The position numbers and the translations under genes were made by a program. The notes beneath the pieces are model-generated. The model was not told the DNA's origin, made no database searches, and saw only the letters and a list, made by a program, of their open reading frames with translations. This document shows, one piece after another, positions 1-64,000 of a DNA stretch of 64,000 nucleotides. Source of the stretch: Parabacteroides sp. TM07-1AC (GTDB lineage: Bacteria > Bacteroidota > Bacteroidia > Bacteroidales > Tannerellaceae). The stretch is from NCBI RefSeq assembly GCF_003480915.1, contig NZ_QUKD01000005.1:1-64000 (forward strand), given 5' to 3'. Position 1 is the stretch's first letter. The number at the start of each line of letters is the position of its first letter.

Positions 1-99
1 TCGCTCATTCTGTCGCTAAGTCTAAACCGGTACAATCCATAAGCAGGAAGAAGAACAAGGATGCCGTTCATTGTGTATTTACATTCCAAAGGGTTTGCC

Positions 100-187
100 T
101 TTCGACAGCTGTGGGAAGGCCTTTCGACAGCTATGGGAAAACCTTTCGACAGCTATCGAAATATCTTACCACAGCTGTCGAAAGGCA
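100..187. repeat. Array of four 22-bp dyad-symmetric units (array 1)
   Basis: Four units start at 100, 122, 144 and 166, exactly 22 bp apart. Each carries a central CAGCTG or CAGCTA flanked by half-sites: TTTCGA on the left of units 1-3 and TTACCA in unit 4; TGGGAA on the right of units 1-2 and TCGAAA in units 3-4. Units 3 and 4 approach the palindrome TTTCGACAGCTGTCGAAA. Unit 1 and unit 4 are also mutually complementary (97-114 with 169-186), so the array could fold into one long hairpin. No gene covers 200-290. Function is not recognised; compare the arrays at 19811 and 48865. Confidence 0.8.
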
Positions 188-232
188 AATTGTTTGAGAA
201 ATCAACTTTATCTGTTCACCATATATTAAACA

Positions 233-268
233 AAACTCCGTATTCTTCGATATAAGAATACGGAGTTT
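233..268 (-). terminator. Intrinsic terminator of the oxidoreductase gene
   Basis: A perfect 15-bp stem (233-247 pairing with 254-268) with a 6-nt loop lies 23 bp past the stop codon of the minus-strand oxidoreductase. On the minus strand the stem is followed by a T-rich run, as expected for a factor-independent terminator. Confidence 0.8.
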
Positions 269-290
269 CGCTATTGACGCAATTTCAAAT

Positions 291-1661
291 TTACATAACC
301 GGAGCATCCGGAGCTTTACCCGGCTTTGGAGCTTCCCCTTCTTTATAGAATGGTAACGGTCCCATCTTATATTCTTCCGGACCATAACGGAGAGTCGATG
401 CCATAATCTCATCCCATGTAATCGGTTTACCGGTATAAGCCGCTTCACGTCCAAGAATAGCAACCTGGGTTGAATAGGCCAGTGCTTCTGCCTGATTTAT
501 TTTTTTATCTAAACGAATTGATTCAACCAAATGGACATGTTCCTGATCATACGGATTTTTCACCGGTTTATTCTGATAGTCATACTCCCAAAGGGTATTC
601 CCATTGTAATCTACAAGCTTAATTTCACCTCTGTCGTTCAACAGGGCAACGCCTTTGGTGCCATATACCTGTTCGGATACATTTCCGTCACAACCGTCAA
701 TCTGACGAGCAGTTGCCAACATCCGTTTATTATTATTGTAATAATAGTCTACACTGAAGAAGTCATAAATATCGCCAGTCAGACGCTGTGCACGACCGCC
801 GAAACCTACTGCACGAACCGGACGATCTTCCATAAACCAAGTAACAACATCAATATTATGAATAGCCTGATCCAGCAGATGGTCACCGCTTAGCCATTTA
901 ATATTAAACCAGTTACGGATACAATATTCCATATCGCTCCATTCCGGCCGTTTCCGTTTATTCCACCAGGCACCCTGATCCCAATGAGCTGAAGATGACA
1001 CCACATCACCAATCAATCCATTTTTTACCTGAACATAAGCTTCCCAATAGTCTTTACGATGACGACGCTGATTTCCCGTTACTACAGTCAAACCTTTTGA
1101 AGTTGCCACTTTTGCCGCAGCAATCACTGTACGTATACCCGTAGGGTCGACAGCACAAGGCTTTTCCATAAAGATATGTTTACCGGCTTCAACGGCAGCT
1201 TTAAACTGTTCCGGACGGAAATGTGTCGGAGTACACAGCAGAACGACGTCTATATCGTTCATCGCCAATACCTTTTTATACGCATCGAATCCCAGGAAGC
1301 AGTTTGCATCAGAAACCTCGTTTTTAAATTGTTCCGATAATACTTTCCGGCAAGTAGCCATTCTATCCGGAAACAGATCAGCCAAAGCGATGATGGAAAC
1401 ATTCGGACCGGATTTAAGAAACTGAGTAGCTGCACCTGTTCCACGGTCACCGCAACCGACCAACGCCGCTTTTAACGGTTTTCCGTCAGGAGCCACTTCT
1501 ACAAAAGAAAACATTCCCAATTCTTCCGGAGAATAATTCTTCGCAGCGGCACCTGCACCTTGTTTTTCTTGCGTACATGAAGTCATTACAGCCGACGACA
1601 TACCCAGTGGTATTCCGGCACCCAACAATGCTGTGTTTGTTAAGAAATCTCTTCTTTTCAT
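291..1661 (-). CDS. Secreted Gfo/Idh/MocA family oxidoreductase
   Basis: A 456-residue NAD(P)-dependent sugar oxidoreductase-type protein. The N-terminus has a twin-arginine signal (MKRRDFL) and a Cys at residue 29 (VMTSC) that could be a lipidation site, so it probably acts in the periplasm or membrane-anchored. The Rossmann motif ALVGCGDRGTG is at about residues 66-76, and the family EKP motif follows at about residue 166 (HIFMEKPCAVDP). The C-terminal alpha/beta domain that binds the sugar is complete. It is divergent from a GH29 fucosidase, so it may process a sugar released at the surface. Secreted members of this family can also be NAD-dependent glycosidases such as GH109, but I do not see the GH109 signature here; the gene at 37903 has it. 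Substrate unknown. A good minus-strand promoter precedes it. Confidence 0.88.
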   Translation of the reverse strand: MKRRDFLTNTALLGAGIPLGMSSAVMTSCTQEKQGAGAAAKNYSPEELGMFSFVEVAPDGKPLKAALVGCGDRGTGAATQFLKSGPNVSIIALADLFPDRMATCRKVLSEQFKNEVSDANCFLGFDAYKKVLAMNDIDVVLLCTPTHFRPEQFKAAVEAGKHIFMEKPCAVDPTGIRTVIAAAKVATSKGLTVVTGNQRRHRKDYWEAYVQVKNGLIGDVVSSSAHWDQGAWWNKRKRPEWSDMEYCIRNWFNIKWLSGDHLLDQAIHNIDVVTWFMEDRPVRAVGFGGRAQRLTGDIYDFFSVDYYYNNNKRMLATARQIDGCDGNVSEQVYGTKGVALLNDRGEIKLVDYNGNTLWEYDYQNKPVKNPYDQEHVHLVESIRLDKKINQAEALAYSTQVAILGREAAYTGKPITWDEIMASTLRYGPEEYKMGPLPFYKEGEAPKPGKAPDAPVM

Positions 1662-1696
1662 GGTATCTATTATAAATAATATAGTTATTAGATGCC

Positions 1697-1728
1697 CAAA
1701 TATATGAATTCATTATCAACAAAACAAA
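1697..1728 (-). promoter_or_regulatory. Bacteroides-type promoter for the oxidoreductase
   Basis: On the minus strand TATATTTG (1697-1704) matches the -7 consensus TAnnTTTG, and TTTG (1725-1728) lies 20 bp upstream, the usual -33 spacing. The start codon is about 35 bp downstream. Confidence 0.65.
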
Positions 1729-1913
1729 CTTAGAATACATTTTATACATCACATTATTAAGCAGATAGAGAAATACCACATGTATTTAATACAATAAGAC
1801 AAAGAATATTGTACTAAATACGCCAAGATCCTATCGGATAGCTTTTTCCCTGTTATACAATAAGTAAAAATATCAAAACAGACTGGAAAAACATCGGCAA
1901 ACCAGATTTTTCG

Positions 1914-1921
1914 TACCTTTG
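1914..1921 (+). promoter_or_regulatory. -7 promoter element of the GH29 gene
   Basis: TACCTTTG matches TAnnTTTG and lies 29 bp before the ATG of the fucosidase. No clear -33 element is visible. Confidence 0.5.
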
Positions 1922-1949
1922 GAAGCATAAACAATAACATAAACACGAG

Positions 1950-4004
1950 ATGAAAAGCACAAATTATCTTTTCCTCCTTGGGGTCGGACTCAGTACGTTA
2001 TTTTCCTGTAAGGAAGTAAGTGCCCCTGACCCTGTCTATCCTATTCCGACACCGGAGCAGGTGGAATGGCATAAAATGGAAACCTATGCATTCGTCCATT
2101 TTGGTTTGAACACATTCAACGATCTTGAATGGGGATACGGAAATACGCCGGCTTCAACTTTCAATCCTACTGATCTGGATTGCGAACAATGGGTCCGCAC
2201 GATCCAGGCAGCCGGATTAAAAGGGGTGATCCTCACCGCCAAACATCACGACGGTTTTTGTCTGTGGCAGACTGCTACTACAGAATACAGCGTGAAAAAC
2301 TCCCCTTGGGAAGATGGGAAAGGAGATATGGTGAAAGAGCTTTCCGATGCCTGCCATAAACACGGACTGAAATTCGGAATCTATCTTTCTCCCTGGGATC
2401 GCAACAGTGAAAATTACGGACAACCGGGATACGTAGAGAAGTTTCATGCCCAATTGCATGAACTGGTGTGCAACTATGGCCCGTTGTTCGAATACTGGTT
2501 CGACGGCGCAAACGGAGGAAACGGCTGGTACGGCGGTGCCGATGAAACACGTTCGATCGACCCGAACAGTTATTATAAATACGAACAGGCCGTCGACACC
2601 ATCAAAAAATACAATCCGTCAGTCATGATCTTCGGCGGAACCGAACCTACTATCCGCTGGATCGGGAACGAAGAAGGCTGGGCAGGTGATACACAATGGA
2701 GTATGTTTACCAAAAAAGACGGCATACATTACCGTCAGAGCCAATGGGGACTGGAAGATGGCGAGCAGTGGCTGGGCGGCGAATGCGATGTATCCATCCG
2801 TCCGGGCTGGTTCTATCATGCACGCGAAGACCACCAGGTGAAGTCGTTGTCACATCTGGTAGATCTGTATTACCGGAGTGTGGGACATAATGCGAACTTC
2901 CTGTTGAATTTCCCTGTCGCACTGAACGGAAAGATCAGCCCGACCGATTCGATCCGCGCTATCGAATGGCATCAGACCATACAGAACGATCTTAAAACAG
3001 ATTTATTGAAAGGTACCTCTGTAAAAGCCAGCAATTCCCGCGGCGGTCAGTTCAAAGCCGACAAAGTCAATGACGGGGATTGGGATTCTTACTGGGCTAC
3101 AGATGATGACGTCACAAATGCAACACTTACCTTTACATTTAATAAACCGACAGATGTAAACCGCCTGATGATCCAGGAATACATTCCATTGGGGCAGCGC
3201 GTAAAAGCATTTACCATCGAAACGGAAAAAGACGGACAATGGACTCCCGTCGAAGCAGCCGACTCTACGACAACTGTCGGTTATAAACGAATTGTCCGCT
3301 TCCAGACCGTCAACGCTGATAAGATACGCATCAACTTCCTGGATGCACGCGGTCCGCTATGTATTAATAATGTAGAAGCATTCCTTGCACCTGCATTGCT
3401 GACAGAACCTGCAATCAGACGTGACTCGAAGAATATCATTACAATCCAGGTGGAAGATAAAAATTCAGAACTTCATTACACAACCGACGGTTCTGAACCG
3501 ACAAAAGACTCTCCTCGTTACACAGAACCGTTTGCGTTTGCTCAAAAAGGTACGATCAAAGCTATTTCATACGACCGTACATTTGACAAAGCCAGTCCGG
3601 TATCTGTAAAAGAACTGGATATTCCAGCTTCAGACTACACGGTTATTTCTCCAAAGAACGAAAAGGCTATTGCCATGTTCGACGGTAACGGATATACAAC
3701 TTTTTATTTACCGAAAGGAAAGCAAGAGATTGAGATACAATTGGCTAAAGAACTTCCGATCGCCGGATTCCGTTATGTGCCTAACCAGGGACGTGATGCA
3801 GGAGGACATATTTCCAATTATCAGTTATTTGTGAACAACAAAAAAATTGCTGAAGGAGAGTTCTCAAACATCAAACATAATCCGATCGAACAGGAAATAC
3901 GTTTCCCGGCTGTAAAAGGGGATAAGATCCGGTTTGTAGCAACACGGATTGTGGATGATTTGCCGCAAGCTGGGATTGGGGAGTTTTCAGTTATTACTGA
4001 ATAA
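1950..4004 (+). CDS. GH29 alpha-L-fucosidase lipoprotein with carbohydrate-binding domains
   Basis: A 684-residue glycoside hydrolase. A lipoprotein signal ends at Cys20 (LSTLFSC), suggesting an outer-membrane or periplasmic lipoprotein. The GH29 barrel occupies about residues 35-335: HFGLNTF at 50, TAKHHDGFCLW at 96-106 and EYWFDGANG at 181-189, where Asp185 is the expected nucleophile. A discoidin/F5-8C-like domain follows (about 345-480), then a chitobiase C-terminal-type domain (about 485-550, LHYTTDGSEPT), then another beta-sandwich to the end. GH29 enzymes remove alpha-L-fucose from glycan ends; some accept the related L-galactose. It stands alone, with its own promoter and terminator. 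The exact linkage cannot be read from sequence. Confidence 0.9.
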   Translation: MKSTNYLFLLGVGLSTLFSCKEVSAPDPVYPIPTPEQVEWHKMETYAFVHFGLNTFNDLEWGYGNTPASTFNPTDLDCEQWVRTIQAAGLKGVILTAKHHDGFCLWQTATTEYSVKNSPWEDGKGDMVKELSDACHKHGLKFGIYLSPWDRNSENYGQPGYVEKFHAQLHELVCNYGPLFEYWFDGANGGNGWYGGADETRSIDPNSYYKYEQAVDTIKKYNPSVMIFGGTEPTIRWIGNEEGWAGDTQWSMFTKKDGIHYRQSQWGLEDGEQWLGGECDVSIRPGWFYHAREDHQVKSLSHLVDLYYRSVGHNANFLLNFPVALNGKISPTDSIRAIEWHQTIQNDLKTDLLKGTSVKASNSRGGQFKADKVNDGDWDSYWATDDDVTNATLTFTFNKPTDVNRLMIQEYIPLGQRVKAFTIETEKDGQWTPVEAADSTTTVGYKRIVRFQTVNADKIRINFLDARGPLCINNVEAFLAPALLTEPAIRRDSKNIITIQVEDKNSELHYTTDGSEPTKDSPRYTEPFAFAQKGTIKAISYDRTFDKASPVSVKELDIPASDYTVISPKNEKAIAMFDGNGYTTFYLPKGKQEIEIQLAKELPIAGFRYVPNQGRDAGGHISNYQLFVNNKKIAEGEFSNIKHNPIEQEIRFPAVKGDKIRFVATRIVDDLPQAGIGEFSVITE

Positions 4005-4036
4005 AGCCAGTAGTACAAAACCAATACGATTCAAAT

Positions 4037-4080
4037 AAGAAGGAGTGTCGAAACGTATGTTTGACACTCCTTCTTTATAT
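4037..4080 (+). terminator. Intrinsic terminator of the GH29 gene
   Basis: A 13-bp perfect stem (4037-4049 with 4063-4075) followed by a T/A-rich tail, 32 bp after the stop codon. Confidence 0.75.
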
Positions 4081-4612
4081 ATAATAGCATTTCTTTGATA
4101 ATACAATCTTATTTACTTAGTTCTTGGAGAACTATGTTCATTTGGAATATCTTTATAGTAATAGCAAAAGCTTTTTATAAAAATATTTTTAGACTTAAGA
4201 CGATAAACTTATTGGTGCTTGTGGTCGTTTTTTTCAAATTATTAAAAAACGCTGGCAAGTTATATAAAAATATCACAACTACAACTTTTTTTACATAAAA
4301 TATCCAGCCATACTAAATATTTAGCAGCAGGAGCCACTGAAAACGAACCAATGAAAGCCACTTTTTTACATCTTTTAAATAACAATAGACATCAAATCTT
4401 CATTTTATAGCCAATTTCCCTTCTACTATATCCACAAAGAACATGATACTCAATTGACTTAAATTCAAAGCAAGAACAGAATAACGACTGTTCAAAATAA
4501 AATCATTAAGCTTTTCTTCTAACTAAAAGACATAGTCCTCCAAGGACTTAGATATACCTTATTTAACCTTAGTGAAAATTGTAGTTATATTATATAATTT
4601 AATGTGTGTGAA
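4081..4612. other. Long AT-rich leader upstream of susC; no gene seen
   Basis: About 530 bp of very AT-rich DNA. The only open frame (4095-4298) gives a low-complexity hydrophobic peptide with no start context and looks like chance. The sequence presumably holds the promoter and 5' leader of the following SusC operon, but I find no convincing TAnnTTTG element, so another activator or sigma factor may be needed. Confidence 0.5.
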
Positions 4613-7600
4613 ATGAAAAAGTTAACTTTTACTTTACTGTGCCTTGTGATCTGCATGTGTACAGTAGTAGCTCAAAATGTGAAGGTGACAGGTTCTGTTA
4701 CCGCCGCAGATGACGGTCTACCGATTATTGGAGCATCAATTCTTGTTAAAGGGACAACGATTGGTACAGTAACGGATATAGAAGGTCGTTTCTCTTTGGA
4801 TGTACCACCTGAAGGAAAGATTTTGCAAATCTCGTATGTCGGTATGAACACGCAGGAAGTAGCTGTAAAACCAGTTATTAAAGTGCTCCTGCAATCAGAC
4901 ACCCAGAAATTGGAAGAAGTTGTCGTTACGGCAATGGGTATTACCCGTTCCGAAAAGACCCTGGGGTATTCAGCAACGACCGTTAAGGCCGATGAAATTA
5001 TCAGCTCACGTACGACCAATGTTGCCGATGCCCTCTCCGGTAAGGTAGCCGGATTATCGGTTAGCTCTACCTCTTCCGATCCAGGTTCAGTTAGTAACAT
5101 TATCATCCGTGGTTTCAGTTCTATCAACGGAAGTAATCAACCACTTTATGTGGTTGACGGTGTACCTTTACAGAACAATATGGTTTCCAAAGATGGTAAA
5201 AACGTCTCAACAGGTGGTATATCTAGTGTTTCTGCCGAAGATATCGCTTCCATGACCGTATTGAAAGGTGCAGCTGCAACCGCTTTATATGGTAGCCGTG
5301 CTGCCAATGGTGTGATCGTGATCACTACAAAGTCAGGAAAGAGAGGCGACGGACGGAATTTCTCAATCAGTTACAGCGGTAATGTGCAAGCACGTATGGT
5401 CTCTTTTTTGCCGGAATTACAAAACTCATTCGGGCAAGGTTGGAATGGTGCTCAGACTTATATCGAAAATGGTTCCTGGGGTCCCCGGTTAGATGGATCC
5501 ATGCAAGTGTATGGTCCGATTTGGAATAACCAGCAGTTGATTCATGAATACAGCGCCAAAAAAGATAATCTGAAAGATTTCTTTGATGCAGGCTGGTCAC
5601 ATAATCATACAATTTCGTTGAGTGGCGTTTCCAATGACAATAAAATGGATTATTACTTATCTTATTCATTCACTGGTGATGATGGTATTATGCCGTATGA
5701 TTATGACACGTATGAACGTAATACAGTCGCTTTCCGTGGCGGTTACCAGGCAACCGACTGGTTGAAAGTCTCTTCTTCAGTCAACTTTGCACGTAGCCAA
5801 ACAGATGCTGTAGGTAGTTACCAAGGAACATCCGTAATAGACGGTGTACTCGAATTACCACGTGATATTTCTATCGTGGACATGAAAGATACCAGTTCTC
5901 CATTTAATACACCGGAGGCTTATTTCACCCCTTATGGTATCACTAACCCATATTGGGCATTGGAAAACAACTACAACCATATGGCTTCAAAGCAAATTTA
6001 CGGTAAAGTACAATTAGATGTCAACCCAATTAAAGAACTGAAACTTTCTTATCGCATGGGATTCGACTATACAGACTACGACCATAAGGTCGGTACTCCG
6101 CAAATTAATCTGGACGATGCGCTGATTGACGAAGACTATGGATATGCACCTTCTAACATGAACCAAAGTGGATCTGTATATACCAGGTACGGCCGTCATT
6201 ACGAATTAAATCACGACTTCCTTGCCAATTACGCCAAACGCTTCTTAGACAACAAATTGGACATTAATGTAAATGCCGGAGTAAACATGAATGAACGCGG
6301 GTATACACGCATGACCGGACAGACCGACGACCTGTCTTTCTATTCCGGATTTTGGGATCTGAGTAATGGTTCTACAAAGACAACGCTATCGGAAAGCCAA
6401 AATAAACGTCGTTTAGTCGGCCTCTTTGGAGATGTGACTGTAGGTTGGGACGATATGATTTATTTGAACTTAACTGCTCGAAATGACTGGTCGTCTACAT
6501 TACCGCTTAACAACAACAGCTTTTTCTATCCAGGAGCTACATTGAGCTGGATCTTCACCCGCTTGATTCCGGAAAATGAGATCCTTACTTTTGGTAAGGC
6601 CCGCTTGGCTTATGGTAAAACCGGTAACGATGCCAGTCCATACCAAACAGGTTTGACGTATGTACAAGGTACGGCACATGGTTATTATGGCAGTGATGTG
6701 TCTAAATTTCCAATGAACGGAGTGAACGCTTTTATGGCTTCCAATACCAAAGGAAGTAACACGTTGCGCCCGGAAATGACATCTGAATTTGAAGTTGGAA
6801 TGAATCTACAATTCTTCAACGGACGTTTAGGTTTTGATGCCGCTTATTACAATCGTAAGACAAAAGACCAGATCTTTACTCTTCCAACCGATCCGTCAAC
6901 CGGCTTCAGCTATATGGTGACCAATTTCGGAGAAGTTAGTAACAAGGGGGTAGAATTAGTAATCAATACAATCCCCGTACAAACTAAAGATTTCCGATGG
7001 GATTTGAGTTTCAATTTTTCAAAGAATAACAACAAAGTTCTTTCATTGCCAGAAAGCCTAGAAGGTGGGAAAGTTTCCATTTACAACTTCTCCGCCGGAA
7101 ATGATGCTATTTACATGTATGCAGAAGAAGGCAAGCCGATGGGACAGTTCTATACCTATTTACCTAAGAAGACAGCAGACGGAAAACCTATCGTGGATGC
7201 AAATGGTTATCCTATATTAAGTACCTCTGTTGAAGATTCCGGAAAAAATATGAATCACGATTGGACCGGCGGTATCAATACAGCTTTTACTTATAAAGAT
7301 TTTACCTTGAGCGCAGCTTTGGATATTCGTAGCGGTGGCTACATGTTCTCACGTACGAAGAACCTGATGCAGTTTACTGGTAATGGTGTGGTTACGACCT
7401 ACAACGACCGCCGTCCGTTCATTATCCCGAATTCAGTCGTAGATAATGGCGATGGTAGTTATTCCGAAAATACAACTCCTATCTATTTGGGTAATGGTAG
7501 TTATCAAACTTATTTTAATGATTATGGATATGGTGACGGCGGTGAAGCTTACCTGCTCGATCGTTCATTTGTGAAATTGCGTAACATCAGCTTGACTTGG

Positions 7601-7825
7601 AATGTTCCGAAACAATGGGTACGCAAAATGTCATTAAGTAATTTGGCTATCACAGCATTTTGTAATAATGTATTTACTTGGACCGCTTCCGACAACCGTT
7701 ATGTCGATCCGGAATCAACAACCGTATCACAGGATTCTTATGGTGACTTGGCAACACAATTTGGTGAACTTTATACCAACCCGTCTTGCCGCGTATTCGG
7801 ATGTAACCTAAGTGTTAAATTCTAA
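4613..7825 (+). CDS. SusC/RagA-like TonB-dependent outer-membrane transporter
   Basis: A TonB-dependent receptor of about 1070 residues that imports glycans or peptides across the outer membrane with its SusD partner. After the signal peptide (MKKLTFTLLCLV) comes a carboxypeptidase-regulatory-like domain (about residues 25-105), the family box LEEVVVTAMGI, a plug domain and a 22-strand barrel ending in VFGCNLSVKF, the usual aromatic-ended beta signal. I chose the ATG at 4613; an in-frame GTG at 4604 is less likely because the signal peptide begins at MKK. No STN domain is present, so it does not signal to an anti-sigma factor, unlike the two SusC proteins further on. SusD and two lipoproteins follow in an operon with short gaps (20-21 bp, then 13 bp). 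Ligand unknown. Confidence 0.93.
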   Translation: MKKLTFTLLCLVICMCTVVAQNVKVTGSVTAADDGLPIIGASILVKGTTIGTVTDIEGRFSLDVPPEGKILQISYVGMNTQEVAVKPVIKVLLQSDTQKLEEVVVTAMGITRSEKTLGYSATTVKADEIISSRTTNVADALSGKVAGLSVSSTSSDPGSVSNIIIRGFSSINGSNQPLYVVDGVPLQNNMVSKDGKNVSTGGISSVSAEDIASMTVLKGAAATALYGSRAANGVIVITTKSGKRGDGRNFSISYSGNVQARMVSFLPELQNSFGQGWNGAQTYIENGSWGPRLDGSMQVYGPIWNNQQLIHEYSAKKDNLKDFFDAGWSHNHTISLSGVSNDNKMDYYLSYSFTGDDGIMPYDYDTYERNTVAFRGGYQATDWLKVSSSVNFARSQTDAVGSYQGTSVIDGVLELPRDISIVDMKDTSSPFNTPEAYFTPYGITNPYWALENNYNHMASKQIYGKVQLDVNPIKELKLSYRMGFDYTDYDHKVGTPQINLDDALIDEDYGYAPSNMNQSGSVYTRYGRHYELNHDFLANYAKRFLDNKLDINVNAGVNMNERGYTRMTGQTDDLSFYSGFWDLSNGSTKTTLSESQNKRRLVGLFGDVTVGWDDMIYLNLTARNDWSSTLPLNNNSFFYPGATLSWIFTRLIPENEILTFGKARLAYGKTGNDASPYQTGLTYVQGTAHGYYGSDVSKFPMNGVNAFMASNTKGSNTLRPEMTSEFEVGMNLQFFNGRLGFDAAYYNRKTKDQIFTLPTDPSTGFSYMVTNFGEVSNKGVELVINTIPVQTKDFRWDLSFNFSKNNNKVLSLPESLEGGKVSIYNFSAGNDAIYMYAEEGKPMGQFYTYLPKKTADGKPIVDANGYPILSTSVEDSGKNMNHDWTGGINTAFTYKDFTLSAALDIRSGGYMFSRTKNLMQFTGNGVVTTYNDRRPFIIPNSVVDNGDGSYSENTTPIYLGNGSYQTYFNDYGYGDGGEAYLLDRSFVKLRNISLTWNVPKQWVRKMSLSNLAITAFCNNVFTWTASDNRYVDPESTTVSQDSYGDLATQFGELYTNPSCRVFGCNLSVKF

Positions 7826-7845
7826 AAAACAAGGAGAATATAAGT

Positions 7846-9357
7846 ATGAAAAAGATATTATTAGCATCAGCACTCTTTTTAGGTGTAGGTTTCACTTCTT
7901 GCGACAGTTATTTGGATATCAATACCGATCCGAACTCGCCCGCAGAGGAAAATATAGAAACTTTTATGTTGATGCCTGCCATCGAAATGAATACAGCTTC
8001 AAGTTATGGCAATTTCTTACGTATCGCAGGCGGTTTCCATGCTCAACAGTATGCTCATCTGTTCGGTACGAGCAACTATTTGGACTATTCAAAATTTAAT
8101 ATGTCGGCTACCCGTAGCAGCAGTACCTATACGCAGTTCAATCAAAAGGCATTACAGAACTTAAAAACGTTACTGAACAAGTCTGTTGAGCAAGAAGATT
8201 GGGGTACTCACCTTGCAGGTACGGTTTTGCGTGCATTCATTTACCAAGCTTTGGTAGACTGTTATGGCGAAGCTCCTTATACAGAAGCATTGGACTTGGA
8301 GAATTTCCCGACTCCAAAATACGATGATGGCCAGACTATTTATGAAGGCGTAATTACAGAGATTAATACGGCATTGGAAAAAGTCTCACCGGTAAATATC
8401 GTATGTACTAATTTCCTGTATCCCTCTGAAACTGCCAATAAATGGATCCAGTTCGCCAATGCTCTAAAGCTAAAGATGTTGATGCGTATGGCAGACGTTA
8501 AAGATGTAAAAGCAGAGGTGGGAGCTTTGATTGCAGAAAATAACTTTCCGACTTCCGATGTCGCTTATAAAGGTTGTTGGAAAAACGAACCGGGTCAAAT
8601 GAATCCATTCTATTCAGAAGAGTTCGCTACAACTTGGGGATCTACACAAACCAATATCGCGGCAAACCTAGCTGTCATTAGTACTATGCAGATAAAAAAC
8701 AGCGAAGGAGGAATTGAATATGAAGACCCACGATTGGCTGTATTCTTCCAAAAAAACAAAGCCGGCGAATATATTGGCGGTATTTCAGGAACCAACTATC
8801 CGAAATCGACCAGCAAATTGCAGGATTGGTGTCGTCCGGTGGCCACATTCGATATGCCGGTTTACCTGATCACCGTATCGGAAGTTGAATTCTTCAAGGC
8901 TGAATATTATGCACGTTATGGATCTGCAGCCGATGCCGCCACTCATTATGCGGCCGCCATCGAGGCTTCTTTTGCTTCTGCTAACGTAAGCGGAGCTGCC
9001 GACTATGTAGCCCGTTATCCGTTCGATACTTCCAACTATAAGAAGAGTATCGGTATAGCTAAATGGGTCGCTCTTTCCGGTGTCAACCCGTTCGAAGCCT
9101 GGTGTGAGATGCGTCGTTTGGATTACCCCACATTCGGTACAGCCAAAGGTAGCGACTTTTATACCGAAGGCGATCAGGAATCATACAATACATCCAAATA
9201 TGTTCCCGGTACGTTGTACACGCCGATTCAGGTATTTGGCGAAGTGGGTGCAAATAAATTGCTGGAACGTTATCCGTATGCAGAAAGTTCTTCTTCCCGT
9301 AATGAGAACACACCGGCATTCCCGGGATATACGTCACCGGTGTTCTGGGGTAAATAA
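7846..9357 (+). CDS. SusD-like glycan-binding lipoprotein (SusD-like_2 type)
   Basis: A 503-residue surface lipoprotein that forms the lid of the SusC channel. The signal peptide ends at FTSC with Cys at 19, followed by DSYLDINTDPNSP, the characteristic start of this SusD subfamily. The body is the helical TPR-like fold, with GAAYTEA-like segments (YGEAPYTEAL) typical of the family; the C-terminus has the usual NPFEAWCEMRR motif. A clear Shine-Dalgarno AAGGAG lies upstream of the ATG. Paired with the susC 20 bp upstream. Confidence 0.92.
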   Translation: MKKILLASALFLGVGFTSCDSYLDINTDPNSPAEENIETFMLMPAIEMNTASSYGNFLRIAGGFHAQQYAHLFGTSNYLDYSKFNMSATRSSSTYTQFNQKALQNLKTLLNKSVEQEDWGTHLAGTVLRAFIYQALVDCYGEAPYTEALDLENFPTPKYDDGQTIYEGVITEINTALEKVSPVNIVCTNFLYPSETANKWIQFANALKLKMLMRMADVKDVKAEVGALIAENNFPTSDVAYKGCWKNEPGQMNPFYSEEFATTWGSTQTNIAANLAVISTMQIKNSEGGIEYEDPRLAVFFQKNKAGEYIGGISGTNYPKSTSKLQDWCRPVATFDMPVYLITVSEVEFFKAEYYARYGSAADAATHYAAAIEASFASANVSGAADYVARYPFDTSNYKKSIGIAKWVALSGVNPFEAWCEMRRLDYPTFGTAKGSDFYTEGDQESYNTSKYVPGTLYTPIQVFGEVGANKLLERYPYAESSSSRNENTPAFPGYTSPVFWGK

Positions 9358-9378
9358 TTTAATTTAAAAGAGAGATTT

Positions 9379-10083
9379 ATGAAAAAAGTAATTTATATCT
9401 TATTGCTTTTTTGCGGTCTTTTCGGTTTATGGGGCTGCGAGAAAACGACAGAAGGTCTGACTAAAGTGACCTATTATGTGAACTTCGAACTAAATGGTGA
9501 TGATCCCATGCTGGTATCGATGGGTAGTACATTTTCTGATCCCGGTGTAATTGCTATGGAGGGAGAAGAAGACGTGACCGCTTCGGTTGCTGTCAATAGT
9601 GATGTGAATGCTGATCAGATCGGTCTGTATTCCGTATCTTATTCAGCAGCAAATGCGGATGGATTCTCCAGTTCAATTAAACGTACGGTGATTGTTTATG
9701 ATCCGGAGATTACAACAGATGCTTCTGGTAATTATACAGTAGATTCAAGTGTTAGTTATCGAAATATGAGTGGTGAGCAAGTTCCGTTCAAAGGAGATTT
9801 CAGCGTATCTGTTACTTTGGTAGCACCAGGCATATTTGCTGTATCCGATTTTTTGGGAGGTTGGTATGATCAAGGAGCCGCTTACGGTTCAACTTATGCC
9901 ATGAAAGGCTATTTCAAACTGAATGCAGACAATACAATCGAACCACTCAGTAGCTTAGTTGCAGGTTGGGGAGACTCTATGGACAATATGAAAGATGGGA
10001 AATACGACCCGGAAACGGGACAGATTTCCTGGTATATCGACTATGCAGGAACGATGACATTCTATGTAATAATGAACAAATAA
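9379..10083 (+). CDS. Surface lipoprotein with Ig-like (DUF5011/DUF5012-type) domain
   Basis: A 234-residue lipoprotein (lipobox GLWGC, Cys20). The N-terminal part (about residues 45-110) resembles the DUF5011 immunoglobulin-like fold: GSTFSDPGVIAMEGEEDVTASV and a closing SIKRTVIVYD. The C-terminal part (about 115-234) is a beta-rich domain of the kind seen in small accessory proteins of SusC/SusD loci (BT_2262-like). It lies 21 bp after susD and is probably a surface glycan-binding accessory protein. Family assignment is from memory of motifs. Confidence 0.7.
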   Translation: MKKVIYILLLFCGLFGLWGCEKTTEGLTKVTYYVNFELNGDDPMLVSMGSTFSDPGVIAMEGEEDVTASVAVNSDVNADQIGLYSVSYSAANADGFSSSIKRTVIVYDPEITTDASGNYTVDSSVSYRNMSGEQVPFKGDFSVSVTLVAPGIFAVSDFLGGWYDQGAAYGSTYAMKGYFKLNADNTIEPLSSLVAGWGDSMDNMKDGKYDPETGQISWYIDYAGTMTFYVIMNK

Positions 10084-10096
10084 ACGGATAGAAATT

Positions 10097-10597
10097 ATGA
10101 ACAAACATATTATTTGGTTATTTACCCTGCTGGTATTCGTATTGGCAGGTTGCGAAAAAGACGAAATAGGAAACACAGCAACCGAAGCACTTGCCGGTGA
10201 ATGGAAAGTGACGGTAGATGCAGTAGATGAAGGAGGTAACGTCATTGCCGAAGATTGTTATGAAATGGGGTATATCCTAATGAATACCTATAACACGGCA
10301 GCAAACACACCCTCTGAAATGTATGTAGACGATATAGGTAACTTTTGGGAATATAAAGTACGGGTTAAATCGGATGTCGGTGCGTTGACATTTGCGACTA
10401 ATGGCGCTGCTTCCAATGAAGCCTACGAATGTGATGTGACGATTGACGGCGGTAAAATCTTATTGGGAGCTGCAACGACACCCCATGGAACACCGGCAGA
10501 CAGTATTGTCTATTATATCTCATTCAGCGACGATGAACCTGGTATGAAGTATAAAGTTTCCGGATATCGCTATACAGGACTTGCTGTTGACGATTAA
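10097..10597 (+). CDS. Small accessory lipoprotein, lipid-binding hydrolase-like family
   Basis: A 166-residue lipoprotein (VLAGC, Cys19) starting 13 bp after the previous gene and closing the operon. The sequence EALAGEWKVTVDAVDEGG and the beta-rich remainder resemble the Bacteroides family named lipid-binding putative hydrolase (PF12888), which usually accompanies the DUF5011-type lipoprotein. That name comes from structure only; no catalytic residues can be identified here. Likely a surface accessory protein of this transport locus. Confidence 0.6.
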   Translation: MNKHIIWLFTLLVFVLAGCEKDEIGNTATEALAGEWKVTVDAVDEGGNVIAEDCYEMGYILMNTYNTAANTPSEMYVDDIGNFWEYKVRVKSDVGALTFATNGAASNEAYECDVTIDGGKILLGAATTPHGTPADSIVYYISFSDDEPGMKYKVSGYRYTGLAVDD

Positions 10598-10657
10598 TTT
10601 ATAAAATCTATTTATAAAACATACATATTAACCTAAAATCTTACTAGACACACCTGA

Positions 10658-10695
10658 CCGGAGTTAGTAGTGATACCAGCTCCGGTTTTTTTATA
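10658..10695 (+). terminator. Intrinsic terminator of the first SusC/SusD operon
   Basis: ACCGGAGTT pairs imperfectly with AGCTCCGGT across a short loop and is followed by seven Ts. It lies about 60 bp after the last lipoprotein gene. Confidence 0.7.
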
Positions 10696-10730
10696 CGACA
10701 AAAGAACGCTCTTATTCGTACAAAACAGGA

Positions 10731-11579
10731 TCATGAGGAATAGGTCATAAACCAATGCGTAACTTTCTCGCTATAGGTCTTCGAGATCGGGATATCCGGG
10801 ACTTTCTCTACCCCTAATTCCAGATAAACGCCATCTTTTTCACGACGGATCACTTTAACCTGGTCGAAATTGACCATATAGGAACGATGGCAGCGTAACA
10901 CATTTGTTTCCGCCAGGCTCTCCTCGATCGCCTTCAACGAATTGCGAAGCATGAACTTTGTCAACACTCCTTTATTCAGGTACCAGATACAGACATAGTT
11001 ATCAGCAGATTCAATATATAAAAGATTTGTCCGCTTCACCGACAAACGCAATTCGTGCTTCTCGTCATAGAAAGAGAATACAGATAATTTGTTGGCAGCT
11101 TCCGCCCTGTCTTCTTCCAGCAACCTCAATTGCCGTTCTTTCTCCTGATAAGAAAAATAAAGATGCAAAGCCGAATAAGGCAACAGCAATACCAGACTCG
11201 TATTGATAGCCGACTCTTTGAATACACTCAAATATTCACGTTCCGGATTCAATACCAGCGTATAAATCGTATAAAACAGAGACATAAAAAATATCTCCAG
11301 CAGGATCCACAGCGAATATCCGCCTACCGAAACAACATGTTTCCTCCCCCAATAATACATTACGATCCGGCTGATTACCACCACCAGTACACCGGTAAGG
11401 ATTATCAGGCTGGAAAAAACAAAAAATTTAAACTCTGAAACCGGATACCAGTTAGACGAACTGAACGGCTTATAAATATTGATAAACACCAAAGCGAAAA
11501 GTGCCGTCAGCAGAACCAGGCGAACGATGTTCGACTTCTCATAAATATAAGCGGGTATTTTATGACCGAGCATTCCCAT
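10731..11579 (-). CDS. Membrane-anchored LytTR-family transcription regulator
   Basis: A 282-residue protein with four predicted membrane helices in the first 150 residues (about 18-38, 48-70, 85-110, 120-145), a short coiled stretch (YQEKERQLRLLEEDRAEAANKL), and a C-terminal LytTR DNA-binding domain (about 180-280: TNLLYIESADNYVCIWYL, LRCHRSYMVNFDQV, ISKTYSEKV). No receiver domain or kinase partner is adjacent, so DNA binding may respond directly to something sensed in the membrane. It is divergent from the hydrolase-like gene at 11752; direct repeats between them could be its operator. Confidence 0.85.
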   Translation of the reverse strand: MGMLGHKIPAYIYEKSNIVRLVLLTALFALVFINIYKPFSSSNWYPVSEFKFFVFSSLIILTGVLVVVISRIVMYYWGRKHVVSVGGYSLWILLEIFFMSLFYTIYTLVLNPEREYLSVFKESAINTSLVLLLPYSALHLYFSYQEKERQLRLLEEDRAEAANKLSVFSFYDEKHELRLSVKRTNLLYIESADNYVCIWYLNKGVLTKFMLRNSLKAIEESLAETNVLRCHRSYMVNFDQVKVIRREKDGVYLELGVEKVPDIPISKTYSEKVTHWFMTYSS

Positions 11580-11602
11580 ATCTTTTGCCTCTTATTTGGT
11601 AA

Positions 11603-11610
11603 CAAATGTA
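11603..11610 (-). promoter_or_regulatory. -7 promoter element of the LytTR gene
   Basis: TACATTTG on the minus strand matches TAnnTTTG and lies 24 bp before the start codon. Confidence 0.5.
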
Positions 11611-11628
11611 CTAGTAAATCCCGAAACA

Positions 11629-11677
11629 TTCACCCCGTATACAAAAATTTCACCCCGCTATTCGGATTTATGCCCCT
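11629..11677. promoter_or_regulatory. Candidate LytTR operator: 20-bp-spaced direct repeats
   Basis: TTCACCCCG occurs at 11629-11637 and 11649-11657, with a weaker third copy (TGCCCC) at 11671, all at a 20-bp step. LytTR proteins bind pairs of short direct repeats on one helix face about two turns apart. The repeats sit upstream of the LytTR promoter and of the divergent gene, so they could control both. Binding is inference. Confidence 0.4.
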
Positions 11678-11751
11678 GCCGGAGTTCACCGGAACCATTT
11701 ATTTGCAAGGATTGTTTTAATAATGTTTGTTTGCATCAAAAATCGATTGTT

Positions 11752-12897
11752 ATGGATATCTCACTTCGCACACAACAACTAAACAGCCTTTTTTCGTACG
11801 ATAAAAAGGCACGCCTGGAAGAGAGCCGTCTGGAAATAACTCCCTTTCGTTTTACGCAGACAATAGGTGCCAGCGAAATAAACGAATTCCAAAAGGAGCT
11901 TGCCACGACCGAATTCTGTTCCGTCACCGACGACCATATCCAGGAAAATAAAATATTTAATTATACGGTTTTTGCCCCTTCCGGAAAAGAGAAGCGCGAC
12001 AAAGCCATCATTCTCCTGCACGGACTGAACGAGCGGACCTGGGAAAAATACCTGACGTGGGCCGAATACCTGACCGAGTCGACCGGAAAGCCGGTCATAC
12101 TTTTCCCGATCGCTTTCCATATGAACCGGACACCGGGCAGCTGGTGCAATCCGCGAACTGTATTACCCTGGGTCGGCAAACGGAAACAGGAAATAAACAA
12201 CCTGGTCAACTCCACCTTTGCCAATGTGGCATTAAGCAGTCGGCTGTCAATAAACCCGTTGCGCTTCTATGCCTCGGGACGGGAATCGGTGTATAACCTC
12301 TGGCAACTGGTATACGAAATCAAAAGCGGCAGACATCCTCTGTTCAAAGAAGATACGTCCATCAATCTGTTTGCCTACTCGATCGGAGCATTGCTGTCGC
12401 AGGTATTATTATTGAGTAATCCGGAGAAAATGTTCAACGACACCCGCCTGTTCATGTTCTGCGGCGGTTCCATATTCAGCGAGATGGATGGAAATGCACG
12501 CGACATTATGGATAAGGAGGCATTCGACAGCCTGCAGCGTTTTTACCGCCATGACTTCCTGGAAAACCGTTCTTTACCGACTTCGTTTAAGAATGATTTC
12601 CTCGAACAGGCTTTCAAGGCTATGATCCGTCCGGATGTGCTACAGGAATACCGCGAATCCTTTTTCCAAAAAGCATGTCACCGGATCCAGGCGATCTCAC
12701 TGAAGAAAGATGTCGTCATGCCGACCGGCGGAGTGATCAAAGCATTGGGCAAAGCATCCGGCAAGATACTGGAAGAACTGGATTTTCCTTTCCCCTATTC
12801 ACATCAGATACCGTTCCCGTTCCGGTCAAAGACCGACCAGACACTCGTAAACCAGGAATTCAACAGTATATTCAGCAAAGCGGCGGCATTCCTGTAA
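11752..12897 (+). CDS. DUF6051-like protein with alpha/beta-hydrolase features
   Basis: 381 residues from the ATG at 11752. The frame stays open upstream to 11596, but that part overlaps the divergent promoter region and is Cys/Pro-rich junk, so I reject the longer start. The core has alpha/beta-hydrolase landmarks: AIILLHGLNERTWEKY, like an oxyanion loop after a central strand, and LFAYSIGALLSQV, a nucleophile elbow in which the first Gly of GxSxG is Ala. No signal peptide is seen, so it is probably cytoplasmic. I associate the sequence with DUF6051, a Bacteroidetes family of unknown role, from memory only. Possible target of the divergent LytTR regulator. Confidence 0.65.
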   Translation: MDISLRTQQLNSLFSYDKKARLEESRLEITPFRFTQTIGASEINEFQKELATTEFCSVTDDHIQENKIFNYTVFAPSGKEKRDKAIILLHGLNERTWEKYLTWAEYLTESTGKPVILFPIAFHMNRTPGSWCNPRTVLPWVGKRKQEINNLVNSTFANVALSSRLSINPLRFYASGRESVYNLWQLVYEIKSGRHPLFKEDTSINLFAYSIGALLSQVLLLSNPEKMFNDTRLFMFCGGSIFSEMDGNARDIMDKEAFDSLQRFYRHDFLENRSLPTSFKNDFLEQAFKAMIRPDVLQEYRESFFQKACHRIQAISLKKDVVMPTGGVIKALGKASGKILEELDFPFPYSHQIPFPFRSKTDQTLVNQEFNSIFSKAAAFL

Positions 12898-12914
12898 AAA
12901 CAGAATGAATATCA

Positions 12915-12944
12915 AAAAAGCCCCGGGATCACCCAGGGCTTTTT
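12915..12944. terminator. Bidirectional terminator between convergent genes
   Basis: AAAAAGCCC (12915-12923) pairs with GGGCTTTTT (12936-12944). The A-run on the left and T-run on the right allow it to serve both the plus-strand gene ending at 12897 and the minus-strand transporter ending at 12996. Confidence 0.8.
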
Positions 12945-12995
12945 CATTTCATACAGAGCTTTTAATACTCCGGTTTTATTATACTTAACTATCAA

Positions 12996-14441
12996 TTAGT
13001 CCAATGTAATCACTTTATATTTCGGTACCAAAGCCTTCATTGCTACCCATCCGATCAGATAAGCGACCGAACATACGCAGAAGATAATGAAATATCCCGC
13101 TGGTTTCCCTTCGAATCCCATAAACGTCATATGAGTCTCATCCGCATAAACAAACAGGTTACCTGCCACTTTTTGCAGGATCATCGAACCTACACCGCCA
13201 GCCATACCACCGATACCGGTAATACTAGCAATCGCTGATTTCGGGAACATATCGCCTACCGTAGAGAAAATGTTAGCAGACCAGGACTGGTGAGCTGCAC
13301 CACCGATACCGATCAATATAACCGGGAACCAGGGAGAGATCGTACCCAGCGGTTGCGCCAGCAATACAACGAGCGGGAAGAAAGCAAAGATCAACATCGC
13401 TTTCATACGGGCTGCATACGGGTTCATACCTGTACGGTTGATAAATATAGTCGGCAGTTTACCACCGTAAATAGAGAGCATTGTCACGGCATATAAAGTA
13501 AAGATAAGTGCCATGCCCAACGGATCTGAAGTTTTGATCCCGAATTGTGTATTCAAATAAGAAGGAGTCCAGAACAAGAAGAACCACCATACACCGTCTG
13601 TCATGAATTTACCGACAACGAATGCCCAAGTCTGTTTAAAAGTAAAACACTGCCAAAAACCTATTTTCTTCTGCTGGTCTTCCGGCAATTCCGGAGCTAC
13701 ACCCTCTTCGTGTTTATCCTGCTCAATATAAGCGAGTTCAGCAGCATTTACATGTTTACTCTTGGCTGGCGAAGTGTACATAAATACCCACATCCCCATC
13801 CAAACAAAGCCCAACGCACCAATTACGATAAACGCCATCTCCCAACCCAGCCATTTAGCCAACGGCGGAATAGTCAGCGGAGCGATCAAAGCACCGATAG
13901 AGGCACCGGCATTAAATATAGACGTCGCATAGGCACGGTCTTTTTTCGGAAAATACTCGGCTGTTACCTTAATAGCTGCCGGGAAGTTTCCTGCCTCTCC
14001 TAATGCCAGCACACAGCGGGCAACCAGGAAGCAATACATACTGACAGTAGCCAAAACAACCACTACATCACCTGTTGCAGCAATCAATTCGGCAGCACTG
14101 TTCATACCTACATAATGCTCTGTTACAACACCACACAAAGCATGCAAACAAGCACCAGCCGACCAGACACCAATCGACCAAAGATATCCTTTCTTCGTAC
14201 CCATCCAGTCGATAAAGCGACCGGCAAACAACATACAAATAGCATATACAATAGAGAATACAGAAGTGATCGTTCCGTAATGGGATTCATTCCAATGAAA
14301 TTCGGGTTTGATAAATTCATCCCAGGTTAGTGATAAGACCTGACGGTCGAGATAATTTACTGTCGTTGCGAAAAACAACATCGCACAGATTGTCCATCTG
14401 TACTGGGTCATTTTCTGACCTACATTGCCTAATGTGCTCAT
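12996..14441 (-). CDS. MFS transporter of the hexuronate (ExuT-like, ACS) family
   Basis: A 481-residue major facilitator with about 12 membrane helices. MTQYRWTICAMLFFATTVNYLDRQVLSL is the classic first helix of the anion:cation symporter family, whose relatives import galacturonate and glucuronate by proton symport. Conserved features include ALGEAGNFPAAIKVTAEYFPKKDRA and GGVGSMILQK. The family shares this first helix among several organic-acid carriers, so hexuronate is the best guess and not a proof. It is divergent from the hybrid two-component sensor at 14658, which may regulate it. Placement near uxaB and uxaA fits uptake of a uronic acid. Confidence 0.82.
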   Translation of the reverse strand: MSTLGNVGQKMTQYRWTICAMLFFATTVNYLDRQVLSLTWDEFIKPEFHWNESHYGTITSVFSIVYAICMLFAGRFIDWMGTKKGYLWSIGVWSAGACLHALCGVVTEHYVGMNSAAELIAATGDVVVVLATVSMYCFLVARCVLALGEAGNFPAAIKVTAEYFPKKDRAYATSIFNAGASIGALIAPLTIPPLAKWLGWEMAFIVIGALGFVWMGMWVFMYTSPAKSKHVNAAELAYIEQDKHEEGVAPELPEDQQKKIGFWQCFTFKQTWAFVVGKFMTDGVWWFFLFWTPSYLNTQFGIKTSDPLGMALIFTLYAVTMLSIYGGKLPTIFINRTGMNPYAARMKAMLIFAFFPLVVLLAQPLGTISPWFPVILIGIGGAAHQSWSANIFSTVGDMFPKSAIASITGIGGMAGGVGSMILQKVAGNLFVYADETHMTFMGFEGKPAGYFIIFCVCSVAYLIGWVAMKALVPKYKVITLD

Positions 14442-14468
14442 TTCTTACTGGTTTTTCATGATTTGCGG

Positions 14469-14498
14469 CAAATATATATCATTTTTTTTAAATACAAA
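14469..14498 (-). promoter_or_regulatory. Promoter of the hexuronate transporter
   Basis: TATATTTG (minus strand, 14469-14476) matches the -7 consensus; TTTG (14495-14498) lies 18 bp upstream, slightly short of the usual spacing. The start codon is 27 bp downstream. Confidence 0.5.
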
Positions 14499-14550
14499 GC
14501 ATATTGTGTGTGCGAATACACAATTATTTTCATTTAATTGGGAACTCACA

Positions 14551-14620
14551 GTAGAACCGGGTTATAATCAAGAAATGATTCTGTGTAGAGTTGGGTTCTA
14601 CGTTTTTTTTATCATCTTTG
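14551..14620 (+). promoter_or_regulatory. Hairpin plus promoter upstream of the hybrid sensor gene
   Basis: GTAGAACC (14551-14558) is repeated inverted as GGTTCTAC (14594-14601) and followed by eight Ts, resembling a terminator or an operator with a large loop. Directly after it, TTG at 14591-14593 and CATCTTTG at 14613-14620 are spaced 19 bp, a fair -33/-7 pair for the gene at 14658. The inverted repeat overlaps the -33 element. Confidence 0.4.
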
Positions 14621-14657
14621 TATAAAGAAAACACACAACACATTACAAGCTGTCTTT

Positions 14658-17600
14658 ATGAGAAAATCTATTCTATACCTTTTGCTGATGATTTTCTGTC
14701 TATCCGGGCTATATGCCGCCAACAGAAAACCATTCAATTATTACTTTTCACATATCTCAAGTGAAGACGGCTTATCTGAAAGTCAAGTCAAAGTAATCCT
14801 ACAGGATAGTTATGGCTTTATGTGGTTCGGGACTAAAAACGGGTTGAACCGCTATGACGGGACCTCTATCCAGACATTCAATTGCGACGATTATATCACC
14901 GGAACAAGCAATCACAATATATCCGCCCTTTTTGAAGATGAAAATAAAAAGTTGTGGGTAGGTACGGACCGGGGCGTGTATATCTATGATCCGGTTTACG
15001 ACAAATTTTCTTTCATCAACCTGGAGGCTGAGAATGGGGAAAGAATGTTCAACTGGGTAGCCAGAATAACGTCCGACCATGATGGAAATATATGGGTGCT
15101 GATCCCTGACCAGGGCGCTTTCCGTTATAAAGACGAGAAGTTATATTATTATGCCATCACCAACAAGGATAATATCAAACGGGAAAGTACGGAAGCCATC
15201 TGTGTAAAAGAAAACGGCGAGGTGTGGATCGGCACGGCAGGAGTCGGTATCTTCCGTTACAACCCCGAAACAGATTCATTCACTCAATACCATACCGATA
15301 AGAATGGCAACAGCCTGATGGGCGAGCATATCTTTGCCATGTGTGAATATGGCGACTGGATCGCCCTCGCCATTCATGACGGCGAACTGAAAAAATACAA
15401 TCCGGTGACCAACGTCCTGCAGACAGTGAAAGCCCCGGGCGTGCACCATACGATCCTACGGGATGTGGTATGCCTGGACAAAGAAAGACTTTGGGTCTGC
15501 ACGCATGCCGGGTTATTCATTGTCGATGAAGCCCACAATAAAGTAACCCATCTGGAAGAAGACCCGATGCATTCGTACAATCTTTCGGATAATATCATCT
15601 TTTGCATCCATAAAGACCGGGAAGGCGGGATCTGGCTCGGCACAAAATTCGGGGGTGTCAACTACCTGCCGAACCATAAGCTGCTGTTTGAAAAGTATGT
15701 TCCTTCCAGTTCGGAAAAATCGCTCAACACGCGACGCATCCGTGAAATCGTGGAAGCTCCCGACGGCAATATATGGATCGGGACAGAAGATAACGGCATC
15801 AATATACTGAATCCCTCAACCGGCGAAGTGACACAGATAAACTATCCGGCTTCCGACAGGAAAAACCACCTCATGACCCAATCCATGAGCTTCCATGACG
15901 GGAAAATATACTGCGGGCTGTTCAAATACGGGTTGGATATTATCAACATATCCGACCATTCGATCAGGCACCTCACCCACCAACAGTTAAACCTCGACGA
16001 AGAAAGCGTTTATTCCCAGCTAATCGACAGTCGGGGTCGTTTATGGGTTGGAAATGCGTGGGGACTATCCCGGGCAGAAGCTAATTCTTCCAACTTTACC
16101 CGGATTCCTGAGGTTGGGCTCGACTGGATCGTGTGCATGCTGGAAGATAAAAAAGGACGGATATGGTTCGCCTCGATGGGAAGCGGTGTCTGGAAATATA
16201 CACAGGAAGATAACACTTTCAGGAAATATTTTAATGACGAAAAAGATCCCGGCAGCCTGAGTTCAAACTCTGTCAGTTCCATTCTGGAAGACAGCAAAGG
16301 ACAGATATGGTTCTCTACAGACCGGGGCGGTATCTGCCGGTATAATGAGACGGATGATAATTTCACCACTTTCTCCAAAGAGCAGGGATTACCCGATGAT
16401 GTCGCCTATAAAATATTGGAGGATAACAAACATAATTTCTGGTTCGGCACGAACCAGGGACTTGTAAAGTTTAAACCGGAGACCGGGGATGTCCGTGTAT
16501 TCACCGTTCAGGACGGATTGATCGGCAACCAGTTCAACTACAATTCAGGAATTAAGGCGAGCGACGGAAAATTTTATTTCGGGACGATCGACGGACTGAT
16601 CGCCTTTAATCCGAATGACGACCAGCAAAGTGATTCCATTCCTCCGGTTTATATCACCAAATTCAGCATCTATAATAAGGAAGTAACGGTACATACGCCC
16701 AATTCGCCGTTAAGTAAAAGCATCTTGCATACAAACCGGATCGTATTGCCTTACGACCAGTCGAACATCAGTTTTGATGTAGCTATACCTTCTTATTCGT
16801 CTGCACGCAGCAAAGAATGTTTCTATAAAATGGAACCGCTGGACCATAACTGGGTAAAGTCAAACAGCAATCAGAACATATCCTATGCCAAATTACCTCC
16901 CGGCAATTATATATTCCACGTAAAAGCAACACAGGAAGAGGATACAGACGATCAATCGGCTACATCGCTCCGCATCACCATTCTCCCTCCCTGGTGGTTG
17001 TCGACCTGGGCCTACATTGCTTATACGTTACTGGTGCTATGCCTGATATACGGATGGTTCCGCTGGTACAAACGGCGTAAGGAACGGCAGATGGAAGAAA
17101 AACAGAAACTTTTCGAAATAGCCAAAGAAAAGGAACTCTACGAAGCTAAGGTGGAATTTTTTACCGAGATCGCCCATGAGGTACGTACGCCCCTGACACT
17201 GATCAACGGTCCGCTGGAAACGATCCTCGATATGCATATCCAGGACAGCAAGATCACGCGTAACCTGACCGTGATCGCCCAAAACACCAAACGCCTGCTC
17301 GAACTGACCGGGCAGTTGCTTGATTTCCGGAAAGTCGGAGCCAATAAATTCAAGATGGACTTTGCTTGGGTGAATGTCACCACCTTGCTTAAAGATACGA
17401 TCCTGCGCTTCGAGCCGACCATCCTGCAACAAGAGAAAGTACTGTCCGTCGACATTCCGAAAGAAGAGATCACGGCTGCCATCGACCAGGAAGCCGTTAC
17501 CAAGATATTGAGTAATCTGCTGAACAATGCACTGAAATATTCGGCACAGACGATACGGATCGAACTGCGTCAGGAGGAGACCACCTTCAGTATCCGCGTG

Positions 17601-18668
17601 ATCAGCGACGGAAAACGAATACCGGCAGAACTCAGCCAACAGATATTCGAACCTTTCTACCAAATCAACAAGAAAGAGGGAGCATCGGCAGGAGCCGGTA
17701 TCGGTCTGCCGCTCGCCCGTTCGCTCGCCATGCTCCATTCCGGTCAGCTCTGGCTGGATACCAAGGCCACCGACAATTCATTTGTACTGACATTACCTCT
17801 TGTCCAGGAAAAAGTCCGGCAACAGGAAAGTGCCATTATCCAGGAAGAATTCATTTTCCCGGAAGAAGGGACCACAGTTAATGCCGAAGGCCGGAACTAT
17901 ACGCTTCTGCTCGTAGAAGATAATGAGACTATGCGCTCGTTCCTGGCGGAAAAACTTCAGGAACTCTTCATCACGGAAACAGCTCCCGACGGCAAAGTGG
18001 CACTGGAGATTCTGCGTGAACATCACGTAGATATTGTTGTCAGCGACATTATGATGCCTGTGATGAACGGCCTCGAACTATGTAAAGAAATAAAAGCAGA
18101 TATCGAACTCAGCCATATTCCGGTTATTTTCCTGACAGCCAAGAACGATCTCGACAGCAAGATCAATGGTCTGCGCCTGGGAGCGGAAGCATATGTAGAA
18201 AAGCCTTTCTCTTTCAATTACCTGGCGACACAGATATTCTCGCTGCTAAACAACCGGCAGAAAGAACGCGAAGCATTCTCCAAACGTCCGTTCTTCCCGG
18301 TCAATAATATGCAGATGAACAAGGCAGACAAGGAGTTTATGGATCGGATCATTGCAATCATCCACGAAAATATTACGGATGAAAACTTCGGTGTAGAGAG
18401 ACTGGCAGAAATACTTTTCCTGAGCCGCTCCAGCCTGTTGCGCAAGATAAAGGTGTTATCCGGATTGTCTCCGAATGACTTTATCCGTCTCATCCGCCTG
18501 AAGAAAGCAGCAGAACTGATACTCGACGGCCAGCACCGGATCGGGGAAATATGTTACCTGGTAGGTATCAACTCTCCTTCTTATTTCAGTAAGATATTCC
18601 AAAAACAGTTTGGTGTGACACCTAAAGATTTTGAAAAGCAGAATCAAGGTATCCCCAATGAGGAATGA
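14658..18668 (+). CDS. Hybrid two-component system sensor/regulator (HTCS)
   Basis: A 1336-residue one-protein phosphorelay typical of Bacteroidetes glycan sensing. In order: signal peptide (1-20); a periplasmic sensor made of two-component propeller repeats (about 30-690, many WFGT, WVGT and WIGT blades); a Y_Y_Y domain (about 700-777); one membrane helix (about 780-803); HisKA with TEIAHEVRTPL (phospho-His about 839); HATPase with NLLNNALKYS and GAGIGLPLARS; a receiver domain with LLVEDNE and VVSDIMMPVMNG (Asp about 1127); and an AraC-type DNA-binding domain (about 1227-1336). All catalytic residues look intact. It is divergent from the hexuronate transporter and convergent with a LacI regulator 8 bp away. 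Its ligand is probably an oligosaccharide; the neighbouring sugar-acid genes suggest a pectin-type signal, which is inference. Confidence 0.95.
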   Translation: MRKSILYLLLMIFCLSGLYAANRKPFNYYFSHISSEDGLSESQVKVILQDSYGFMWFGTKNGLNRYDGTSIQTFNCDDYITGTSNHNISALFEDENKKLWVGTDRGVYIYDPVYDKFSFINLEAENGERMFNWVARITSDHDGNIWVLIPDQGAFRYKDEKLYYYAITNKDNIKRESTEAICVKENGEVWIGTAGVGIFRYNPETDSFTQYHTDKNGNSLMGEHIFAMCEYGDWIALAIHDGELKKYNPVTNVLQTVKAPGVHHTILRDVVCLDKERLWVCTHAGLFIVDEAHNKVTHLEEDPMHSYNLSDNIIFCIHKDREGGIWLGTKFGGVNYLPNHKLLFEKYVPSSSEKSLNTRRIREIVEAPDGNIWIGTEDNGINILNPSTGEVTQINYPASDRKNHLMTQSMSFHDGKIYCGLFKYGLDIINISDHSIRHLTHQQLNLDEESVYSQLIDSRGRLWVGNAWGLSRAEANSSNFTRIPEVGLDWIVCMLEDKKGRIWFASMGSGVWKYTQEDNTFRKYFNDEKDPGSLSSNSVSSILEDSKGQIWFSTDRGGICRYNETDDNFTTFSKEQGLPDDVAYKILEDNKHNFWFGTNQGLVKFKPETGDVRVFTVQDGLIGNQFNYNSGIKASDGKFYFGTIDGLIAFNPNDDQQSDSIPPVYITKFSIYNKEVTVHTPNSPLSKSILHTNRIVLPYDQSNISFDVAIPSYSSARSKECFYKMEPLDHNWVKSNSNQNISYAKLPPGNYIFHVKATQEEDTDDQSATSLRITILPPWWLSTWAYIAYTLLVLCLIYGWFRWYKRRKERQMEEKQKLFEIAKEKELYEAKVEFFTEIAHEVRTPLTLINGPLETILDMHIQDSKITRNLTVIAQNTKRLLELTGQLLDFRKVGANKFKMDFAWVNVTTLLKDTILRFEPTILQQEKVLSVDIPKEEITAAIDQEAVTKILSNLLNNALKYSAQTIRIELRQEETTFSIRVISDGKRIPAELSQQIFEPFYQINKKEGASAGAGIGLPLARSLAMLHSGQLWLDTKATDNSFVLTLPLVQEKVRQQESAIIQEEFIFPEEGTTVNAEGRNYTLLLVEDNETMRSFLAEKLQELFITETAPDGKVALEILREHHVDIVVSDIMMPVMNGLELCKEIKADIELSHIPVIFLTAKNDLDSKINGLRLGAEAYVEKPFSFNYLATQIFSLLNNRQKEREAFSKRPFFPVNNMQMNKADKEFMDRIIAIIHENITDENFGVERLAEILFLSRSSLLRKIKVLSGLSPNDFIRLIRLKKAAELILDGQHRIGEICYLVGINSPSYFSKIFQKQFGVTPKDFEKQNQGIPNEE

Positions 18669-18676
18669 AAAAAAAT

Positions 18677-19693
18677 TCATCTTTTCCGGGAAGTTTCCCG
18701 CACTGACAAATGGGTAGGTACAACGATCTGCCGGGGCTTTTCCCGTTTTTTTATCTGCTTAAGAAGGAGGTTACAGCATTCCTCTCCCATCTTATAGGTC
18801 TGATGAGTGACAGCTGTCAGGGCTGGTTCCACATAGTTGGAATGAAGCTCGTCGGTATAACCGATCAGGGCAATATCAGCAGGGATGCGGAACTGATGCT
18901 TTTTAATCTCTTTCATGGCAGCAAAAGCCAGTGTGTCATTCATTGCCAGGATGGCATCCGGCGGTTCCGGCAATGAGAGCAACCGGCAACAACCTTCCCG
19001 CCCCTCTTCATAGGTCATCTTCTTACAGACAATCAACTCTTCTACGACTGGCAAACCTTCCTCTTTCAATGCTTCCATATATCCGTCACGACGCTGCTGC
19101 ACGATCGCCAAATGATCCGAACCACCCAAGAAAGCCACCCGTTTCGATCCCGTCTCCAACAGATGCCTGGTAGCCACCCGGGCCGACTCCTTATTATCGG
19201 CCACCACCGAAGGGATCGTACCTGTCAGGCAGACACGGTCAAAAAAGACCAGCGGAATATCCATATCCTCCAGAGAAAGAAAATGGGAATAATCGGTCGT
19301 TTCCTGTGAAAGACAGGCCAATATACCCTCCACCCGCATGTTTACCAGGTCTTCCACACAATGCAGTTCCTGTTCGTACTGTTCATAGGAAGAAGTGATA
19401 ATAACGGAATACTCGTTCTTACGCGCCACGTCATTGATACCGCTGATAATCGATGAATAGAAATGAGTAACGATATCCGGCACGATGATGCCGATAATAC
19501 GCGGTGTATTTTTCAACAGACTCAACGCAAACGGGTTCGGCCGGTAATTCCATTCTTCGGCAAGCGCCTTCACCCGTTCCCGCATTTCGGGACTGATCTC
19601 GTAGCTGTCATTCAGCGCACGCGATACAGTAGAAACGGAAACACCCAGTTCTTTGGCCAGGTCTTTCAGCGATATGTGTCTTTTCTTAGGCAT
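18677..19693 (-). CDS. LacI-family transcriptional regulator
   Basis: 338 residues from the ATG at 19693. The longer start at 19717 would lie inside the -7 promoter element, so I reject it. The helix-turn-helix ISLKDLAKELGVSVSTVSRALN and hinge region occupy residues 1-60; the rest is a periplasmic-binding-protein-like effector domain (IIGIIVPDI, VVADNKESARVATRHLLETG, PDAILAMNDTLAFAAM). It is divergent from the L-galactose-type operon and is the natural candidate for its repressor, with the sugar or an intermediate as inducer. The repeat array at 19811 lies between them. Confidence 0.9.
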   Translation of the reverse strand: MPKKRHISLKDLAKELGVSVSTVSRALNDSYEISPEMRERVKALAEEWNYRPNPFALSLLKNTPRIIGIIVPDIVTHFYSSIISGINDVARKNEYSVIITSSYEQYEQELHCVEDLVNMRVEGILACLSQETTDYSHFLSLEDMDIPLVFFDRVCLTGTIPSVVADNKESARVATRHLLETGSKRVAFLGGSDHLAIVQQRRDGYMEALKEEGLPVVEELIVCKKMTYEEGREGCCRLLSLPEPPDAILAMNDTLAFAAMKEIKKHQFRIPADIALIGYTDELHSNYVEPALTAVTHQTYKMGEECCNLLLKQIKKREKPRQIVVPTHLSVRETSRKR

Positions 19694-19714
19694 TACAATT
19701 CCGATTACTTCCGG

Positions 19715-19722
19715 CAAATATA
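19715..19722 (-). promoter_or_regulatory. -7 promoter element of the LacI gene
   Basis: TATATTTG on the minus strand matches TAnnTTTG, 22 bp from the chosen start. No clear -33 element. Confidence 0.5.
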
Positions 19723-19810
19723 CTTATTTCCGGCAGAAAACCGGCTTTTCTTCATCACATCCGTTCAAACTCTCAACCGATTTCCAACAGATCCTCCGGC
19801 TGTTTCAATT

Positions 19811-19876
19811 TGTTTCACCCCGATGAAACACTTGTTTCTCCTAGGTGAAACAGTTGTTCCATCGGGGTGAAACAGT
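19811..19876. repeat. Array of three 22-bp dyad-symmetric units (array 2)
   Basis: Units start at 19811, 19833 and 19855, exactly 22 bp apart. Each has a left half-site TGTTTC or TGTTCC and a right half-site GAAACA separated by 8 bp, i.e. an imperfect palindrome. Left halves read TGTTTCACC, TGTTTCTCC, TGTTCCATC; right halves GATGAAACA, GGTGAAACA, GGTGAAACA. Units 1 and 3 are inverted copies over 15 bp (19811-19825 with 19860-19874). A lone TGTTTCA precedes the array at 19801. It lies between the divergent LacI gene and the sugar operon, about 80 bp before the operon's -7 element. It could be an operator, but equivalent arrays elsewhere are not at promoters. Confidence 0.8.
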
Positions 19877-19954
19877 TTCGACCACCGCAGCATAGTGCAA
19901 ACCTTTGCGTAGATTTTTCAGCACAAAACGGCTATAAGCAAACCATAAAAGCTA

Positions 19955-19962
19955 TACATTTG
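19955..19962 (+). promoter_or_regulatory. -7 promoter element of the L-galactose-type operon
   Basis: TACATTTG matches TAnnTTTG and lies 29 bp before the ATG at 19992. Confidence 0.5.
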
Positions 19963-19991
19963 AGCAATCGATAACTCAAATCATACATACC

Positions 19992-20924
19992 ATGAACTAC
20001 TCATATTGTGGAAAAACAGGGATGAAAGTACCCGTTCTGAGCTTTGGAGCCTCTTCGTTGGGCAGTGTCTTTCATGAAACACGGGAAGCGGAAAGCATCC
20101 AGGCAGTATTTACTGCCGTCGAAAACGGGATGAACTTTATCGACGTCTCCCCTTACTACGGACATTACAAGGCGGAAACGGTATTGGGAAAGGCACTGAA
20201 AGAAATTCCCCGCGACGCTTTTATGCTTTCAACAAAAGTCGGCCGCTACGGAAAAGACGGCGTTAATACCTGGGACTATTCCGGCAAACGGGCTACCGAA
20301 AGCGTATATGAAAGCATGGAACGGCTGCATTTGGACTACATCGACCTGATCAATGTACACGATATCGAATTTGCCGACCTCAACCAGGTGGTGAACGAAA
20401 CATTGCCGGCATTGGTGGAATTACGCGAAAAAGGAATCGTAAAGCATGTCGGCATTACCGACCTTCAACTGGAAAACCTGCAATGGGTAATCGACCGCGT
20501 CCCCGAAGGAACGGTAGAAACCATTCTCAATTTCTGCCACTACTGCCTGAACGACGATAAGCTGGCCGACTATTTCGATTATTTCGAATCCAAACAGATC
20601 GGTATCATCAATGCTTCTCCCCTTTCGATGGGATTATTGTCGCAACGGGGTGTTCCCGACTGGCATCCGGCACCGGCAGCACTGGTAGAAGCCTGCCAAA
20701 AAGCAGTGCAACACTGCGCTTCCAAAGGTTACCCGATAGAAAAACTGGCTATGCAATACTCAGTAAGTAACCCGAGAATCGCAACCACCCTGTTCAGTTC
20801 GGCAAATCCGGAGAATGTCCGGAAAAACATCCAATATATAGAAGACCCGATCGACTGGGACCTGGTTCGTGAAGTACAGGAGATTATCGGCGACCAAAAG
20901 CGGGTCAGCTGGTCGAACTCCTGA
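19992..20924 (+). CDS. Aldo/keto reductase, probable L-galactose 1-dehydrogenase
   Basis: A 310-residue TIM-barrel oxidoreductase with the aldo/keto reductase tetrad Asp51, Tyr56, Lys82 and His123 (IDVSPYYG, STKVGRYG, NVHDIEF). Many stretches parallel plant L-galactose dehydrogenase as I remember it: FGASSLGSVF, VHDIEF, ETLPAL, DRVPEGTVE, NASPLSMGLLS and PDWHPA. L-galactose dehydrogenase oxidises L-galactose with NAD to the lactone; L-fucose is a possible alternative since it differs only at C6. It is first in an operon with a lactonase, importer and alcohol dehydrogenase, the same order as the L-galactose pathway described in Bacteroides vulgatus. Confidence 0.82.
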   Translation: MNYSYCGKTGMKVPVLSFGASSLGSVFHETREAESIQAVFTAVENGMNFIDVSPYYGHYKAETVLGKALKEIPRDAFMLSTKVGRYGKDGVNTWDYSGKRATESVYESMERLHLDYIDLINVHDIEFADLNQVVNETLPALVELREKGIVKHVGITDLQLENLQWVIDRVPEGTVETILNFCHYCLNDDKLADYFDYFESKQIGIINASPLSMGLLSQRGVPDWHPAPAALVEACQKAVQHCASKGYPIEKLAMQYSVSNPRIATTLFSSANPENVRKNIQYIEDPIDWDLVREVQEIIGDQKRVSWSNS

Positions 20925-20956
20925 CCGGAAAACAAATATCCTTTAAAGAAAGTACC

Positions 20957-21880
20957 ATGAACAGAAAGATTATAGATGCCCATTCCCATCTTTGGCTCAG
21001 GCAGGATACGGTAGTCGACGGATTGCCGATACGGACACTCACTAACGGACGTTCACTCTTTATGGGTGAAATCCGGCAGATGGTTCCTCCGTTTATCATC
21101 GACGGCAGGAACACGGCAGAGATATTCCTGTCGAACATGGATTATGCACAGGTTTCGGCAGCCGTCGTCACCCAAGAGTTTATCGACGGCATGCAAAACG
21201 ATTATTTGCTGGAGGTCGCCAACCGCTATCCGGATCGCTTCTTTGTCTGCGGTCTCTGCGAATTTCGCCGTCCCGGCTATGCGGCACAGGCACGCGAACT
21301 GGCTGCCCGCGGATTCAAGGCTATCAAGGTTCCGGCACAACGCCTTTTACTCCAGGAAGGGCGGGTCTGTCTGAATGGTGACGAAATGATGGAAATGTTC
21401 CATTTTATGGAAAACAAAGATATGATCCTCTCCGTCGACCTGGCTGATGGCGACAGCCAGACCGGTGAACTGGAAGAGGTGATTCAGGAATGCCCCGGAT
21501 TAAAAATTGCGATCGGACATTTCGGTATGGTTACCCGACCGAACTGGTTGGCGCAGATCAGCCTGGCACGTTACCCGAACGTCCGCATCGAATCCGGAGG
21601 TATCACCTGGTTGTTCAACGACGAATTTTATCCTTTCCCCGGTGCCGTTAAAGCGATACGCGAAGCAGCAGACCGGGTAGGCATGGAGAAGCTGATGTGG
21701 GGATCGGATTATCCCCGTACGATTACGGCTATCACCTACAGGATGTCATACGATTTCATCCTGAAGACCGAGGAACTGACAGAACAGGAAAAGGACCTCT
21801 TCCTGGGAGAAAATGCAGCCACTTTCTATGGATTCAAAAAGCTGATCGAATTACCTTATATCAAAAACATGTCCGAATAA
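20957..21880 (+). CDS. Amidohydrolase-family sugar lactonase (probable L-galactonolactonase)
   Basis: A 307-residue cytoplasmic amidohydrolase-superfamily protein (amidohydrolase 2, COG3618-like). Metal-site motifs seen are DAHSHLW near the N-terminus, IGHFGM in the middle and MWGSDYPRT near the C-terminus, where the Asp is the usual catalytic residue. COG3618 enzymes include lactonases for L-fucono- and L-galactonolactones. It starts 32 bp after the dehydrogenase whose lactone product it would open to L-galactonate. Substrate assignment rests on operon context. Confidence 0.78.
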   Translation: MNRKIIDAHSHLWLRQDTVVDGLPIRTLTNGRSLFMGEIRQMVPPFIIDGRNTAEIFLSNMDYAQVSAAVVTQEFIDGMQNDYLLEVANRYPDRFFVCGLCEFRRPGYAAQARELAARGFKAIKVPAQRLLLQEGRVCLNGDEMMEMFHFMENKDMILSVDLADGDSQTGELEEVIQECPGLKIAIGHFGMVTRPNWLAQISLARYPNVRIESGGITWLFNDEFYPFPGAVKAIREAADRVGMEKLMWGSDYPRTITAITYRMSYDFILKTEELTEQEKDLFLGENAATFYGFKKLIELPYIKNMSE

Positions 21881-21903
21881 ACACGACCTAATACAATCAT
21901 ACC

Positions 21904-23154
21904 ATGAAACAGAAAAACTACATGCTACCGCTGGCACTGATATTCAGCCTTTTCTTCCTATGGGCGATCAGCAGCAACCTGTTGCCGACCATGATCCGGC
22001 AGCTGATGAAAACCTGCGAACTGAATCCGTTCGAGGCATCATTTACCGAAACGGCCTACTGGCTGGCTTACTTCATCTTCCCGATCCCGATCGCCATGTT
22101 CATGAAACGGTATAGTTACAAGGCTGGTATCGTTTTCGGACTGTTCCTGGCTGCTTTCGGAGGTTTATTGTTCTTCCCAGCTGCCCTGTTAAAAGAGTAC
22201 TGGGCATATCTCAGTATCTTTTTCATTATCGCGACAGGTATGTGTTTTCTGGAAACGGCAGCCAATCCTTACGTAACCGTATTGGGTAATCCGGAAACGG
22301 CTCCCCGACGGCTGAACCTGGCACAGTCGTTCAACGGATTAGGAGCCTTTATCTCGGCCATGTTCCTCAGTAAACTGGTATTAAGCGGGAACCACTATAC
22401 ACGTGAAAGTCTGCCCGTCGATTATCCCGGAGGTTGGGATGCGTACATCCAGTTTGAAACGGATTCAATGAAACAGCCATACCTTCTATTAGCACTTTTA
22501 TTAATCATTATCGCAGTTGTTTTCATTGTTTCCAGACTACCCCGTATCCAGGACGAAGAACATACAGGAGAGAAAGAGGGAAAGCTGATCGACTTCGGTG
22601 TGCTGAAACGTTCGCATCTGCGCTGGGGAGTGATCGCACAGTTCTTTTATAATGGAGGGCAGACAGCGATCAACAGCCTTTTCCTGGTATACTGTTGCAG
22701 TTATGCCGGGTTATCGGAATCGGTCGCGACCACTTTCTTCGGTCTGTATATGCTGGCTTTCCTGCTGGGACGATGGATCGGCACCCTGCTGATGGTCCGC
22801 TTCCGTCCGCAGGACATGTTGCTGGTTTATGCACTGCTCAATGTCGTACTTTGCGGAGTGATCGCCTTATGCGGCGGAATGGTCGGGTTATATGCGATGC
22901 TGGCTGTATCGTTTTTCATGTCGATCATGTATCCGACACAGTTCTCGTTGGCGTTAAAAGGACTGGGCGACAATACCAAGAGCGGCTCGGCTTTCCTGGT
23001 GATGGCAATCGTCGGAAATGCCTGTCTGCCCCAGCTGACGGCTTACGTGATGCATCATTTCGAAGCTGTTTATTATATCGCTTATCTGATCCCGTTGGTT
23101 TGCTTCCTTTTCTGTGCTTACTACGGGTGGAAAGGCTATAAAGTGGTCGATTAA
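21904..23154 (+). CDS. FucP-family MFS sugar:proton symporter
   Basis: A 416-residue membrane transporter with about 12 helices. CFLETAANPYVTVLGNPETAPRRLNLAQSFNGLGA is shared in large part with E. coli FucP, the L-fucose:H+ symporter, which is known also to carry L-galactose. The gene begins 23 bp after the lactonase and sits before the L-galactonate-type dehydrogenase, so the cargo is most likely the operon's entry sugar. Located in the inner membrane. Confidence 0.87.
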   Translation: MKQKNYMLPLALIFSLFFLWAISSNLLPTMIRQLMKTCELNPFEASFTETAYWLAYFIFPIPIAMFMKRYSYKAGIVFGLFLAAFGGLLFFPAALLKEYWAYLSIFFIIATGMCFLETAANPYVTVLGNPETAPRRLNLAQSFNGLGAFISAMFLSKLVLSGNHYTRESLPVDYPGGWDAYIQFETDSMKQPYLLLALLLIIIAVVFIVSRLPRIQDEEHTGEKEGKLIDFGVLKRSHLRWGVIAQFFYNGGQTAINSLFLVYCCSYAGLSESVATTFFGLYMLAFLLGRWIGTLLMVRFRPQDMLLVYALLNVVLCGVIALCGGMVGLYAMLAVSFFMSIMYPTQFSLALKGLGDNTKSGSAFLVMAIVGNACLPQLTAYVMHHFEAVYYIAYLIPLVCFLFCAYYGWKGYKVVD

Positions 23155-23175
23155 TTTATAATATATATAATGTAT

Positions 23176-24192
23176 ATGAAAGCAATACAAATTCCCGTTC
23201 CTGCAACACTGCAGGTAGTCGACATAGCAAAGCCGGAAGTAAAAAACGGCGAAGTTCTTCTGAAAATTAAGTTTGTCGGTTTTTGCGGCTCCGACCTGAA
23301 CACATTTCTGGGGCGTAATCCAATGGTCAAGCTTCCCGTTATCCCCGGTCATGAGGTCGGAGCTGTGATTGAAGCCGTAGGTCCCGGGGGTCCTGGCGGA
23401 TTCGAACCGGGCATGAGTGTTACCGTAAATCCTTACACAAACTGCGGTAAATGTGCCGCCTGCCGCAACGGACGGGTAAATGCCTGCGAACATAATGAAA
23501 CATTCGGCGTACAGCGTAACGGTGCAATGGGAGAATATCTCGCTCTGCCCTGGCAGAAAGTCATTCCGGCTCCCGGCATTTCTCCCCGTGACTGTGCCCT
23601 GATCGAACCGATGAGCGTAGGATTTCATGCTGTCTCCCGCGGACAAGTCACCGACATCGACACCGTTCTAGTTATCGGCTGCGGTATGATCGGTTGCGGA
23701 GCGATTGTACGTGCTGCATTAAGAGGTGCAACAGTGATCGCCATGGATCTGGATGATGAAAAACTGGAACTGGCCAAACGCATCGGTGCCCGTTACACCA
23801 TCAACTCACAGACCGAAAATGTACATGAACGTTTACAGGAAATGACGGACGGCCTGGGACCGGATGTTGTCATCGAAGCGGTAGGAAGTCCGGCAACTTA
23901 TGTAACGGCGGTAAACGAAGTCGCTTTCACCGGACGGGTAGTATGCATCGGCTATGCGAAAAGCGAAGTAACCTTTCAGACCAAATATTTCGTACAGAAA
24001 GAGTTGGATATCCGGGGTTCACGCAACGCACTGCCGGAAGATTTCAGGGCTGTAGTACGTTATCTTCAGCAGGACAGTTGTCCGCGGGAAGAACTGATAT
24101 CTCGGATTGTCACCCCCGAAGAAGCATTTGCCGCCATGCAGGCATGGAGCGCTGCTCCCGGTAAAGTATTTCGTATTCTTGTAAAGTTCTGA
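23176..24192 (+). CDS. Zinc-dependent alcohol dehydrogenase, probable L-galactonate 5-dehydrogenase
   Basis: A medium-chain dehydrogenase of 338 residues. The catalytic-zinc segment PVIPGHEVGA, the structural-zinc cysteines in CGKCAACRNGRVNAC, and the NAD-binding VIGCGMIGCGAI are all present. The family (LgoD/YjjN, RspB-like) includes the enzyme that oxidises L-galactonate to D-tagaturonate. Tagaturonate is precisely the substrate of UxaB, encoded two genes on. I chose the second ATG (23176); the first (23170) adds only two residues. Confidence 0.8.
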   Translation: MKAIQIPVPATLQVVDIAKPEVKNGEVLLKIKFVGFCGSDLNTFLGRNPMVKLPVIPGHEVGAVIEAVGPGGPGGFEPGMSVTVNPYTNCGKCAACRNGRVNACEHNETFGVQRNGAMGEYLALPWQKVIPAPGISPRDCALIEPMSVGFHAVSRGQVTDIDTVLVIGCGMIGCGAIVRAALRGATVIAMDLDDEKLELAKRIGARYTINSQTENVHERLQEMTDGLGPDVVIEAVGSPATYVTAVNEVAFTGRVVCIGYAKSEVTFQTKYFVQKELDIRGSRNALPEDFRAVVRYLQQDSCPREELISRIVTPEEAFAAMQAWSAAPGKVFRILVKF

Positions 24193-24231
24193 CATATAAA
24201 AAATTTAATTATCTTCGCAAGGCTACAAGAT

Positions 24232-24324
24232 GGCACACTGATAACACAGATTAAGCAGATGACCACAGATCTTTTTTAATAATATATCTGCGATAATCAG
24301 CTTAATCTGTGTTATCTGCGTGCC
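24232..24324. repeat. REP-like long inverted repeat inside the operon
   Basis: A perfect 16-bp inverted repeat (24241-24256 with 24300-24315), extended by GGCAC/GTGCC at the outer ends (24232-24236 and 24320-24324). The loop has a T-run and internal copies of CAGAT/ATCTG. Sequences like ATCTGTGTTATCTGCG recur as intergenic elements in Bacteroides genomes, as I recall. It lies in the only large gap (185 bp) of the operon and could stabilise or partly terminate the mRNA. An A/G-rich repetitive stretch (AGAGAAT-like) follows at 24340-24369. Confidence 0.7.
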
Positions 24325-24377
24325 ATTTAGCAGACTCTGAATAGAGAATAGAGAATCAAGAATCGAGATAAGTTATC

Positions 24378-26897
24378 ATGAAAAAGCTAATCAATCTAAT
24401 CGTATTTTTTCTGATCGTCAGTCTGAATGGCTGGGCGCAGGAAGCCGCTGAAGTAATCCGGGTGGCATGTGTAGGAAACAGTATTACATTTGGGGCCGGG
24501 ATTGCCAACCGCGACCGCGACAGTTACCCTTCGGTTCTCGGACAAATGCTCGGAAAGAAGTATGAAGTACGGAACTTCGGCTTTAGTGCCCGTACTATGC
24601 TCATGAAAGGGGATCGTCCTTACATGAAGGAACAAATGTTTAAAGATGCTCTCAGCTATAATCCCGACATCGTTATAATCAAGCTGGGGACAAATGATTC
24701 CAAATCGTTCAACTGGAAATACAAAGCCGGACTTCCCGGAGATATTCAGACGATGATCAACGCGTTTAAGGCAATCCCGTCAAAACCAAAGATCTATCTT
24801 TGTTATCCGCCCAAAGCCTATGTCAGCGATGCCAGTATTAACGACAGTATCATTGCAGCCGGTGTTATTCCAGTGATTGAACAGGTAGCGAAAAGGAATA
24901 AATTACCAATCATTGATTTACATACGGCATTGAGCGGCATGCAGGAACATTTTCCGGATAATGTCCATCCCGATCCGGTCGGTGCACATAAGCTCGCCGA
25001 GACCGTTTACAAAGCAATCACAGGCAAAGAAACTTCTCACCGGATGCAGGCTTTTCCCGGTCTGAAAAGCGAATGGAACGGATGCGACCGTTACGATTTC
25101 CAGTTCAAGGGACGCGATGCGATCGTGGTTGTCCCTAAACAGGCGGCCAAAGGAAATCCGTGGATATGGCGACCGGCTTTCTTCAATGCTTTCCCCAGCG
25201 TAGACAAGGCCTTACTGGAAAAAGGATTTCATGTGGTTTATTATGATGTGACACATTGTTATGGGAACCCGCGTGCAGTAGCACTAGGTACGGAGTTCTA
25301 CCATTATATGAAAGATTGGTACGGACTTTCCCCGAAAGTGACCCTGGAAGGATTCAGCCGCGGTGGTTTATATGCTTTGAACTGGGCTGCCAAAAACACA
25401 GACAAGATCGCCTGCATCTATATCGACGCCCCGGTTTGCAATGTATTCAGCTGGCCGGGAAGAAAGAATGCAGAGTTGTGGAACGACTTGTTGAAAGAAT
25501 GGGACCTGACAGACGAAGAGATGAATTCGTTCAAAGGTAATCCGATCGACAATCTGGAACCGTTGGCAAAAGCCGGAATCCCGATCATCAGCGTTTGCGG
25601 AGATGCCGACAAAGTCGTTCCGTTCAAGGAGAATATGGATATAGTACGTTCCCGCTACCTGGCTCTGGGTGGTCCGGTAGAGGTAATTATCAAACCGGGC
25701 GTAGACCATCATCCCCACAGTTTGGAAAATCCGGAACCGGTTGTGGACTTCATCCTTCGCCACCAACCGGAATATGAGAAATACCTGCATTACAACGTGC
25801 GCGGCAGCCTGCAAAACTCGTTTGTCAAGTTCGAGAAAGAACGTAAAGCACGTGTCGCCTTTCTGGGCGGTTCTATCACAGAGATGAACGGCTGGAAGAA
25901 CATGATCGAAAAACAACTGCAACAACGTTTCCCTTATACGACTTTCGAATTTGTAGAAGCCGGCATCGGTTCTACCGGAACGACTCCGGGTTCCTTCCGA
26001 ATGAAAAATGATATTCTCTCGAAAGGAAAAATAGACCTGCTTTTTGTGGAAGCAGCCGTGAACGACCATACAAACCATTTCACTCCATTGGAACAGGTTC
26101 GTGGCATGGAAGGGGAAGTACGCCATGCATTACTGAGTAATCCGGAAATGGATATCGTGATGTTACACTTCATCTACGATCCGTTTATCCCGATGGTTGC
26201 TAAAAAACAGCAACCGGACGTCATACTGAACCACGAACGGGTGGCAAACCATTATCTGATCCCTTCTGTCAACCTGGTTCAGGAAATAGGCGAACGGATG
26301 CAGGACGGCGAGTTCACCTGGGAACAGTTCGGCGGAACCCATCCGCTACCGTTCGGACATAAATTCTATGCCGCAGCCATCAACCACCTCTTCGATACGA
26401 TGTGGAAAGGAATCACTCCCGACAGTCCGGTCGTTGCCCACGAAATACCTGCACAACCACTCGATGCATACAGTTATTATGGCGGCGACTTTATCGACCT
26501 GAAAGAGGCTAAACTGAACAAAGGCTGGAAATACGTTCCTTCCTGGCGTGCGGATAATACGTATGAAAAGAGAAGAGGTTTCGTTGATGTTCCCATATTG
26601 GAAGCTACTCGTCCGGGCGACAAATTGACACTCGACTTCACGGGAAAAGCGATCGGTATCTTCTGTACACCGGGTCCGACAGCCGGAATCCTTGAATACA
26701 GCATCGACGGTACCCCATTCAAAAAGCTCGATACGTTCACCGAATGGAGTAAATACCTTTATATTCCCTGGGTATATATGCTGGAAACAGAATTAGACGA
26801 CACTGCCCATAAGCTGGTACTTCGTATCTCGAAAGAAAAGAATCCCGATTCTTTAGGTACGGAATGTCAGATACGAAACTTCGTTGTAAACAAATAA
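24378..26897 (+). CDS. Secreted multidomain esterase: SGNH + alpha/beta-hydrolase + SGNH-like
   Basis: 839 residues after a signal peptide (cleavage near GWAQEA). Domain 1 (about 26-215) is a GDSL/SGNH hydrolase: GNSITFG (Ser35), RNFGFS, GTNDS (Asn106), DNVHPDP (Asp194, His197). Domain 2 (about 235-465) is an alpha/beta hydrolase: GFSRGG (Ser327), CGDADKVVP (Asp409 or 411), DHHPHS (a His near 445). Domain 3 (about 485-675) is a second SGNH-type domain: LGGSITEMNGW (Ser499), AVNDHTN (Asn562), GGTHPLPFG (His655), but the Asp expected three residues before His is Gly. A beta-sandwich closes the protein. Such esterases remove acetyl or similar groups from plant glycans. Gene order puts it between the L-galactonate dehydrogenase and uxaB. 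Confidence 0.82.
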   Translation: MKKLINLIVFFLIVSLNGWAQEAAEVIRVACVGNSITFGAGIANRDRDSYPSVLGQMLGKKYEVRNFGFSARTMLMKGDRPYMKEQMFKDALSYNPDIVIIKLGTNDSKSFNWKYKAGLPGDIQTMINAFKAIPSKPKIYLCYPPKAYVSDASINDSIIAAGVIPVIEQVAKRNKLPIIDLHTALSGMQEHFPDNVHPDPVGAHKLAETVYKAITGKETSHRMQAFPGLKSEWNGCDRYDFQFKGRDAIVVVPKQAAKGNPWIWRPAFFNAFPSVDKALLEKGFHVVYYDVTHCYGNPRAVALGTEFYHYMKDWYGLSPKVTLEGFSRGGLYALNWAAKNTDKIACIYIDAPVCNVFSWPGRKNAELWNDLLKEWDLTDEEMNSFKGNPIDNLEPLAKAGIPIISVCGDADKVVPFKENMDIVRSRYLALGGPVEVIIKPGVDHHPHSLENPEPVVDFILRHQPEYEKYLHYNVRGSLQNSFVKFEKERKARVAFLGGSITEMNGWKNMIEKQLQQRFPYTTFEFVEAGIGSTGTTPGSFRMKNDILSKGKIDLLFVEAAVNDHTNHFTPLEQVRGMEGEVRHALLSNPEMDIVMLHFIYDPFIPMVAKKQQPDVILNHERVANHYLIPSVNLVQEIGERMQDGEFTWEQFGGTHPLPFGHKFYAAAINHLFDTMWKGITPDSPVVAHEIPAQPLDAYSYYGGDFIDLKEAKLNKGWKYVPSWRADNTYEKRRGFVDVPILEATRPGDKLTLDFTGKAIGIFCTPGPTAGILEYSIDGTPFKKLDTFTEWSKYLYIPWVYMLETELDDTAHKLVLRISKEKNPDSLGTECQIRNFVVNK

Positions 26898-26903
26898 AAT
26901 AAA

Positions 26904-28343
26904 ATGAAAGAATTAAACAGGCAGAACGCTCCGGTCACCATCCGCCCGGAACGTATCATACAGTTTGGAGAAGGTAATTTCCTTCGGGCATTTGTGGACT
27001 GGATCATCTGGAATATGAATGCCCAAACGGACTTCAATAGCAGTGTTGTAGTTGTTCAACCCATTGAGAAAGGGATGGTCGACATGCTCAAGAAGCAGGA
27101 TAACCTGTATCATGTCAACCTGCAAGGTTTGGACAAAGGGAAAACAGTCAACAGTATCGAACTGATCGACGTAATCAGCCGTTCACTGAATCCTTACACC
27201 GATTTCGAAGCATTCATTCAATTGGCGGAACAGCCGGAAATGCGTTTCGTGATCTCCAACACGACCGAAGCAGGCATCGTTTTCGATCCGTCCTGCAAAC
27301 TAAATGATGCACCAGCCTCCTCTTACCCCGGTAAACTGACACAGTTACTTTACCACCGTTTCAAAACATTCGACGGGGATAAGAACAAAGGATTAATCAT
27401 TTTCCCCTGCGAACTGATCTTCCTGAACGGACACAAACTGAAGGAGACTATTTACCAATACATCGATCTCTGGCAACTGGGCGAAGCATTCAAAACCTGG
27501 TTCGAAGAGGCCTGTGGTGTTTATGCCACGCTGGTAGACCGTATCGTTCCCGGTTTTCCACGAAAGGAGATCGATACCATCAAAGAAAAACTCCAATATA
27601 ACGATAACCTGGTGGTACAGGCTGAGATATTTCATTTATGGGTGATCGAAGCACCACAGGAAATATCCAGGGAATTTCCCGCCGATAAAGCCGACCTGAA
27701 TGTATTGTTCGTTCCTTCCGAAGCTCCTTACCACGAAAGAAAGGTTACTTTACTGAACGGCCCTCACACCGTCCTTTCACCCGTTGCTTTCCTTTCCGGA
27801 ATCGACATCGTACGGGATGCCTGCCAGGATGAAGTGATCGGAAAATATATCCGCAAAGTGATGTTCGAAGAACTGATGGAAACGTTGAACCTGCCTAAAG
27901 CAGAACTGGAACAGTTTGCAAATGATGTACTGGACCGCTTCAACAACCCGTTTGTCGATCACCAGGTCACTTCCATCATGCTGAACTCTTTCCCCAAATA
28001 CCAGACACGCGACCTGCCGGGGCTGAAAGAATACCTGAAACGCAAAGGTGTTTTGCCGGAAGGACTAGTATTGGGACTGGCAGCGATCCTTACCTATTAT
28101 AAAGGAGGCAAACGTGAGGACGGAACCGAGATCGTACCCAACGATGATCCGAAGACAATATGCCTGATGAAAGAACTTTGGGCAACCAACTCTACACGGA
28201 CCGTGGCTGAAAATATCCTGGCTGTGGATGAGATTTGGGGCGAAGACCTCAACCGGATTTCCGGGTTAACAGAGCGGGTTATTTATTACCTGGATGCGAT
28301 TCAGGAAAAAGGTATGAGAGAGGTAGTAAAAGAGATTCTCTGA
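26904..28343 (+). CDS. uxaB: Tagaturonate reductase (altronate oxidoreductase)
   Basis: A 479-residue mannitol-dehydrogenase-family enzyme that reduces D-tagaturonate to D-altronate with NADH. Family signatures are RIIQFGEGNFLRAFVDW at the N-terminus (dinucleotide binding), VISNTTEAGI, IFPCELI, and ERKVTLLNGPHTVLSPVAFLSG. Starts 6 bp after the esterase gene; its TGA overlaps the ATG of uxaA by one base (TGATG), indicating translational coupling. In the usual galacturonate pathway UxaC supplies tagaturonate; here the upstream L-galactonate dehydrogenase could also supply it. Confidence 0.93.
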   Translation: MKELNRQNAPVTIRPERIIQFGEGNFLRAFVDWIIWNMNAQTDFNSSVVVVQPIEKGMVDMLKKQDNLYHVNLQGLDKGKTVNSIELIDVISRSLNPYTDFEAFIQLAEQPEMRFVISNTTEAGIVFDPSCKLNDAPASSYPGKLTQLLYHRFKTFDGDKNKGLIIFPCELIFLNGHKLKETIYQYIDLWQLGEAFKTWFEEACGVYATLVDRIVPGFPRKEIDTIKEKLQYNDNLVVQAEIFHLWVIEAPQEISREFPADKADLNVLFVPSEAPYHERKVTLLNGPHTVLSPVAFLSGIDIVRDACQDEVIGKYIRKVMFEELMETLNLPKAELEQFANDVLDRFNNPFVDHQVTSIMLNSFPKYQTRDLPGLKEYLKRKGVLPEGLVLGLAAILTYYKGGKREDGTEIVPNDDPKTICLMKELWATNSTRTVAENILAVDEIWGEDLNRISGLTERVIYYLDAIQEKGMREVVKEIL

Positions 28344-29830
28344 TGAAAAAGTATATCCAAATAAATCCGGCTGATAATGTCATCGTTGCCATAGACCCGT
28401 TATCAGCCGGAGATCAGATTGAGCTTGGTGATCTGACGATCACTATCCGGGAAGAGATCCCAACCGGGCATAAAGTGGCTTTGAAATATTTCACCACCGG
28501 TGATTTTGTTATCAAATATGGTTTTCCCATCGGCCACGCGCGGAACGATATCCCTGCCGGAGCCTGGGTAAACGAGAAAAATATAAAAACAAACCTGGAC
28601 GGGTTACAGGATTACACCTGGCAACCACAGGACACAACATTGCATATTCCCGACCGAGGATTGACCTTTAACGGCTATCGACGTAAAAACGGAGAAGTCG
28701 GCATACGTAATGAGATATGGATCCTGCCGACAGTCGGTTGTGTAAACGGTATCGTCAACCAACTAGCAGAAACTCTCCGACGGGAAACGGATGGAAAAGG
28801 TGTGGATGCGATCGTGGCTTTTCCCCATAATTACGGCTGTTCCCAGTTAGGTGACGACCATGAGAATACCCGTAAAATTCTCCGGGACATGGTGAAACAT
28901 CCGAACGCCGGTGCAGTACTGGTGGTCGGACTAGGCTGTGAAAACAATCAGCCGGATACTTTCCGTGAGTTTCTGGGAGAATACGATACGGAACGTGTTC
29001 GCTTTATGGTCTGCCAAAAAGTGAAAGACGAGCAGGAAGAAGGTATGAAGCTACTGCGCGAATTATATGCCATAGCCTCAACCGACCAACGTACGCCGGT
29101 TCCTTTCAGCGAACTGCGTATCGGTTTGAAATGCGGCGGTTCGGATGGTTTCTCCGGTATTACCGCCAATCCGCTATTGGGTGTATTTTCCGATTTTCTG
29201 GTTGCACAGGGAGGAACGACTGTTTTGACGGAAGTCCCCGAAATGTTCGGTGCCGAAACATTATTAATGAATCGTTGCGGTACAGAAGATTTATTCAACA
29301 AGACCGTCCGCCTTATCAACGACTTCAAAGCCTATTTCCTGGAAAACAAACAACCGGTCTATGAAAATCCTTCTCCCGGAAACAAAGCCGGAGGTATCTC
29401 TACACTGGAAGAAAAATCACTCGGCTGTACACAGAAGTCAGGTAAATCAGGAGTCAAGGATGTCCTTACGTACGGAGAGCGTTTATCCGCTAAAGGTTTA
29501 AACCTGTTGAGCGCCCCGGGAAACGACCTGGTAGCCAGCACGGCATTAGCCGCCTCGGGTTGCCACATGGTACTTTTCACCACCGGACGGGGAACGCCTT
29601 TCGGAACATTTATCCCCACTGTCAAGATTTCAACCAACACTGCTTTATCAGAAAACAAACCCGGCTGGATCGACTTTAACGCCGGAACTTTGGCGGAAGG
29701 TGAAGCAATGGAACCCCTCGCCGAACAGTTTATCCGGTTCATACAGGATATTGCCGGAGGAAAACAGACCAACAATGAACGGAAAGGATATCGGGAGATT
29801 GCTATATTTAAGTCCGGGGTAACGCTATAA
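28343..29830 (+). CDS. uxaA: Altronate dehydratase
   Basis: A 495-residue enzyme that dehydrates D-altronate to 2-keto-3-deoxygluconate. The N-terminal SAF-like domain (about 1-90) includes IPTGHKVAL. The long C-terminal domain carries YRRKNGEVGIRNEIWILPTVGCVN, HNYGCSQLG, VGLGCENNQ and KCGGSDGFSG, with the conserved Cys residues of the family. The frame is open upstream to 28235, but the start at 28343 gives the family N-terminus and couples to the uxaB stop. It is the last gene of the operon; the kinase and aldolase that would follow are not in this window. Confidence 0.93.
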   Translation: MKKYIQINPADNVIVAIDPLSAGDQIELGDLTITIREEIPTGHKVALKYFTTGDFVIKYGFPIGHARNDIPAGAWVNEKNIKTNLDGLQDYTWQPQDTTLHIPDRGLTFNGYRRKNGEVGIRNEIWILPTVGCVNGIVNQLAETLRRETDGKGVDAIVAFPHNYGCSQLGDDHENTRKILRDMVKHPNAGAVLVVGLGCENNQPDTFREFLGEYDTERVRFMVCQKVKDEQEEGMKLLRELYAIASTDQRTPVPFSELRIGLKCGGSDGFSGITANPLLGVFSDFLVAQGGTTVLTEVPEMFGAETLLMNRCGTEDLFNKTVRLINDFKAYFLENKQPVYENPSPGNKAGGISTLEEKSLGCTQKSGKSGVKDVLTYGERLSAKGLNLLSAPGNDLVASTALAASGCHMVLFTTGRGTPFGTFIPTVKISTNTALSENKPGWIDFNAGTLAEGEAMEPLAEQFIRFIQDIAGGKQTNNERKGYREIAIFKSGVTL

Positions 29831-29866
29831 ATCTAACGACAAACGCACTTTCTCCCTCTTTTTGAT

Positions 29867-29889
29867 TATCTTTGATAAAGAAAAGGAGG
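29867..29889 (+). promoter_or_regulatory. Promoter and strong ribosome site of dinB
   Basis: TATCTTTG (29867-29874) matches TAnnTTTG. AAAAGGAGG (29881-29889) follows almost at the expected transcription start. The ribosome site points to a start codon at about 29894, where the in-frame codon is ACG, and not to the ATG at 29921, 31 bp away. Confidence 0.6.
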
Positions 29890-29920
29890 CTATACGGAAC
29901 GCAAAATCATACATATAGAT

Positions 29921-30997
29921 ATGGATGCATTCTATGCATCGGTCGAGCAACGGGATAATCCGGAACTGAGGGGGAAACCTTTGGCGGTGGGTTATTCGGA
30001 AGAACGCGGTGTGGTTGCAGCAGCCAGTTACGAGGCGCGAAAATATGGTGTCCGTTCTGCCATGTCGTCGCAGAAAGCAAAGCGGTTATGTCCCAATCTG
30101 ATCTTTGTTCCGGGCAGGATGAGTGTATACAAAGAAGTCTCCAACCACATTCATGAGATATTCCATGAGTATACGGATATCATCGAGCCGCTCTCGTTGG
30201 ATGAAGCCTTTCTCGATGTCACAGAAAATAAAAAACAGATACCTCTTGCCGTCGATATTGCCAAAGAGATCAAGCAGCGGATACGGCAGGAACTGAACCT
30301 GGTCGCCTCAGCTGGCGTATCCTATAATAAGTTCCTGGCAAAAATAGCTTCCGACTACCGGAAACCGGACGGTCTTTGTACGATCCATCCGGCACAGGCT
30401 CTCGATTTTATTGCCCGCCTGCCCATCGAATCATTCTGGGGTGTCGGCCCTGTCACCGCCAAAAAGATGCATACGTTAGGTATCCACAACGGAGAAAAGC
30501 TAAGGGAATGCTCACTGGAAATGCTTACCCGCCAGTTCGGGAAAGCCGGCTTCCTTTATTATGAATGTTCCCGCGGAATAGACCTGCGCCCGGTAGAAGC
30601 CGTACGTATCCGCAAATCCGTCGGCTGCGAACATACGCTGGAAAAAGATATTTCCCGCCAATCGTCCGTCATCATCGAACTTTATCATGTAGCGACCGAA
30701 CTAATCGGCCGCCTGCAACGAACCGGATTCAAAGGAAATACATTGACATTAAAGATCAAATTCCACGATTTCACCTTAAAAACAAAAAGTATTACCCAAC
30801 CGCACGAACTGACCTCCTTAAACGAGATCCTCCCCCTTGCCAAACAACTGCTGAAAGAGGTCGATTATGAAACGAACCCGATCCGACTGCTTGGCCTTTC
30901 TGTTTCAAACCCACAGGAAGAACGGGAAGAAACTGTAAAAAAAGAACGGTGGGAACAGTTAAGTTTGGAGTTTAGTGATTGGAAAGTTTCGTATTAA
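29921..30997 (+). CDS. dinB: DNA polymerase IV (Y-family), anomalous start
   Basis: A translesion polymerase with palm/finger motifs MDAFYASVEQRDNPELRGKP, PLSLDEAFLDVTE (catalytic Asp-Glu), SAGVSYNKFLAKIASDYRKP, a GVGPVTAKKM helix-hairpin-helix and a C-terminal little finger. The coordinates begin at the first ATG, but the frame is open from 29879 and encodes the conserved TERKIIHID immediately before it. That segment contains the first catalytic metal-binding Asp of the family. The true product therefore probably starts at the ACG at 29894, giving about 368 residues. No ATG, GTG or TTG exists in frame upstream. Loss of one G from an ancestral ATGACG would explain it. The rest of the gene is intact. 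Confidence 0.9.
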   Translation: MDAFYASVEQRDNPELRGKPLAVGYSEERGVVAAASYEARKYGVRSAMSSQKAKRLCPNLIFVPGRMSVYKEVSNHIHEIFHEYTDIIEPLSLDEAFLDVTENKKQIPLAVDIAKEIKQRIRQELNLVASAGVSYNKFLAKIASDYRKPDGLCTIHPAQALDFIARLPIESFWGVGPVTAKKMHTLGIHNGEKLRECSLEMLTRQFGKAGFLYYECSRGIDLRPVEAVRIRKSVGCEHTLEKDISRQSSVIIELYHVATELIGRLQRTGFKGNTLTLKIKFHDFTLKTKSITQPHELTSLNEILPLAKQLLKEVDYETNPIRLLGLSVSNPQEEREETVKKERWEQLSLEFSDWKVSY

Positions 30998-31008
30998 AGT
31001 TATATTTG
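30979..31008 (+). promoter_or_regulatory. Promoter of the first ECF sigma gene
   Basis: TTG (30979-30981) and TATATTTG (31001-31008) are spaced by 19 bp, a good housekeeping-type promoter. The -33 element overlaps the end of dinB. Confidence 0.6.
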
Positions 31009-31035
31009 CAAAAAATCTAAAAGGAATACTATTAT

Positions 31036-31629
31036 ATGCACAAGCGGTTCCTCTCCATATCCGGGCAAACCGATGATGAGTTACTTATTCTTTTGCAAAA
31101 AGGAAATGAGAGGGCTTTTACTACTATTTATGAGCGGTATCATAAATTACTTTATGTTGTTGCTTTCAAATATTTAAAGGACAACGATACCGCCAAAGAT
31201 GCCGTCCAGCAAGTATTCCTGAAGCTGTGGGAGTCGCGCACACTCCTCAGCATCCAGATCAACCTGAGAAATTATCTGTACACCATGTTGAAAAATCACC
31301 TGCTGAACGAGATCAGGAATAACTATACCGCATTGGAGAAGAATTATGAACTGGCACAAGAAACAATCGAGTATGAAAACGAAATATTGGAAAAGCTGGA
31401 AGAGAAGGAAATGAACGAACAGTTATATCGGGCTATCGGCGACCTGCCGGAACAGAAGAAAACCGTCTGCCTGTACAAACTGGAGAAAGGATTGTCCAAT
31501 CAAGAAATTGCAGAAAAGATGCAGATATCGATACCGACAGTCAAAACTCATTATTCGCAGGCCATCAAACTGCTCAGGGAACATTTCGATAAGTTGCTAA
31601 TCCTGCTACTCTCTTCTTTTTTCCTCTAA
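31036..31629 (+). CDS. ECF-type sigma-70 factor
   Basis: 197 residues with sigma region 2 (FTTIYERYHKLLYVVAFKYLKDNDTAKDAVQQVFLKLWE, about 29-67) and region 4 (LPEQKKTVCLYKLEKGLSNQEIAEKMQISIPTVKTH, about 136-171). It has the hydrophobic C-terminal tail common in Bacteroides ECF factors next to FecR. The gene 75 bp downstream is its FecR anti-sigma factor. The sigma factor would activate the SusC/SusD operon at 32902 when the substrate occupies SusC. Confidence 0.92.
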   Translation: MHKRFLSISGQTDDELLILLQKGNERAFTTIYERYHKLLYVVAFKYLKDNDTAKDAVQQVFLKLWESRTLLSIQINLRNYLYTMLKNHLLNEIRNNYTALEKNYELAQETIEYENEILEKLEEKEMNEQLYRAIGDLPEQKKTVCLYKLEKGLSNQEIAEKMQISIPTVKTHYSQAIKLLREHFDKLLILLLSSFFL

Positions 31630-31704
31630 AAAAGGGAAAAAGAGTAACAAACACTCATACCAACAGTCCAGTTATGTGTCAATTAAGAAAACAGGAATAA
31701 AAAA

Positions 31705-32694
31705 ATGAAAACACCAGATAAACATATCATCGACAGAACGCTCGACAATACCGCCACTCCGGAAGAAGCACGCCAGGTAATCCGCTGGTTCTCCACTCCC
31801 GAAGGTTCCCGATATTTGTCATCGCTAATGGATGAAGATATGGAAAAGATACAGCCCGGCTGCGAAGAATTATATGCAGAACGATCCATCCCAACAGACG
31901 AGATGTACAAGTACATCATGAAGAAGATCCACCTGCAACAAAGGAAGCGGTTCATTTTTCGTGCAGCCGCCATCCTTATTCCGTTACTGTTGTTCCTCGG
32001 GCAATTCTGGTATATAGATAAACGCATCGACCTTTTCGCTGATTCCGGTTACGAAGAAATATATGTACCTAAAGGAGAGCGCATGCAACTGATCTTCCAG
32101 GATGGTTCACGCGCCACACTCAATGCCGAAACCCGTATCAAATATCCCCGAAAATTCGGTTTCTCCGAACGCAAGGTCGAACTGGAAGGAGAAGCATTCT
32201 TCGAGGTCTCGCCGAACAAGGACCGCCCATTCATCGTTGATATGAAAGATATCAATGTAAAGGTACTGGGTACGACATTTGATGTAAAGGCATATGCAAC
32301 CGATCCGGATATTTTTGTTTCCCTGGAAAGCGGAAAAGTACAACTGGCAAACCAACACAGTTCATTAGCCTACATGAAACCAGGAGAAAAAGCGACTTAC
32401 AACCGGAAAAGCGGCGTTTGCAAAATATCCCGTCCAGAGAACATCAATCTCCTTTCTGCCTGGAAAAAGAATCAGATTGTATTCGATAATACGCCTCTGT
32501 CTGAAGTGATAACAACCTTGTCACGCTGGTATAATGTAGAATTTATCATAGCTGACTCATCGGTTCTCCACTATAACTACACGCTTACCTCAACAAACCA
32601 GAGCATTGAACAAATTCTGAAAGATATTGAGAAAATAACACCAGTGAAATTCATTGAAAAAGAAGGTATTATCAGCATAGAACTAAAAAAATAA
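31705..32694 (+). CDS. FecR-type anti-sigma factor
   Basis: 329 residues. The cytoplasmic N-terminal part (about 1-80) would hold the sigma factor; one membrane helix (FIFRAAAILIPLLLFLGQFWYI) follows; the periplasmic FecR domain (about 115-225: VPKGERMQLIFQDGSRATLNAETRIKYP, GEAFFEVSPNKDRPFIV) and a C-terminal DUF4974-like domain (about 255-329: FDNTPLSEVITTLSRWYNVEF) complete it. It relays the signal from the STN domain of the SusC encoded next. Confidence 0.92.
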   Translation: MKTPDKHIIDRTLDNTATPEEARQVIRWFSTPEGSRYLSSLMDEDMEKIQPGCEELYAERSIPTDEMYKYIMKKIHLQQRKRFIFRAAAILIPLLLFLGQFWYIDKRIDLFADSGYEEIYVPKGERMQLIFQDGSRATLNAETRIKYPRKFGFSERKVELEGEAFFEVSPNKDRPFIVDMKDINVKVLGTTFDVKAYATDPDIFVSLESGKVQLANQHSSLAYMKPGEKATYNRKSGVCKISRPENINLLSAWKKNQIVFDNTPLSEVITTLSRWYNVEFIIADSSVLHYNYTLTSTNQSIEQILKDIEKITPVKFIEKEGIISIELKK

Positions 32695-32811
32695 AACTTT
32701 TTTCATTTTCTACTCATACTTTTTCTACCACCGTGTGTCTACTATATAGAAAGCATCAAATTGTTTAACCTATAAAAAAGACACACATGAACAACACAAC
32801 ATAATAAACTC

Positions 32812-32888
32812 AAAAAAATAACCGGAAATGTCCCCACATTCCCGATTATCCGCGTACCGAAATTCAAATTAATTTCTAATACATAAAT
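32812..32888 (-). ncRNA. Candidate antisense sRNA upstream of susC (PUL 2)
   Basis: On the minus strand TACTTTTG (32895-32902) is a -7-like element overlapping the susC start codon. About 45 bp further on is a hairpin (32823-32844: 9-bp arms around CCCC) followed on the minus strand by TTATTTTTTT, a good intrinsic terminator. The predicted RNA is about 70-77 nt and antisense to the susC leader. The element at 42437-42511 has the same layout, and the stem is maintained by paired changes. One pair is A-C on the plus strand but G-T on the minus strand, which favours transcription from the minus strand. Bacteroides ECF/FecR loci are known to carry such cis-antisense repressors (DonS class). Confidence 0.5.
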
Positions 32889-32901
32889 TCATTTCAAAAG
32901 T

Positions 32902-35900
32902 ATGAAAAAAAATGATTCGTGCCTTATCCCCAGGCACCTTTTAATATTAATTGAGAAAATCCCGAATGCAATGAAACTGACATTTTTATTTTTGGTTATC
33001 TCCTTGTTAACCTTTACAGCAGAAGCCTCAGCCCAGCGGGTTTCTATGTCACTCAACAACGTCAAGGTTGAAAAAGTGTTATCAGCCATCACCAAACAGA
33101 CGGGACTTAGCGTTGCATACAGCAAGCAAATTGTCAATCTGGACAGAAAAGTGAGTATCCAGGTTGAAAATGCAGATGTTGCCTCGGTTCTGGAAAAACT
33201 GGTTGCCGATACCAATCTGAATTACGAGATCAAAAACAATAAGATCTATTTGTTCGAAAAACAGACTGTGACTACAAAACCAGCTATTCAGCAACAAAAA
33301 AAACAGATTTCAGGAAAAATTGTAGATCAAAATGGAGAATTCGTTATCGGAGCAAATGTAGTAGTTGCCGGAACAGCGATTGGTACAATTACAGATACAG
33401 ATGGTAATTTTACATTGGAAGTACCTAACGGAGCTACATTGAAAATCTCTTATATTGGTTATATCGAACAAAGTATTCCTATCGGTAATAAATCTGTCAT
33501 ATCTGTTATCCTAAAAGAAGATTCCCAAACATTGAATGAAGTGGTGGTGGTAGGTTATGGTACACAAAAGAAAGCTACTTTGACCGGTGCTGTCGCCAGT
33601 GTACGATCGGAACAAATTGCCAATAGAGCAGCATCAGATGCTACGAACTTGTTGACCGGTATCGCTCCGGGATTGACAGCTATTCAACGTTCCGGTCAGC
33701 CGGGAGCCGACGGTGCAGAATTTATTATTCGTGGTCCCGGAACACTGAATTCTACATCTCCCTTGATCATTGTCGATGGAATTCCGGGTAGTATGAATGC
33801 CATTGATCCGAATGACATAGAAAGCATCAGTGTTCTGAAAGATGCTGCCTCCGCTGCTATTTACGGTGTGCGTGCTGGTAATGGAGTAATTTTGGTTACA
33901 ACCAAGAAAGGGAAGGAAGGTCGCATGAAAGTATCTTATAATGGGTATATCGGCTTTCAAAACCCAACCCGTCTACCTAAATGGGTGAACTCTACCGATT
34001 ATGCGACCTTGTATAATGAAGCGTTGACTAATGACGGATTGGCTCCCAAGTATTCAGATACGGACATCGAAAATTACCGAAAAGGAACAGATCCGGATCT
34101 GTATCCTAATTCGAATCAAACCGACGAGTTATTTTCAAAAAGCGGATTCCAGCATAGCCACCATGTACAGTTGGATGGAGGAACGGAAAAGACAAGATAT
34201 AATTTCTCTTTAGGGTATCTGAACAGAGAAGGATTAATTGCTCAAACTGGTTTGGAGAGATATTCAATCAGAGGTAATTTTGATTTCGACATTAGTAAAC
34301 GAGTGAATTTTGGTATGAATTTCTCATACATCAGACAGGAAAAATCACAACCTTATCAGAGTATCAATGAGTTGGTTCACCGTTCTTATCGTGAAACACC
34401 TGTTACTCCGATCAAATGGTCGAACGGAAACTGGGCTGCTTTCATGAATGAACATAATTCAGTAGCAGAAGCACAAGACGGAGGCTATGATCATTATACA
34501 GATAATTTCCTGACTGCTATTGGAACACTCGAAGTAAAGCTCATGGAGGGCTTATCTGTAAAAGGTGTTGCTGCCTTAAATGGTAATTTCACCCATACCA
34601 AAAGACAGCAATACAACCTGTTGCTTTATAATGCACCTGATGTTGTCGGTATGAAGTTCAGACCTTATTTATATGAGAACAGAGGAGAATCTTCTGATAT
34701 AAATTTACAGGCGTTTCTTAATTATGATAAAACATTCGGGAAACATAATGTGGCTGCGGTCCTTGGTTACGAACAACGTAAATACACAAACTCTTCCATC
34801 GCCGCATCCCGTTATGATCTTCCGGAAAACAACATGTTGGATCAAATAAATGCCGGCGATGCTTCCGACCAGCGAAACGACGGAGGAATGGATGAAAATA
34901 GTATCCGTTCCGTGTTTGGCAGGGTAAACTATAATTTTGCAGAACGCTATCTATTGGAAGTTACATTGCGTTATGACGGCTCCTCCCGCTTCCCTAAAGA
35001 TAATCGTTTTGAATTATTCCCTTCCGTATCGGCAGGTTGGCGCATATCTGAAGAAGAGTTCTTCCATTTCGATCCTGTCTCAAACCTGAAATTAAGAGCT
35101 TCATGGGGACATTTAGGAAATCAGGAAATTGGTAATTATGCCTATCAGAATAAATATTCTTTAGGGCGTTTATATGGTTTCGGAAATATAATGTATTCTG
35201 GTATCGCAGAGAATTATAGTATGTCCAATGCAACTATTGGCTGGGAAAATACCGAAATGGTGAATGCCGGGTTGGACTTGAATATGTTTAACAACAGACT
35301 GTCGTTTACATTTGATTATTTCGTTAGAAACACTCGTGATATCTTAATGAGTTTGCCTCAGCCTTCCATTTTGGGAGCTTACGCTCCGGTAATCAACGCC
35401 GGTGCAGTACGGAACAATGGTTTTGAAATGCAGTTAGGATGGAATGATCAAGTAAAGGACTTTAATTATTATGCTAATCTGAGTGTATCCAGAGTAAAGG
35501 ATAAGATTACGGATCTGAAAGGAGCTGATACTCCAGGACGTTCAGTTGGCGATCCGATTAATAATATATTTGGTTTGGAAGCCATCGGTTTGTTTGCTTC
35601 TGAAGAGGAAATTAAAAATGCTCCGAATCAAGATTATACAGGAGGTGCTTCCCCCGGAGATATCAGATATAAAGACCAGAATGGAGATAAGAAAATTACA
35701 GCAGAAGACCGTGTCAACATCGGTAACTCTTTTCCTGGCGTAACTTTTGGTTTACAGCTCGGTGCAAGTTATAAAGGTTTTGATATAGCAACTACGATTC
35801 AGGCGGTAGCTGATGTCCAGGGTTACTTGACGGGAACAGCCGCCCAAGCTTTTTCTAATGGAGCAAGTGCTCTGGAAGCACAAAAGGATCGTTGGACACC

Positions 35901-36207
35901 AGATAATTTGAATGCTTCTTATCCTCGCCTTTCGTTGAACAACGCATCAAGGAATTATACGCAGACGAACTCTTTCTTTATGGAGAATGCCAGCTATATA
36001 AAAATGAGAAATTTACAAATCGGCTATTCCTTACCCAAATCTGTGTTAAGTAACCTGTTCGTTGAAAAATGCCGTTTTTATGTAAGTGCGGATAACCTGT
36101 TCACAATTACAAGTTTCAGAGGTTTCGACCCGGAAACTCCGTGGGGTGGAGGTAATATCTATCCAATGGTTACTTCTTATACATTTGGTTTAAATCTTGT
36201 CTTCTAA
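32902..36207 (+). CDS. SusC-like TonB-dependent transducer with STN domain
   Basis: 1101 residues. The long N-terminal leader ends in a signal sequence MKLTFLFLVISLLTFTAEASAQ; the STN (secretin/TonB short N-terminal) domain follows (about 48-118, MSLNNVKVEKVLSAITKQTG), then a carboxypeptidase-like domain (about 132-212), the LNEVVVVGYGTQKKATLTGA box, plug and barrel ending in TFGLNLVF. The STN domain contacts FecR and makes this a signalling transporter. Translation could start at 32902 or at an inner Met at 32971; the long form is usual in this group. Forms a pair with the SusD gene 6-18 bp downstream. Confidence 0.94.
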   Translation: MKKNDSCLIPRHLLILIEKIPNAMKLTFLFLVISLLTFTAEASAQRVSMSLNNVKVEKVLSAITKQTGLSVAYSKQIVNLDRKVSIQVENADVASVLEKLVADTNLNYEIKNNKIYLFEKQTVTTKPAIQQQKKQISGKIVDQNGEFVIGANVVVAGTAIGTITDTDGNFTLEVPNGATLKISYIGYIEQSIPIGNKSVISVILKEDSQTLNEVVVVGYGTQKKATLTGAVASVRSEQIANRAASDATNLLTGIAPGLTAIQRSGQPGADGAEFIIRGPGTLNSTSPLIIVDGIPGSMNAIDPNDIESISVLKDAASAAIYGVRAGNGVILVTTKKGKEGRMKVSYNGYIGFQNPTRLPKWVNSTDYATLYNEALTNDGLAPKYSDTDIENYRKGTDPDLYPNSNQTDELFSKSGFQHSHHVQLDGGTEKTRYNFSLGYLNREGLIAQTGLERYSIRGNFDFDISKRVNFGMNFSYIRQEKSQPYQSINELVHRSYRETPVTPIKWSNGNWAAFMNEHNSVAEAQDGGYDHYTDNFLTAIGTLEVKLMEGLSVKGVAALNGNFTHTKRQQYNLLLYNAPDVVGMKFRPYLYENRGESSDINLQAFLNYDKTFGKHNVAAVLGYEQRKYTNSSIAASRYDLPENNMLDQINAGDASDQRNDGGMDENSIRSVFGRVNYNFAERYLLEVTLRYDGSSRFPKDNRFELFPSVSAGWRISEEEFFHFDPVSNLKLRASWGHLGNQEIGNYAYQNKYSLGRLYGFGNIMYSGIAENYSMSNATIGWENTEMVNAGLDLNMFNNRLSFTFDYFVRNTRDILMSLPQPSILGAYAPVINAGAVRNNGFEMQLGWNDQVKDFNYYANLSVSRVKDKITDLKGADTPGRSVGDPINNIFGLEAIGLFASEEEIKNAPNQDYTGGASPGDIRYKDQNGDKKITAEDRVNIGNSFPGVTFGLQLGASYKGFDIATTIQAVADVQGYLTGTAAQAFSNGASALEAQKDRWTPDNLNASYPRLSLNNASRNYTQTNSFFMENASYIKMRNLQIGYSLPKSVLSNLFVEKCRFYVSADNLFTITSFRGFDPETPWGGGNIYPMVTSYTFGLNLVF

Positions 36208-36225
36208 TCGTTAATGATGATAAAC

Positions 36226-37827
36226 ATGAAAAAGTATATTTTTATATGGATGATAGGGATCATATTCCCCTTATTTACAGCTTGTAATGATAGCTTTCTG
36301 GATCTGAATCCGAGAGATCAATTATCGGAGCAAACATTTTGGGCCACGGAAACGGATGCTTTTAATGCGTTGGTCGGCGTTTATTCCCGTTATACGGACG
36401 GTGATAATGTTTGGATGTATTATGATCATATATTAGGTTTGCCGGCCCGGACGGACGAAGCTGTCAATGTGTGGAAAGGTAATGATTATAATAACCTGGG
36501 AGCAGGAAATAACAGCCCTTCCATGTGGTATACGAAAGAGTTATGGTCTATCCGCTATCGTATTATTCGTACTTGCAATGTGTTTCTGACTAATATTGAC
36601 AAACCGGAAATGGATAATACAAAGCGTGAACAAATGAAAGGGGAAGTTAAATTCCTGCGTGCTTTTGCTTATCATTTTCTGTTGAATAACTGGGGAGGAG
36701 TTCCCATTATTGAAGAACCTCTGAATCTGGAGGATCTGAAACGCCCAAGAAACACAGCAGAAGAAGTGTTGGATTTTATTTTAAAAGATTTGGACGATGC
36801 AATCAAGGTCCTCCCGGAAACATGGTCGTCTGAATATGCCGGACGTATTACGAAAGGAGCAGCTTTAGGAATGAAAGCACGTGCATTGTTATATGCCGGA
36901 CGTTGGGAAGAAGCTGCCGTTGCCGCAAAAGCTGTAATGGATTTAGGAGTACATTCGCTGTATCCTAACTATGAAGAGTTATTTGAAATAAATAATAAGT
37001 ATAATGATGAAATATTATATGCTTGGCAATTTGTAGGACAAAATATGGCAAACTATACGCAAATCTATATGCATTTCCCTAGTTATGGCGGTTGGGGTGG
37101 AACAAATCCTTTACAGGGCTTTATTGATGAATTTCCTTGTACAGATGGAAAGCCGTCTTATGAGTCTGCCGTATATAATCCCGAAAAACCATATGAGAAT
37201 AGAGACCCTCGTTTTTATATGTCCATCATATATCCGGGAGCGACTTATAGGGATGTCGAAATTCCGGTTTATGGCGATGTAGACTATCCGGGAGCAACAG
37301 GAAATTCTTCCCAGTCCGGATATTATACTCGTAAATTCCTGGATGATGGAGCTGTCAGATATGCTTTGATACCTATGGAAAGTAATGTAGTCATATTGCG
37401 TTATGCAGAAGTACTTCTAACTTATGCAGAGGCTAAGATTGAATCCGGCTCAATCGATCAGTCTGTGTATGATGCCATCAATTTATTGAGAGCAAGAGCC
37501 TATGGGGTTAATATTAGTGAAACTGATAAATATCCTGCTGTTACAGGAGGTTCTCAAACCGAGTTGAGAGAGATAATACGCCGTGAACGTATGACCGAAC
37601 TTTGTTTTGAAGGACAGCGCAGAGACGATATTATTCGTTGGAAAACAGCCGAAAAAGCATTGAACGGCGCTTGTTATGGAATTCCTGTGAAAAAGGGCAG
37701 TAAAGACCATATTTTAGTGATGGAGCGTCGTTTTAACCCTTCTTATCATTATCTCTTCCCGATTCCCCAAGATGAAATCGACCTGATCGGTAAAGATATT
37801 ATGAAACAAAATCCAGGTTGGGATTAA
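36226..37827 (+). CDS. SusD/RagB-like outer-membrane lipoprotein
   Basis: About 533 residues from the Met at 36226; in-frame Mets at 36214 and 36217 are alternatives. Lipobox PLFTAC, then NDSFLDLNPRDQLSEQTFW, the standard RagB/SusD start. The TPR-like helical core and a C-terminal RRERMTELCFEGQRRDDIIRWK motif are typical. Partner of the preceding SusC; captures the glycan at the surface. Confidence 0.93.
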   Translation: MKKYIFIWMIGIIFPLFTACNDSFLDLNPRDQLSEQTFWATETDAFNALVGVYSRYTDGDNVWMYYDHILGLPARTDEAVNVWKGNDYNNLGAGNNSPSMWYTKELWSIRYRIIRTCNVFLTNIDKPEMDNTKREQMKGEVKFLRAFAYHFLLNNWGGVPIIEEPLNLEDLKRPRNTAEEVLDFILKDLDDAIKVLPETWSSEYAGRITKGAALGMKARALLYAGRWEEAAVAAKAVMDLGVHSLYPNYEELFEINNKYNDEILYAWQFVGQNMANYTQIYMHFPSYGGWGGTNPLQGFIDEFPCTDGKPSYESAVYNPEKPYENRDPRFYMSIIYPGATYRDVEIPVYGDVDYPGATGNSSQSGYYTRKFLDDGAVRYALIPMESNVVILRYAEVLLTYAEAKIESGSIDQSVYDAINLLRARAYGVNISETDKYPAVTGGSQTELREIIRRERMTELCFEGQRRDDIIRWKTAEKALNGACYGIPVKKGSKDHILVMERRFNPSYHYLFPIPQDEIDLIGKDIMKQNPGWD

Positions 37828-37902
37828 TTCTTTAGACCGTATAATCCTGAGTGGTCGAAATCATTCAGGATTATTTTTATCAATCTGTAAAATATTATTA
37901 TC

Positions 37903-39339
37903 ATGAGTATAAATCGTCGTAACTTTTTAAAAGGTTCTCTTTTCGGAGCAGGGATGGCTCTGACCGGCTTTACTAGTTGTTCTTCCGTAGATAAATCAGA
38001 GGCAGAAGCCATTGTAAGAGAATGCGTAGAAAAAGGGAAAAATAGAAAACAACTGTTTAATATGTGCGGTTATGCCGCCGATCCTATTCCGGTTGTCCGG
38101 ATCGGTTATGTAGGAATAGGGAGCCGGGGAAGCTGGGCCGTAACTCGTATCCTCAATATCAAAGAAATAGAGGTCAGGGGCTTGTGTGATCTACGGGAAG
38201 AGGCAGTGAAGAAGAACCAGGAGACACTTAAAAAATTTAATAAACATCCGGCAAAGGAGTATTTTGGAGATGAGTATGCTTGGAAAAAGTTATGTGAGCA
38301 GGAAGACATTGATTTGATTTACATCGCTACTCCTTGGAAGTGGCATACTCCCATAGCTGTGTATGCAATGGAATGCGGAAAGCATGTGGCGGTAGAAGTT
38401 CCGGCTGCAAAAACATTGGAAGAATGCTGGCAGCTTGTTGAAACATCTGAACGCACCCAAAAACACTGTATGCAACTGGAGAATTGCTGTTATGACTTTT
38501 TTGAGATTTTAACGGTAAACATGGTTCAAAAAGGATTGTTCGGAGAAGTAATTCACGGAGAGGGTGCCTATATCCACGAATTACTAAGTGGCATGTTCGG
38601 AGAACCGGAATGGCCGGCATGGAGATGGGATGAAAATCATAAAAGTGGAAATCCTTATCCGACACATGGTCTAGGACCGGTATGCTGGGCTATGGATATC
38701 AATCGTGGCGACAAAATGGAATATCTGACCTCCATATCAACCGATGATTTCATGATGGAAGCAAAAGCGAAAGAGTTGGCGGCTAAAAATGATTATTATA
38801 AACCAATGGCGGCAATGAAATATAGAGGTAATATGAATACAACAACTGTTCGTACGGCGAAAGGTAAAACAATTATGATCCAACATGATGTAAGTACTCC
38901 TCATCCATACGATCGTTTGCATGTACTGACTGGAACAAAAGGTTCTTGCCGCAAATATCCCGAACCAGGTAAAGTTGCATTTGGGCACGATTATATTTCG
39001 CAAGAGAAGATGACAGAACTGGAAGAACAATATACTCCAGAGGTTGTTAAACACATTTCTGAAGTTGCCAAAATTATAGGAGGTCATGGAGGTATGGATT
39101 TTATTATGGATTGGAGAATGATCGATTGCTTACGTAACGGCTTGCCTTTGGATATGGATGTATATGATGCGGCAGCATGGTGTAGTATTACGCCATTAAG
39201 TTATTGGTCGGTAGCAAATCGTTCCAATTCAATTGATGTTCCGGATTTTACAGGAGGATCTTGGAAAAAGAATCGTCCGGTGGATCTTTCTCTTCGTGGA
39301 GGTGGAAATACGAATGTTGTAGAACAACCGAAATCCTAA
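37903..39339 (+). CDS. GH109-like NAD-dependent glycosidase (alpha-N-acetylgalactosaminidase type)
   Basis: 478 residues, with a twin-arginine signal and lipobox (RRNFLKG; GFTSC, Cys26). The Rossmann motif VRIGYVGIGSRGSW is followed by segments that mark GH109 within the Gfo/Idh/MocA family: EVPAAKTLEECWQLVETSE, CMQLENCCYDFFEILT and HGEGAYIHEL. GH109 enzymes use bound NAD to cleave alpha-linked GalNAc, for example the blood-group A antigen. It lies 75 bp after susD, followed 7 bp later by a GH20-like gene, pointing to amino-sugar glycans as the target. Linkage specificity is inference. Confidence 0.87.
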   Translation: MSINRRNFLKGSLFGAGMALTGFTSCSSVDKSEAEAIVRECVEKGKNRKQLFNMCGYAADPIPVVRIGYVGIGSRGSWAVTRILNIKEIEVRGLCDLREEAVKKNQETLKKFNKHPAKEYFGDEYAWKKLCEQEDIDLIYIATPWKWHTPIAVYAMECGKHVAVEVPAAKTLEECWQLVETSERTQKHCMQLENCCYDFFEILTVNMVQKGLFGEVIHGEGAYIHELLSGMFGEPEWPAWRWDENHKSGNPYPTHGLGPVCWAMDINRGDKMEYLTSISTDDFMMEAKAKELAAKNDYYKPMAAMKYRGNMNTTTVRTAKGKTIMIQHDVSTPHPYDRLHVLTGTKGSCRKYPEPGKVAFGHDYISQEKMTELEEQYTPEVVKHISEVAKIIGGHGGMDFIMDWRMIDCLRNGLPLDMDVYDAAAWCSITPLSYWSVANRSNSIDVPDFTGGSWKKNRPVDLSLRGGGNTNVVEQPKS

Positions 39340-39346
39340 GTGCATT

Positions 39347-40486
39347 ATGAACAAGAAAATTTGTTATCAGGCATGTTTATTTTTATTCATGTTTTTCATG
39401 GGGGTTCAGGAGATATATTCACAAAAAGACGCTAAAGAGTGGAATAAATTACCGATTAAAGCCCTTTTGTTAGCTCCTCCTGAACCAGGACAGGTAGAAT
39501 CATTTTGTCATTTTATCAAAGACGCTTTGCCTAAAGAAGGAATTAATACCTTGGTTGTTCGATTTAAATATAGATATAAATTTGAGTCTCATCCGGAATT
39601 GGCAGATACATTGGCTCTGTCTAAAAGTGAAGTGAAACAGATAGTACAAGCCTGTAAGGATGTGGGTATACGTTTAATTCCCAAAATGAATCTGTTGGGA
39701 CATCAATCGGAAGGAACACATGTGGAGCCATTACTTATCAAATATCCAGAGTTTGACGAGTCTCCAGGGGTCAATCCTCCTGTCCCATGGGTAGACGCTT
39801 ACCCTCAGGGCGGATTCCTTTGTAAAAGCTTATGTCCTCAACATCCGGATATATATAAAATTTTATTCCCTCTAATGGATGAGTTAATCGATGTTTGTGA
39901 GGCAGATGCTTTTCACGTAGGTTTGGATGAAGTTTGGATCATTGCTCATGAGAAATGCCCCAGATGTTTCGGAGGAGATCGGTCTGCAATTTATGCCGAA
40001 CATGTAAGAAATCTTTATAACCACCTTAAGAGTAAAAGTTGTGAGATGTGGATGTGGGGGGATAGACTGATCGATGGAAAAACGACGGGGCTAGGAGCAT
40101 GGCAAGCCAGTTTGTCTGATACACATAGGGCTATTGATTTGATCCCGAAAGATATAATGATTTGTGATTGGAAATATGAAGATGCTCCGCCTACACCTGA
40201 ATATTTTGCTATAAAAGGATTTAATGTATTGGTCAGTACATTTTGGAAATCTGATGTTGCCATAGACCAACTGAAAATGTTGGAAATGGTACGAAGAAAC
40301 GGAGCTAAAGAAAGTTATTCTCCTATCCTGTCTTCTAGGATGCAAGGAATATTTACGACTTCCTGGGAACCCGCCGAAAACTTTATAAATACCTATTATG
40401 GTCGACCGGCTAAGCGGGATAGCAAAGCGGCAAAAGCCTTTAAAACTATAATGGAATATGTTCGAGTTTCCGAAAATAAGGACTGA
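39347..40486 (+). CDS. GH20-like beta-N-acetylhexosaminidase family protein
   Basis: 379 residues with a signal peptide (cleavage near IYSQKD). The GH20 catalytic motif HxGxDE appears as FHVGLDEVW (Asp194-Glu195). The protein is a bare TIM barrel: it lacks the N-terminal GH20b domain of classical hexosaminidases and ends soon after the barrel. A CPRC pair follows the catalytic loop (EKCPRCFGG). Paired with the GH109-like enzyme, it suggests stepwise removal of GalNAc/GlcNAc from host-type glycans. Because the architecture is minimal, another hexosaminide specificity is possible. Confidence 0.78.
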   Translation: MNKKICYQACLFLFMFFMGVQEIYSQKDAKEWNKLPIKALLLAPPEPGQVESFCHFIKDALPKEGINTLVVRFKYRYKFESHPELADTLALSKSEVKQIVQACKDVGIRLIPKMNLLGHQSEGTHVEPLLIKYPEFDESPGVNPPVPWVDAYPQGGFLCKSLCPQHPDIYKILFPLMDELIDVCEADAFHVGLDEVWIIAHEKCPRCFGGDRSAIYAEHVRNLYNHLKSKSCEMWMWGDRLIDGKTTGLGAWQASLSDTHRAIDLIPKDIMICDWKYEDAPPTPEYFAIKGFNVLVSTFWKSDVAIDQLKMLEMVRRNGAKESYSPILSSRMQGIFTTSWEPAENFINTYYGRPAKRDSKAAKAFKTIMEYVRVSENKD

Positions 40487-40509
40487 TTAAAATGTAAGAT
40501 AAGCTGATA

Positions 40510-40554
40510 AAAAAGGAACCGTCTAACAACCAAATGTTAGATAGTCTCCTTTTT
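40510..40554 (+). terminator. Intrinsic terminator of PUL 2
   Basis: AAAAAGGA...GTCTAACA pairs with TGTTAGAT...TCCTTTTT with a small internal mismatch, ending in Ts, 24 bp past the GH20-like gene. Confidence 0.7.
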
Positions 40555-40614
40555 TAATTAGAAAAAGACCTACCTCTTTTCTCCAAATACTAACTGAGAT
40601 TTATATAAATCGTG

Positions 40615-40622
40615 TATATTTG
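40615..40622 (+). promoter_or_regulatory. -7 promoter element of the second ECF sigma gene
   Basis: TATATTTG matches TAnnTTTG, 41 bp before the ATG at 40664. Confidence 0.55.
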
Positions 40623-40663
40623 CGACAATACATCTTTCAGAAACAGGGAGAACGGATAATTAT

Positions 40664-41257
40664 ATGGAAAAAAAGGAAGAACTACATTTGATTCATTCCC
40701 TGAAATCAGGAAATAATCAAGCATACAAATACATATATGATCATCATTATGTACTGTTATGTAAGATTGCCTATGAATTCCTGAAAGACGATTTTCTGGC
40801 TGAAAGTATTGTCGACGATATTATTTTTCATCTTTGGGAGAAAAGAGATACCCTTGAAATTACCACCTCCCTGCGCAGTTATTTGGTTCAGGCTGTCCGT
40901 AACCGTTGTATAAATTATCTGAACCTGGAAAGAGAAAAAAGAGAAGTCCGCTTTTCAGTCATCGACCAGCAAAATGAGTGGATAAATTCTGTCTTCCCAT
41001 CCGACGATTACCCACTGGCACGATTGCTGGAGAATGAGCTCGAACAAGAGATCAGGAATGCCATAGACAGACTTCCTGAAGAATGTAAAGTTGTATTCAA
41101 AAAAAGCCGCTTCGAAGAAAAACGATATGAACAAATAGCTGAAGAACTCGGCATTTCCGTCAATACGGTAAAATATCATATAAAAAATGCGATATCTCGC
41201 CTAAGTGCTGATCTAAGTAAGTATTTGCTCCTGCTCATATGCTGTTTTTGGATTTAA
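40664..41257 (+). CDS. ECF-type sigma-70 factor
   Basis: 197 residues, the same length as the sigma factor at 31036. Region 2 is at about 20-60 (YKYIYDHHYVLLCKIAYEFLKDDFLAESIVDDIIFHLWEKRD) and region 4 at about 140-185 (LPEECKVVFKKSRFEEKRYEQIAEELGISVNTVKYH). A hydrophobic tail ends the protein. It is followed by its FecR gene and would control the SusC/SusD pair at 42585. Confidence 0.92.
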   Translation: MEKKEELHLIHSLKSGNNQAYKYIYDHHYVLLCKIAYEFLKDDFLAESIVDDIIFHLWEKRDTLEITTSLRSYLVQAVRNRCINYLNLEREKREVRFSVIDQQNEWINSVFPSDDYPLARLLENELEQEIRNAIDRLPEECKVVFKKSRFEEKRYEQIAEELGISVNTVKYHIKNAISRLSADLSKYLLLLICCFWI

Positions 41258-41326
41258 TTGAAAAAATTATCCGAACGCACTACCCTCTCCCCTTTTCTAA
41301 CTGTCATATATACAAGAGAACGAAAA

Positions 41327-42346
41327 ATGAAAGCAACAAACATACATACCAGAATAGACGAACTGATCACAAATTACCTTTCAGGAGGTTTGGGAACAGA
41401 GGAATTAACTGAGCTCGAAGATTGGCTCAAGGCTTCTCCGGAAAACCAAAAATATTTCCGACAGATACGGGAAGTTTGGTTCTCTACGATCGGAGCTAAT
41501 GAAGAGACACGATACGATAAAGAAGCAGCATTCCAACGGTTCCTTTCCAAAACCCAGGTAGCAGCAGAGAAAAAAGTGATCAAAAAACATCCTCTGCACA
41601 AATATATGTATGCGGCAGCAGCAATTGCTCTTTTATGTCTCATTTCTTTCGCCTCTTATTGGAGTGGCTCCGAACAGGTCAAGAAACAATTTGCCGAGAT
41701 GGTGATAGAAGCTCCTTTAGGCTCGAAAACAAAATTATACCTCCCGGACGGCACATTGGTATGGTTGAATGCCGGCTCGAAAATCACCTATTCACAAGGC
41801 TTCGGTGTTGCCGAACGAAAACTGCAACTGGCAGGTGAAGGATATTTTGAAGTCACTAAAAATGAGCAAATACCTTTCGAGATCAAAACAAAAGAGTTGG
41901 AGCTACGGGTGTTGGGAACCAAATTCAATTTTAGGAACTATCCGGAAGATGAGGAGATTTCAGTCAGTTTGCTAGAAGGGAAAGTCCGCCTGACAAATTA
42001 TCTGAAAAACAATGACCTGTGTTATCTGGAACCCGATCAGAAAGCTATACTGAATAAAAAAGACGGTCAATTAAAAGTCTCCATGGCAGAAGTACGCTAT
42101 GCTGCAGAATGGACTAACGACTTTCTTTTCTTCGATGAAGAATTATTGCCGGATATCATCAAAGAGTTGGAAAGAAGTTACAACGTAAAAATCTATATAA
42201 AAGACGAGTCTTTAAAAACATTCCGTTTTTACGGGAATTTCTTACGGAAAGAACAAACGATCCAAGAAATACTGGATATGTTAGCCTCAACCGGCAAACT
42301 TGAATACAAAGTAAATGGTAAAGAAATACAACTATATACTAAATAA
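41327..42346 (+). CDS. FecR-type anti-sigma factor
   Basis: 339 residues from the ATG at 41327; the frame opens earlier at a TTG (41258), but that part is not FecR-like. N-terminal sigma-binding region (about 1-85), one membrane helix (YMYAAAAIALLCLISFASYW), FecR domain (about 125-230: LGSKTKLYLPDGTLVWLNAGSKITYSQG, GEGYFEVTKNEQIPFEI) and a DUF4974-like end (DEELLPDIIKELERSYNVKIYI). Couples the STN domain of the SusC at 42585 to the sigma factor at 40664. Confidence 0.92.
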   Translation: MKATNIHTRIDELITNYLSGGLGTEELTELEDWLKASPENQKYFRQIREVWFSTIGANEETRYDKEAAFQRFLSKTQVAAEKKVIKKHPLHKYMYAAAAIALLCLISFASYWSGSEQVKKQFAEMVIEAPLGSKTKLYLPDGTLVWLNAGSKITYSQGFGVAERKLQLAGEGYFEVTKNEQIPFEIKTKELELRVLGTKFNFRNYPEDEEISVSLLEGKVRLTNYLKNNDLCYLEPDQKAILNKKDGQLKVSMAEVRYAAEWTNDFLFFDEELLPDIIKELERSYNVKIYIKDESLKTFRFYGNFLRKEQTIQEILDMLASTGKLEYKVNGKEIQLYTK

Positions 42347-42436
42347 AAGCTTTTATTGATAACTGTATTATTAACTTTAAAATTGAATTTATATGAAAAG
42401 AAAAGACCCTGGTTAGTAAAAGGAACAGAGTCCAAA

Positions 42437-42511
42437 ATAAAAAAGAACCGGAAGATCTGCACAATCTCCCGATTCAAGTTTCCGGACTCTATCTCTGCGA
42501 GTTTCCGAAAG
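42437..42511 (-). ncRNA. Candidate antisense sRNA upstream of susC (PUL 3)
   Basis: On the minus strand TATATTTG (42518-42525) is a perfect -7 element. A hairpin at 42449-42471 (8-bp arms around CTGCACA) is followed on the minus strand by a T-rich run (42437-42445). The expected RNA is about 65-75 nt and antisense to the susC leader; an upstream ACTC/GAGT stem may form a second hairpin. The terminator shares AACCGGAA and CCCGATT with the element at 32812, while the middle of the stem differs but still pairs. Confidence 0.55.
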
Positions 42512-42584
42512 TAATGACAAATATAATAAAACTTTACTTCCGGTATTAAGATTTCTTGTTTAAAACAATTAATTCTAATTACTT

Positions 42585-45500
42585 ATGAAAATTAAAAAGA
42601 AGGCCATATATATGGTCCTGGCAATATTATGCATTAATTTGACTGCATTTGCGCAGAATATCAACCTCAAATTAAATAATGTAACAGTGAAAAAAGCCAT
42701 GGAAACATTGAAGGAAGGAAACGGTTATTCCTTTGTTTTTGCTTCCGGGGATGTAGACACACAGAAAGTCATTCAGGTAGATGTACAGAATGGAACAGTA
42801 GATCAGGTTATAAAACAAATACTACATGGTCAAAAAGTTTCATATGAGATCAAGAATAAGAATATCATCATTCAGAAAGACTTACTTTCTAATCAATCGA
42901 AAACTGAGAAAAAGAAAATAACAGGAACGGTCACCGATTCCGACGGTCTACCTATCATAGGAGCTAACATCGTGGAAAAAGGAACAACCAACGGCATTAT
43001 CACCGATATAGACGGTCGTTTCCAACTAGAAACAGCCGCAAATGCAATTCTTGTTATTTCCTATATAGGCTATAATACTCAGGAAGTAAAAACAGAGAAC
43101 AATTCAATAATCAATATAGAATTGCAGGAAGATTCTCAAAAATTGGAAGAAGTCGTTGTTGTCGGATACGGTACCCAAAAAAAGATAAATCTAACAGGAG
43201 CATTGAGTGTAGTAGACAATAAAGATCTGGAGAACAGAGCCGTCTCTCAGGTATCACAAATATTACAAGGACAAGTTCCGGGATTAGTCATCACGAACAC
43301 TACCGGAGGAGATCCGGATGCTGCTCTTACCTGGCAGATCAGAGGTCAAGGGTCACCCTATGTGTTAGTGGATGGTGTTCCTATGGATATCAACATGGTA
43401 AACCCCAATGATATAGAAAATATTTCTGTTTTGAAAGATGCAGCAAGTGCGGCTATTTATGGAGCACGGGCAGCTTATGGAGTTGTTTTAATCACAACAA
43501 AGGAAGGAACTTCCAATAAAGAAAAACCTGAGATTACCTACACGAATAATATCGCATGGTCTAAGCCTACTTCATTACCAGATCCGATGAATAGTTTGGA
43601 ATATGCTACCTGGTGGAATGAAGCAGCATCAAACTCAGGTGCAGGTCAAATTTTCTCAGATGAAGTCATTGGAAGAATAAAAAATTATATGGTAGATCCT
43701 ACAAACACACCTTCTACCTATCCGGATCCAACCATTCCCAACAAATGGGGGAAAATGATGTATGCGAATGCCAATACCAATTGGTATAAAGTATTTTTCA
43801 AAGACTTTGTAAAGACACAGCAACATAATATCAGTATATCCGGAAATACAAAAAACTCTAAATATTATGTCTCTGCAGGTTTATATACAAATGCAGGACA
43901 AATGGCCTATGGCGATGACAAATACAAACGGTACACAACATCTGCCAATTTCAATTCAAATATAACAAGTTGGTTACGCTTAAATACAAAAACCAAATTT
44001 TCAAGGGCAGAATCAGACTGGCCACAAGATGGTTATGGAGGCAATGGGCTGGGACGATCAGTTCTATTTCATGATATAGCTCGTCGTTGGCCGACAGATC
44101 CTGTGAAAACCCCTGACGGACAATGGGGTGAAATGTCCAGAATTCATATTTATGAAAGTGGGGCACGTGATAAATATAATGATAATCAACTATGGCTGAC
44201 CGGAGAACTTGAACTGGAACCATTAAAAAACTGGATTATCAAAGGAAGCTATACTTTCAATTACAGAGGATATAATCGCTTTATCCATCAACCTGTTATT
44301 TATCTGAACGACCTCAATGGTAATCCTTTTATCGCTTATGATATAGTTCCGCCAAGTCAGGTTTATAAACAGGCTGACGGAGATACCTATCAGCGCTTGG
44401 ATGTCTATTCAACTTATAATAAATCATTTGAAGATCATGCATTCAAAGTAATGTTGGGATATAACCAGGAAACAAAATCGTTAAATTCATTAAATGCGAC
44501 TAAACAAAACCTGATTACAGATGCTGTCCCTTCATTCAATACGGCAATCGGACAAATGTTGAACGGAGATAATGCATCCTCATGGGCCACTATGGGATAT
44601 TTTGCCAGAATAAATTACAATTACAAGGAAAAATACCTTCTCGAACTGAATGGAAGACTAGATGGTTCCTACAAATATCGGAAAGAGGACAGATGGGGAT
44701 TCTTTCCATCTATATCATTGGCATACAGATTATCAGAAGAACCCTACTGGAAATCACTTAAGTCAATTCTCCCATATACAAAACTGAGATTCTCATATGG
44801 TTCTCTAGGAGATCAGAATGGACTTGATTACAATTATCTTGCAATAATGGGTACGACTCCACAAATCAACTGGATTAATAATGACGGTAGACCCGCAACG
44901 GTATATATACCAGCATTACTCAGTGAATCGTTAACCTGGGAGACCTTGTCCACTCTGAATTTCGGACTTGATATCGCAACACTCAACAACCGATTGAATG
45001 CATCTTTTGATATTTACAAAAAAAGCCGGACAGACATTATTACAACGGGAGAACCTCTTCCTTCCTTACTTGGGACTTCAGCACCTTCTATAAACAGTGA
45101 TGCAATGAAAACCCGTGGATGGGAATTGAGCCTGAACTGGGCAGATCATATAGGAAAAGATTGGAGCTACAGCATTGGAGTGAACCTTGAAAGACACTTG
45201 TCTTTTATTACTAAAACAGATAATCCCGAACAAATATTAAGTTCTGATTATGTAGGAAAGAGAGTTGGAGAAATATGGGGATATGAATCTAACGGCTTAT
45301 TTCAGTCGGAAGAGGAAATAAACCAGGCTCCTTCTCAGTCCTCAATATATGGAGCATGGTATCCCGGAGATGTTCGTTATGCCGACCTGAATGGAGATAA
45401 TATAATTAGTGTCGGACAAAATACCTTGAAAGAACACGGAGATTTAAAGGTCATAGGAAACTCAATCCCTTCGGTTTATTATAATTTGAAAACGAATCTA

Positions 45501-45968
45501 AAATGGAAAAACATAGACCTATCTATGTTTTGGAGTGGCGTTGGGAAATATGGTGTTTGGTTTGACAGCGGATATAATATGTTTTGGGGACAAGTTTGGA
45601 GTGGTAACATTTGGGCTAGTTCAGGATTTAAACCCCACTTAGATTACTGGACAACAGAAAACAGAGGGGCTTATTTTCCTCGTTTAGCCTTTGATGATGC
45701 TAAAAACAGACAGGTTTCATCTCGTTATTTACAAAATGGAGCTTATTTCCGATTGAAAAACCTGCAGATAGGATATGAACTTCCAAAAGAATGGGTAGAA
45801 AAAATATTCCTGAAATATGCCCGATTATATGTCAGCGGAGAAAACCTGATCACTTTTTCCAGTTTGCCCTCTACATTCGATCCGGAAGCTTTATATGGTT
45901 CTTTTGGAGCCGGGAAAATATATCCATTGTCAAAAAGCTTCTCTTTTGGGTTAACAGTCGTATTATAA
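42585..45968 (+). CDS. SusC-like TonB-dependent transducer with STN domain
   Basis: 1127 residues. Signal peptide (cleavage near TAFAQN), STN domain (about 25-95, NLKLNNVTVKKAMETLKEGNGYSFVF), carboxypeptidase-like domain (about 110-190), LEEVVVVGYGTQKKINLTGA box, plug, and barrel ending in SFGLTVVL. The STN domain implies signalling to the FecR encoded just upstream. Substrate unknown; the associated enzymes are a DUF4838 lipoprotein and, convergently, a GH5 protein. Confidence 0.94.
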   Translation: MKIKKKAIYMVLAILCINLTAFAQNINLKLNNVTVKKAMETLKEGNGYSFVFASGDVDTQKVIQVDVQNGTVDQVIKQILHGQKVSYEIKNKNIIIQKDLLSNQSKTEKKKITGTVTDSDGLPIIGANIVEKGTTNGIITDIDGRFQLETAANAILVISYIGYNTQEVKTENNSIINIELQEDSQKLEEVVVVGYGTQKKINLTGALSVVDNKDLENRAVSQVSQILQGQVPGLVITNTTGGDPDAALTWQIRGQGSPYVLVDGVPMDINMVNPNDIENISVLKDAASAAIYGARAAYGVVLITTKEGTSNKEKPEITYTNNIAWSKPTSLPDPMNSLEYATWWNEAASNSGAGQIFSDEVIGRIKNYMVDPTNTPSTYPDPTIPNKWGKMMYANANTNWYKVFFKDFVKTQQHNISISGNTKNSKYYVSAGLYTNAGQMAYGDDKYKRYTTSANFNSNITSWLRLNTKTKFSRAESDWPQDGYGGNGLGRSVLFHDIARRWPTDPVKTPDGQWGEMSRIHIYESGARDKYNDNQLWLTGELELEPLKNWIIKGSYTFNYRGYNRFIHQPVIYLNDLNGNPFIAYDIVPPSQVYKQADGDTYQRLDVYSTYNKSFEDHAFKVMLGYNQETKSLNSLNATKQNLITDAVPSFNTAIGQMLNGDNASSWATMGYFARINYNYKEKYLLELNGRLDGSYKYRKEDRWGFFPSISLAYRLSEEPYWKSLKSILPYTKLRFSYGSLGDQNGLDYNYLAIMGTTPQINWINNDGRPATVYIPALLSESLTWETLSTLNFGLDIATLNNRLNASFDIYKKSRTDIITTGEPLPSLLGTSAPSINSDAMKTRGWELSLNWADHIGKDWSYSIGVNLERHLSFITKTDNPEQILSSDYVGKRVGEIWGYESNGLFQSEEEINQAPSQSSIYGAWYPGDVRYADLNGDNIISVGQNTLKEHGDLKVIGNSIPSVYYNLKTNLKWKNIDLSMFWSGVGKYGVWFDSGYNMFWGQVWSGNIWASSGFKPHLDYWTTENRGAYFPRLAFDDAKNRQVSSRYLQNGAYFRLKNLQIGYELPKEWVEKIFLKYARLYVSGENLITFSSLPSTFDPEALYGSFGAGKIYPLSKSFSFGLTVVL

Positions 45969-45992
45969 AGTCACATTATAAAAAATAGAATT

Positions 45993-47744
45993 ATGAAAGC
46001 TATAGTAAATACACTTTTATCCGGTCTGATATTTTTCTCATTTTCATGTGGAGACAATTTTTTGGACAGGCCCCCTCAGATTAATATCACAGAAGAATCA
46101 TTCTGGCAGAATACGCAAGATATGGAAACTTTTCTAAATCAATATTATGCAATGTTCCCAACATATGGAACGTATGATGCCGGAGCATATTGGTTAGATC
46201 GTTCGACCGATAATCTGATACCCACAACTTATAATGCACGTCTGGCCGGATTAACTGTTACTCCGACATCAGGCAGTAATTTATATTATGTGAATATTCG
46301 TTCCGTCAATTATTTTCTGGAAAAATCAGAAGAAATGGACCTTCCGGATAATGAGAAGAACCCTTACATTGGAGAAGGACTTTTTTTCAGGGCATGGTAT
46401 TATTGGGATTTATTAAAAGAATATGGAGGAGTCCCTTGGATTGACAAGGTGCTGACAACCAGTTCACCTGAATTATATTCATCACGGGCTGACCGATCTG
46501 AGATTGCAGCGCATATTTTAGAAGATTTGGATAAAGCGATTGAATACCTGAAACCAGCAAATGAAGCGGTAGCATTTCGTTTGAATAAAGAAATAGCCTT
46601 AGCTTTCAAATCGAGAGTTGCACTATTTGAAGGGACATGGGAGAAATATCATAACGGTAGTAAATTCGCAGCATCCAATAATCGCTCCGACTATTTTTTG
46701 GATGAGGCAATGCAGGCTGCAAAAGCCATAATGGATGGTAAATATGGAACTTCATATCAGATTTATTCAACGGGGGATATTGAAAAAGATTATATGAATC
46801 TATTTAATCAGGATGATTTACAGAATAATCCTGAAATTATGTTTTGGAGAAAATACAGTGCCGATCTGAAATTTACACATAACTGTCAACGTTATGTTGG
46901 TATCCTGGCTGGAGATTTCGGTATTTCAAAAGCATTAATAGACAGTTATTTGTGTTCAAATGGAAGACCTATACACAATAGTGACGGCTTATATAAGGGA
47001 GATGATCTGCCCTATTCCGTATTCGAAAATAGGGATCTGCGCTTAAGACAACTCACTTTCGTAAAAGGTGATCCTATCACTATTGAAAACGGAGATACAA
47101 TCAAAATTTTTGAAAGAGCTCCTTTACATCTGGCCGGAGAGAATTTTTGTACGACTGGTTATCAGCTAAAAAAAGGCTCTTCCCCTGAGAACACAAATAA
47201 AGTTCAGACAACCGATCAAACATCCATAACAGCCTATATCCTATTCAGATATGCCGAGGTTCTATTAAATTACGTAGAAGCAAAAGCTGAATTAGGAACT
47301 CTGACACAAGAGGATATAGATCTGACTATTAACACCATACGGGATCGTATTGGTATGGCTCATCTCTCACTTGATAATATAGCAGAAGATCCGGCTTGGG
47401 ATTTTCCGGAACTCTCCCCTATTATTAATGAAATCAGAAGGGAAAGAAGGATTGAACTTGCTTGTGAAGGTTTCCGCTGGAACGACCTACGCCGTTGGAA
47501 AGGAGATCGTCTGATTACAGGAGTAAAACCATTGGGTATTAAATATAACCAGAATGATTATCCCGAACTTGTAATTGGGAAAAATGTCTATTTGTCTGCA
47601 GATGGCTACGTAGACCCATATGCGACCTCATTACCTAACGGTTGGCAATTCAACCCGGAAAGAGACTATCTGTCTCCATTGACTTTAGAAGAATTGATGT
47701 TAAATACGAATCTTAAACAGAATCCAGGCTGGACAACTCCTTAA
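45993..47744 (+). CDS. SusD/RagB-like outer-membrane lipoprotein
   Basis: 583 residues; lipobox FFSFSC then GDNFLDRPPQINITEESFW. The family ending is present (RRERRIELACEGFRWNDLRRWK, NPGW). Starts 24 bp after susC. Larger than the SusD at 36226, with an extended C-terminal segment. Partner of the preceding SusC. Confidence 0.93.
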   Translation: MKAIVNTLLSGLIFFSFSCGDNFLDRPPQINITEESFWQNTQDMETFLNQYYAMFPTYGTYDAGAYWLDRSTDNLIPTTYNARLAGLTVTPTSGSNLYYVNIRSVNYFLEKSEEMDLPDNEKNPYIGEGLFFRAWYYWDLLKEYGGVPWIDKVLTTSSPELYSSRADRSEIAAHILEDLDKAIEYLKPANEAVAFRLNKEIALAFKSRVALFEGTWEKYHNGSKFAASNNRSDYFLDEAMQAAKAIMDGKYGTSYQIYSTGDIEKDYMNLFNQDDLQNNPEIMFWRKYSADLKFTHNCQRYVGILAGDFGISKALIDSYLCSNGRPIHNSDGLYKGDDLPYSVFENRDLRLRQLTFVKGDPITIENGDTIKIFERAPLHLAGENFCTTGYQLKKGSSPENTNKVQTTDQTSITAYILFRYAEVLLNYVEAKAELGTLTQEDIDLTINTIRDRIGMAHLSLDNIAEDPAWDFPELSPIINEIRRERRIELACEGFRWNDLRRWKGDRLITGVKPLGIKYNQNDYPELVIGKNVYLSADGYVDPYATSLPNGWQFNPERDYLSPLTLEELMLNTNLKQNPGWTTP

Positions 47745-47766
47745 GAATCACATTAAAATATAAAAC

Positions 47767-48810
47767 ATGAAGAATCAATTAATTTTATCACTCATATGTT
47801 TGGTCTGTTGTTCATTTTATTCTTGTACAAAAACAGAATCAAAACAGTTTTTTGAAATGAAAGGTATCATCCTGAGCGTTCAAGATCTGGAAACAACGGA
47901 CTGGCCCGCATTAGCATCTAAAAATGGTATAAACACAATTGGTACACATATGTTTCCCGATCAAGTTTCATCATTTTTACAAACAGATAAAGGAAAAGCT
48001 TTTCTGCAGTCCTGTCAAAAACACGGAATAGCAGTAGAGCATCAGTTACATGCAATGAAAGAGTTGTTACCGAGAGAATTATATTCGGAAGATTCTACAA
48101 TGTTCAGGATGAACGAAGAAGGAAGAAGAGTCACCGATTTTAATTGCTGTACGAGTTCTGATAAAGCATTGGATATTATAGCAAGTAAGGCTTTGGAATA
48201 TGCCAAACTTCTACCTCCTTCCAATCATCGATACTATTTTTGGCTGGATGACGGAGCACCCACATGCCAATGTCCTTCATGTTCAAAATATACAGCTAGT
48301 GAACAAGCTTTAATTATAGAAAACAGGATGATCAAAGCTTTGAGAACATTTGACCCTCAGGCTCAGTTAGCTCATTTAGCCTATTTCAACACATTAGATG
48401 CTCCGCAGAAAATAAAACCGGAAGAAGGTATTTTTCTTGAATTTGCACCTTTCCTTCGGACATGGGAAAAGCCTTTGTCTGACTTATCTGCTGAAGGGAG
48501 AGGTATGAAGCATTCGGAAAATCTAAAATATTTACATGATAATTTAAAAGTTTTTCCTGCGGAAACAGCAGTAATTTTGGAATATTGGCTGGACGTTTCC
48601 CTTTTCAGCAACTGGAAGAAACCAGCTGTAGATTTACCATGGCATAAAGATGTTTTTAAATCAGACATAGATACATATGCAAAATTAGGAATTAAGAATA
48701 TCACTTCTTTTGCAGTGTATATAGACGCTGATTATTTAAAAACATATCCGGCAGAATCCTATTTAAACGAGTATGGAGAAGGATTAAATTCGTACAGGCT
48801 TTCAAAATAA
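47767..48810 (+). CDS. DUF4838-like lipoprotein, probable glycosidase-type TIM barrel
   Basis: 347 residues; lipobox FYSC (Cys20). Recognisable segments are YYFWLDDGAPTCQCPSCSKY, with the Cys pair typical of DUF4838, and IENRMIKALRTFDPQAQLAHLAYFNT. DUF4838 is a family of unknown function related to alpha-glucuronidase/hexosaminidase barrels; the acidic pair in LDDG may be catalytic. It ends the SusC/SusD operon, so it probably acts on the imported glycan. No function can be stated with confidence. Confidence 0.68.
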   Translation: MKNQLILSLICLVCCSFYSCTKTESKQFFEMKGIILSVQDLETTDWPALASKNGINTIGTHMFPDQVSSFLQTDKGKAFLQSCQKHGIAVEHQLHAMKELLPRELYSEDSTMFRMNEEGRRVTDFNCCTSSDKALDIIASKALEYAKLLPPSNHRYYFWLDDGAPTCQCPSCSKYTASEQALIIENRMIKALRTFDPQAQLAHLAYFNTLDAPQKIKPEEGIFLEFAPFLRTWEKPLSDLSAEGRGMKHSENLKYLHDNLKVFPAETAVILEYWLDVSLFSNWKKPAVDLPWHKDVFKSDIDTYAKLGIKNITSFAVYIDADYLKTYPAESYLNEYGEGLNSYRLSK

Positions 48811-48864
48811 ATTCTCGGTCTACTTTGTTGAGCTAGAGTATTTTGTCAAGGACATTCCAAAATC

Positions 48865-48963
48865 TCGTTTTAAACGAGATAAAATTCGTTTTAAACGGAC
48901 TATAACCTCGTTTAAAACGAAAAAAAACTCCTTTTAAACGAAGTTGAGGTTCGTTTAAAAGGA
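48865..48963. repeat. Array of five about-21.5-bp dyad-symmetric units (array 3)
   Basis: Five near-palindromes of the type CGTTTTAAACG have centres at 48871, 48892, 48914, 48935 and 48957, i.e. steps of 21, 22, 21 and 22 bp. Orientation of the off-centre T/A run alternates as fwd, fwd, rev, fwd, rev; the last two carry CCTTTT in one arm in place of CGTTTT. The final two units form the terminator listed separately. The array fills the gap between two convergent gene ends, so it cannot be a promoter operator for either. Confidence 0.8.
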
Positions 48964-48968
48964 GTTTT
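48924..48968. terminator. Bidirectional terminator built from array 3
   Basis: A 19-bp perfect stem (48924-48942 with 48950-48968) with a 7-nt loop. The left side begins with a run of As and the right side ends in Ts, so it can end both the DUF4838 transcript and the convergent GH5 transcript. Confidence 0.8.
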
Positions 48969-48973
48969 TGACT

Positions 48974-51900
48974 TTATTTCTTTACAAACTTAAAAGTCTC
49001 CCTGTTTCCATTCGTACATACCACTTGTGCAATATAAACTCCTTTACTTATCGAATGAATATCGACAGTCGCAATATTAGTCATCGGTGATTCTCTGGAA
49101 ATAAGACGTCCTGTAATATCAATGATCTCTATAACTACAACCGGATCGGTAGCCTCAACGGTCAAGCGGCTATTGGATACCTGGCAAACGATTGCATCAG
49201 CATTGATTTCTTCATTTCCTGTTGCCGGACTTTTAGAGAAATAGAGATTATCCAGATAGAAAGTGCCTTTCGTATCACTCTCAAACCGGATATACTTGAC
49301 GATACTCCAATCCGGCAAAGTCAATTTGGATGTCAGCCAGTTTTCTTTCGGGATCGAGAGTGCGGTAAGCTCCGTTTCACTTATGCCGTCCGACAAATAT
49401 ACTTTCAATGTTCCGGCATTAGGACTCCATACATCCAAGTGAAGGAACTCCATCGAAGATACATCCTGTAATTTAATGTTGACTGCCAGTATATTCGTAT
49501 TGGTCAGTTTCCATACAGGAATACCTTTAACTGTAATAGTTTCCACTTTAGTATCCTGCCCTTCCAAGCTCTCAAAGCTGGAATAAATATTTTCGTAAAC
49601 ATTGCTGAATACAGAGATCACATTTTCCTGCAGGAGAGTCGGCGTTGATGCCGGCCAAAGGGGGGCAGATTCATCTTCCGGATCGGGATCTTCAGGGTCC
49701 GGATCCTCTGGGTCCGGTTTTACCACCGTCTTTTGGTATAGATAGATATGATCCAGATAAATTCTGCGTTCTTCTCCGGTTCCTCCGGATAGCTGGATAC
49801 TCTTCAGTTTTCCACCTGTCTGGGATAGGAAACCGGTTAAGTCTATATCGATGCCGTTCCATTCATGGGGTTTCAATGTATAGCTTTCTTCTGCTGAAGT
49901 ATCTCCATTTCCGGTAACAGCTATCTTTACATCAAACCAACTCCCTGGATATACTTCCAGGTGAAGCATTTTCTTATCTCCCGGAGACGTTGTTGCAAAA
50001 GAAATTTCCCGTGAGTCAAAGTCTGAGAATAGAATAATCTTCTGTTCTTGCATGTTCATGGCTAAATCATTCGCTGCCGGAATATACAAATCTCCGGTAT
50101 ATTTTGAACTGAATATACATGTTGTTTCTTCTGCATTTTTGGATGGAACAGGAGCCTGCGGAATGACTTCGACAACCTTCTTTACTGTAATATCCTTTAA
50201 AGTAATTGTAGCCGGACTTCCTTTTCCTAAGTCAAAAGCCATACGAGCTTCGGCATCCGTATCATAATGCATGGTAAAGGCATAAGAAAATACTTGTTCT
50301 TCATTTCCCGGCGCAAAAGAGAAATTGCCGTATGGAGTATGACCTTCACCTTCTGAACCGACATAAGTATAATAGCTATCCCCCTCACCTGTTGACATAG
50401 CAGTAAAAGAGACCTCATAGGTCGCATTGTTTTCTATAGGTAACCCTCTTAATAGTGCCTGAACCGAGTAAGTATACTCACCTCCATTTTCTATTTGTAC
50501 CGTTAAAGCATCTTTGACAGAATTAAGTTCACCCACATATCCATGTCCTGACCAACTCTTTCCACCAGGATTTTTTATATCATAAACAGACTCTTTTTCA
50601 CGATACTCTATACCAGACACTTTAGCGGGCATCGAATGAGTAAGCAATGCATCGGGCAGATAAGGGAAATCTCCTTTTGACTTATTGTATATGCTTGACG
50701 TCAGATGCCAGTAAGCAGAACTAAATCCATGTTTATCGATTGTCCGTGCTATATGATTTGTCCAAAGGAGGCGTGAATCGATATCTGCCTCAAAATGGAC
50801 ACCGAACTCTCCGATATGAATAGGGACATTCTTATTGTCTTCGCTAAATTTTTTTATCTTTTCAAAATCAGCAGTGACAGCATCCCGCTCTTTTTGTGTA
50901 TCGTTCCATCTCAATCCGATAGGATAGCCTGGCTTTACCCAACTCGCTCCCTGGTGAGTAAAAGGCAATGGGTTGTAATAGTGAATCGTTACGATCAAAC
51001 GTTTATCATCCTCTGGTAATATTAAGGCATTGCTGCCTTCCAAGCCGTTGATCGTTCCCCAATCCGTTGTACCAACCATAAGGACACGATTTTGGTTGTT
51101 GGCGTTTCCGAATTTGTTTTCTTTTCTTATCACGCCAATAGCATCTTTGAAAACTCTGTTCCATTTGCTATCCATCGCATCTCTTGGTTCATTCAATATT
51201 TCGAAAATCAGACGCTCATCGTAATTTTGGAAATACTCGGACAGTTGTCCCCAAAGAGCCAGGAATCGTTTTATTTCAGCCTCCTGTGTATCACCCGTCA
51301 GATCCATCAACGGATCATAATGGTGTATATTAAGAATGACTTTCAGATCGGCAGCCAAAAGTTTATCTACAACTGTTTGTATTTCTGTCAGAAATTCCGG
51401 CTTTATATTATAAGGTGCCTCTTTGAGACTTCTATAATCGCTTGTCGGGAAATTATCCCAACGAACAGGTAAACGTACATGCTTAAAGCCTTTTTCTTTT
51501 ATCTTTTGGATATAATAATCATCCCACAGATAGTCAGCTTCCTGCTCGAAAGTGGCACCGATGTTGACACCACGACCTAACTGATTGTTAAAGGTGGAAA
51601 TCGGAGTTGGATCGAAATGATCTTGCTTGTTATAGAAGTATATGTTATCGACAAAGAGGGTATTCGATCCTCCATTTTCAGGCCATACATAATCTAATCG
51701 GGTTAATATACTTCTATTTTCTCCTAATTTGAGCGTACTCAAATCAATATCAAAACGATTCCATTTACCAGCTTCAAGGGGTAAATTAATATCATGAGTT
51801 TTTTCATTACCATTTAGTTTAACATTAAAGCTTCTTATTGCTACCGGTGAATAGATATCGATATGGAAAAAATCCATCCCACTGACATCTTTATTCTCAT

Positions 51901-53299
51901 CGAGAATCTGTATCGGGCAATGATTCATATCGATCAAAGCCATCACTTCACGATTAGCAATGGACGTAGGTTGTGGTACAGTGGTTTGATGACTTGATGT
52001 TGCAAGAAAATCAACCTTTCTCTTAGAACTTACATCTGTATATGAATCGCCAAATAAAGAAATCACATCATCCGCATTGCGTACCGGAGGAAGATAAGCG
52101 GTAAAATCGGGCGTCCCTTCAACAACCGTTTGTTTGCTATCATAGAAATAGACATGATCCATGTATACGGTAGTAAGCTCACTATTGGAAGAAAGATTTA
52201 TAACACTGATATACTTATTTCCACCTGTTTTCTCGTAAAAATCAGAAAGATTTATATCAATAGAATTCCAGCTATTGGCAGTAAGGCTATAGAAGTTGGT
52301 TTTTACTTTTTGGGATTCATCAACCCCTTCTATTCTGTCTTCATAAAGAATTAACTCTACGGCAAATAATATTGCAGTCTCAGGATAAACTTCCAAATGC
52401 AAATAGTCTTTCCCCTCTATATTCAAAACCTGATTAGTAGGGTTATATTGCATTGCCATCCATCCAAATGTTGAGAATTTGAGAATATCTTTTTGATTTT
52501 CATCCTTTGCTGTTGAGTTTAGAGTCGATGATCCCCATTGTAAATATTCTATACTGATATCTGTCCCATATTCCGTACTGTAGAAGTTTTTGATATTAGA
52601 ACGCTGGTATTTTGGAATAGGTGCGGCTTCTAATAAAGTAGTAGAAACATCCGCGTTTTTATAGAAAAAGATGTTATCCAAATAAGCCGTTGCGCTCCCC
52701 TTGACAGGTTTCCCCGTCCCGTCTACAACCGTTAATTCAATAGCGTTTATTTGTTTCAGTTCATTTCCCTCATATGATACAGATCTAAATTCACTCAAAG
52801 GGATACTGAGGGTATGCCAAACACCTGATGACAATTCTCCGTCTGTATCATTTTTTGAAGCCGTATAGCCATAAACCGCCTCAGAAAGAGGTGCATACAA
52901 CTTTATATAAAGACCGTCTATCTTTTCGCTTAGATAAATATCAATATTGATATGGCTAATAGAAGATGTTTCTATCTTAACATTAGGTTCTACATTTTCA
53001 TCATAAAACGCAATAACCTGATTATCAAACGACGAAAACTCGATCATTTCTTGACCATTACTATTGTTTTCTGTGGACTTTATAGTCGTTTGAGTTGCCC
53101 CCCACGAATCATATTGTAAATCAGTACGCTTCCCATAGTAATTACTATAAATAGTTTTTACCCCATGACTTTCTTTATTAAGTCCCGGATCATTTGCAGC
53201 TGGAATCGTTTCAGCCTGCGCACTCTGCCCAAATACTCCGGCCATTCCGGTTAATAAACATACAATAGTGGCTATCCTTGTGAAAATATTTTTCTTCAT
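48974..53299 (-). CDS. Large secreted GH5 glycanase with repeated binding domains and T9SS-like tail
   Basis: 1441 residues. Signal peptide (cleavage near AQAE). Five related beta-sandwich repeats, each ending in a motif like YLDNIFFY, lie at about 46-213, 237-387, 410-556, 1060-1188 and 1224-1354. The GH5 barrel spans about 565-890 with LNIHHYD, ILNEP (acid/base Glu704), HYYNPLPFTHQG and IHIGEFG (nucleophile Glu831). A CBM4/9-like domain is at about 905-1045. A PDPEDPDPEDPDPEDE linker precedes the last repeat. The end (about 1375-1441; DITGRLI, SKGVYIAQV, FKFVKK) resembles the type A sorting domain of type IX secretion. GH5 enzymes cleave beta-1,4 glucans, mannans or xyloglucan. Convergent with the PUL 3 operon. 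Confidence 0.88.
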   Translation of the reverse strand: MKKNIFTRIATIVCLLTGMAGVFGQSAQAETIPAANDPGLNKESHGVKTIYSNYYGKRTDLQYDSWGATQTTIKSTENNSNGQEMIEFSSFDNQVIAFYDENVEPNVKIETSSISHINIDIYLSEKIDGLYIKLYAPLSEAVYGYTASKNDTDGELSSGVWHTLSIPLSEFRSVSYEGNELKQINAIELTVVDGTGKPVKGSATAYLDNIFFYKNADVSTTLLEAAPIPKYQRSNIKNFYSTEYGTDISIEYLQWGSSTLNSTAKDENQKDILKFSTFGWMAMQYNPTNQVLNIEGKDYLHLEVYPETAILFAVELILYEDRIEGVDESQKVKTNFYSLTANSWNSIDINLSDFYEKTGGNKYISVINLSSNSELTTVYMDHVYFYDSKQTVVEGTPDFTAYLPPVRNADDVISLFGDSYTDVSSKRKVDFLATSSHQTTVPQPTSIANREVMALIDMNHCPIQILDENKDVSGMDFFHIDIYSPVAIRSFNVKLNGNEKTHDINLPLEAGKWNRFDIDLSTLKLGENRSILTRLDYVWPENGGSNTLFVDNIYFYNKQDHFDPTPISTFNNQLGRGVNIGATFEQEADYLWDDYYIQKIKEKGFKHVRLPVRWDNFPTSDYRSLKEAPYNIKPEFLTEIQTVVDKLLAADLKVILNIHHYDPLMDLTGDTQEAEIKRFLALWGQLSEYFQNYDERLIFEILNEPRDAMDSKWNRVFKDAIGVIRKENKFGNANNQNRVLMVGTTDWGTINGLEGSNALILPEDDKRLIVTIHYYNPLPFTHQGASWVKPGYPIGLRWNDTQKERDAVTADFEKIKKFSEDNKNVPIHIGEFGVHFEADIDSRLLWTNHIARTIDKHGFSSAYWHLTSSIYNKSKGDFPYLPDALLTHSMPAKVSGIEYREKESVYDIKNPGGKSWSGHGYVGELNSVKDALTVQIENGGEYTYSVQALLRGLPIENNATYEVSFTAMSTGEGDSYYTYVGSEGEGHTPYGNFSFAPGNEEQVFSYAFTMHYDTDAEARMAFDLGKGSPATITLKDITVKKVVEVIPQAPVPSKNAEETTCIFSSKYTGDLYIPAANDLAMNMQEQKIILFSDFDSREISFATTSPGDKKMLHLEVYPGSWFDVKIAVTGNGDTSAEESYTLKPHEWNGIDIDLTGFLSQTGGKLKSIQLSGGTGEERRIYLDHIYLYQKTVVKPDPEDPDPEDPDPEDESAPLWPASTPTLLQENVISVFSNVYENIYSSFESLEGQDTKVETITVKGIPVWKLTNTNILAVNIKLQDVSSMEFLHLDVWSPNAGTLKVYLSDGISETELTALSIPKENWLTSKLTLPDWSIVKYIRFESDTKGTFYLDNLYFSKSPATGNEEINADAIVCQVSNSRLTVEATDPVVVIEIIDITGRLISRESPMTNIATVDIHSISKGVYIAQVVCTNGNRETFKFVKK

Positions 53300-53593
53300 A
53301 ATTTGTGTATACCCCTTTTTTTAAGCGCTCATATCTTTGTCCATACTAAAAAGCGGACATTCAACAACAAACTGGTTTTTAACTCATTATACTCAAGACA
53401 AATATCGCTATATTTATTTAATAAAACAGACTCGTTAAGTTTATTTTTAATTTAATAAGCAATTGGGATACAGCTTAATAGACACACCTTTTAAACTTCA
53501 CGTCATGAATTTCCGCTTTCGCAGATTATAAAAAAAGTAATAAAATAAAGTTCTTCTGTTCGATCTCTGTGAAGAGCAAAGACAGACAAAAAC
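53300..53593. other. Intergenic region upstream of the GH5 gene; no gene seen
   Basis: About 290 bp, AT-rich. It must hold the minus-strand promoter of the GH5 gene. The nearest match to the -7 consensus on the minus strand is GATATTTG (53399-53406), one base off. I see no other structure. Confidence 0.4.
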
Positions 53594-53623
53594 AAGCCCG
53601 ACTGGAATGAACTGGTCGGGCTT
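53594..53623 (-). terminator. Intrinsic terminator of the Fic gene
   Basis: AAGCCCGAC (53594-53602) pairs with GTCGGGCTT (53615-53623); on the minus strand it is followed by GTTTTTG. Confidence 0.75.
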
Positions 53624-53695
53624 TCGTTATCAATATACAAAGGATTGGCTTGATGCGGTAGATATTAAAAAAATAAAGTTTAGAAGAAATCTATT

Positions 53696-54457
53696 TCATT
53701 TTATAATCTGAATATACCGCTGCAATGCTTCTTTTTCAGCCTCGGCTACCAAGAGATAAAAAGCATTCGGTTCATGCTCTGTATGTGACTTTTCCAAAGC
53801 CTTATAATATTGCAGTTTCTTGTCATTATCACCTTTCAGCGTAACAAGGATATAACCATGCAGTAAAAGGTAAAGGTTCATCAAAAGACGACATGTTCGC
53901 CCGTTTCCGTCGATAAACGGATGGATCCTGACAAGTTCGTCATGTAAGTACCCTGCTATTATTACCGGGTGGATGCCCTCCTTCTCCATTTGCTGAAACT
54001 TTAAAATAAAATCTTCCATTTGTTTCTCAATGAGATAGGGTTGAGGCGGTATGTGAGTACTCCCCGTTATCAGTACCGGCACAGTCCGATAACGACCGGC
54101 ATTCTCCCGGTTAATGCCATGCAGCACGATAGCGTGGATTTCCTTAATTGTCCGTTCGCTTATCTCTATTTTTTGCTGGGCAATATCTTTGATAAAATCG
54201 ATGGCCTGCGCATGGTTGATAGCTTCCAAGTGCTCCCGCATAGATTTACCGGATATGGTTACACCCTCATTCACAACAAGGGCCGTCTCCTGCAATGTAA
54301 GCGTATTTCCTTCTATTCGGTTACTTTCATAGGTATACTCCATTTCGAGAGCATCCGCTATCTTTTTTAAGGCTTCCGGGGGCAATGGACGCAAAGTAGC
54401 TAGTTCCGCTTTAAGAGAATCCACTTCTTGCAATACGATACTTAGATCTTCAATCAT
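53696..54457 (-). CDS. Fic-family protein (probable adenylyltransferase)
   Basis: 253 residues. The Fic core motif is intact: IHPFIDGNGRTCR (about 178-190), with the catalytic His and the Gly-Asn-Gly-Arg anion-binding loop. An N-terminal inhibitory motif SNRIEG (about 45-50) matches (S/T)xxxE(G/N), placing it among Fic proteins that inhibit themselves with an N-terminal helix. Fic enzymes transfer AMP (or other phosphate groups) to protein hydroxyls. No antitoxin or winged-helix domain adjoins, so the target is unknown. Confidence 0.88.
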   Translation of the reverse strand: MIEDLSIVLQEVDSLKAELATLRPLPPEALKKIADALEMEYTYESNRIEGNTLTLQETALVVNEGVTISGKSMREHLEAINHAQAIDFIKDIAQQKIEISERTIKEIHAIVLHGINRENAGRYRTVPVLITGSTHIPPQPYLIEKQMEDFILKFQQMEKEGIHPVIIAGYLHDELVRIHPFIDGNGRTCRLLMNLYLLLHGYILVTLKGDNDKKLQYYKALEKSHTEHEPNAFYLLVAEAEKEALQRYIQIIK

Positions 54458-54503
54458 GATTATTCGACTTTAATGTTGATGCTTTTCCCAGTACAACAAA
54501 ACA

Positions 54504-54537
54504 AAAAAGGCTTTGCAGTCACCCGCAAAGCCTTTTT
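54504..54537 (-). terminator. Intrinsic terminator of the tRNA gene
   Basis: AAAAAGGCTTTGC (54504-54516) pairs with GCAAAGCCTTTTT (54525-54537). On the minus strand it follows the tRNA directly and ends in a T run. Confidence 0.8.
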
Positions 54538-54544
54538 CCGAAGG

Positions 54545-54618
54545 TGGTCCCACTTGGGCTTGAACCAAGGACTCCCTGATTATGAGTCAGGTGCTCTAAC
54601 CAACTGAGCTATAGGACC
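54545..54618 (-). tRNA. tRNA with CAT anticodon (Met elongator or Ile2)
   Basis: A 74-nt cloverleaf on the minus strand: acceptor GGTCCTA pairs with TGGGACC, D-arm AGCTCAGTTGGTTAGAGC, anticodon arm CCTGACTCATAATCAGG with CAT, variable loop, T-arm with GGTTCAAGCC. The gene does not encode CCA (discriminator A is followed by CC then TT). CAT is used by elongator Met tRNA and by the Ile tRNA modified to lysidine; I cannot separate them by eye, though TTCAAGCCC leans to Ile2. An 8-bp inverted repeat (54623-54630 with 54636-54643) lies just upstream. Confidence 0.9.
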
Positions 54619-54698
54619 GGTATTTCAGAGGGTTACTCTGAAATCGGGTGCAATATTACGACTTTTAATCGAGTTTTGCAAGTTTTCCATTAAAAACT

Positions 54699-55824
54699 TT
54701 ACTTTTCAGCAGCTTCCTCACCGCCAAACTCCATCAGATAAGCCTTGATAAATTCGTCGATCTTACCATCCATTACACCATTTACATCAGAGGTCTGATA
54801 GTTGGTACGGTGGTCTTTCACACGGCGATCGTCGAAAACGTAACTACGGATCTGTGATCCCCATTCGATCTTCTTCTTACCGGCTTCAATCTTAGCCTGC
54901 TCTGCCAAACGATGTTTCAACTCCTTATCATACAGGATAGAGCGCAACTGACGCATCGCATTCTCACGGTTCTTCGGCTGGTCACGCGTCTCGGTATTTT
55001 CAATCAGGATCTCTTCTTCCTCACCCGTATAAGGATCCTTAAACTGATAACGCAAGCGTACTCCTGATTCTACTTTATTTACGTTCTGCCCACCGGCACC
55101 GCCTGAACGGAAAGTATCCCATGAAATAGCAGCTGTTTCAATCTTCACTTCAATCGTATCGTCCACCAACGGAGTAACAAACACGGAAGCAAAAGAAGTC
55201 ATTCGTTTTCCCTGCGCATTATATGGGGAAACACGAACCAGACGATGCACGCCATTCTCACTTTTCAAATAACCGAAAGCATAGTCGCCTTCAATATTAA
55301 TAGTGACAGTCTTGATACCCGCTTCATCACCATCCTGTATGTTGGCGATAGAAACCTTATAATTGTGAGATTCAGCATAACGCAGATACATACGCATCAG
55401 CATAGAAGCCCAGTCCTGGCTTTCGGTACCACCTGCCCCGGAATTTATCTTGAGCACGCAACTCATCTGATCCGCCTCGTCACGAAGCATGTTCCGGAAT
55501 TCCAGATTCTCCACCAGCTCCAAAGCCTTGGCATAAGCCGCATCAACCTCTTCTTCAGTGATAACCTCTTCCTTTACATATTCATAAGACAACTGCAATT
55601 CCTCTGCCGCAGCATTCACCTCGTTATAAAGCTCGATCCACTTTTTCAGCTCTCTTACTTTCTTCATCTGAGTCTCCGCCCGTTTGGCATCCTCCCAGAA
55701 TCCGGGATCCTGCGTACGCAATTCTTCTTCTTCTAACTGGATGGTCTTACCATCTATGTCAAAGATACCCCCTCAGCGCTTGCTCGCGCTCCAACACGTT
55801 CTGTAGCTGGTCTGATGTTATCAT
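54699..55824 (-). CDS. prfB: Peptide chain release factor 2 (programmed +1 frameshift)
   Basis: Release factor recognising UAA and UGA. A short first frame starts at the ATG at 55824 (MITSDQLQNVLERE...) and meets an in-frame TGA at 55759-55761; after a +1 shift at CTT the main frame runs DIDGKTIQLEEEELRTQDPGFW to the stop. The GGQ catalytic motif is present (RSGGAGGQNVNKVES). The specificity motif region (ISWDTFRSGG precedes it) and the C-terminal DRRVKDHRT match RF2. Total about 374 residues after frameshifting, normal for the family. Transcribed alone from a good promoter. Confidence 0.96.
55758..55773 (-). promoter_or_regulatory. prfB programmed frameshift site
   Basis: On the minus strand the sequence is AGGGGGTATCTTTGAC: an internal Shine-Dalgarno (AGGGGG), the slippery CTT codon and the in-frame TGA followed by C. 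It is the same arrangement as in E. coli, and provides autoregulation by RF2 level. Confidence 0.95.
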
Positions 55825-55851
55825 AATCTTGTTTTTGTTTTAAAATTCGTG

Positions 55852-55859
55852 CAAAGATA
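55852..55859 (-). promoter_or_regulatory. -7 promoter element of prfB
   Basis: TATCTTTG on the minus strand matches TAnnTTTG, 27 bp before the start codon. Confidence 0.55.
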
Positions 55860-55876
55860 AGAAATTAATCGTCCGC

Positions 55877-57685
55877 TCACTCAGCATACATCGCTTCAAT
55901 CTCATTTGCATATTTCTGCAAAACGACCGGACGACGCAACTTCAATGTGTCTGTCAGCTCACGTCCCTCCATCGTAAACGGTTGGGGAAGCAAAGTGAAC
56001 CGCTTGATCTTTTCATATGAAGCCAGATTTTTCTGATGTTCTTCGATATGCGATTCTATCAGACGGATTATTTCATGATTGGCAACGAGCTCCTCGCGGC
56101 TATTATAAGAAATACCCTTTTTCTCTGCATACGCTTCCAAAAGTGGATAAGACGGAACGATCAAGGCACTGACAAACTTGCGCTGGTCACCGATAACGGC
56201 AATCTGTTCGATATATTTATCACTGCTCATTTCCATCTCGATCGCTTGCGGAGCTATATATTTCCCATTCGAAGTCTTATATAAATCCTTGATACGCTCC
56301 GTAAAGAATAATACATTTCCTTCCAAACGTCCGGCATCTCCTGTGCGGAAAAAACCGTCTGCCGTAAAGGAACGGGCATTTTCTTCCGGCTTGTTATAGT
56401 AACCGGTGGTGACAGTCTTTCCTTTCACGAGGATCTCCCCGTTACTTTCATCGATCTTCACTTCGACACCCGGCATCGTCTCACCGATGGAACCGAACTG
56501 GAAACCTATTTCCGGATAGAAACAAACGGTAGCCGTCGTTTCACTCAGACCATATCCATATACGATAGGAATATTGACAGATTGCAAAAACTCATTGACC
56601 GTATCGGATAACGGCGCACCTGCAACCGGGAATAAACGGCCTCTTTCGATACCCAGCACCTTTTTCAGAAGCGTAAATACCGTTTTATCATAAAATTCAA
56701 ATTTGGTTTTCAGACAGAATGGAGCCTTGATACCTTTGTTCTTGTACTCCAGATTATATAAACGTCCTGTTTCTATCGCATTCAGGAATACTTTCTTCAG
56801 GAAAGGCGACGAAGAGTTTATTTTCTCATGAACTCCGACATAGACCTTCTCCCAGAAACGCGGCACATTACACATCAAAGTCGGATGAACCTCCGGCAAT
56901 GTCTTTTGTATCATCTTCGGGTCCTGGTTGATAGCGATCTTCACTCCTTTATGAAGGCAATAATAAGTCCATGCCTTCTCAAAAATGTGAGTCAAAGGAA
57001 GAAAACACATCGACAGGTCTTTATCATTCACCATCGGCAAACGGATATCATGGATACGCATTGCCTCCAGGTAATTAAAATGGTGAAGAATTACCCCTTT
57101 CGATTCACCGGTCGTACCGGATGTATACATTATAGTAGCAATATCCTCAGGATTCGCCTCATTGGTACGGATCTTTACAGTCGTTTCCGCATGTGCATTA
57201 TCGCCCAGGCGCAGGAAATCATCAAAATAGATGGAAGTCTTGTCGTCCGGATTCAGTTTAACGGCAGGATCAAAAACAACCAACCGTTTTAATACAGTCG
57301 ACTCTTTCTGCACTTTAAAAGCATTGTTGTACTGAAGCTGTTCGCCGACAAATAAGGTGTGGATCTCCGCATCATTAATGATATACTCTATCTGTGCCGG
57401 AGAATTCGTAGCATACATCGGGATCGATATCACCCGGTTTCCATAAGCCCCGAAATCAGTAAATAAACACTGAGGCATATTCTGAGAATAGATACCGATC
57501 TTCTCCTGTACTTCTATTCCAAACTCAGCCATTGCTTTAGCAGTAAGCATTACCTTCTCAGAGAACTCTCTCCATGAGATCTTTAACCATTTCCCGCTTT
57601 CGTCATCGCGGTATTTCAAAGCTGTACGTGAGCCATACTTTTCAGCCTGCCGGTGAATTAACTCGGCATAGTGGTAATATACCAT
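55877..57685 (-). CDS. Long-chain fatty acid-CoA ligase (AMP-forming)
   Basis: About 602 residues from the ATG at 57685; a longer frame to 57745 would overlap the promoter. An ANL-superfamily adenylating enzyme: the P-loop-like YTSGTTGESKGV (A3), YGLSETTATVCF (A5), RTGDAGRLEGN (A7), ERIKDLYKTSNGKYIAPQAIE (A8) and the C-terminal catalytic Lys region DTLKLRR are all present. Length and the absence of a short lid domain match the FadD15/long-chain group, which activates fatty acids as CoA thioesters in the cytoplasm. Monocistronic. Confidence 0.92.
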   Translation of the reverse strand: MVYYHYAELIHRQAEKYGSRTALKYRDDESGKWLKISWREFSEKVMLTAKAMAEFGIEVQEKIGIYSQNMPQCLFTDFGAYGNRVISIPMYATNSPAQIEYIINDAEIHTLFVGEQLQYNNAFKVQKESTVLKRLVVFDPAVKLNPDDKTSIYFDDFLRLGDNAHAETTVKIRTNEANPEDIATIMYTSGTTGESKGVILHHFNYLEAMRIHDIRLPMVNDKDLSMCFLPLTHIFEKAWTYYCLHKGVKIAINQDPKMIQKTLPEVHPTLMCNVPRFWEKVYVGVHEKINSSSPFLKKVFLNAIETGRLYNLEYKNKGIKAPFCLKTKFEFYDKTVFTLLKKVLGIERGRLFPVAGAPLSDTVNEFLQSVNIPIVYGYGLSETTATVCFYPEIGFQFGSIGETMPGVEVKIDESNGEILVKGKTVTTGYYNKPEENARSFTADGFFRTGDAGRLEGNVLFFTERIKDLYKTSNGKYIAPQAIEMEMSSDKYIEQIAVIGDQRKFVSALIVPSYPLLEAYAEKKGISYNSREELVANHEIIRLIESHIEEHQKNLASYEKIKRFTLLPQPFTMEGRELTDTLKLRRPVVLQKYANEIEAMYAE

Positions 57686-57710
57686 AATTCTTCGTTTTGA
57701 ATTGATACAA

Positions 57711-57718
57711 CAAAAGTA
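57711..57718 (-). promoter_or_regulatory. -7 promoter element of the acyl-CoA ligase
   Basis: TACTTTTG on the minus strand matches TAnnTTTG, 25 bp before the start. An 8-bp inverted repeat (57771-57778 with 57783-57790) lies further upstream. Confidence 0.5.
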
Positions 57719-57851
57719 CGGCTTTCCTACTGAATAGCAACACATTCCTTTCTTTTTTTACACACAATCGCACTTTTTGTGCAAAAAGTGGATATGGGAA
57801 TGCAGTCCGGCATACATCCGAAAGATGTTAAAATAGGATAAACATAGTAGC

Positions 57852-57887
57852 ATGTATTGCATAGTACATAGGCAATACATATATTTG
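57852..57887 (+). promoter_or_regulatory. Promoter and candidate PadR operator
   Basis: ATGTATTGC (57852-57860) is repeated inverted as GCAATACAT (57872-57880), and the right arm overlaps the -7 element TATATTTG (57880-57887). PadR regulators bind ATGT/ACAT-type dyads, so this is a likely autoregulatory site 19 bp before the padR start codon. Confidence 0.6.
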
Positions 57888-57906
57888 CATCATAAAACTA
57901 TAAAAG

Positions 57907-58233
57907 ATGAATGCAGAGAACGTAAAATCACAGATGAGAAAGGGGACGCTGGAATACTGCATCCTCTTACTTCTCAAGAAAGAACCGGCTTACACCTCTG
58001 ACATTATTCAGAAGTTACAGGAAGCTAAACTGATTGTAGTAGAAGGTACGCTATATCCTCTCTTAACCCGGTTAAAGAACAGTGAACTGTTAAGTTATCA
58101 GTGGATAGAATCGACTCAGGGCCCGCCCCGCAAGTATTACCAACTCACTCCGAAGGGCGAAGAATTCCTCGGAGAACTGGAAAACTCCTGGCAGGAACTA
58201 AATGATACAATAAACCACATTAGAAACAATTAA
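57907..58233 (+). CDS. PadR-family transcriptional regulator
   Basis: 108 residues, a stand-alone winged helix: MRKGTLEYCILLLLKKEPAYTSDIIQKLQEAKLIVVEGTLYPLLTRLKNSELLSYQW is the typical PadR opening, and PRKYYQLTPKGEEFL the wing. It starts an operon with the PspC-domain membrane protein 12 bp downstream, a common pairing in which PadR represses the membrane-stress protein. A dyad covers its promoter. Confidence 0.92.
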   Translation: MNAENVKSQMRKGTLEYCILLLLKKEPAYTSDIIQKLQEAKLIVVEGTLYPLLTRLKNSELLSYQWIESTQGPPRKYYQLTPKGEEFLGELENSWQELNDTINHIRNN

Positions 58234-58245
58234 AATTAGAAGACA

Positions 58246-59343
58246 ATGAAGAAGACGCTTACAGTTAATTTGGGAGGAACAGTTTTCCACATTGACGAAG
58301 ATGCATACCAGCTGCTGGATAAATATCTTTCTAATTTACGCATACATTTCCGTAAAGAGGAAGGATCGGAAGAGATCATGAATGATTTTGAAATGCGTAT
58401 TTCCGAATTGTTCGGTGAAAGAATTCGTCTAGGACACGAAGTAATCACGATCGAACATGTGGAAGAAGTGATCAACCGCATGGGCAAACCGGAGGAGATT
58501 TTCGAGGAAGAAGAAACGGAAGAGGAAAAAGAGAACGCTAAAAAACGTGTTTTCCAGGAACAGGTTACCACAGGCAAGAAGAAACTGATGCGTGATCCGG
58601 ACAACCGTGTGATCGGAGGCGTTGCCGCAGGTATTGCCGCTTATATGGGCTGGGACGCAACAGCCGTCAGATTAGCCATGATTTTACTGCTGTTTATCCC
58701 AGTCGTACACTGGATGGCTTTATTATATATCATTTTATGGATGGTTATGCCGGTAGCAAGAACGGCTGCCGACCGCTTGATCATGCGAGGGAAAAGCGTT
58801 ACACTTGAGACAATCGGACAAACCGTTACAGACGGCTTCGAGAAGGTATCCCATAATGTGAACGACTATATCAGTTCCGACAAGCCCAGAAGTTTTTTTC
58901 AGAAACTGGCTGATCTGTTTGTAACAGTATTCGGCTTCCTGCTAAAATTCGGGGCTGTCTTAGCCGGAATCATCCTGCTCCCTCCGCTTTTGCTTATCGT
59001 TTTCGTATTGTTCATTGTGACTGTAGCTTTAGTCGGAGGCGGAGCAAGCATGTTGTACCAGCTTTCGCCATTCGGATGGGACCTGTATAGCGGAGTTCCC
59101 GTTTACATGGCTGTGATCGGCTGTATCGGTGTCATTTTATTAATCGGCATTCCTGCAATCGCATTACTTTACGCTGTATGCGGGCAATTATTCAATTTAA
59201 AACCATTACCCACACCAGCTAAATGGACATTGTTGGTTTTATGGCTAATCGCAGTGGCAGGATGCATTATCTATTTTGTAAACGTAGGGTTGCCGGCACT
59301 TAGTCCATACCTCTGGCATAACAACTACTCAATACATATATAA
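58246..59343 (+). CDS. PspC-domain membrane protein
   Basis: 365 residues. An N-terminal soluble segment (about 1-95, LTVNLGGTVFHIDEDAYQLLDKYLSNL, HVEEVINRMGKPEEIF) precedes the PspC domain (about 110-170: KKLMRDPDNRVIGGVAAGIAAYMGWDATAVRLAMILL...). Three or four further membrane helices follow (about 220-255, 275-310, 325-350). PspC proteins are linked to envelope stress; this architecture is frequent beside PadR in Bacteroidetes. Precise role unknown. Confidence 0.85.
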   Translation: MKKTLTVNLGGTVFHIDEDAYQLLDKYLSNLRIHFRKEEGSEEIMNDFEMRISELFGERIRLGHEVITIEHVEEVINRMGKPEEIFEEEETEEEKENAKKRVFQEQVTTGKKKLMRDPDNRVIGGVAAGIAAYMGWDATAVRLAMILLLFIPVVHWMALLYIILWMVMPVARTAADRLIMRGKSVTLETIGQTVTDGFEKVSHNVNDYISSDKPRSFFQKLADLFVTVFGFLLKFGAVLAGIILLPPLLLIVFVLFIVTVALVGGGASMLYQLSPFGWDLYSGVPVYMAVIGCIGVILLIGIPAIALLYAVCGQLFNLKPLPTPAKWTLLVLWLIAVAGCIIYFVNVGLPALSPYLWHNNYSIHI

Positions 59344-59385
59344 AAGACTGGATAAGAAATAGGTTTATAATTTGTGTGTTTAAAA

Positions 59386-59421
59386 AAGAAGGCCGTCCTG
59401 TCTCAGGAGGGCCTTTCTTCT
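59386..59421 (+). terminator. Terminator of the padR-pspC operon
   Basis: AAGGCC-TCCTG pairs with CAGGA-GGCCTT around TCTC with one mismatch, then a T-rich tail. Confidence 0.7.
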
Positions 59422-59462
59422 AAGGTTAACAAATTTATGAGTAAAAACCACTAATGAATCAT

Positions 59463-59511
59463 TTAAAAAACCACTATCACTGCCGTTTTAAAACTCGCAG
59501 TAATAGTGGTT
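59463..59511 (-). terminator. Terminator of the greA-HIT operon
   Basis: A 15-bp stem with one mismatch (59469-59483 with 59497-59511); on the minus strand it ends in TTTTTT at 59465-59470, 44 bp past the HIT gene. Confidence 0.75.
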
Positions 59512-59554
59512 ACAAATATAGGTATTATTTTTAATAAAAAAAGACTTTCGTCAA

Positions 59555-59950
59555 TTATTTGTACGCTTTTCTTATCAAGGCAGCAACCTCTGCCAACTCC
59601 TCCTGGGTTATTGTCATTTTATCGCCTCCGAAATACATATCCGACTCCTTGGTTATAGGGATTAAATGGATATGTGCATGAGGTACTTCCAGTCCCATCA
59701 CTGCCATGCCTATACGCTTACAGGGAATAGCAGCTTCCTGAGCACGTGCCACACGCTTGGCAAAAGCCATCATTCGCCCTAACAATGCGTCTTCCAAATC
59801 AAAAAGATAGTCTGTTTCCTGCTTTGGAATAACCAAAGTATGCCCTTTCGCTACCGGATTAATATCCAGGAAGGCAAAGAATTCTTCGTCTTCCGCAACC
59901 TTATGGCAAGGTATTTCTCCTGCCACTATTCTACTGAATATTGTTGCCAT
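59555..59950 (-). CDS. HIT-family nucleotide hydrolase (HinT-like)
   Basis: 131 residues with the histidine triad PHAHIHLIPI (His91, His93, His95) and the family start TIFSRIVAGEIPCHKV. HinT-type enzymes hydrolyse adenosine phosphoramidates and acyl-AMP. It is the second gene of an operon, 11 bp after greA. Confidence 0.92.
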   Translation of the reverse strand: MATIFSRIVAGEIPCHKVAEDEEFFAFLDINPVAKGHTLVIPKQETDYLFDLEDALLGRMMAFAKRVARAQEAAIPCKRIGMAVMGLEVPHAHIHLIPITKESDMYFGGDKMTITQEELAEVAALIRKAYK

Positions 59951-59961
59951 ATCTTATTGTA

Positions 59962-60432
59962 TTAAATTGAAATTTCCATCACTTCAAAAGTCATCAAACC
60001 CGACGGCACTTTGATTTCCACCACGTCACCGACTTTCTTTCCCATCAGCCCTTTGGCGATCGGAGTGCTGACAGCAATCTTACCCTCTTTCAGATTTGCT
60101 TCAGAGTCAGAAACCAACGTATATGTCATCACAGCATTATTTTTTGTGTTCTTGATCTTCACCTTGTTCAGAATCTGAACCTCGTCAGTCTGAACACGTG
60201 ATTCATCTATCAGACGTGCATTAGATATCAGCCCTTTCAACTGGGCAAGCTTAGCTTCCATAATGCCCTGAGCTTCCTTAGCAGCATCATATTCTGCATT
60301 TTCAGACAGGTCACCCTTATCCCTGGCTTCAGCAATCTGGGCAGAAATTTCAGGACGCTTCACGGTTTCCAAATAGTTGATTTCAGCTAAAATCTTGTTG
60401 TAGCCGTCTTCTGTCATATAACTAACAGCCAT
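59962..60432 (-). CDS. greA: Transcription elongation factor GreA
   Basis: 156 residues. N-terminal coiled coil (about 1-75) with the conserved YMTEDGYNKILAEINYLE and acidic tip ARDKGDLSENAEYDAAKE, and a C-terminal FKBP-like domain with STPIAKGLMGKKVGDVVEIKVPSG. It rescues backtracked RNA polymerase by stimulating transcript cleavage. A good Shine-Dalgarno (AGGAGG) precedes the start. Confidence 0.96.
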   Translation of the reverse strand: MAVSYMTEDGYNKILAEINYLETVKRPEISAQIAEARDKGDLSENAEYDAAKEAQGIMEAKLAQLKGLISNARLIDESRVQTDEVQILNKVKIKNTKNNAVMTYTLVSDSEANLKEGKIAVSTPIAKGLMGKKVGDVVEIKVPSGLMTFEVMEISI

Positions 60433-60483
60433 ACTAAATCCTCCTAATTATTGATTATTAAATTAATATTTATACCACATAAT

Positions 60484-60519
60484 AAAAAAAGAATCCCGAC
60501 CAGAACATGGCCGGAACTC
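60484..60519 (-). terminator. Terminator of the thioredoxin-like gene
   Basis: GAATCCCGACC (60491-60501) pairs with GGCCGGAACTC (60509-60519), fully paired on the minus strand if G-U is allowed, followed there by seven Ts (60484-60490). Confidence 0.75.
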
Positions 60520-60625
60520 CTCTTTCTATCTATTTTAAACATTGCAAAGATAAGACATCTTTTCAAGATGCACAAACCGTCGTAAGTGCTTTACAACATA
60601 TAAATCTGATTACTAGCGTACTACA

Positions 60626-61810
60626 TTAAAGTACCGCTTTTACATCCGCTTCCAGGTTTTTCACATCGTCTACCCGTTTCACCAAATTACCTTTACGATC
60701 CAGGATAAAGATAGCAGGCAGTTGCTTTACATTATACAGTCCTGCGATCTGAGAATAAACCGACTGCGGATCACGCACAGCCACCCAGGGAAGATTTGAA
60801 GCGGCATTCTTCCAGAAATGGGCATCAGAATCCAAAGAGACCTGATAGATATCCAGTCCCTGACCATGATACTTTGTATAGATTTCACCCAAAGCCATAT
60901 TCAGTGCCGGAGACCATTCTGCCTGGTAAGCCGTAAAATTAATGATCACGGGCTTTCCTTCTGCAACAGAAGAGAGTTTAACCACCTCCCCTTTCAGATT
61001 CGGCAATTCGATATCCAAGAAACTGATTTCAGTCGTTTTGACATCATCCAAATTTACCGGACGCTGGGCACGAAGTACCTTCATAGACTGCAGCGTCAGG
61101 TTATACAGATGTTTTGAACGCGGACTGCCCGGATAAAAATGGTCGTAGCTGGTAGCAACCGCGCCATAAGCTTTCACATCATTCCGATCGTATAAATCAA
61201 AGAATAACAGACCGTCGATTTGCTGAAACAAAGCATAATAAGCAGCAGTAGACATCGGAGCCGAATAAATATATTTGCGGGCAACCTCTTTGTAAGCTTC
61301 AGCTGTTTCTATAATTCTCGCACGGTATGTCGTATCTGCAATATGCTTATCTTCATATTCTTTACGTAACTTACCGATAGCCTGATTGGCATCCAGCTGC
61401 GCCAATGTAATCGCCTTAATAGCCTTACAGTTTTCAGAACCTTCCACCGAATAAGAGGTGGCGAACGTTCCGGCATCGGCTGCAATCGTAATCGTCTCCA
61501 CCGAATCGATCGAGAAATTAATCTTCTGATTGTTCAGACGCAGACGATAGAAATCCGGAAAATCCGGACGCTTATGCGTAAATTTAAACTTACCTGCCGC
61601 CGTGAGCTTAACAGAATCTATCAGTTCGACATTCGATATGCCGACGTTTTCCAAATACATGGTCTGACCATCAGCTCCGGATACAACTCCTTTCACTGTA
61701 AAATCGGACGTGTTGTTACAGGCCGTGAATAGCAATATACATATCCCGACAACAAACAGTAACCATACTCCGATAACGGACTGTGACTTTGCAGATATTT
61801 GTTTCATCAT
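60626..61810 (-). CDS. Thioredoxin-like lipoprotein with DUF4369 domain, no CxxC
   Basis: 394 residues from the ATG at 61810; the longer frame to 61843 runs into the -7 element. Signal peptide with lipobox LLFTAC. A DUF4369-like beta domain (about 35-125: FTVKGVVSGADGQTMYLENVG) is followed by a helical stretch and a TlpA/redoxin-like domain (about 255-394: LPNLKGEVVKLSSVAEGKPVIINFTAYQAEWSPAL...LPAIFILDRKG). Where TlpA proteins have WCxxC, this has EWSP, so it cannot act as a disulfide reductase in the ordinary way. Bacteroidetes commonly encode many such proteins; role unknown. Confidence 0.83.
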   Translation of the reverse strand: MMKQISAKSQSVIGVWLLFVVGICILLFTACNNTSDFTVKGVVSGADGQTMYLENVGISNVELIDSVKLTAAGKFKFTHKRPDFPDFYRLRLNNQKINFSIDSVETITIAADAGTFATSYSVEGSENCKAIKAITLAQLDANQAIGKLRKEYEDKHIADTTYRARIIETAEAYKEVARKYIYSAPMSTAAYYALFQQIDGLLFFDLYDRNDVKAYGAVATSYDHFYPGSPRSKHLYNLTLQSMKVLRAQRPVNLDDVKTTEISFLDIELPNLKGEVVKLSSVAEGKPVIINFTAYQAEWSPALNMALGEIYTKYHGQGLDIYQVSLDSDAHFWKNAASNLPWVAVRDPQSVYSQIAGLYNVKQLPAIFILDRKGNLVKRVDDVKNLEADVKAVL

Positions 61811-61840
61811 TTTTTCTTTACAATGTTCGTAATTCCGATG

Positions 61841-61848
61841 CAAATATA
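61841..61848 (-). promoter_or_regulatory. -7 promoter element of the thioredoxin-like gene
   Basis: TATATTTG on the minus strand matches TAnnTTTG, 30 bp before the chosen start. Confidence 0.5.
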
Positions 61849-61964
61849 CATTATTTTACAATTGTGGCACTATTATTCGTGAAATCTTCCCTTTATTTTT
61901 ATAAAAAAGGGCTTTTCTGATGTTTTTTATTTTCATTTTCACGTGTTTACAGGCAAACTTTCAT

Positions 61965-61972
61965 TACATTTG
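61965..61972 (+). promoter_or_regulatory. -7 promoter element of pnp
   Basis: TACATTTG matches TAnnTTTG, 38 bp before the ATG at 62011. Confidence 0.5.
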
Positions 61973-62010
61973 CACCAATTTTTACAGATAGAAAAATAAG
62001 AAAGAAGATT

Positions 62011-64000
62011 ATGCTTAATCCAATTAACAAGACGATCGAGTTGGCTGATGGAAGAACCATCACCATCGAGACCGGGAAGTTGGCAAAACAGGCGGACGGT
62101 GCGGTTACTGTTCGTATGGGCAACACAGTGTTGCTGGCTACTGTTTGTGCCGCTAAAGATGCAAATCCCGGTGTTGACTTCATGCCGCTGCAAGTTGAAT
62201 ACAAAGAAAAGTACTCCGCATTTGGCCGTTTTCCCGGAGGTTTTACAAAAAGAGAAGGAAAGGCTTCGGATTACGAAATCCTGACATCGCGCCTCGTAGA
62301 CCGCGCGTTGCGTCCGTTATTCCCGGACAATTACCACGCAGAAGTATATGTAAACGTTATATTATTCTCTGCTGACGGCGAAGATATGCCGGATGCTCTG
62401 GCTGGTTTAGCAGCATCTGCTGCTTTGGCAGTATCCGATATACCTTTCAACGGACCGATTTCTGAAGTTCGCGTAGCACGTGTCGACGGTAAATTTATCA
62501 TCAACCCGACATTCTCTGAATTGGAAAAAGCTGATATCGACATGATGGTTGCTGCTACTATCGACAACATCATGATGGTGGAAGGTGAAATGGCAGAAGT
62601 TCAGGAATCCGAAATGCTGGAAGCAATCAAGGTGGCTCACGAAGCGATCAAAGCACAGTGCCAGGCTCAGCTTGAACTGTCGGAAGCTTGCGGCAAACTC
62701 GTTAAACGCGAATACTGCCACGAAGAAAATGACGAAGAACTGCGCAAAGATGTACACGATAAATGTTTTGCAAAAGCATACGCTGTCGCTACATCCGGCA
62801 CAGACAAGCACCAACGCGCTGAAGCTTTCCAGGCTGTCGTAGACGAATATAAAGCAAACTTCTCTGAAGAAGAGCTGGAAGCCAAGGCTGAAATGATCGG
62901 CCGTTACTACCACGATGTAGAAAAAGAGGCCATGCGCCGTGCTATCCTCGACGAAGGAAAGCGTCTGGACGGTCGTAAGACAACAGAAATTCGTCCGATT
63001 TGGATCGAAACGGATTATCTTCCGGGACCTCACGGATCTGCAGTCTTCACACGTGGTGAAACTCAGTCGTTGACAACTGTTACACTCGGTACCAAAGCCG
63101 ACGAGAAAATGATTGACGACGTACTGAACCACAGCAAGGAACGTTTCTTATTACATTATAATTTCCCTCCGTTCTCTACCGGTGAAGCAAAAGCATCACG
63201 TGGTGTAGGACGTCGCGAAGTAGGTCATGGTAACCTGGCTCACCGTGCTTTGAAGCGCATGATCCCGGATAATTATCCTTACGTTGTACGCGTAATCTCC
63301 GATATCCTCGAATCAAACGGTTCTTCTTCTATGGCAACTGTTTGCGCCGGTACACTGGCATTGAGAGATGCCGGCGTTCCGATGAAGAAACCGGTATCAG
63401 GCATCGCAATGGGGCTTATCTCTGAGAACAAAGGTCAAAACTACGCTATCCTGTCGGATATCCTGGGAGACGAAGACCACCTGGGAGATATGGACTTCAA
63501 GGTAACAGGTACAGCAGACGGTATCACTGCCACTCAGATGGACATCAAGGTTGACGGTTTGTCATACGAAATCCTTGAAAACGCACTGGCTCAGGCAAGA
63601 GAAGGCCGTATGCACATCTTAGGAAAGATCATGGAAGCTCAGCCGGAGACACGTGCTGAACTGAAACCGCATGCTCCGCGCATCGAATCGATGACGATCG
63701 GCAAAGAGTTCATCGGCGCAGTGATCGGCCCGGGTGGAAAGATTATCCAGGGTATCCAGGAAAAGACAGGTGCTGTTATCACAATCGAAGAAGTGGACGG
63801 TTTTGGTAAGATCGAAATCTCCGGAACAAACAAAGATACGATCGATGCTGCTATCAGAGCGATCAAGGGTATCGTTGCCGTTCCTGAAATCGGCGAAGTA
63901 TATGAAGGAAAGATCTCTTCTATCATGCCTTACGGTGCATTCGTTGAATTTATGCCGGGCAAAGACGGTTTGCTGCACATCTCTGAAATCGACTGGGCTC
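62011..64000 (+). CDS. pnp: Polyribonucleotide nucleotidyltransferase (PNPase), 3' end beyond window
   Basis: About 663 codons are present and the frame is open at the window edge. First RNase PH domain (about 10-140: [34 protein letters not shown]), helical domain, second RNase PH domain (about 320-540: [34 protein letters not shown]), KH domain (about 560-620, VIGPGGK), and the first strands of S1 ([20 protein letters not shown]). The enzyme degrades RNA 3' to 5' by phosphorolysis and takes part in mRNA and sRNA turnover. Only the end of S1 and any tail are missing. Confidence 0.97.

Follow-up and report, generated by a model that had tools for sequence, protein, structure and literature searches.

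Predicted L-galactose to 2-keto-3-deoxygluconate operon of a Parabacteroides strain, probably built from a LacI-linked cassette and a galacturonate trunk

Question addressed

The window, a 64,000-nt stretch of Parabacteroides sp. TM07-1AC DNA (contig NZ_QUKD01000005.1, positions 1 to 64,000), carries a run of sugar-catabolic genes behind a divergent LacI gene. Does this run encode a complete route from L-galactose to 2-keto-3-deoxygluconate (KDG), and is it a self-contained set? Though never abundant, L-galactose is widely distributed and occurs in rhamnogalacturonan II. It has also been reported from corn xylan (PMC4491172) and red-algal polysaccharides (PMC4396506).

The reading preferred here, with a probability of roughly 0.85, is that the operon would import L-galactose and convert it to KDG, that uxaBA doubles as a galacturonate trunk in relatives, and that the locus was assembled stepwise. 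This reading is drawn from protein families, synteny, copy number in relatives and operator conservation, from which we infer all activities, what induces the operon, how its assembly proceeded and, for the window strain, expression and copy number. The pathway chemistry is already known from relatives; how the window copy was assembled and the probable sharing of uxaBA are new.

Gene layout

The following genes were assigned:
12996-14441, minus strand: ExuT/GudP-type MFS transporter, probable hexuronate importer (MFS_1; TIGR00893 below cut-off)
14658-18668, plus strand: hybrid two-component regulator, its gene lying between those of the transporter and LacI
18677-19717, minus strand: LacI-family regulator, divergent to the operon (Pfam LacI and Peripla_BP)
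19992-20924, plus strand: predicted L-galactose 1-dehydrogenase, an aldo-keto reductase (AKR; Aldo_ket_red)
20957-21880, plus strand: predicted L-galactonolactonase of the amidohydrolase superfamily (Amidohydro_2)
21904-23154, plus strand: FucP-type sugar:H+ symporter, probable L-galactose importer (MFS_1, TIGR00885)
23170-24192, plus strand: zinc-dependent dehydrogenase (ZnDH), probable L-galactonate 5-dehydrogenase, to D-tagaturonate (ADH_N/ADH_zinc_N)
24378-26897, plus strand: secreted three-domain esterase (GDSL plus alpha/beta hydrolase)
26904-28343, plus strand: UxaB, tagaturonate reductase, D-tagaturonate to D-altronate (Mannitol_dh, PRK03643)
28343-29830 from the ATG, plus strand: UxaA, altronate dehydratase, D-altronate to KDG (SAF, GD_AH_second, GD_AH_C)

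Coordinates, order and strands were confirmed as given in the earlier note, with LacI on the minus strand and seven plus-strand genes from AKR to uxaA. By inspection, the likelier LacI ATG lies at 19693. Intergenic gaps from AKR through uxaA are 32, 23, 15, 185, 6 and -1 nt, the uxaB stop and uxaA start overlapping as TGATG. The gaps had been described as short, which holds for all except the 185-nt gap between the ZnDH and esterase genes; a palindromic insert lies inside it.

Predicted pathway

L-galactose would be imported by the FucP-type symporter, oxidized to L-galactonolactone by the AKR and converted to L-galactonate by the amidohydrolase. C5 oxidation by the zinc dehydrogenase would give D-tagaturonate, which UxaB and UxaA would carry through D-altronate to KDG.

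The AKR matched the L-galactose dehydrogenase structure PDB 7lh6 with 554 bits (234 of 310 residues identical). Residues D51, Y56, K82 and H123, which we take to be the catalytic tetrad, were conserved in at least 98% of 81 aligned rows. Other L-galactose dehydrogenase structures were also matched, among them structures from plants at 288-290 bits; the earlier note had seen long motifs shared with the plant enzyme. By the clade and tetrad of its AKR and by the adjoining amidohydrolase lactonase, the gene set resembles the Bvu0219-type L-galactose cassettes of Bacteroidales.

Putative metal ligands of the lactonase (H9, H11, H188 and D251) were conserved in 80 rows, and its predicted model, of mediocre quality (pLDDT 72.7), resembles the cog3618 structures 4dlf/4do7 and 4i6k. 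Against the L-fucono-1,5-lactonase model NF052480 it scored 25.9 bits (cut-off 400). The importer exceeded the TIGR00885 fucP cut-off (341 bits against 280) and fell below that of the stricter PRK10133 (313 bits of 427). In the zinc dehydrogenase, C39, H61, E62 and C92/C95/C98/C106 were conserved in 77 rows, leaving the zinc ligands intact; sequence of this kind does not specify a substrate, and the enzyme is a probable L-galactonate 5-dehydrogenase. UxaB scored 655 bits against the tagaturonate reductase model PRK03643 (cut-off 359). UxaA has the SAF and GD_AH domains and the genetic link to UxaB expected of an altronate dehydratase, and scored 330 bits against the galactarate dehydratase equivalog (cut-off 731).

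The L-galactose pathway of Phocaeicola (Bacteroides) vulgatus, comprising Bvu0219, Bvu0220 and Bvu0222, was reportedly described by Hobbs et al. in 2014, a work cited in PMC12632266 and PMC4396506. An AKR, an amidohydrolase lactonase and a zinc L-galactonate dehydrogenase giving D-tagaturonate likewise act there; in the window, an esterase and uxaB-uxaA adjoin as well. Another counterpart is locus L067 of P. plebeius DSM 17135, whose AKR is 7lh6 itself (310/310 identical) and is 75% identical to that of the window. The same order of AKR, lactonase, FucP, ZnDH, UxaB and UxaA is found there, with a 4awd-matching porphyranase approximately 8.5 kb upstream. The 7lh6 match, together with these six pathway genes beside a porphyranase, gives good support to L-galactose as substrate and to the route to KDG, as the earlier note had proposed. 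Neither a LacI relative nor the esterase was found in the 20.9-kb L067 locus, and the L067 and window UxaB proteins fall on different branches of the UxaB tree.

Assembly of the locus

Relatives were compared in 80 loci, the best of 565 AKR relatives and an uneven sample. Almost all of the 80 share the order AKR-lactonase-(FucP)-ZnDH, short contigs (e.g. L057, L058 and L061) showing less of it, so the order is not due to chance. UxaB lay within 10 kb of the AKR ("joined") in 21 of the 80. Joining of cassette and uxaBA is thus not special to the window, as had been supposed, the P. plebeius operon being joined too and a Luteolibacter cluster of equivalent function having been published. By raw counts that ignore kinship, UxaB was carried by 24 of 30 genomes with the AKR against 34 of 363 without it; in the other 6 of the 30 it was not found at E 1e-80.

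The locus would have grown stepwise from a resident pair of hexuronate transporter and esterase: uxaBA came to lie downstream of the esterase, and LacI with the AKR-lactonase-FucP-ZnDH cassette entered between the two members of the pair. Thirteen esterase loci lack an adjoining cassette. In seven of them the esterase gene stands next to, and points away from, that of a window-type MFS transporter; in the other six the transporter was not seen beside it, one contig being too short to tell. Loci L121 and L123 read DUF6051-MFS-esterase without the cassette, and L095 reads DUF6051-MFS-LacI-cassette-esterase-uxaBA. Because transporter-esterase pairs occur with no cassette next to them, LacI and the cassette were probably inserted between them, and the esterase is the probable older resident. 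The order of assembly could differ, since in L048 UxaBA directly follows ZnDH with no esterase between.

Quick trees of AKR and UxaB were made with duplicate loci left out. In the AKR tree, 16 joined rows including the window fell within one starred branch of 17, and six other joined loci (L009, L048, L063, L071, L073 and L075) lay outside it. The count of five changes on this tree omits eight loci with short downstream flank, its group table leaves 37 ungrouped rows uncounted, and L080 was flagged as a long branch. In the UxaB tree, from which L073 was dropped as partial and in which L071, L063, L103 and L032 were flagged as long branches, the window clade groups with resident uxaB copies and the starred branches require at least three changes. 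A single origin of all joined operons was rejected on the six outlying loci and these changes. The complete operon, which recurs among gut Bacteroidales, was probably assembled there more than once, in the window lineage probably from a LacI-linked cassette and a resident galacturonate trunk.

Sharing of uxaB and uxaA

uxaB was single-copy in 18 of 19 genomes of relatives searched, and uxaC stands apart from the joined operons, at another site with the KDG kinase and KDPG aldolase genes. A single uxaB with a distant uxaC implies that in relatives uxaBA also serves galacturonate, so that these genes are probably common to L-galactose and pectin-sugar breakdown; the copy number in the window strain is taken from these relatives. 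The idea of an extra, dedicated L-galactose copy of uxaBA was accordingly rejected for the relatives, and the locus is probably not the self-contained L-galactose set that had been envisaged. P. goldsteinii deprived of the uxaBA of the operon would then be expected to lose growth on galacturonate.

Regulation

In 25 of the 80 loci a LacI gene is found no more than 3 kb from the AKR. Two candidate control elements were marked in the window:
19895-19910, no strand assigned: predicted LacI operator with the sequence GTGCAAACCTTTGCGT, which departs from ACGYAANNNNTTRCGT at two positions
19955-19962, plus strand: TACATTTG, matching TAnnTTTG, presumably the Bacteroides-type -7 box

Exact ACGYAANNNNTTRCGT was present 5' of the AKR in 24 of 25 LacI-linked loci against 1 of 54 loci without LacI, and the TAnnTTTG box lay 51-52 nt downstream of the operator centre in all 28 upstream regions examined. 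The divergent LacI probably controls the cassette through this site, a predicted operator at fixed spacing from the promoter. Whether one regulator governs the whole run, as had been claimed, is uncertain because the window operator is degraded, with its two mismatches beside an insert, and esterase-uxaBA follow a long gap. Three palindromes spaced by 22 nt (19812, 19834 and 19856) were considered as the LacI operator and rejected in favour of ACGYAANNNNTTRCGT; their motif was missing at the corresponding place in the 80 loci, L001 alone giving a weak match.

More tentatively, and with the odds somewhat against it, the sole uxaB and uxaA of this Parabacteroides lineage may have moved under the L-galactose cassette and its LacI, uxaC-eda-kdgK staying elsewhere without such an operator, so that growth on the main sugar of pectin would depend on the L-galactose operon. 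LacI would act from its fixed-spacing upstream site, perhaps by activating transcription, and would respond to an inducer that the two routes share, e.g. D-tagaturonate. No LacI operator within one mismatch was found at the uxaC-eda-kdgK loci L133-L135.

The locus could alternatively be mainly one for galacturonate or other hexuronates, with the L-galactose cassette a passenger expressed weakly or wrongly from the damaged operator in the window strain. Single-copy uxaBA in relatives, the co-occurrence of hexuronate-type transporter and esterase with no cassette beside them, and the mismatched operator beside its insert all fit such a passenger, which we nevertheless consider unlikely: the importer and all four enzymes of the cassette remain intact and share 88-100% identity with their counterparts in G055, G028 and P. 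goldsteinii (lactonase 80-81% in the last two), so they have been kept, and uxaBA lies in one strand run with the cassette.

Glycosidases and the choice of substrate

The GH29 gene at 1950 had been suggested as a source of L-galactose. Its 17 solved relatives included fucosidases, three of them alpha-1,3/4-fucosidase chains, and no exo-alpha-L-galactosidase; in L131 a GH29 relative stands next to transporter and esterase with no L-galactose cassette beside them. The suggestion is not supported by these findings, and no close relative of L-galactosidase-type GH95 or GH29 was found within the window. Elsewhere, and in favour of the L-galactose reading, G042 has the order GH95-esterase-UxaB-UxaA; its GH95 is closest to the L-galactosidase 4ufc and keeps the TxNxN motif, the threonine of which has been tied to L-galactose (PMC4491172). 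GH95 was rejected as a general neighbour of the cassette, relatives of the G042 enzyme occurring in only 3 of 80 AKR loci at 27-38% identity; a script search did not find the active-site motif in these three. Also in favour, a GH29 gene ends at the AKR start in the joined locus L063, and the solved structures that its product matches best are 7snk (named a fucosidase, 275 bits) and 7ljj (named an exo-alpha-L-galactosidase, 274 bits).

The fucosidase-like GH29 of the window, the four tandem GH29 genes upstream of the AKR in L104 and the naming of the FucP family for fucose would suit an oxidative L-fucose route through AKR, lactonase and FucP, with uxaBA merely adjoining galacturonate genes. 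This is very improbable. The AKR is near named L-galactose dehydrogenases, the cassette stands beside a porphyranase in P. plebeius, and kinetics on L-galactose have been reported for Bvu0219. Having no O6, L-fuconate cannot be turned into tagaturonate; the zinc dehydrogenase and uxaBA suit a C6-hydroxylated acid, and uxaBA therefore favours L-galactose over L-fucose.

In the lguABCDEF cluster of Luteolibacter sp. LG18, genes for L-galactose dehydrogenase, L-galactonate dehydrogenase, tagaturonate reductase and altronate dehydratase are clustered as in the window (PMC12632266). The paper describes a cluster that also acts on L-glucose and includes a KDPG aldolase, names neither a lactonase nor FucP in the passages covered, and reports most Lgu enzymes other than LguA to be distant from those of like activity. 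That AKR and zinc dehydrogenase act mainly on L-glucose and L-gluconate here, as in LG18, is scarcely credible: LguA and LguD accept both sugars and LguA shares a tree cluster with BVU_0219, but BVU_0219 and BVU_0222 are very inefficient on L-glucose and L-gluconate according to the same text (PMC12632266), and the proteins scanned in the window did not include the 5-keto-L-gluconate 4-epimerase that such a route requires, a weak point as the LG18 epimerase also lies outside its cluster.

In the literature searched, which mostly excluded subscription journals, no report of an L-galactose operon in Parabacteroides and no co-mention of Parabacteroides with L-galactonate was found. L-galactose dehydrogenase together with tagaturonate reductase returned only the Luteolibacter paper and an unrelated Flammeovirga genome mention.

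Esterase and other neighbouring genes

The esterase has the architecture SGNH, alpha/beta hydrolase, SGNH/CE17-like and, by inspection, a signal sequence. Its C-terminal part resembles in fold and sequence the two-domain mannan acetylesterase PDB 6hfz, which we take to be the CE17 enzyme of Roseburia; the N-terminal SGNH and alpha/beta hydrolase domains are additional. Against the AxeA1 acetylxylan esterase model NF042968 it scored 244 bits (cut-off 700), covering only AxeA1 positions 267-459. A role as an L-galactose pathway step was rejected on the signal sequence, the three esterase domains and its presence without an adjoining cassette. The protein would be a secreted, likely periplasmic deacylase of glycans, which, given the GH95 pairing in G042, may act on L-galactose-bearing glycans. 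Retention of an old esterase promoter after the insertion was not supported, the upstream sequences differing.

The earlier note's uronate carrier at 12996 stands as a probable hexuronate importer; a 64% identical relative adjoins uxaC in L103. In L001 as in the window, the hybrid two-component regulator sits at this position; L002 and L095 lack it there, and it is probably a later addition.

Gene content and pathway enzymes

The operon genes named in the earlier note were confirmed by coordinates to lie at the positions given and on a single strand, and domain and family matches agreed with the families assigned to them. The window AKR shared 234 of 310 residues with PDB 7lh6, which is named as an L-galactose dehydrogenase, and scored 288 to 290 bits with three other L-galactose dehydrogenase chains, which we take to be plant enzymes. 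Residues presumed to be catalytic or metal ligands were at least 98% conserved in the AKR (81 rows), the lactonase (80 rows) and the dehydrogenase (77 rows). The lactonase was distant from the curated L-fuconolactonase family; its model (mean pLDDT 72.7) was similar to the cog3618 amidohydrolases 4dlf and 4do7, with the best match to 4i6k, a probable pyrone-dicarboxylate hydrolase.

Among the best 80 of 565 AKR loci, the nearest titled genomes by AKR were Parabacteroides faecis (95%) and P. goldsteinii (89%). The AKR of a further relative, G055, was 98% identical to that of the window.

The P. vulgatus pathway, reportedly described by Hobbs in 2014, has the same biochemistry as the window operon. 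The form joined to uxaBA (UxaB within 10 kb of the AKR) is also known in P. plebeius. In Phocaeicola plebeius DSM 17135, locus L067 has the pathway genes in the window order (AKR-lactonase-FucP-ZnDH-UxaB-UxaA), and its AKR is identical to the 7lh6 chain (310/310). A gene approximately 8.5 kb upstream encodes a protein matching the beta-porphyranase 4awd (710 bits). From gene order, the L067 operon would be among Bacple_01668-01689, genes of the P. plebeius porphyran locus described as strongly induced on porphyran in PMC12316285. The joined form is also reported for Luteolibacter, with mostly distant enzymes (PMC12632266). New here is the arrangement with a resident esterase, a single-copy common trunk, an insertion history and an operator footprint.

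Distribution and joining to uxaBA

UxaB was found within 10 kb of the AKR in 21 of the best 80 of 565 AKR loci. The esterase lay in between in two of these (P. faecis L001, and L002); nine lacked the esterase and had FucP, and ten lacked both. UxaB of L071 and L073 was only 35-43% identical. P. plebeius DSM 17135 carries one joined locus (L067) and one unjoined (L020).

A search of 393 genomes of the order (E 1e-80) gave AKR in 30 and UxaB in 58. UxaB was present in 24 of 30 AKR genomes versus 34 of 363 others (Fisher p = 3e-17, uncorrected for kinship), and the two genes were separated by 10 kb or less in 5 of the 24 genomes with both (by coordinates).

The joined state was strongly clustered in the AKR tree, where a supported branch of 17 rows held 16 joined rows including the window, and six joined loci fell outside it. 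The UxaB tree placed the 5-row window clade with resident Bacteroides/Parabacteroides UxaB copies, apart from most other joined ones. Given this clustering and placement, joining to UxaB probably occurred more than once.

A single UxaB match was found in 18 of 19 genomes, the exception being P. plebeius with three; the only copy in P. goldsteinii is that of the L-galactose operon. Among 38 genomes of the P. goldsteinii genus, AKR was found in 5 (E 1e-60), all with UxaB, UxaB in 13 (E 1e-60) and the esterase in 17 (E 1e-100). UxaC was detected in 16 of 16 genomes. By coordinates, it did not adjoin the joined uxaB in any of the seven among these 16 that have a joined operon (G001-G005, G028, G055); its neighbours in G001 are a KDPG aldolase and a PfkB kinase, and similar-looking genes adjoin it by eye in G055 and G028. 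Because UxaB is single-copy and uxaC lies apart from the joined operons, uxaBA must, judging from gene content, serve galacturonate too in most of these relatives, and would do so in the window strain.

Assembly of the locus

Thirteen esterase loci of the genus without an adjoining cassette (AKR-lactonase-FucP-ZnDH) were compared (L120-L132). In seven (L121-L126, L131) the esterase and the window-type MFS transporter were adjacent and divergently oriented, and in five (L120, L127-L129, L132) the esterase had other neighbours; L130 was too short to judge. In L121 and L123, DUF6051 lay on the far side of the transporter; window-type GH29 and GFO genes were additionally present in L131. The G055 order was GH29-LytTR-DUF6051-MFS-LacI-AKR-lactonase-FucP-ZnDH-esterase-UxaB-UxaA; in G028 the transporter does not adjoin LacI. 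The simplest reading would be insertion of LacI and the cassette between transporter and esterase. L048 (LacI-AKR-lactonase-ZnDH-UxaB-UxaA, without esterase) counts against a single order of events.

In the relative G042, a GH95 enzyme rather than the cassette precedes esterase-UxaB-UxaA. On a second contig of this genome (L104), four tandem GH29 genes (2741-8983) stand immediately upstream of a divergent AKR-ZnDH-lactonase cassette (AKR 62%). The two-component regulator was probably added later, because it is present in the window and L001 and absent from L002 and L095.

Esterase

The esterase comprises 839 residues with three hydrolase motifs and a signal-like N-terminus (by inspection). In 45 sequences, S327, D411 and H444-H445 of the middle domain and S499 and H655 of the last were invariant, and S35 and H197 of the first were at least 90% conserved (L127 and L129 lack this domain); roles were assigned by inspection. 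For shorter relatives, e.g. those of L121 and L123, the alignment begins only around residue 218-230. A Pfam alpha/beta hydrolase domain was found at residues ~270-446. The model (mean pLDDT 89.8) matched 6hfz, a mannan acetylesterase of two domains, with a TM-score of 0.79 normalised to target length; the sequence match to 6hfz covers residues 490-684. Its structural match to alpha/beta hydrolases was weaker. The enzyme likely removes acyl groups from plant glycans in an extracytoplasmic location.

Regulation and intergenic elements

The following elements were located in the window:
19810-19877, between lacI and the AKR operator, three GTTTCACCNNGGTGAAAC-type palindromes spaced exactly 22 nt apart
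19895-19910, predicted LacI operator upstream of AKR
19955-19962, TAnnTTTG box
24192-24225, conserved TACCTTCG-like element (TATCTTCG), directly after the ZnDH gene
24220-24336, between ZnDH and esterase, imperfect palindrome whose arms are 56 nt long

The palindrome ACGYAANNNNTTRCGT was present 91-115 nt upstream of AKR in 24 of 25 LacI-linked loci, the exception being L048 with a single mismatch, and of the 54 other loci only one had it; 2.11 Mb of fetched loci, some overlapping, contained 30 exact matches. The box lay 51-52 nt downstream of the operator centre in all 28 upstream regions (the 25 LacI-linked loci, the window, L095 and L096), which are related rather than independent. This constant upstream position of the operator may indicate activation, but it would also be compatible with repression of the divergently transcribed lacI. 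The predicted operator of the window has two mismatches and adjoins the insert with the three 22-nt-spaced palindromes, so control may be altered in this strain. By eye, a comparable 22-nt-spaced array of different sequence occupies the corresponding position in L001; no such array is present in G055, G028 or P. goldsteinii.

The TACCTTCG-like element, also found in L001, L002, L095 and L096, is a possible internal promoter for esterase-uxaBA. The imperfect palindrome is absent from those four loci and looks like a mobile repeat.

Sources of L-galactose and other glycan genes

GH29 genes of the L063 type were found in 13 of the best 80 of 565 AKR loci (query counted), 38-78% identical to the query. 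Release and catabolism of L-galactose are likely paired in other lineages, because the top solved relatives of this query were 7snk (named fucosidase) and 7ljj (named exo-alpha-L-galactosidase). The G042 GH95 was nearest to 4ufc (1090 bits) and retains the TxNxN motif, whose threonine is linked to L-galactose in PMC4491172.

The window contained no relative of this GH95 and no visible L-galactose source. The L063-type query matched it weakly (37 bits), in its own GH29, for which 5k9h was the best solved relative, with fucosidases among the remainder; both 7snk and 7ljj were missing from the 17 solved relatives listed.

In L003, GH29 and GH31 genes (5233-9960) lie immediately upstream of a joined L-galactose to KDG operon, hinting at a glycan with alpha-xylosides, e.g. 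corn xylan or xyloglucan. Elsewhere in the window, 48974-53299 encodes a 1441-aa protein in which a GH5 domain (residues 593-867) is followed by a CBM_4_9 match, with no other Pfam match; a Fic-domain protein gene follows (53696-54457).
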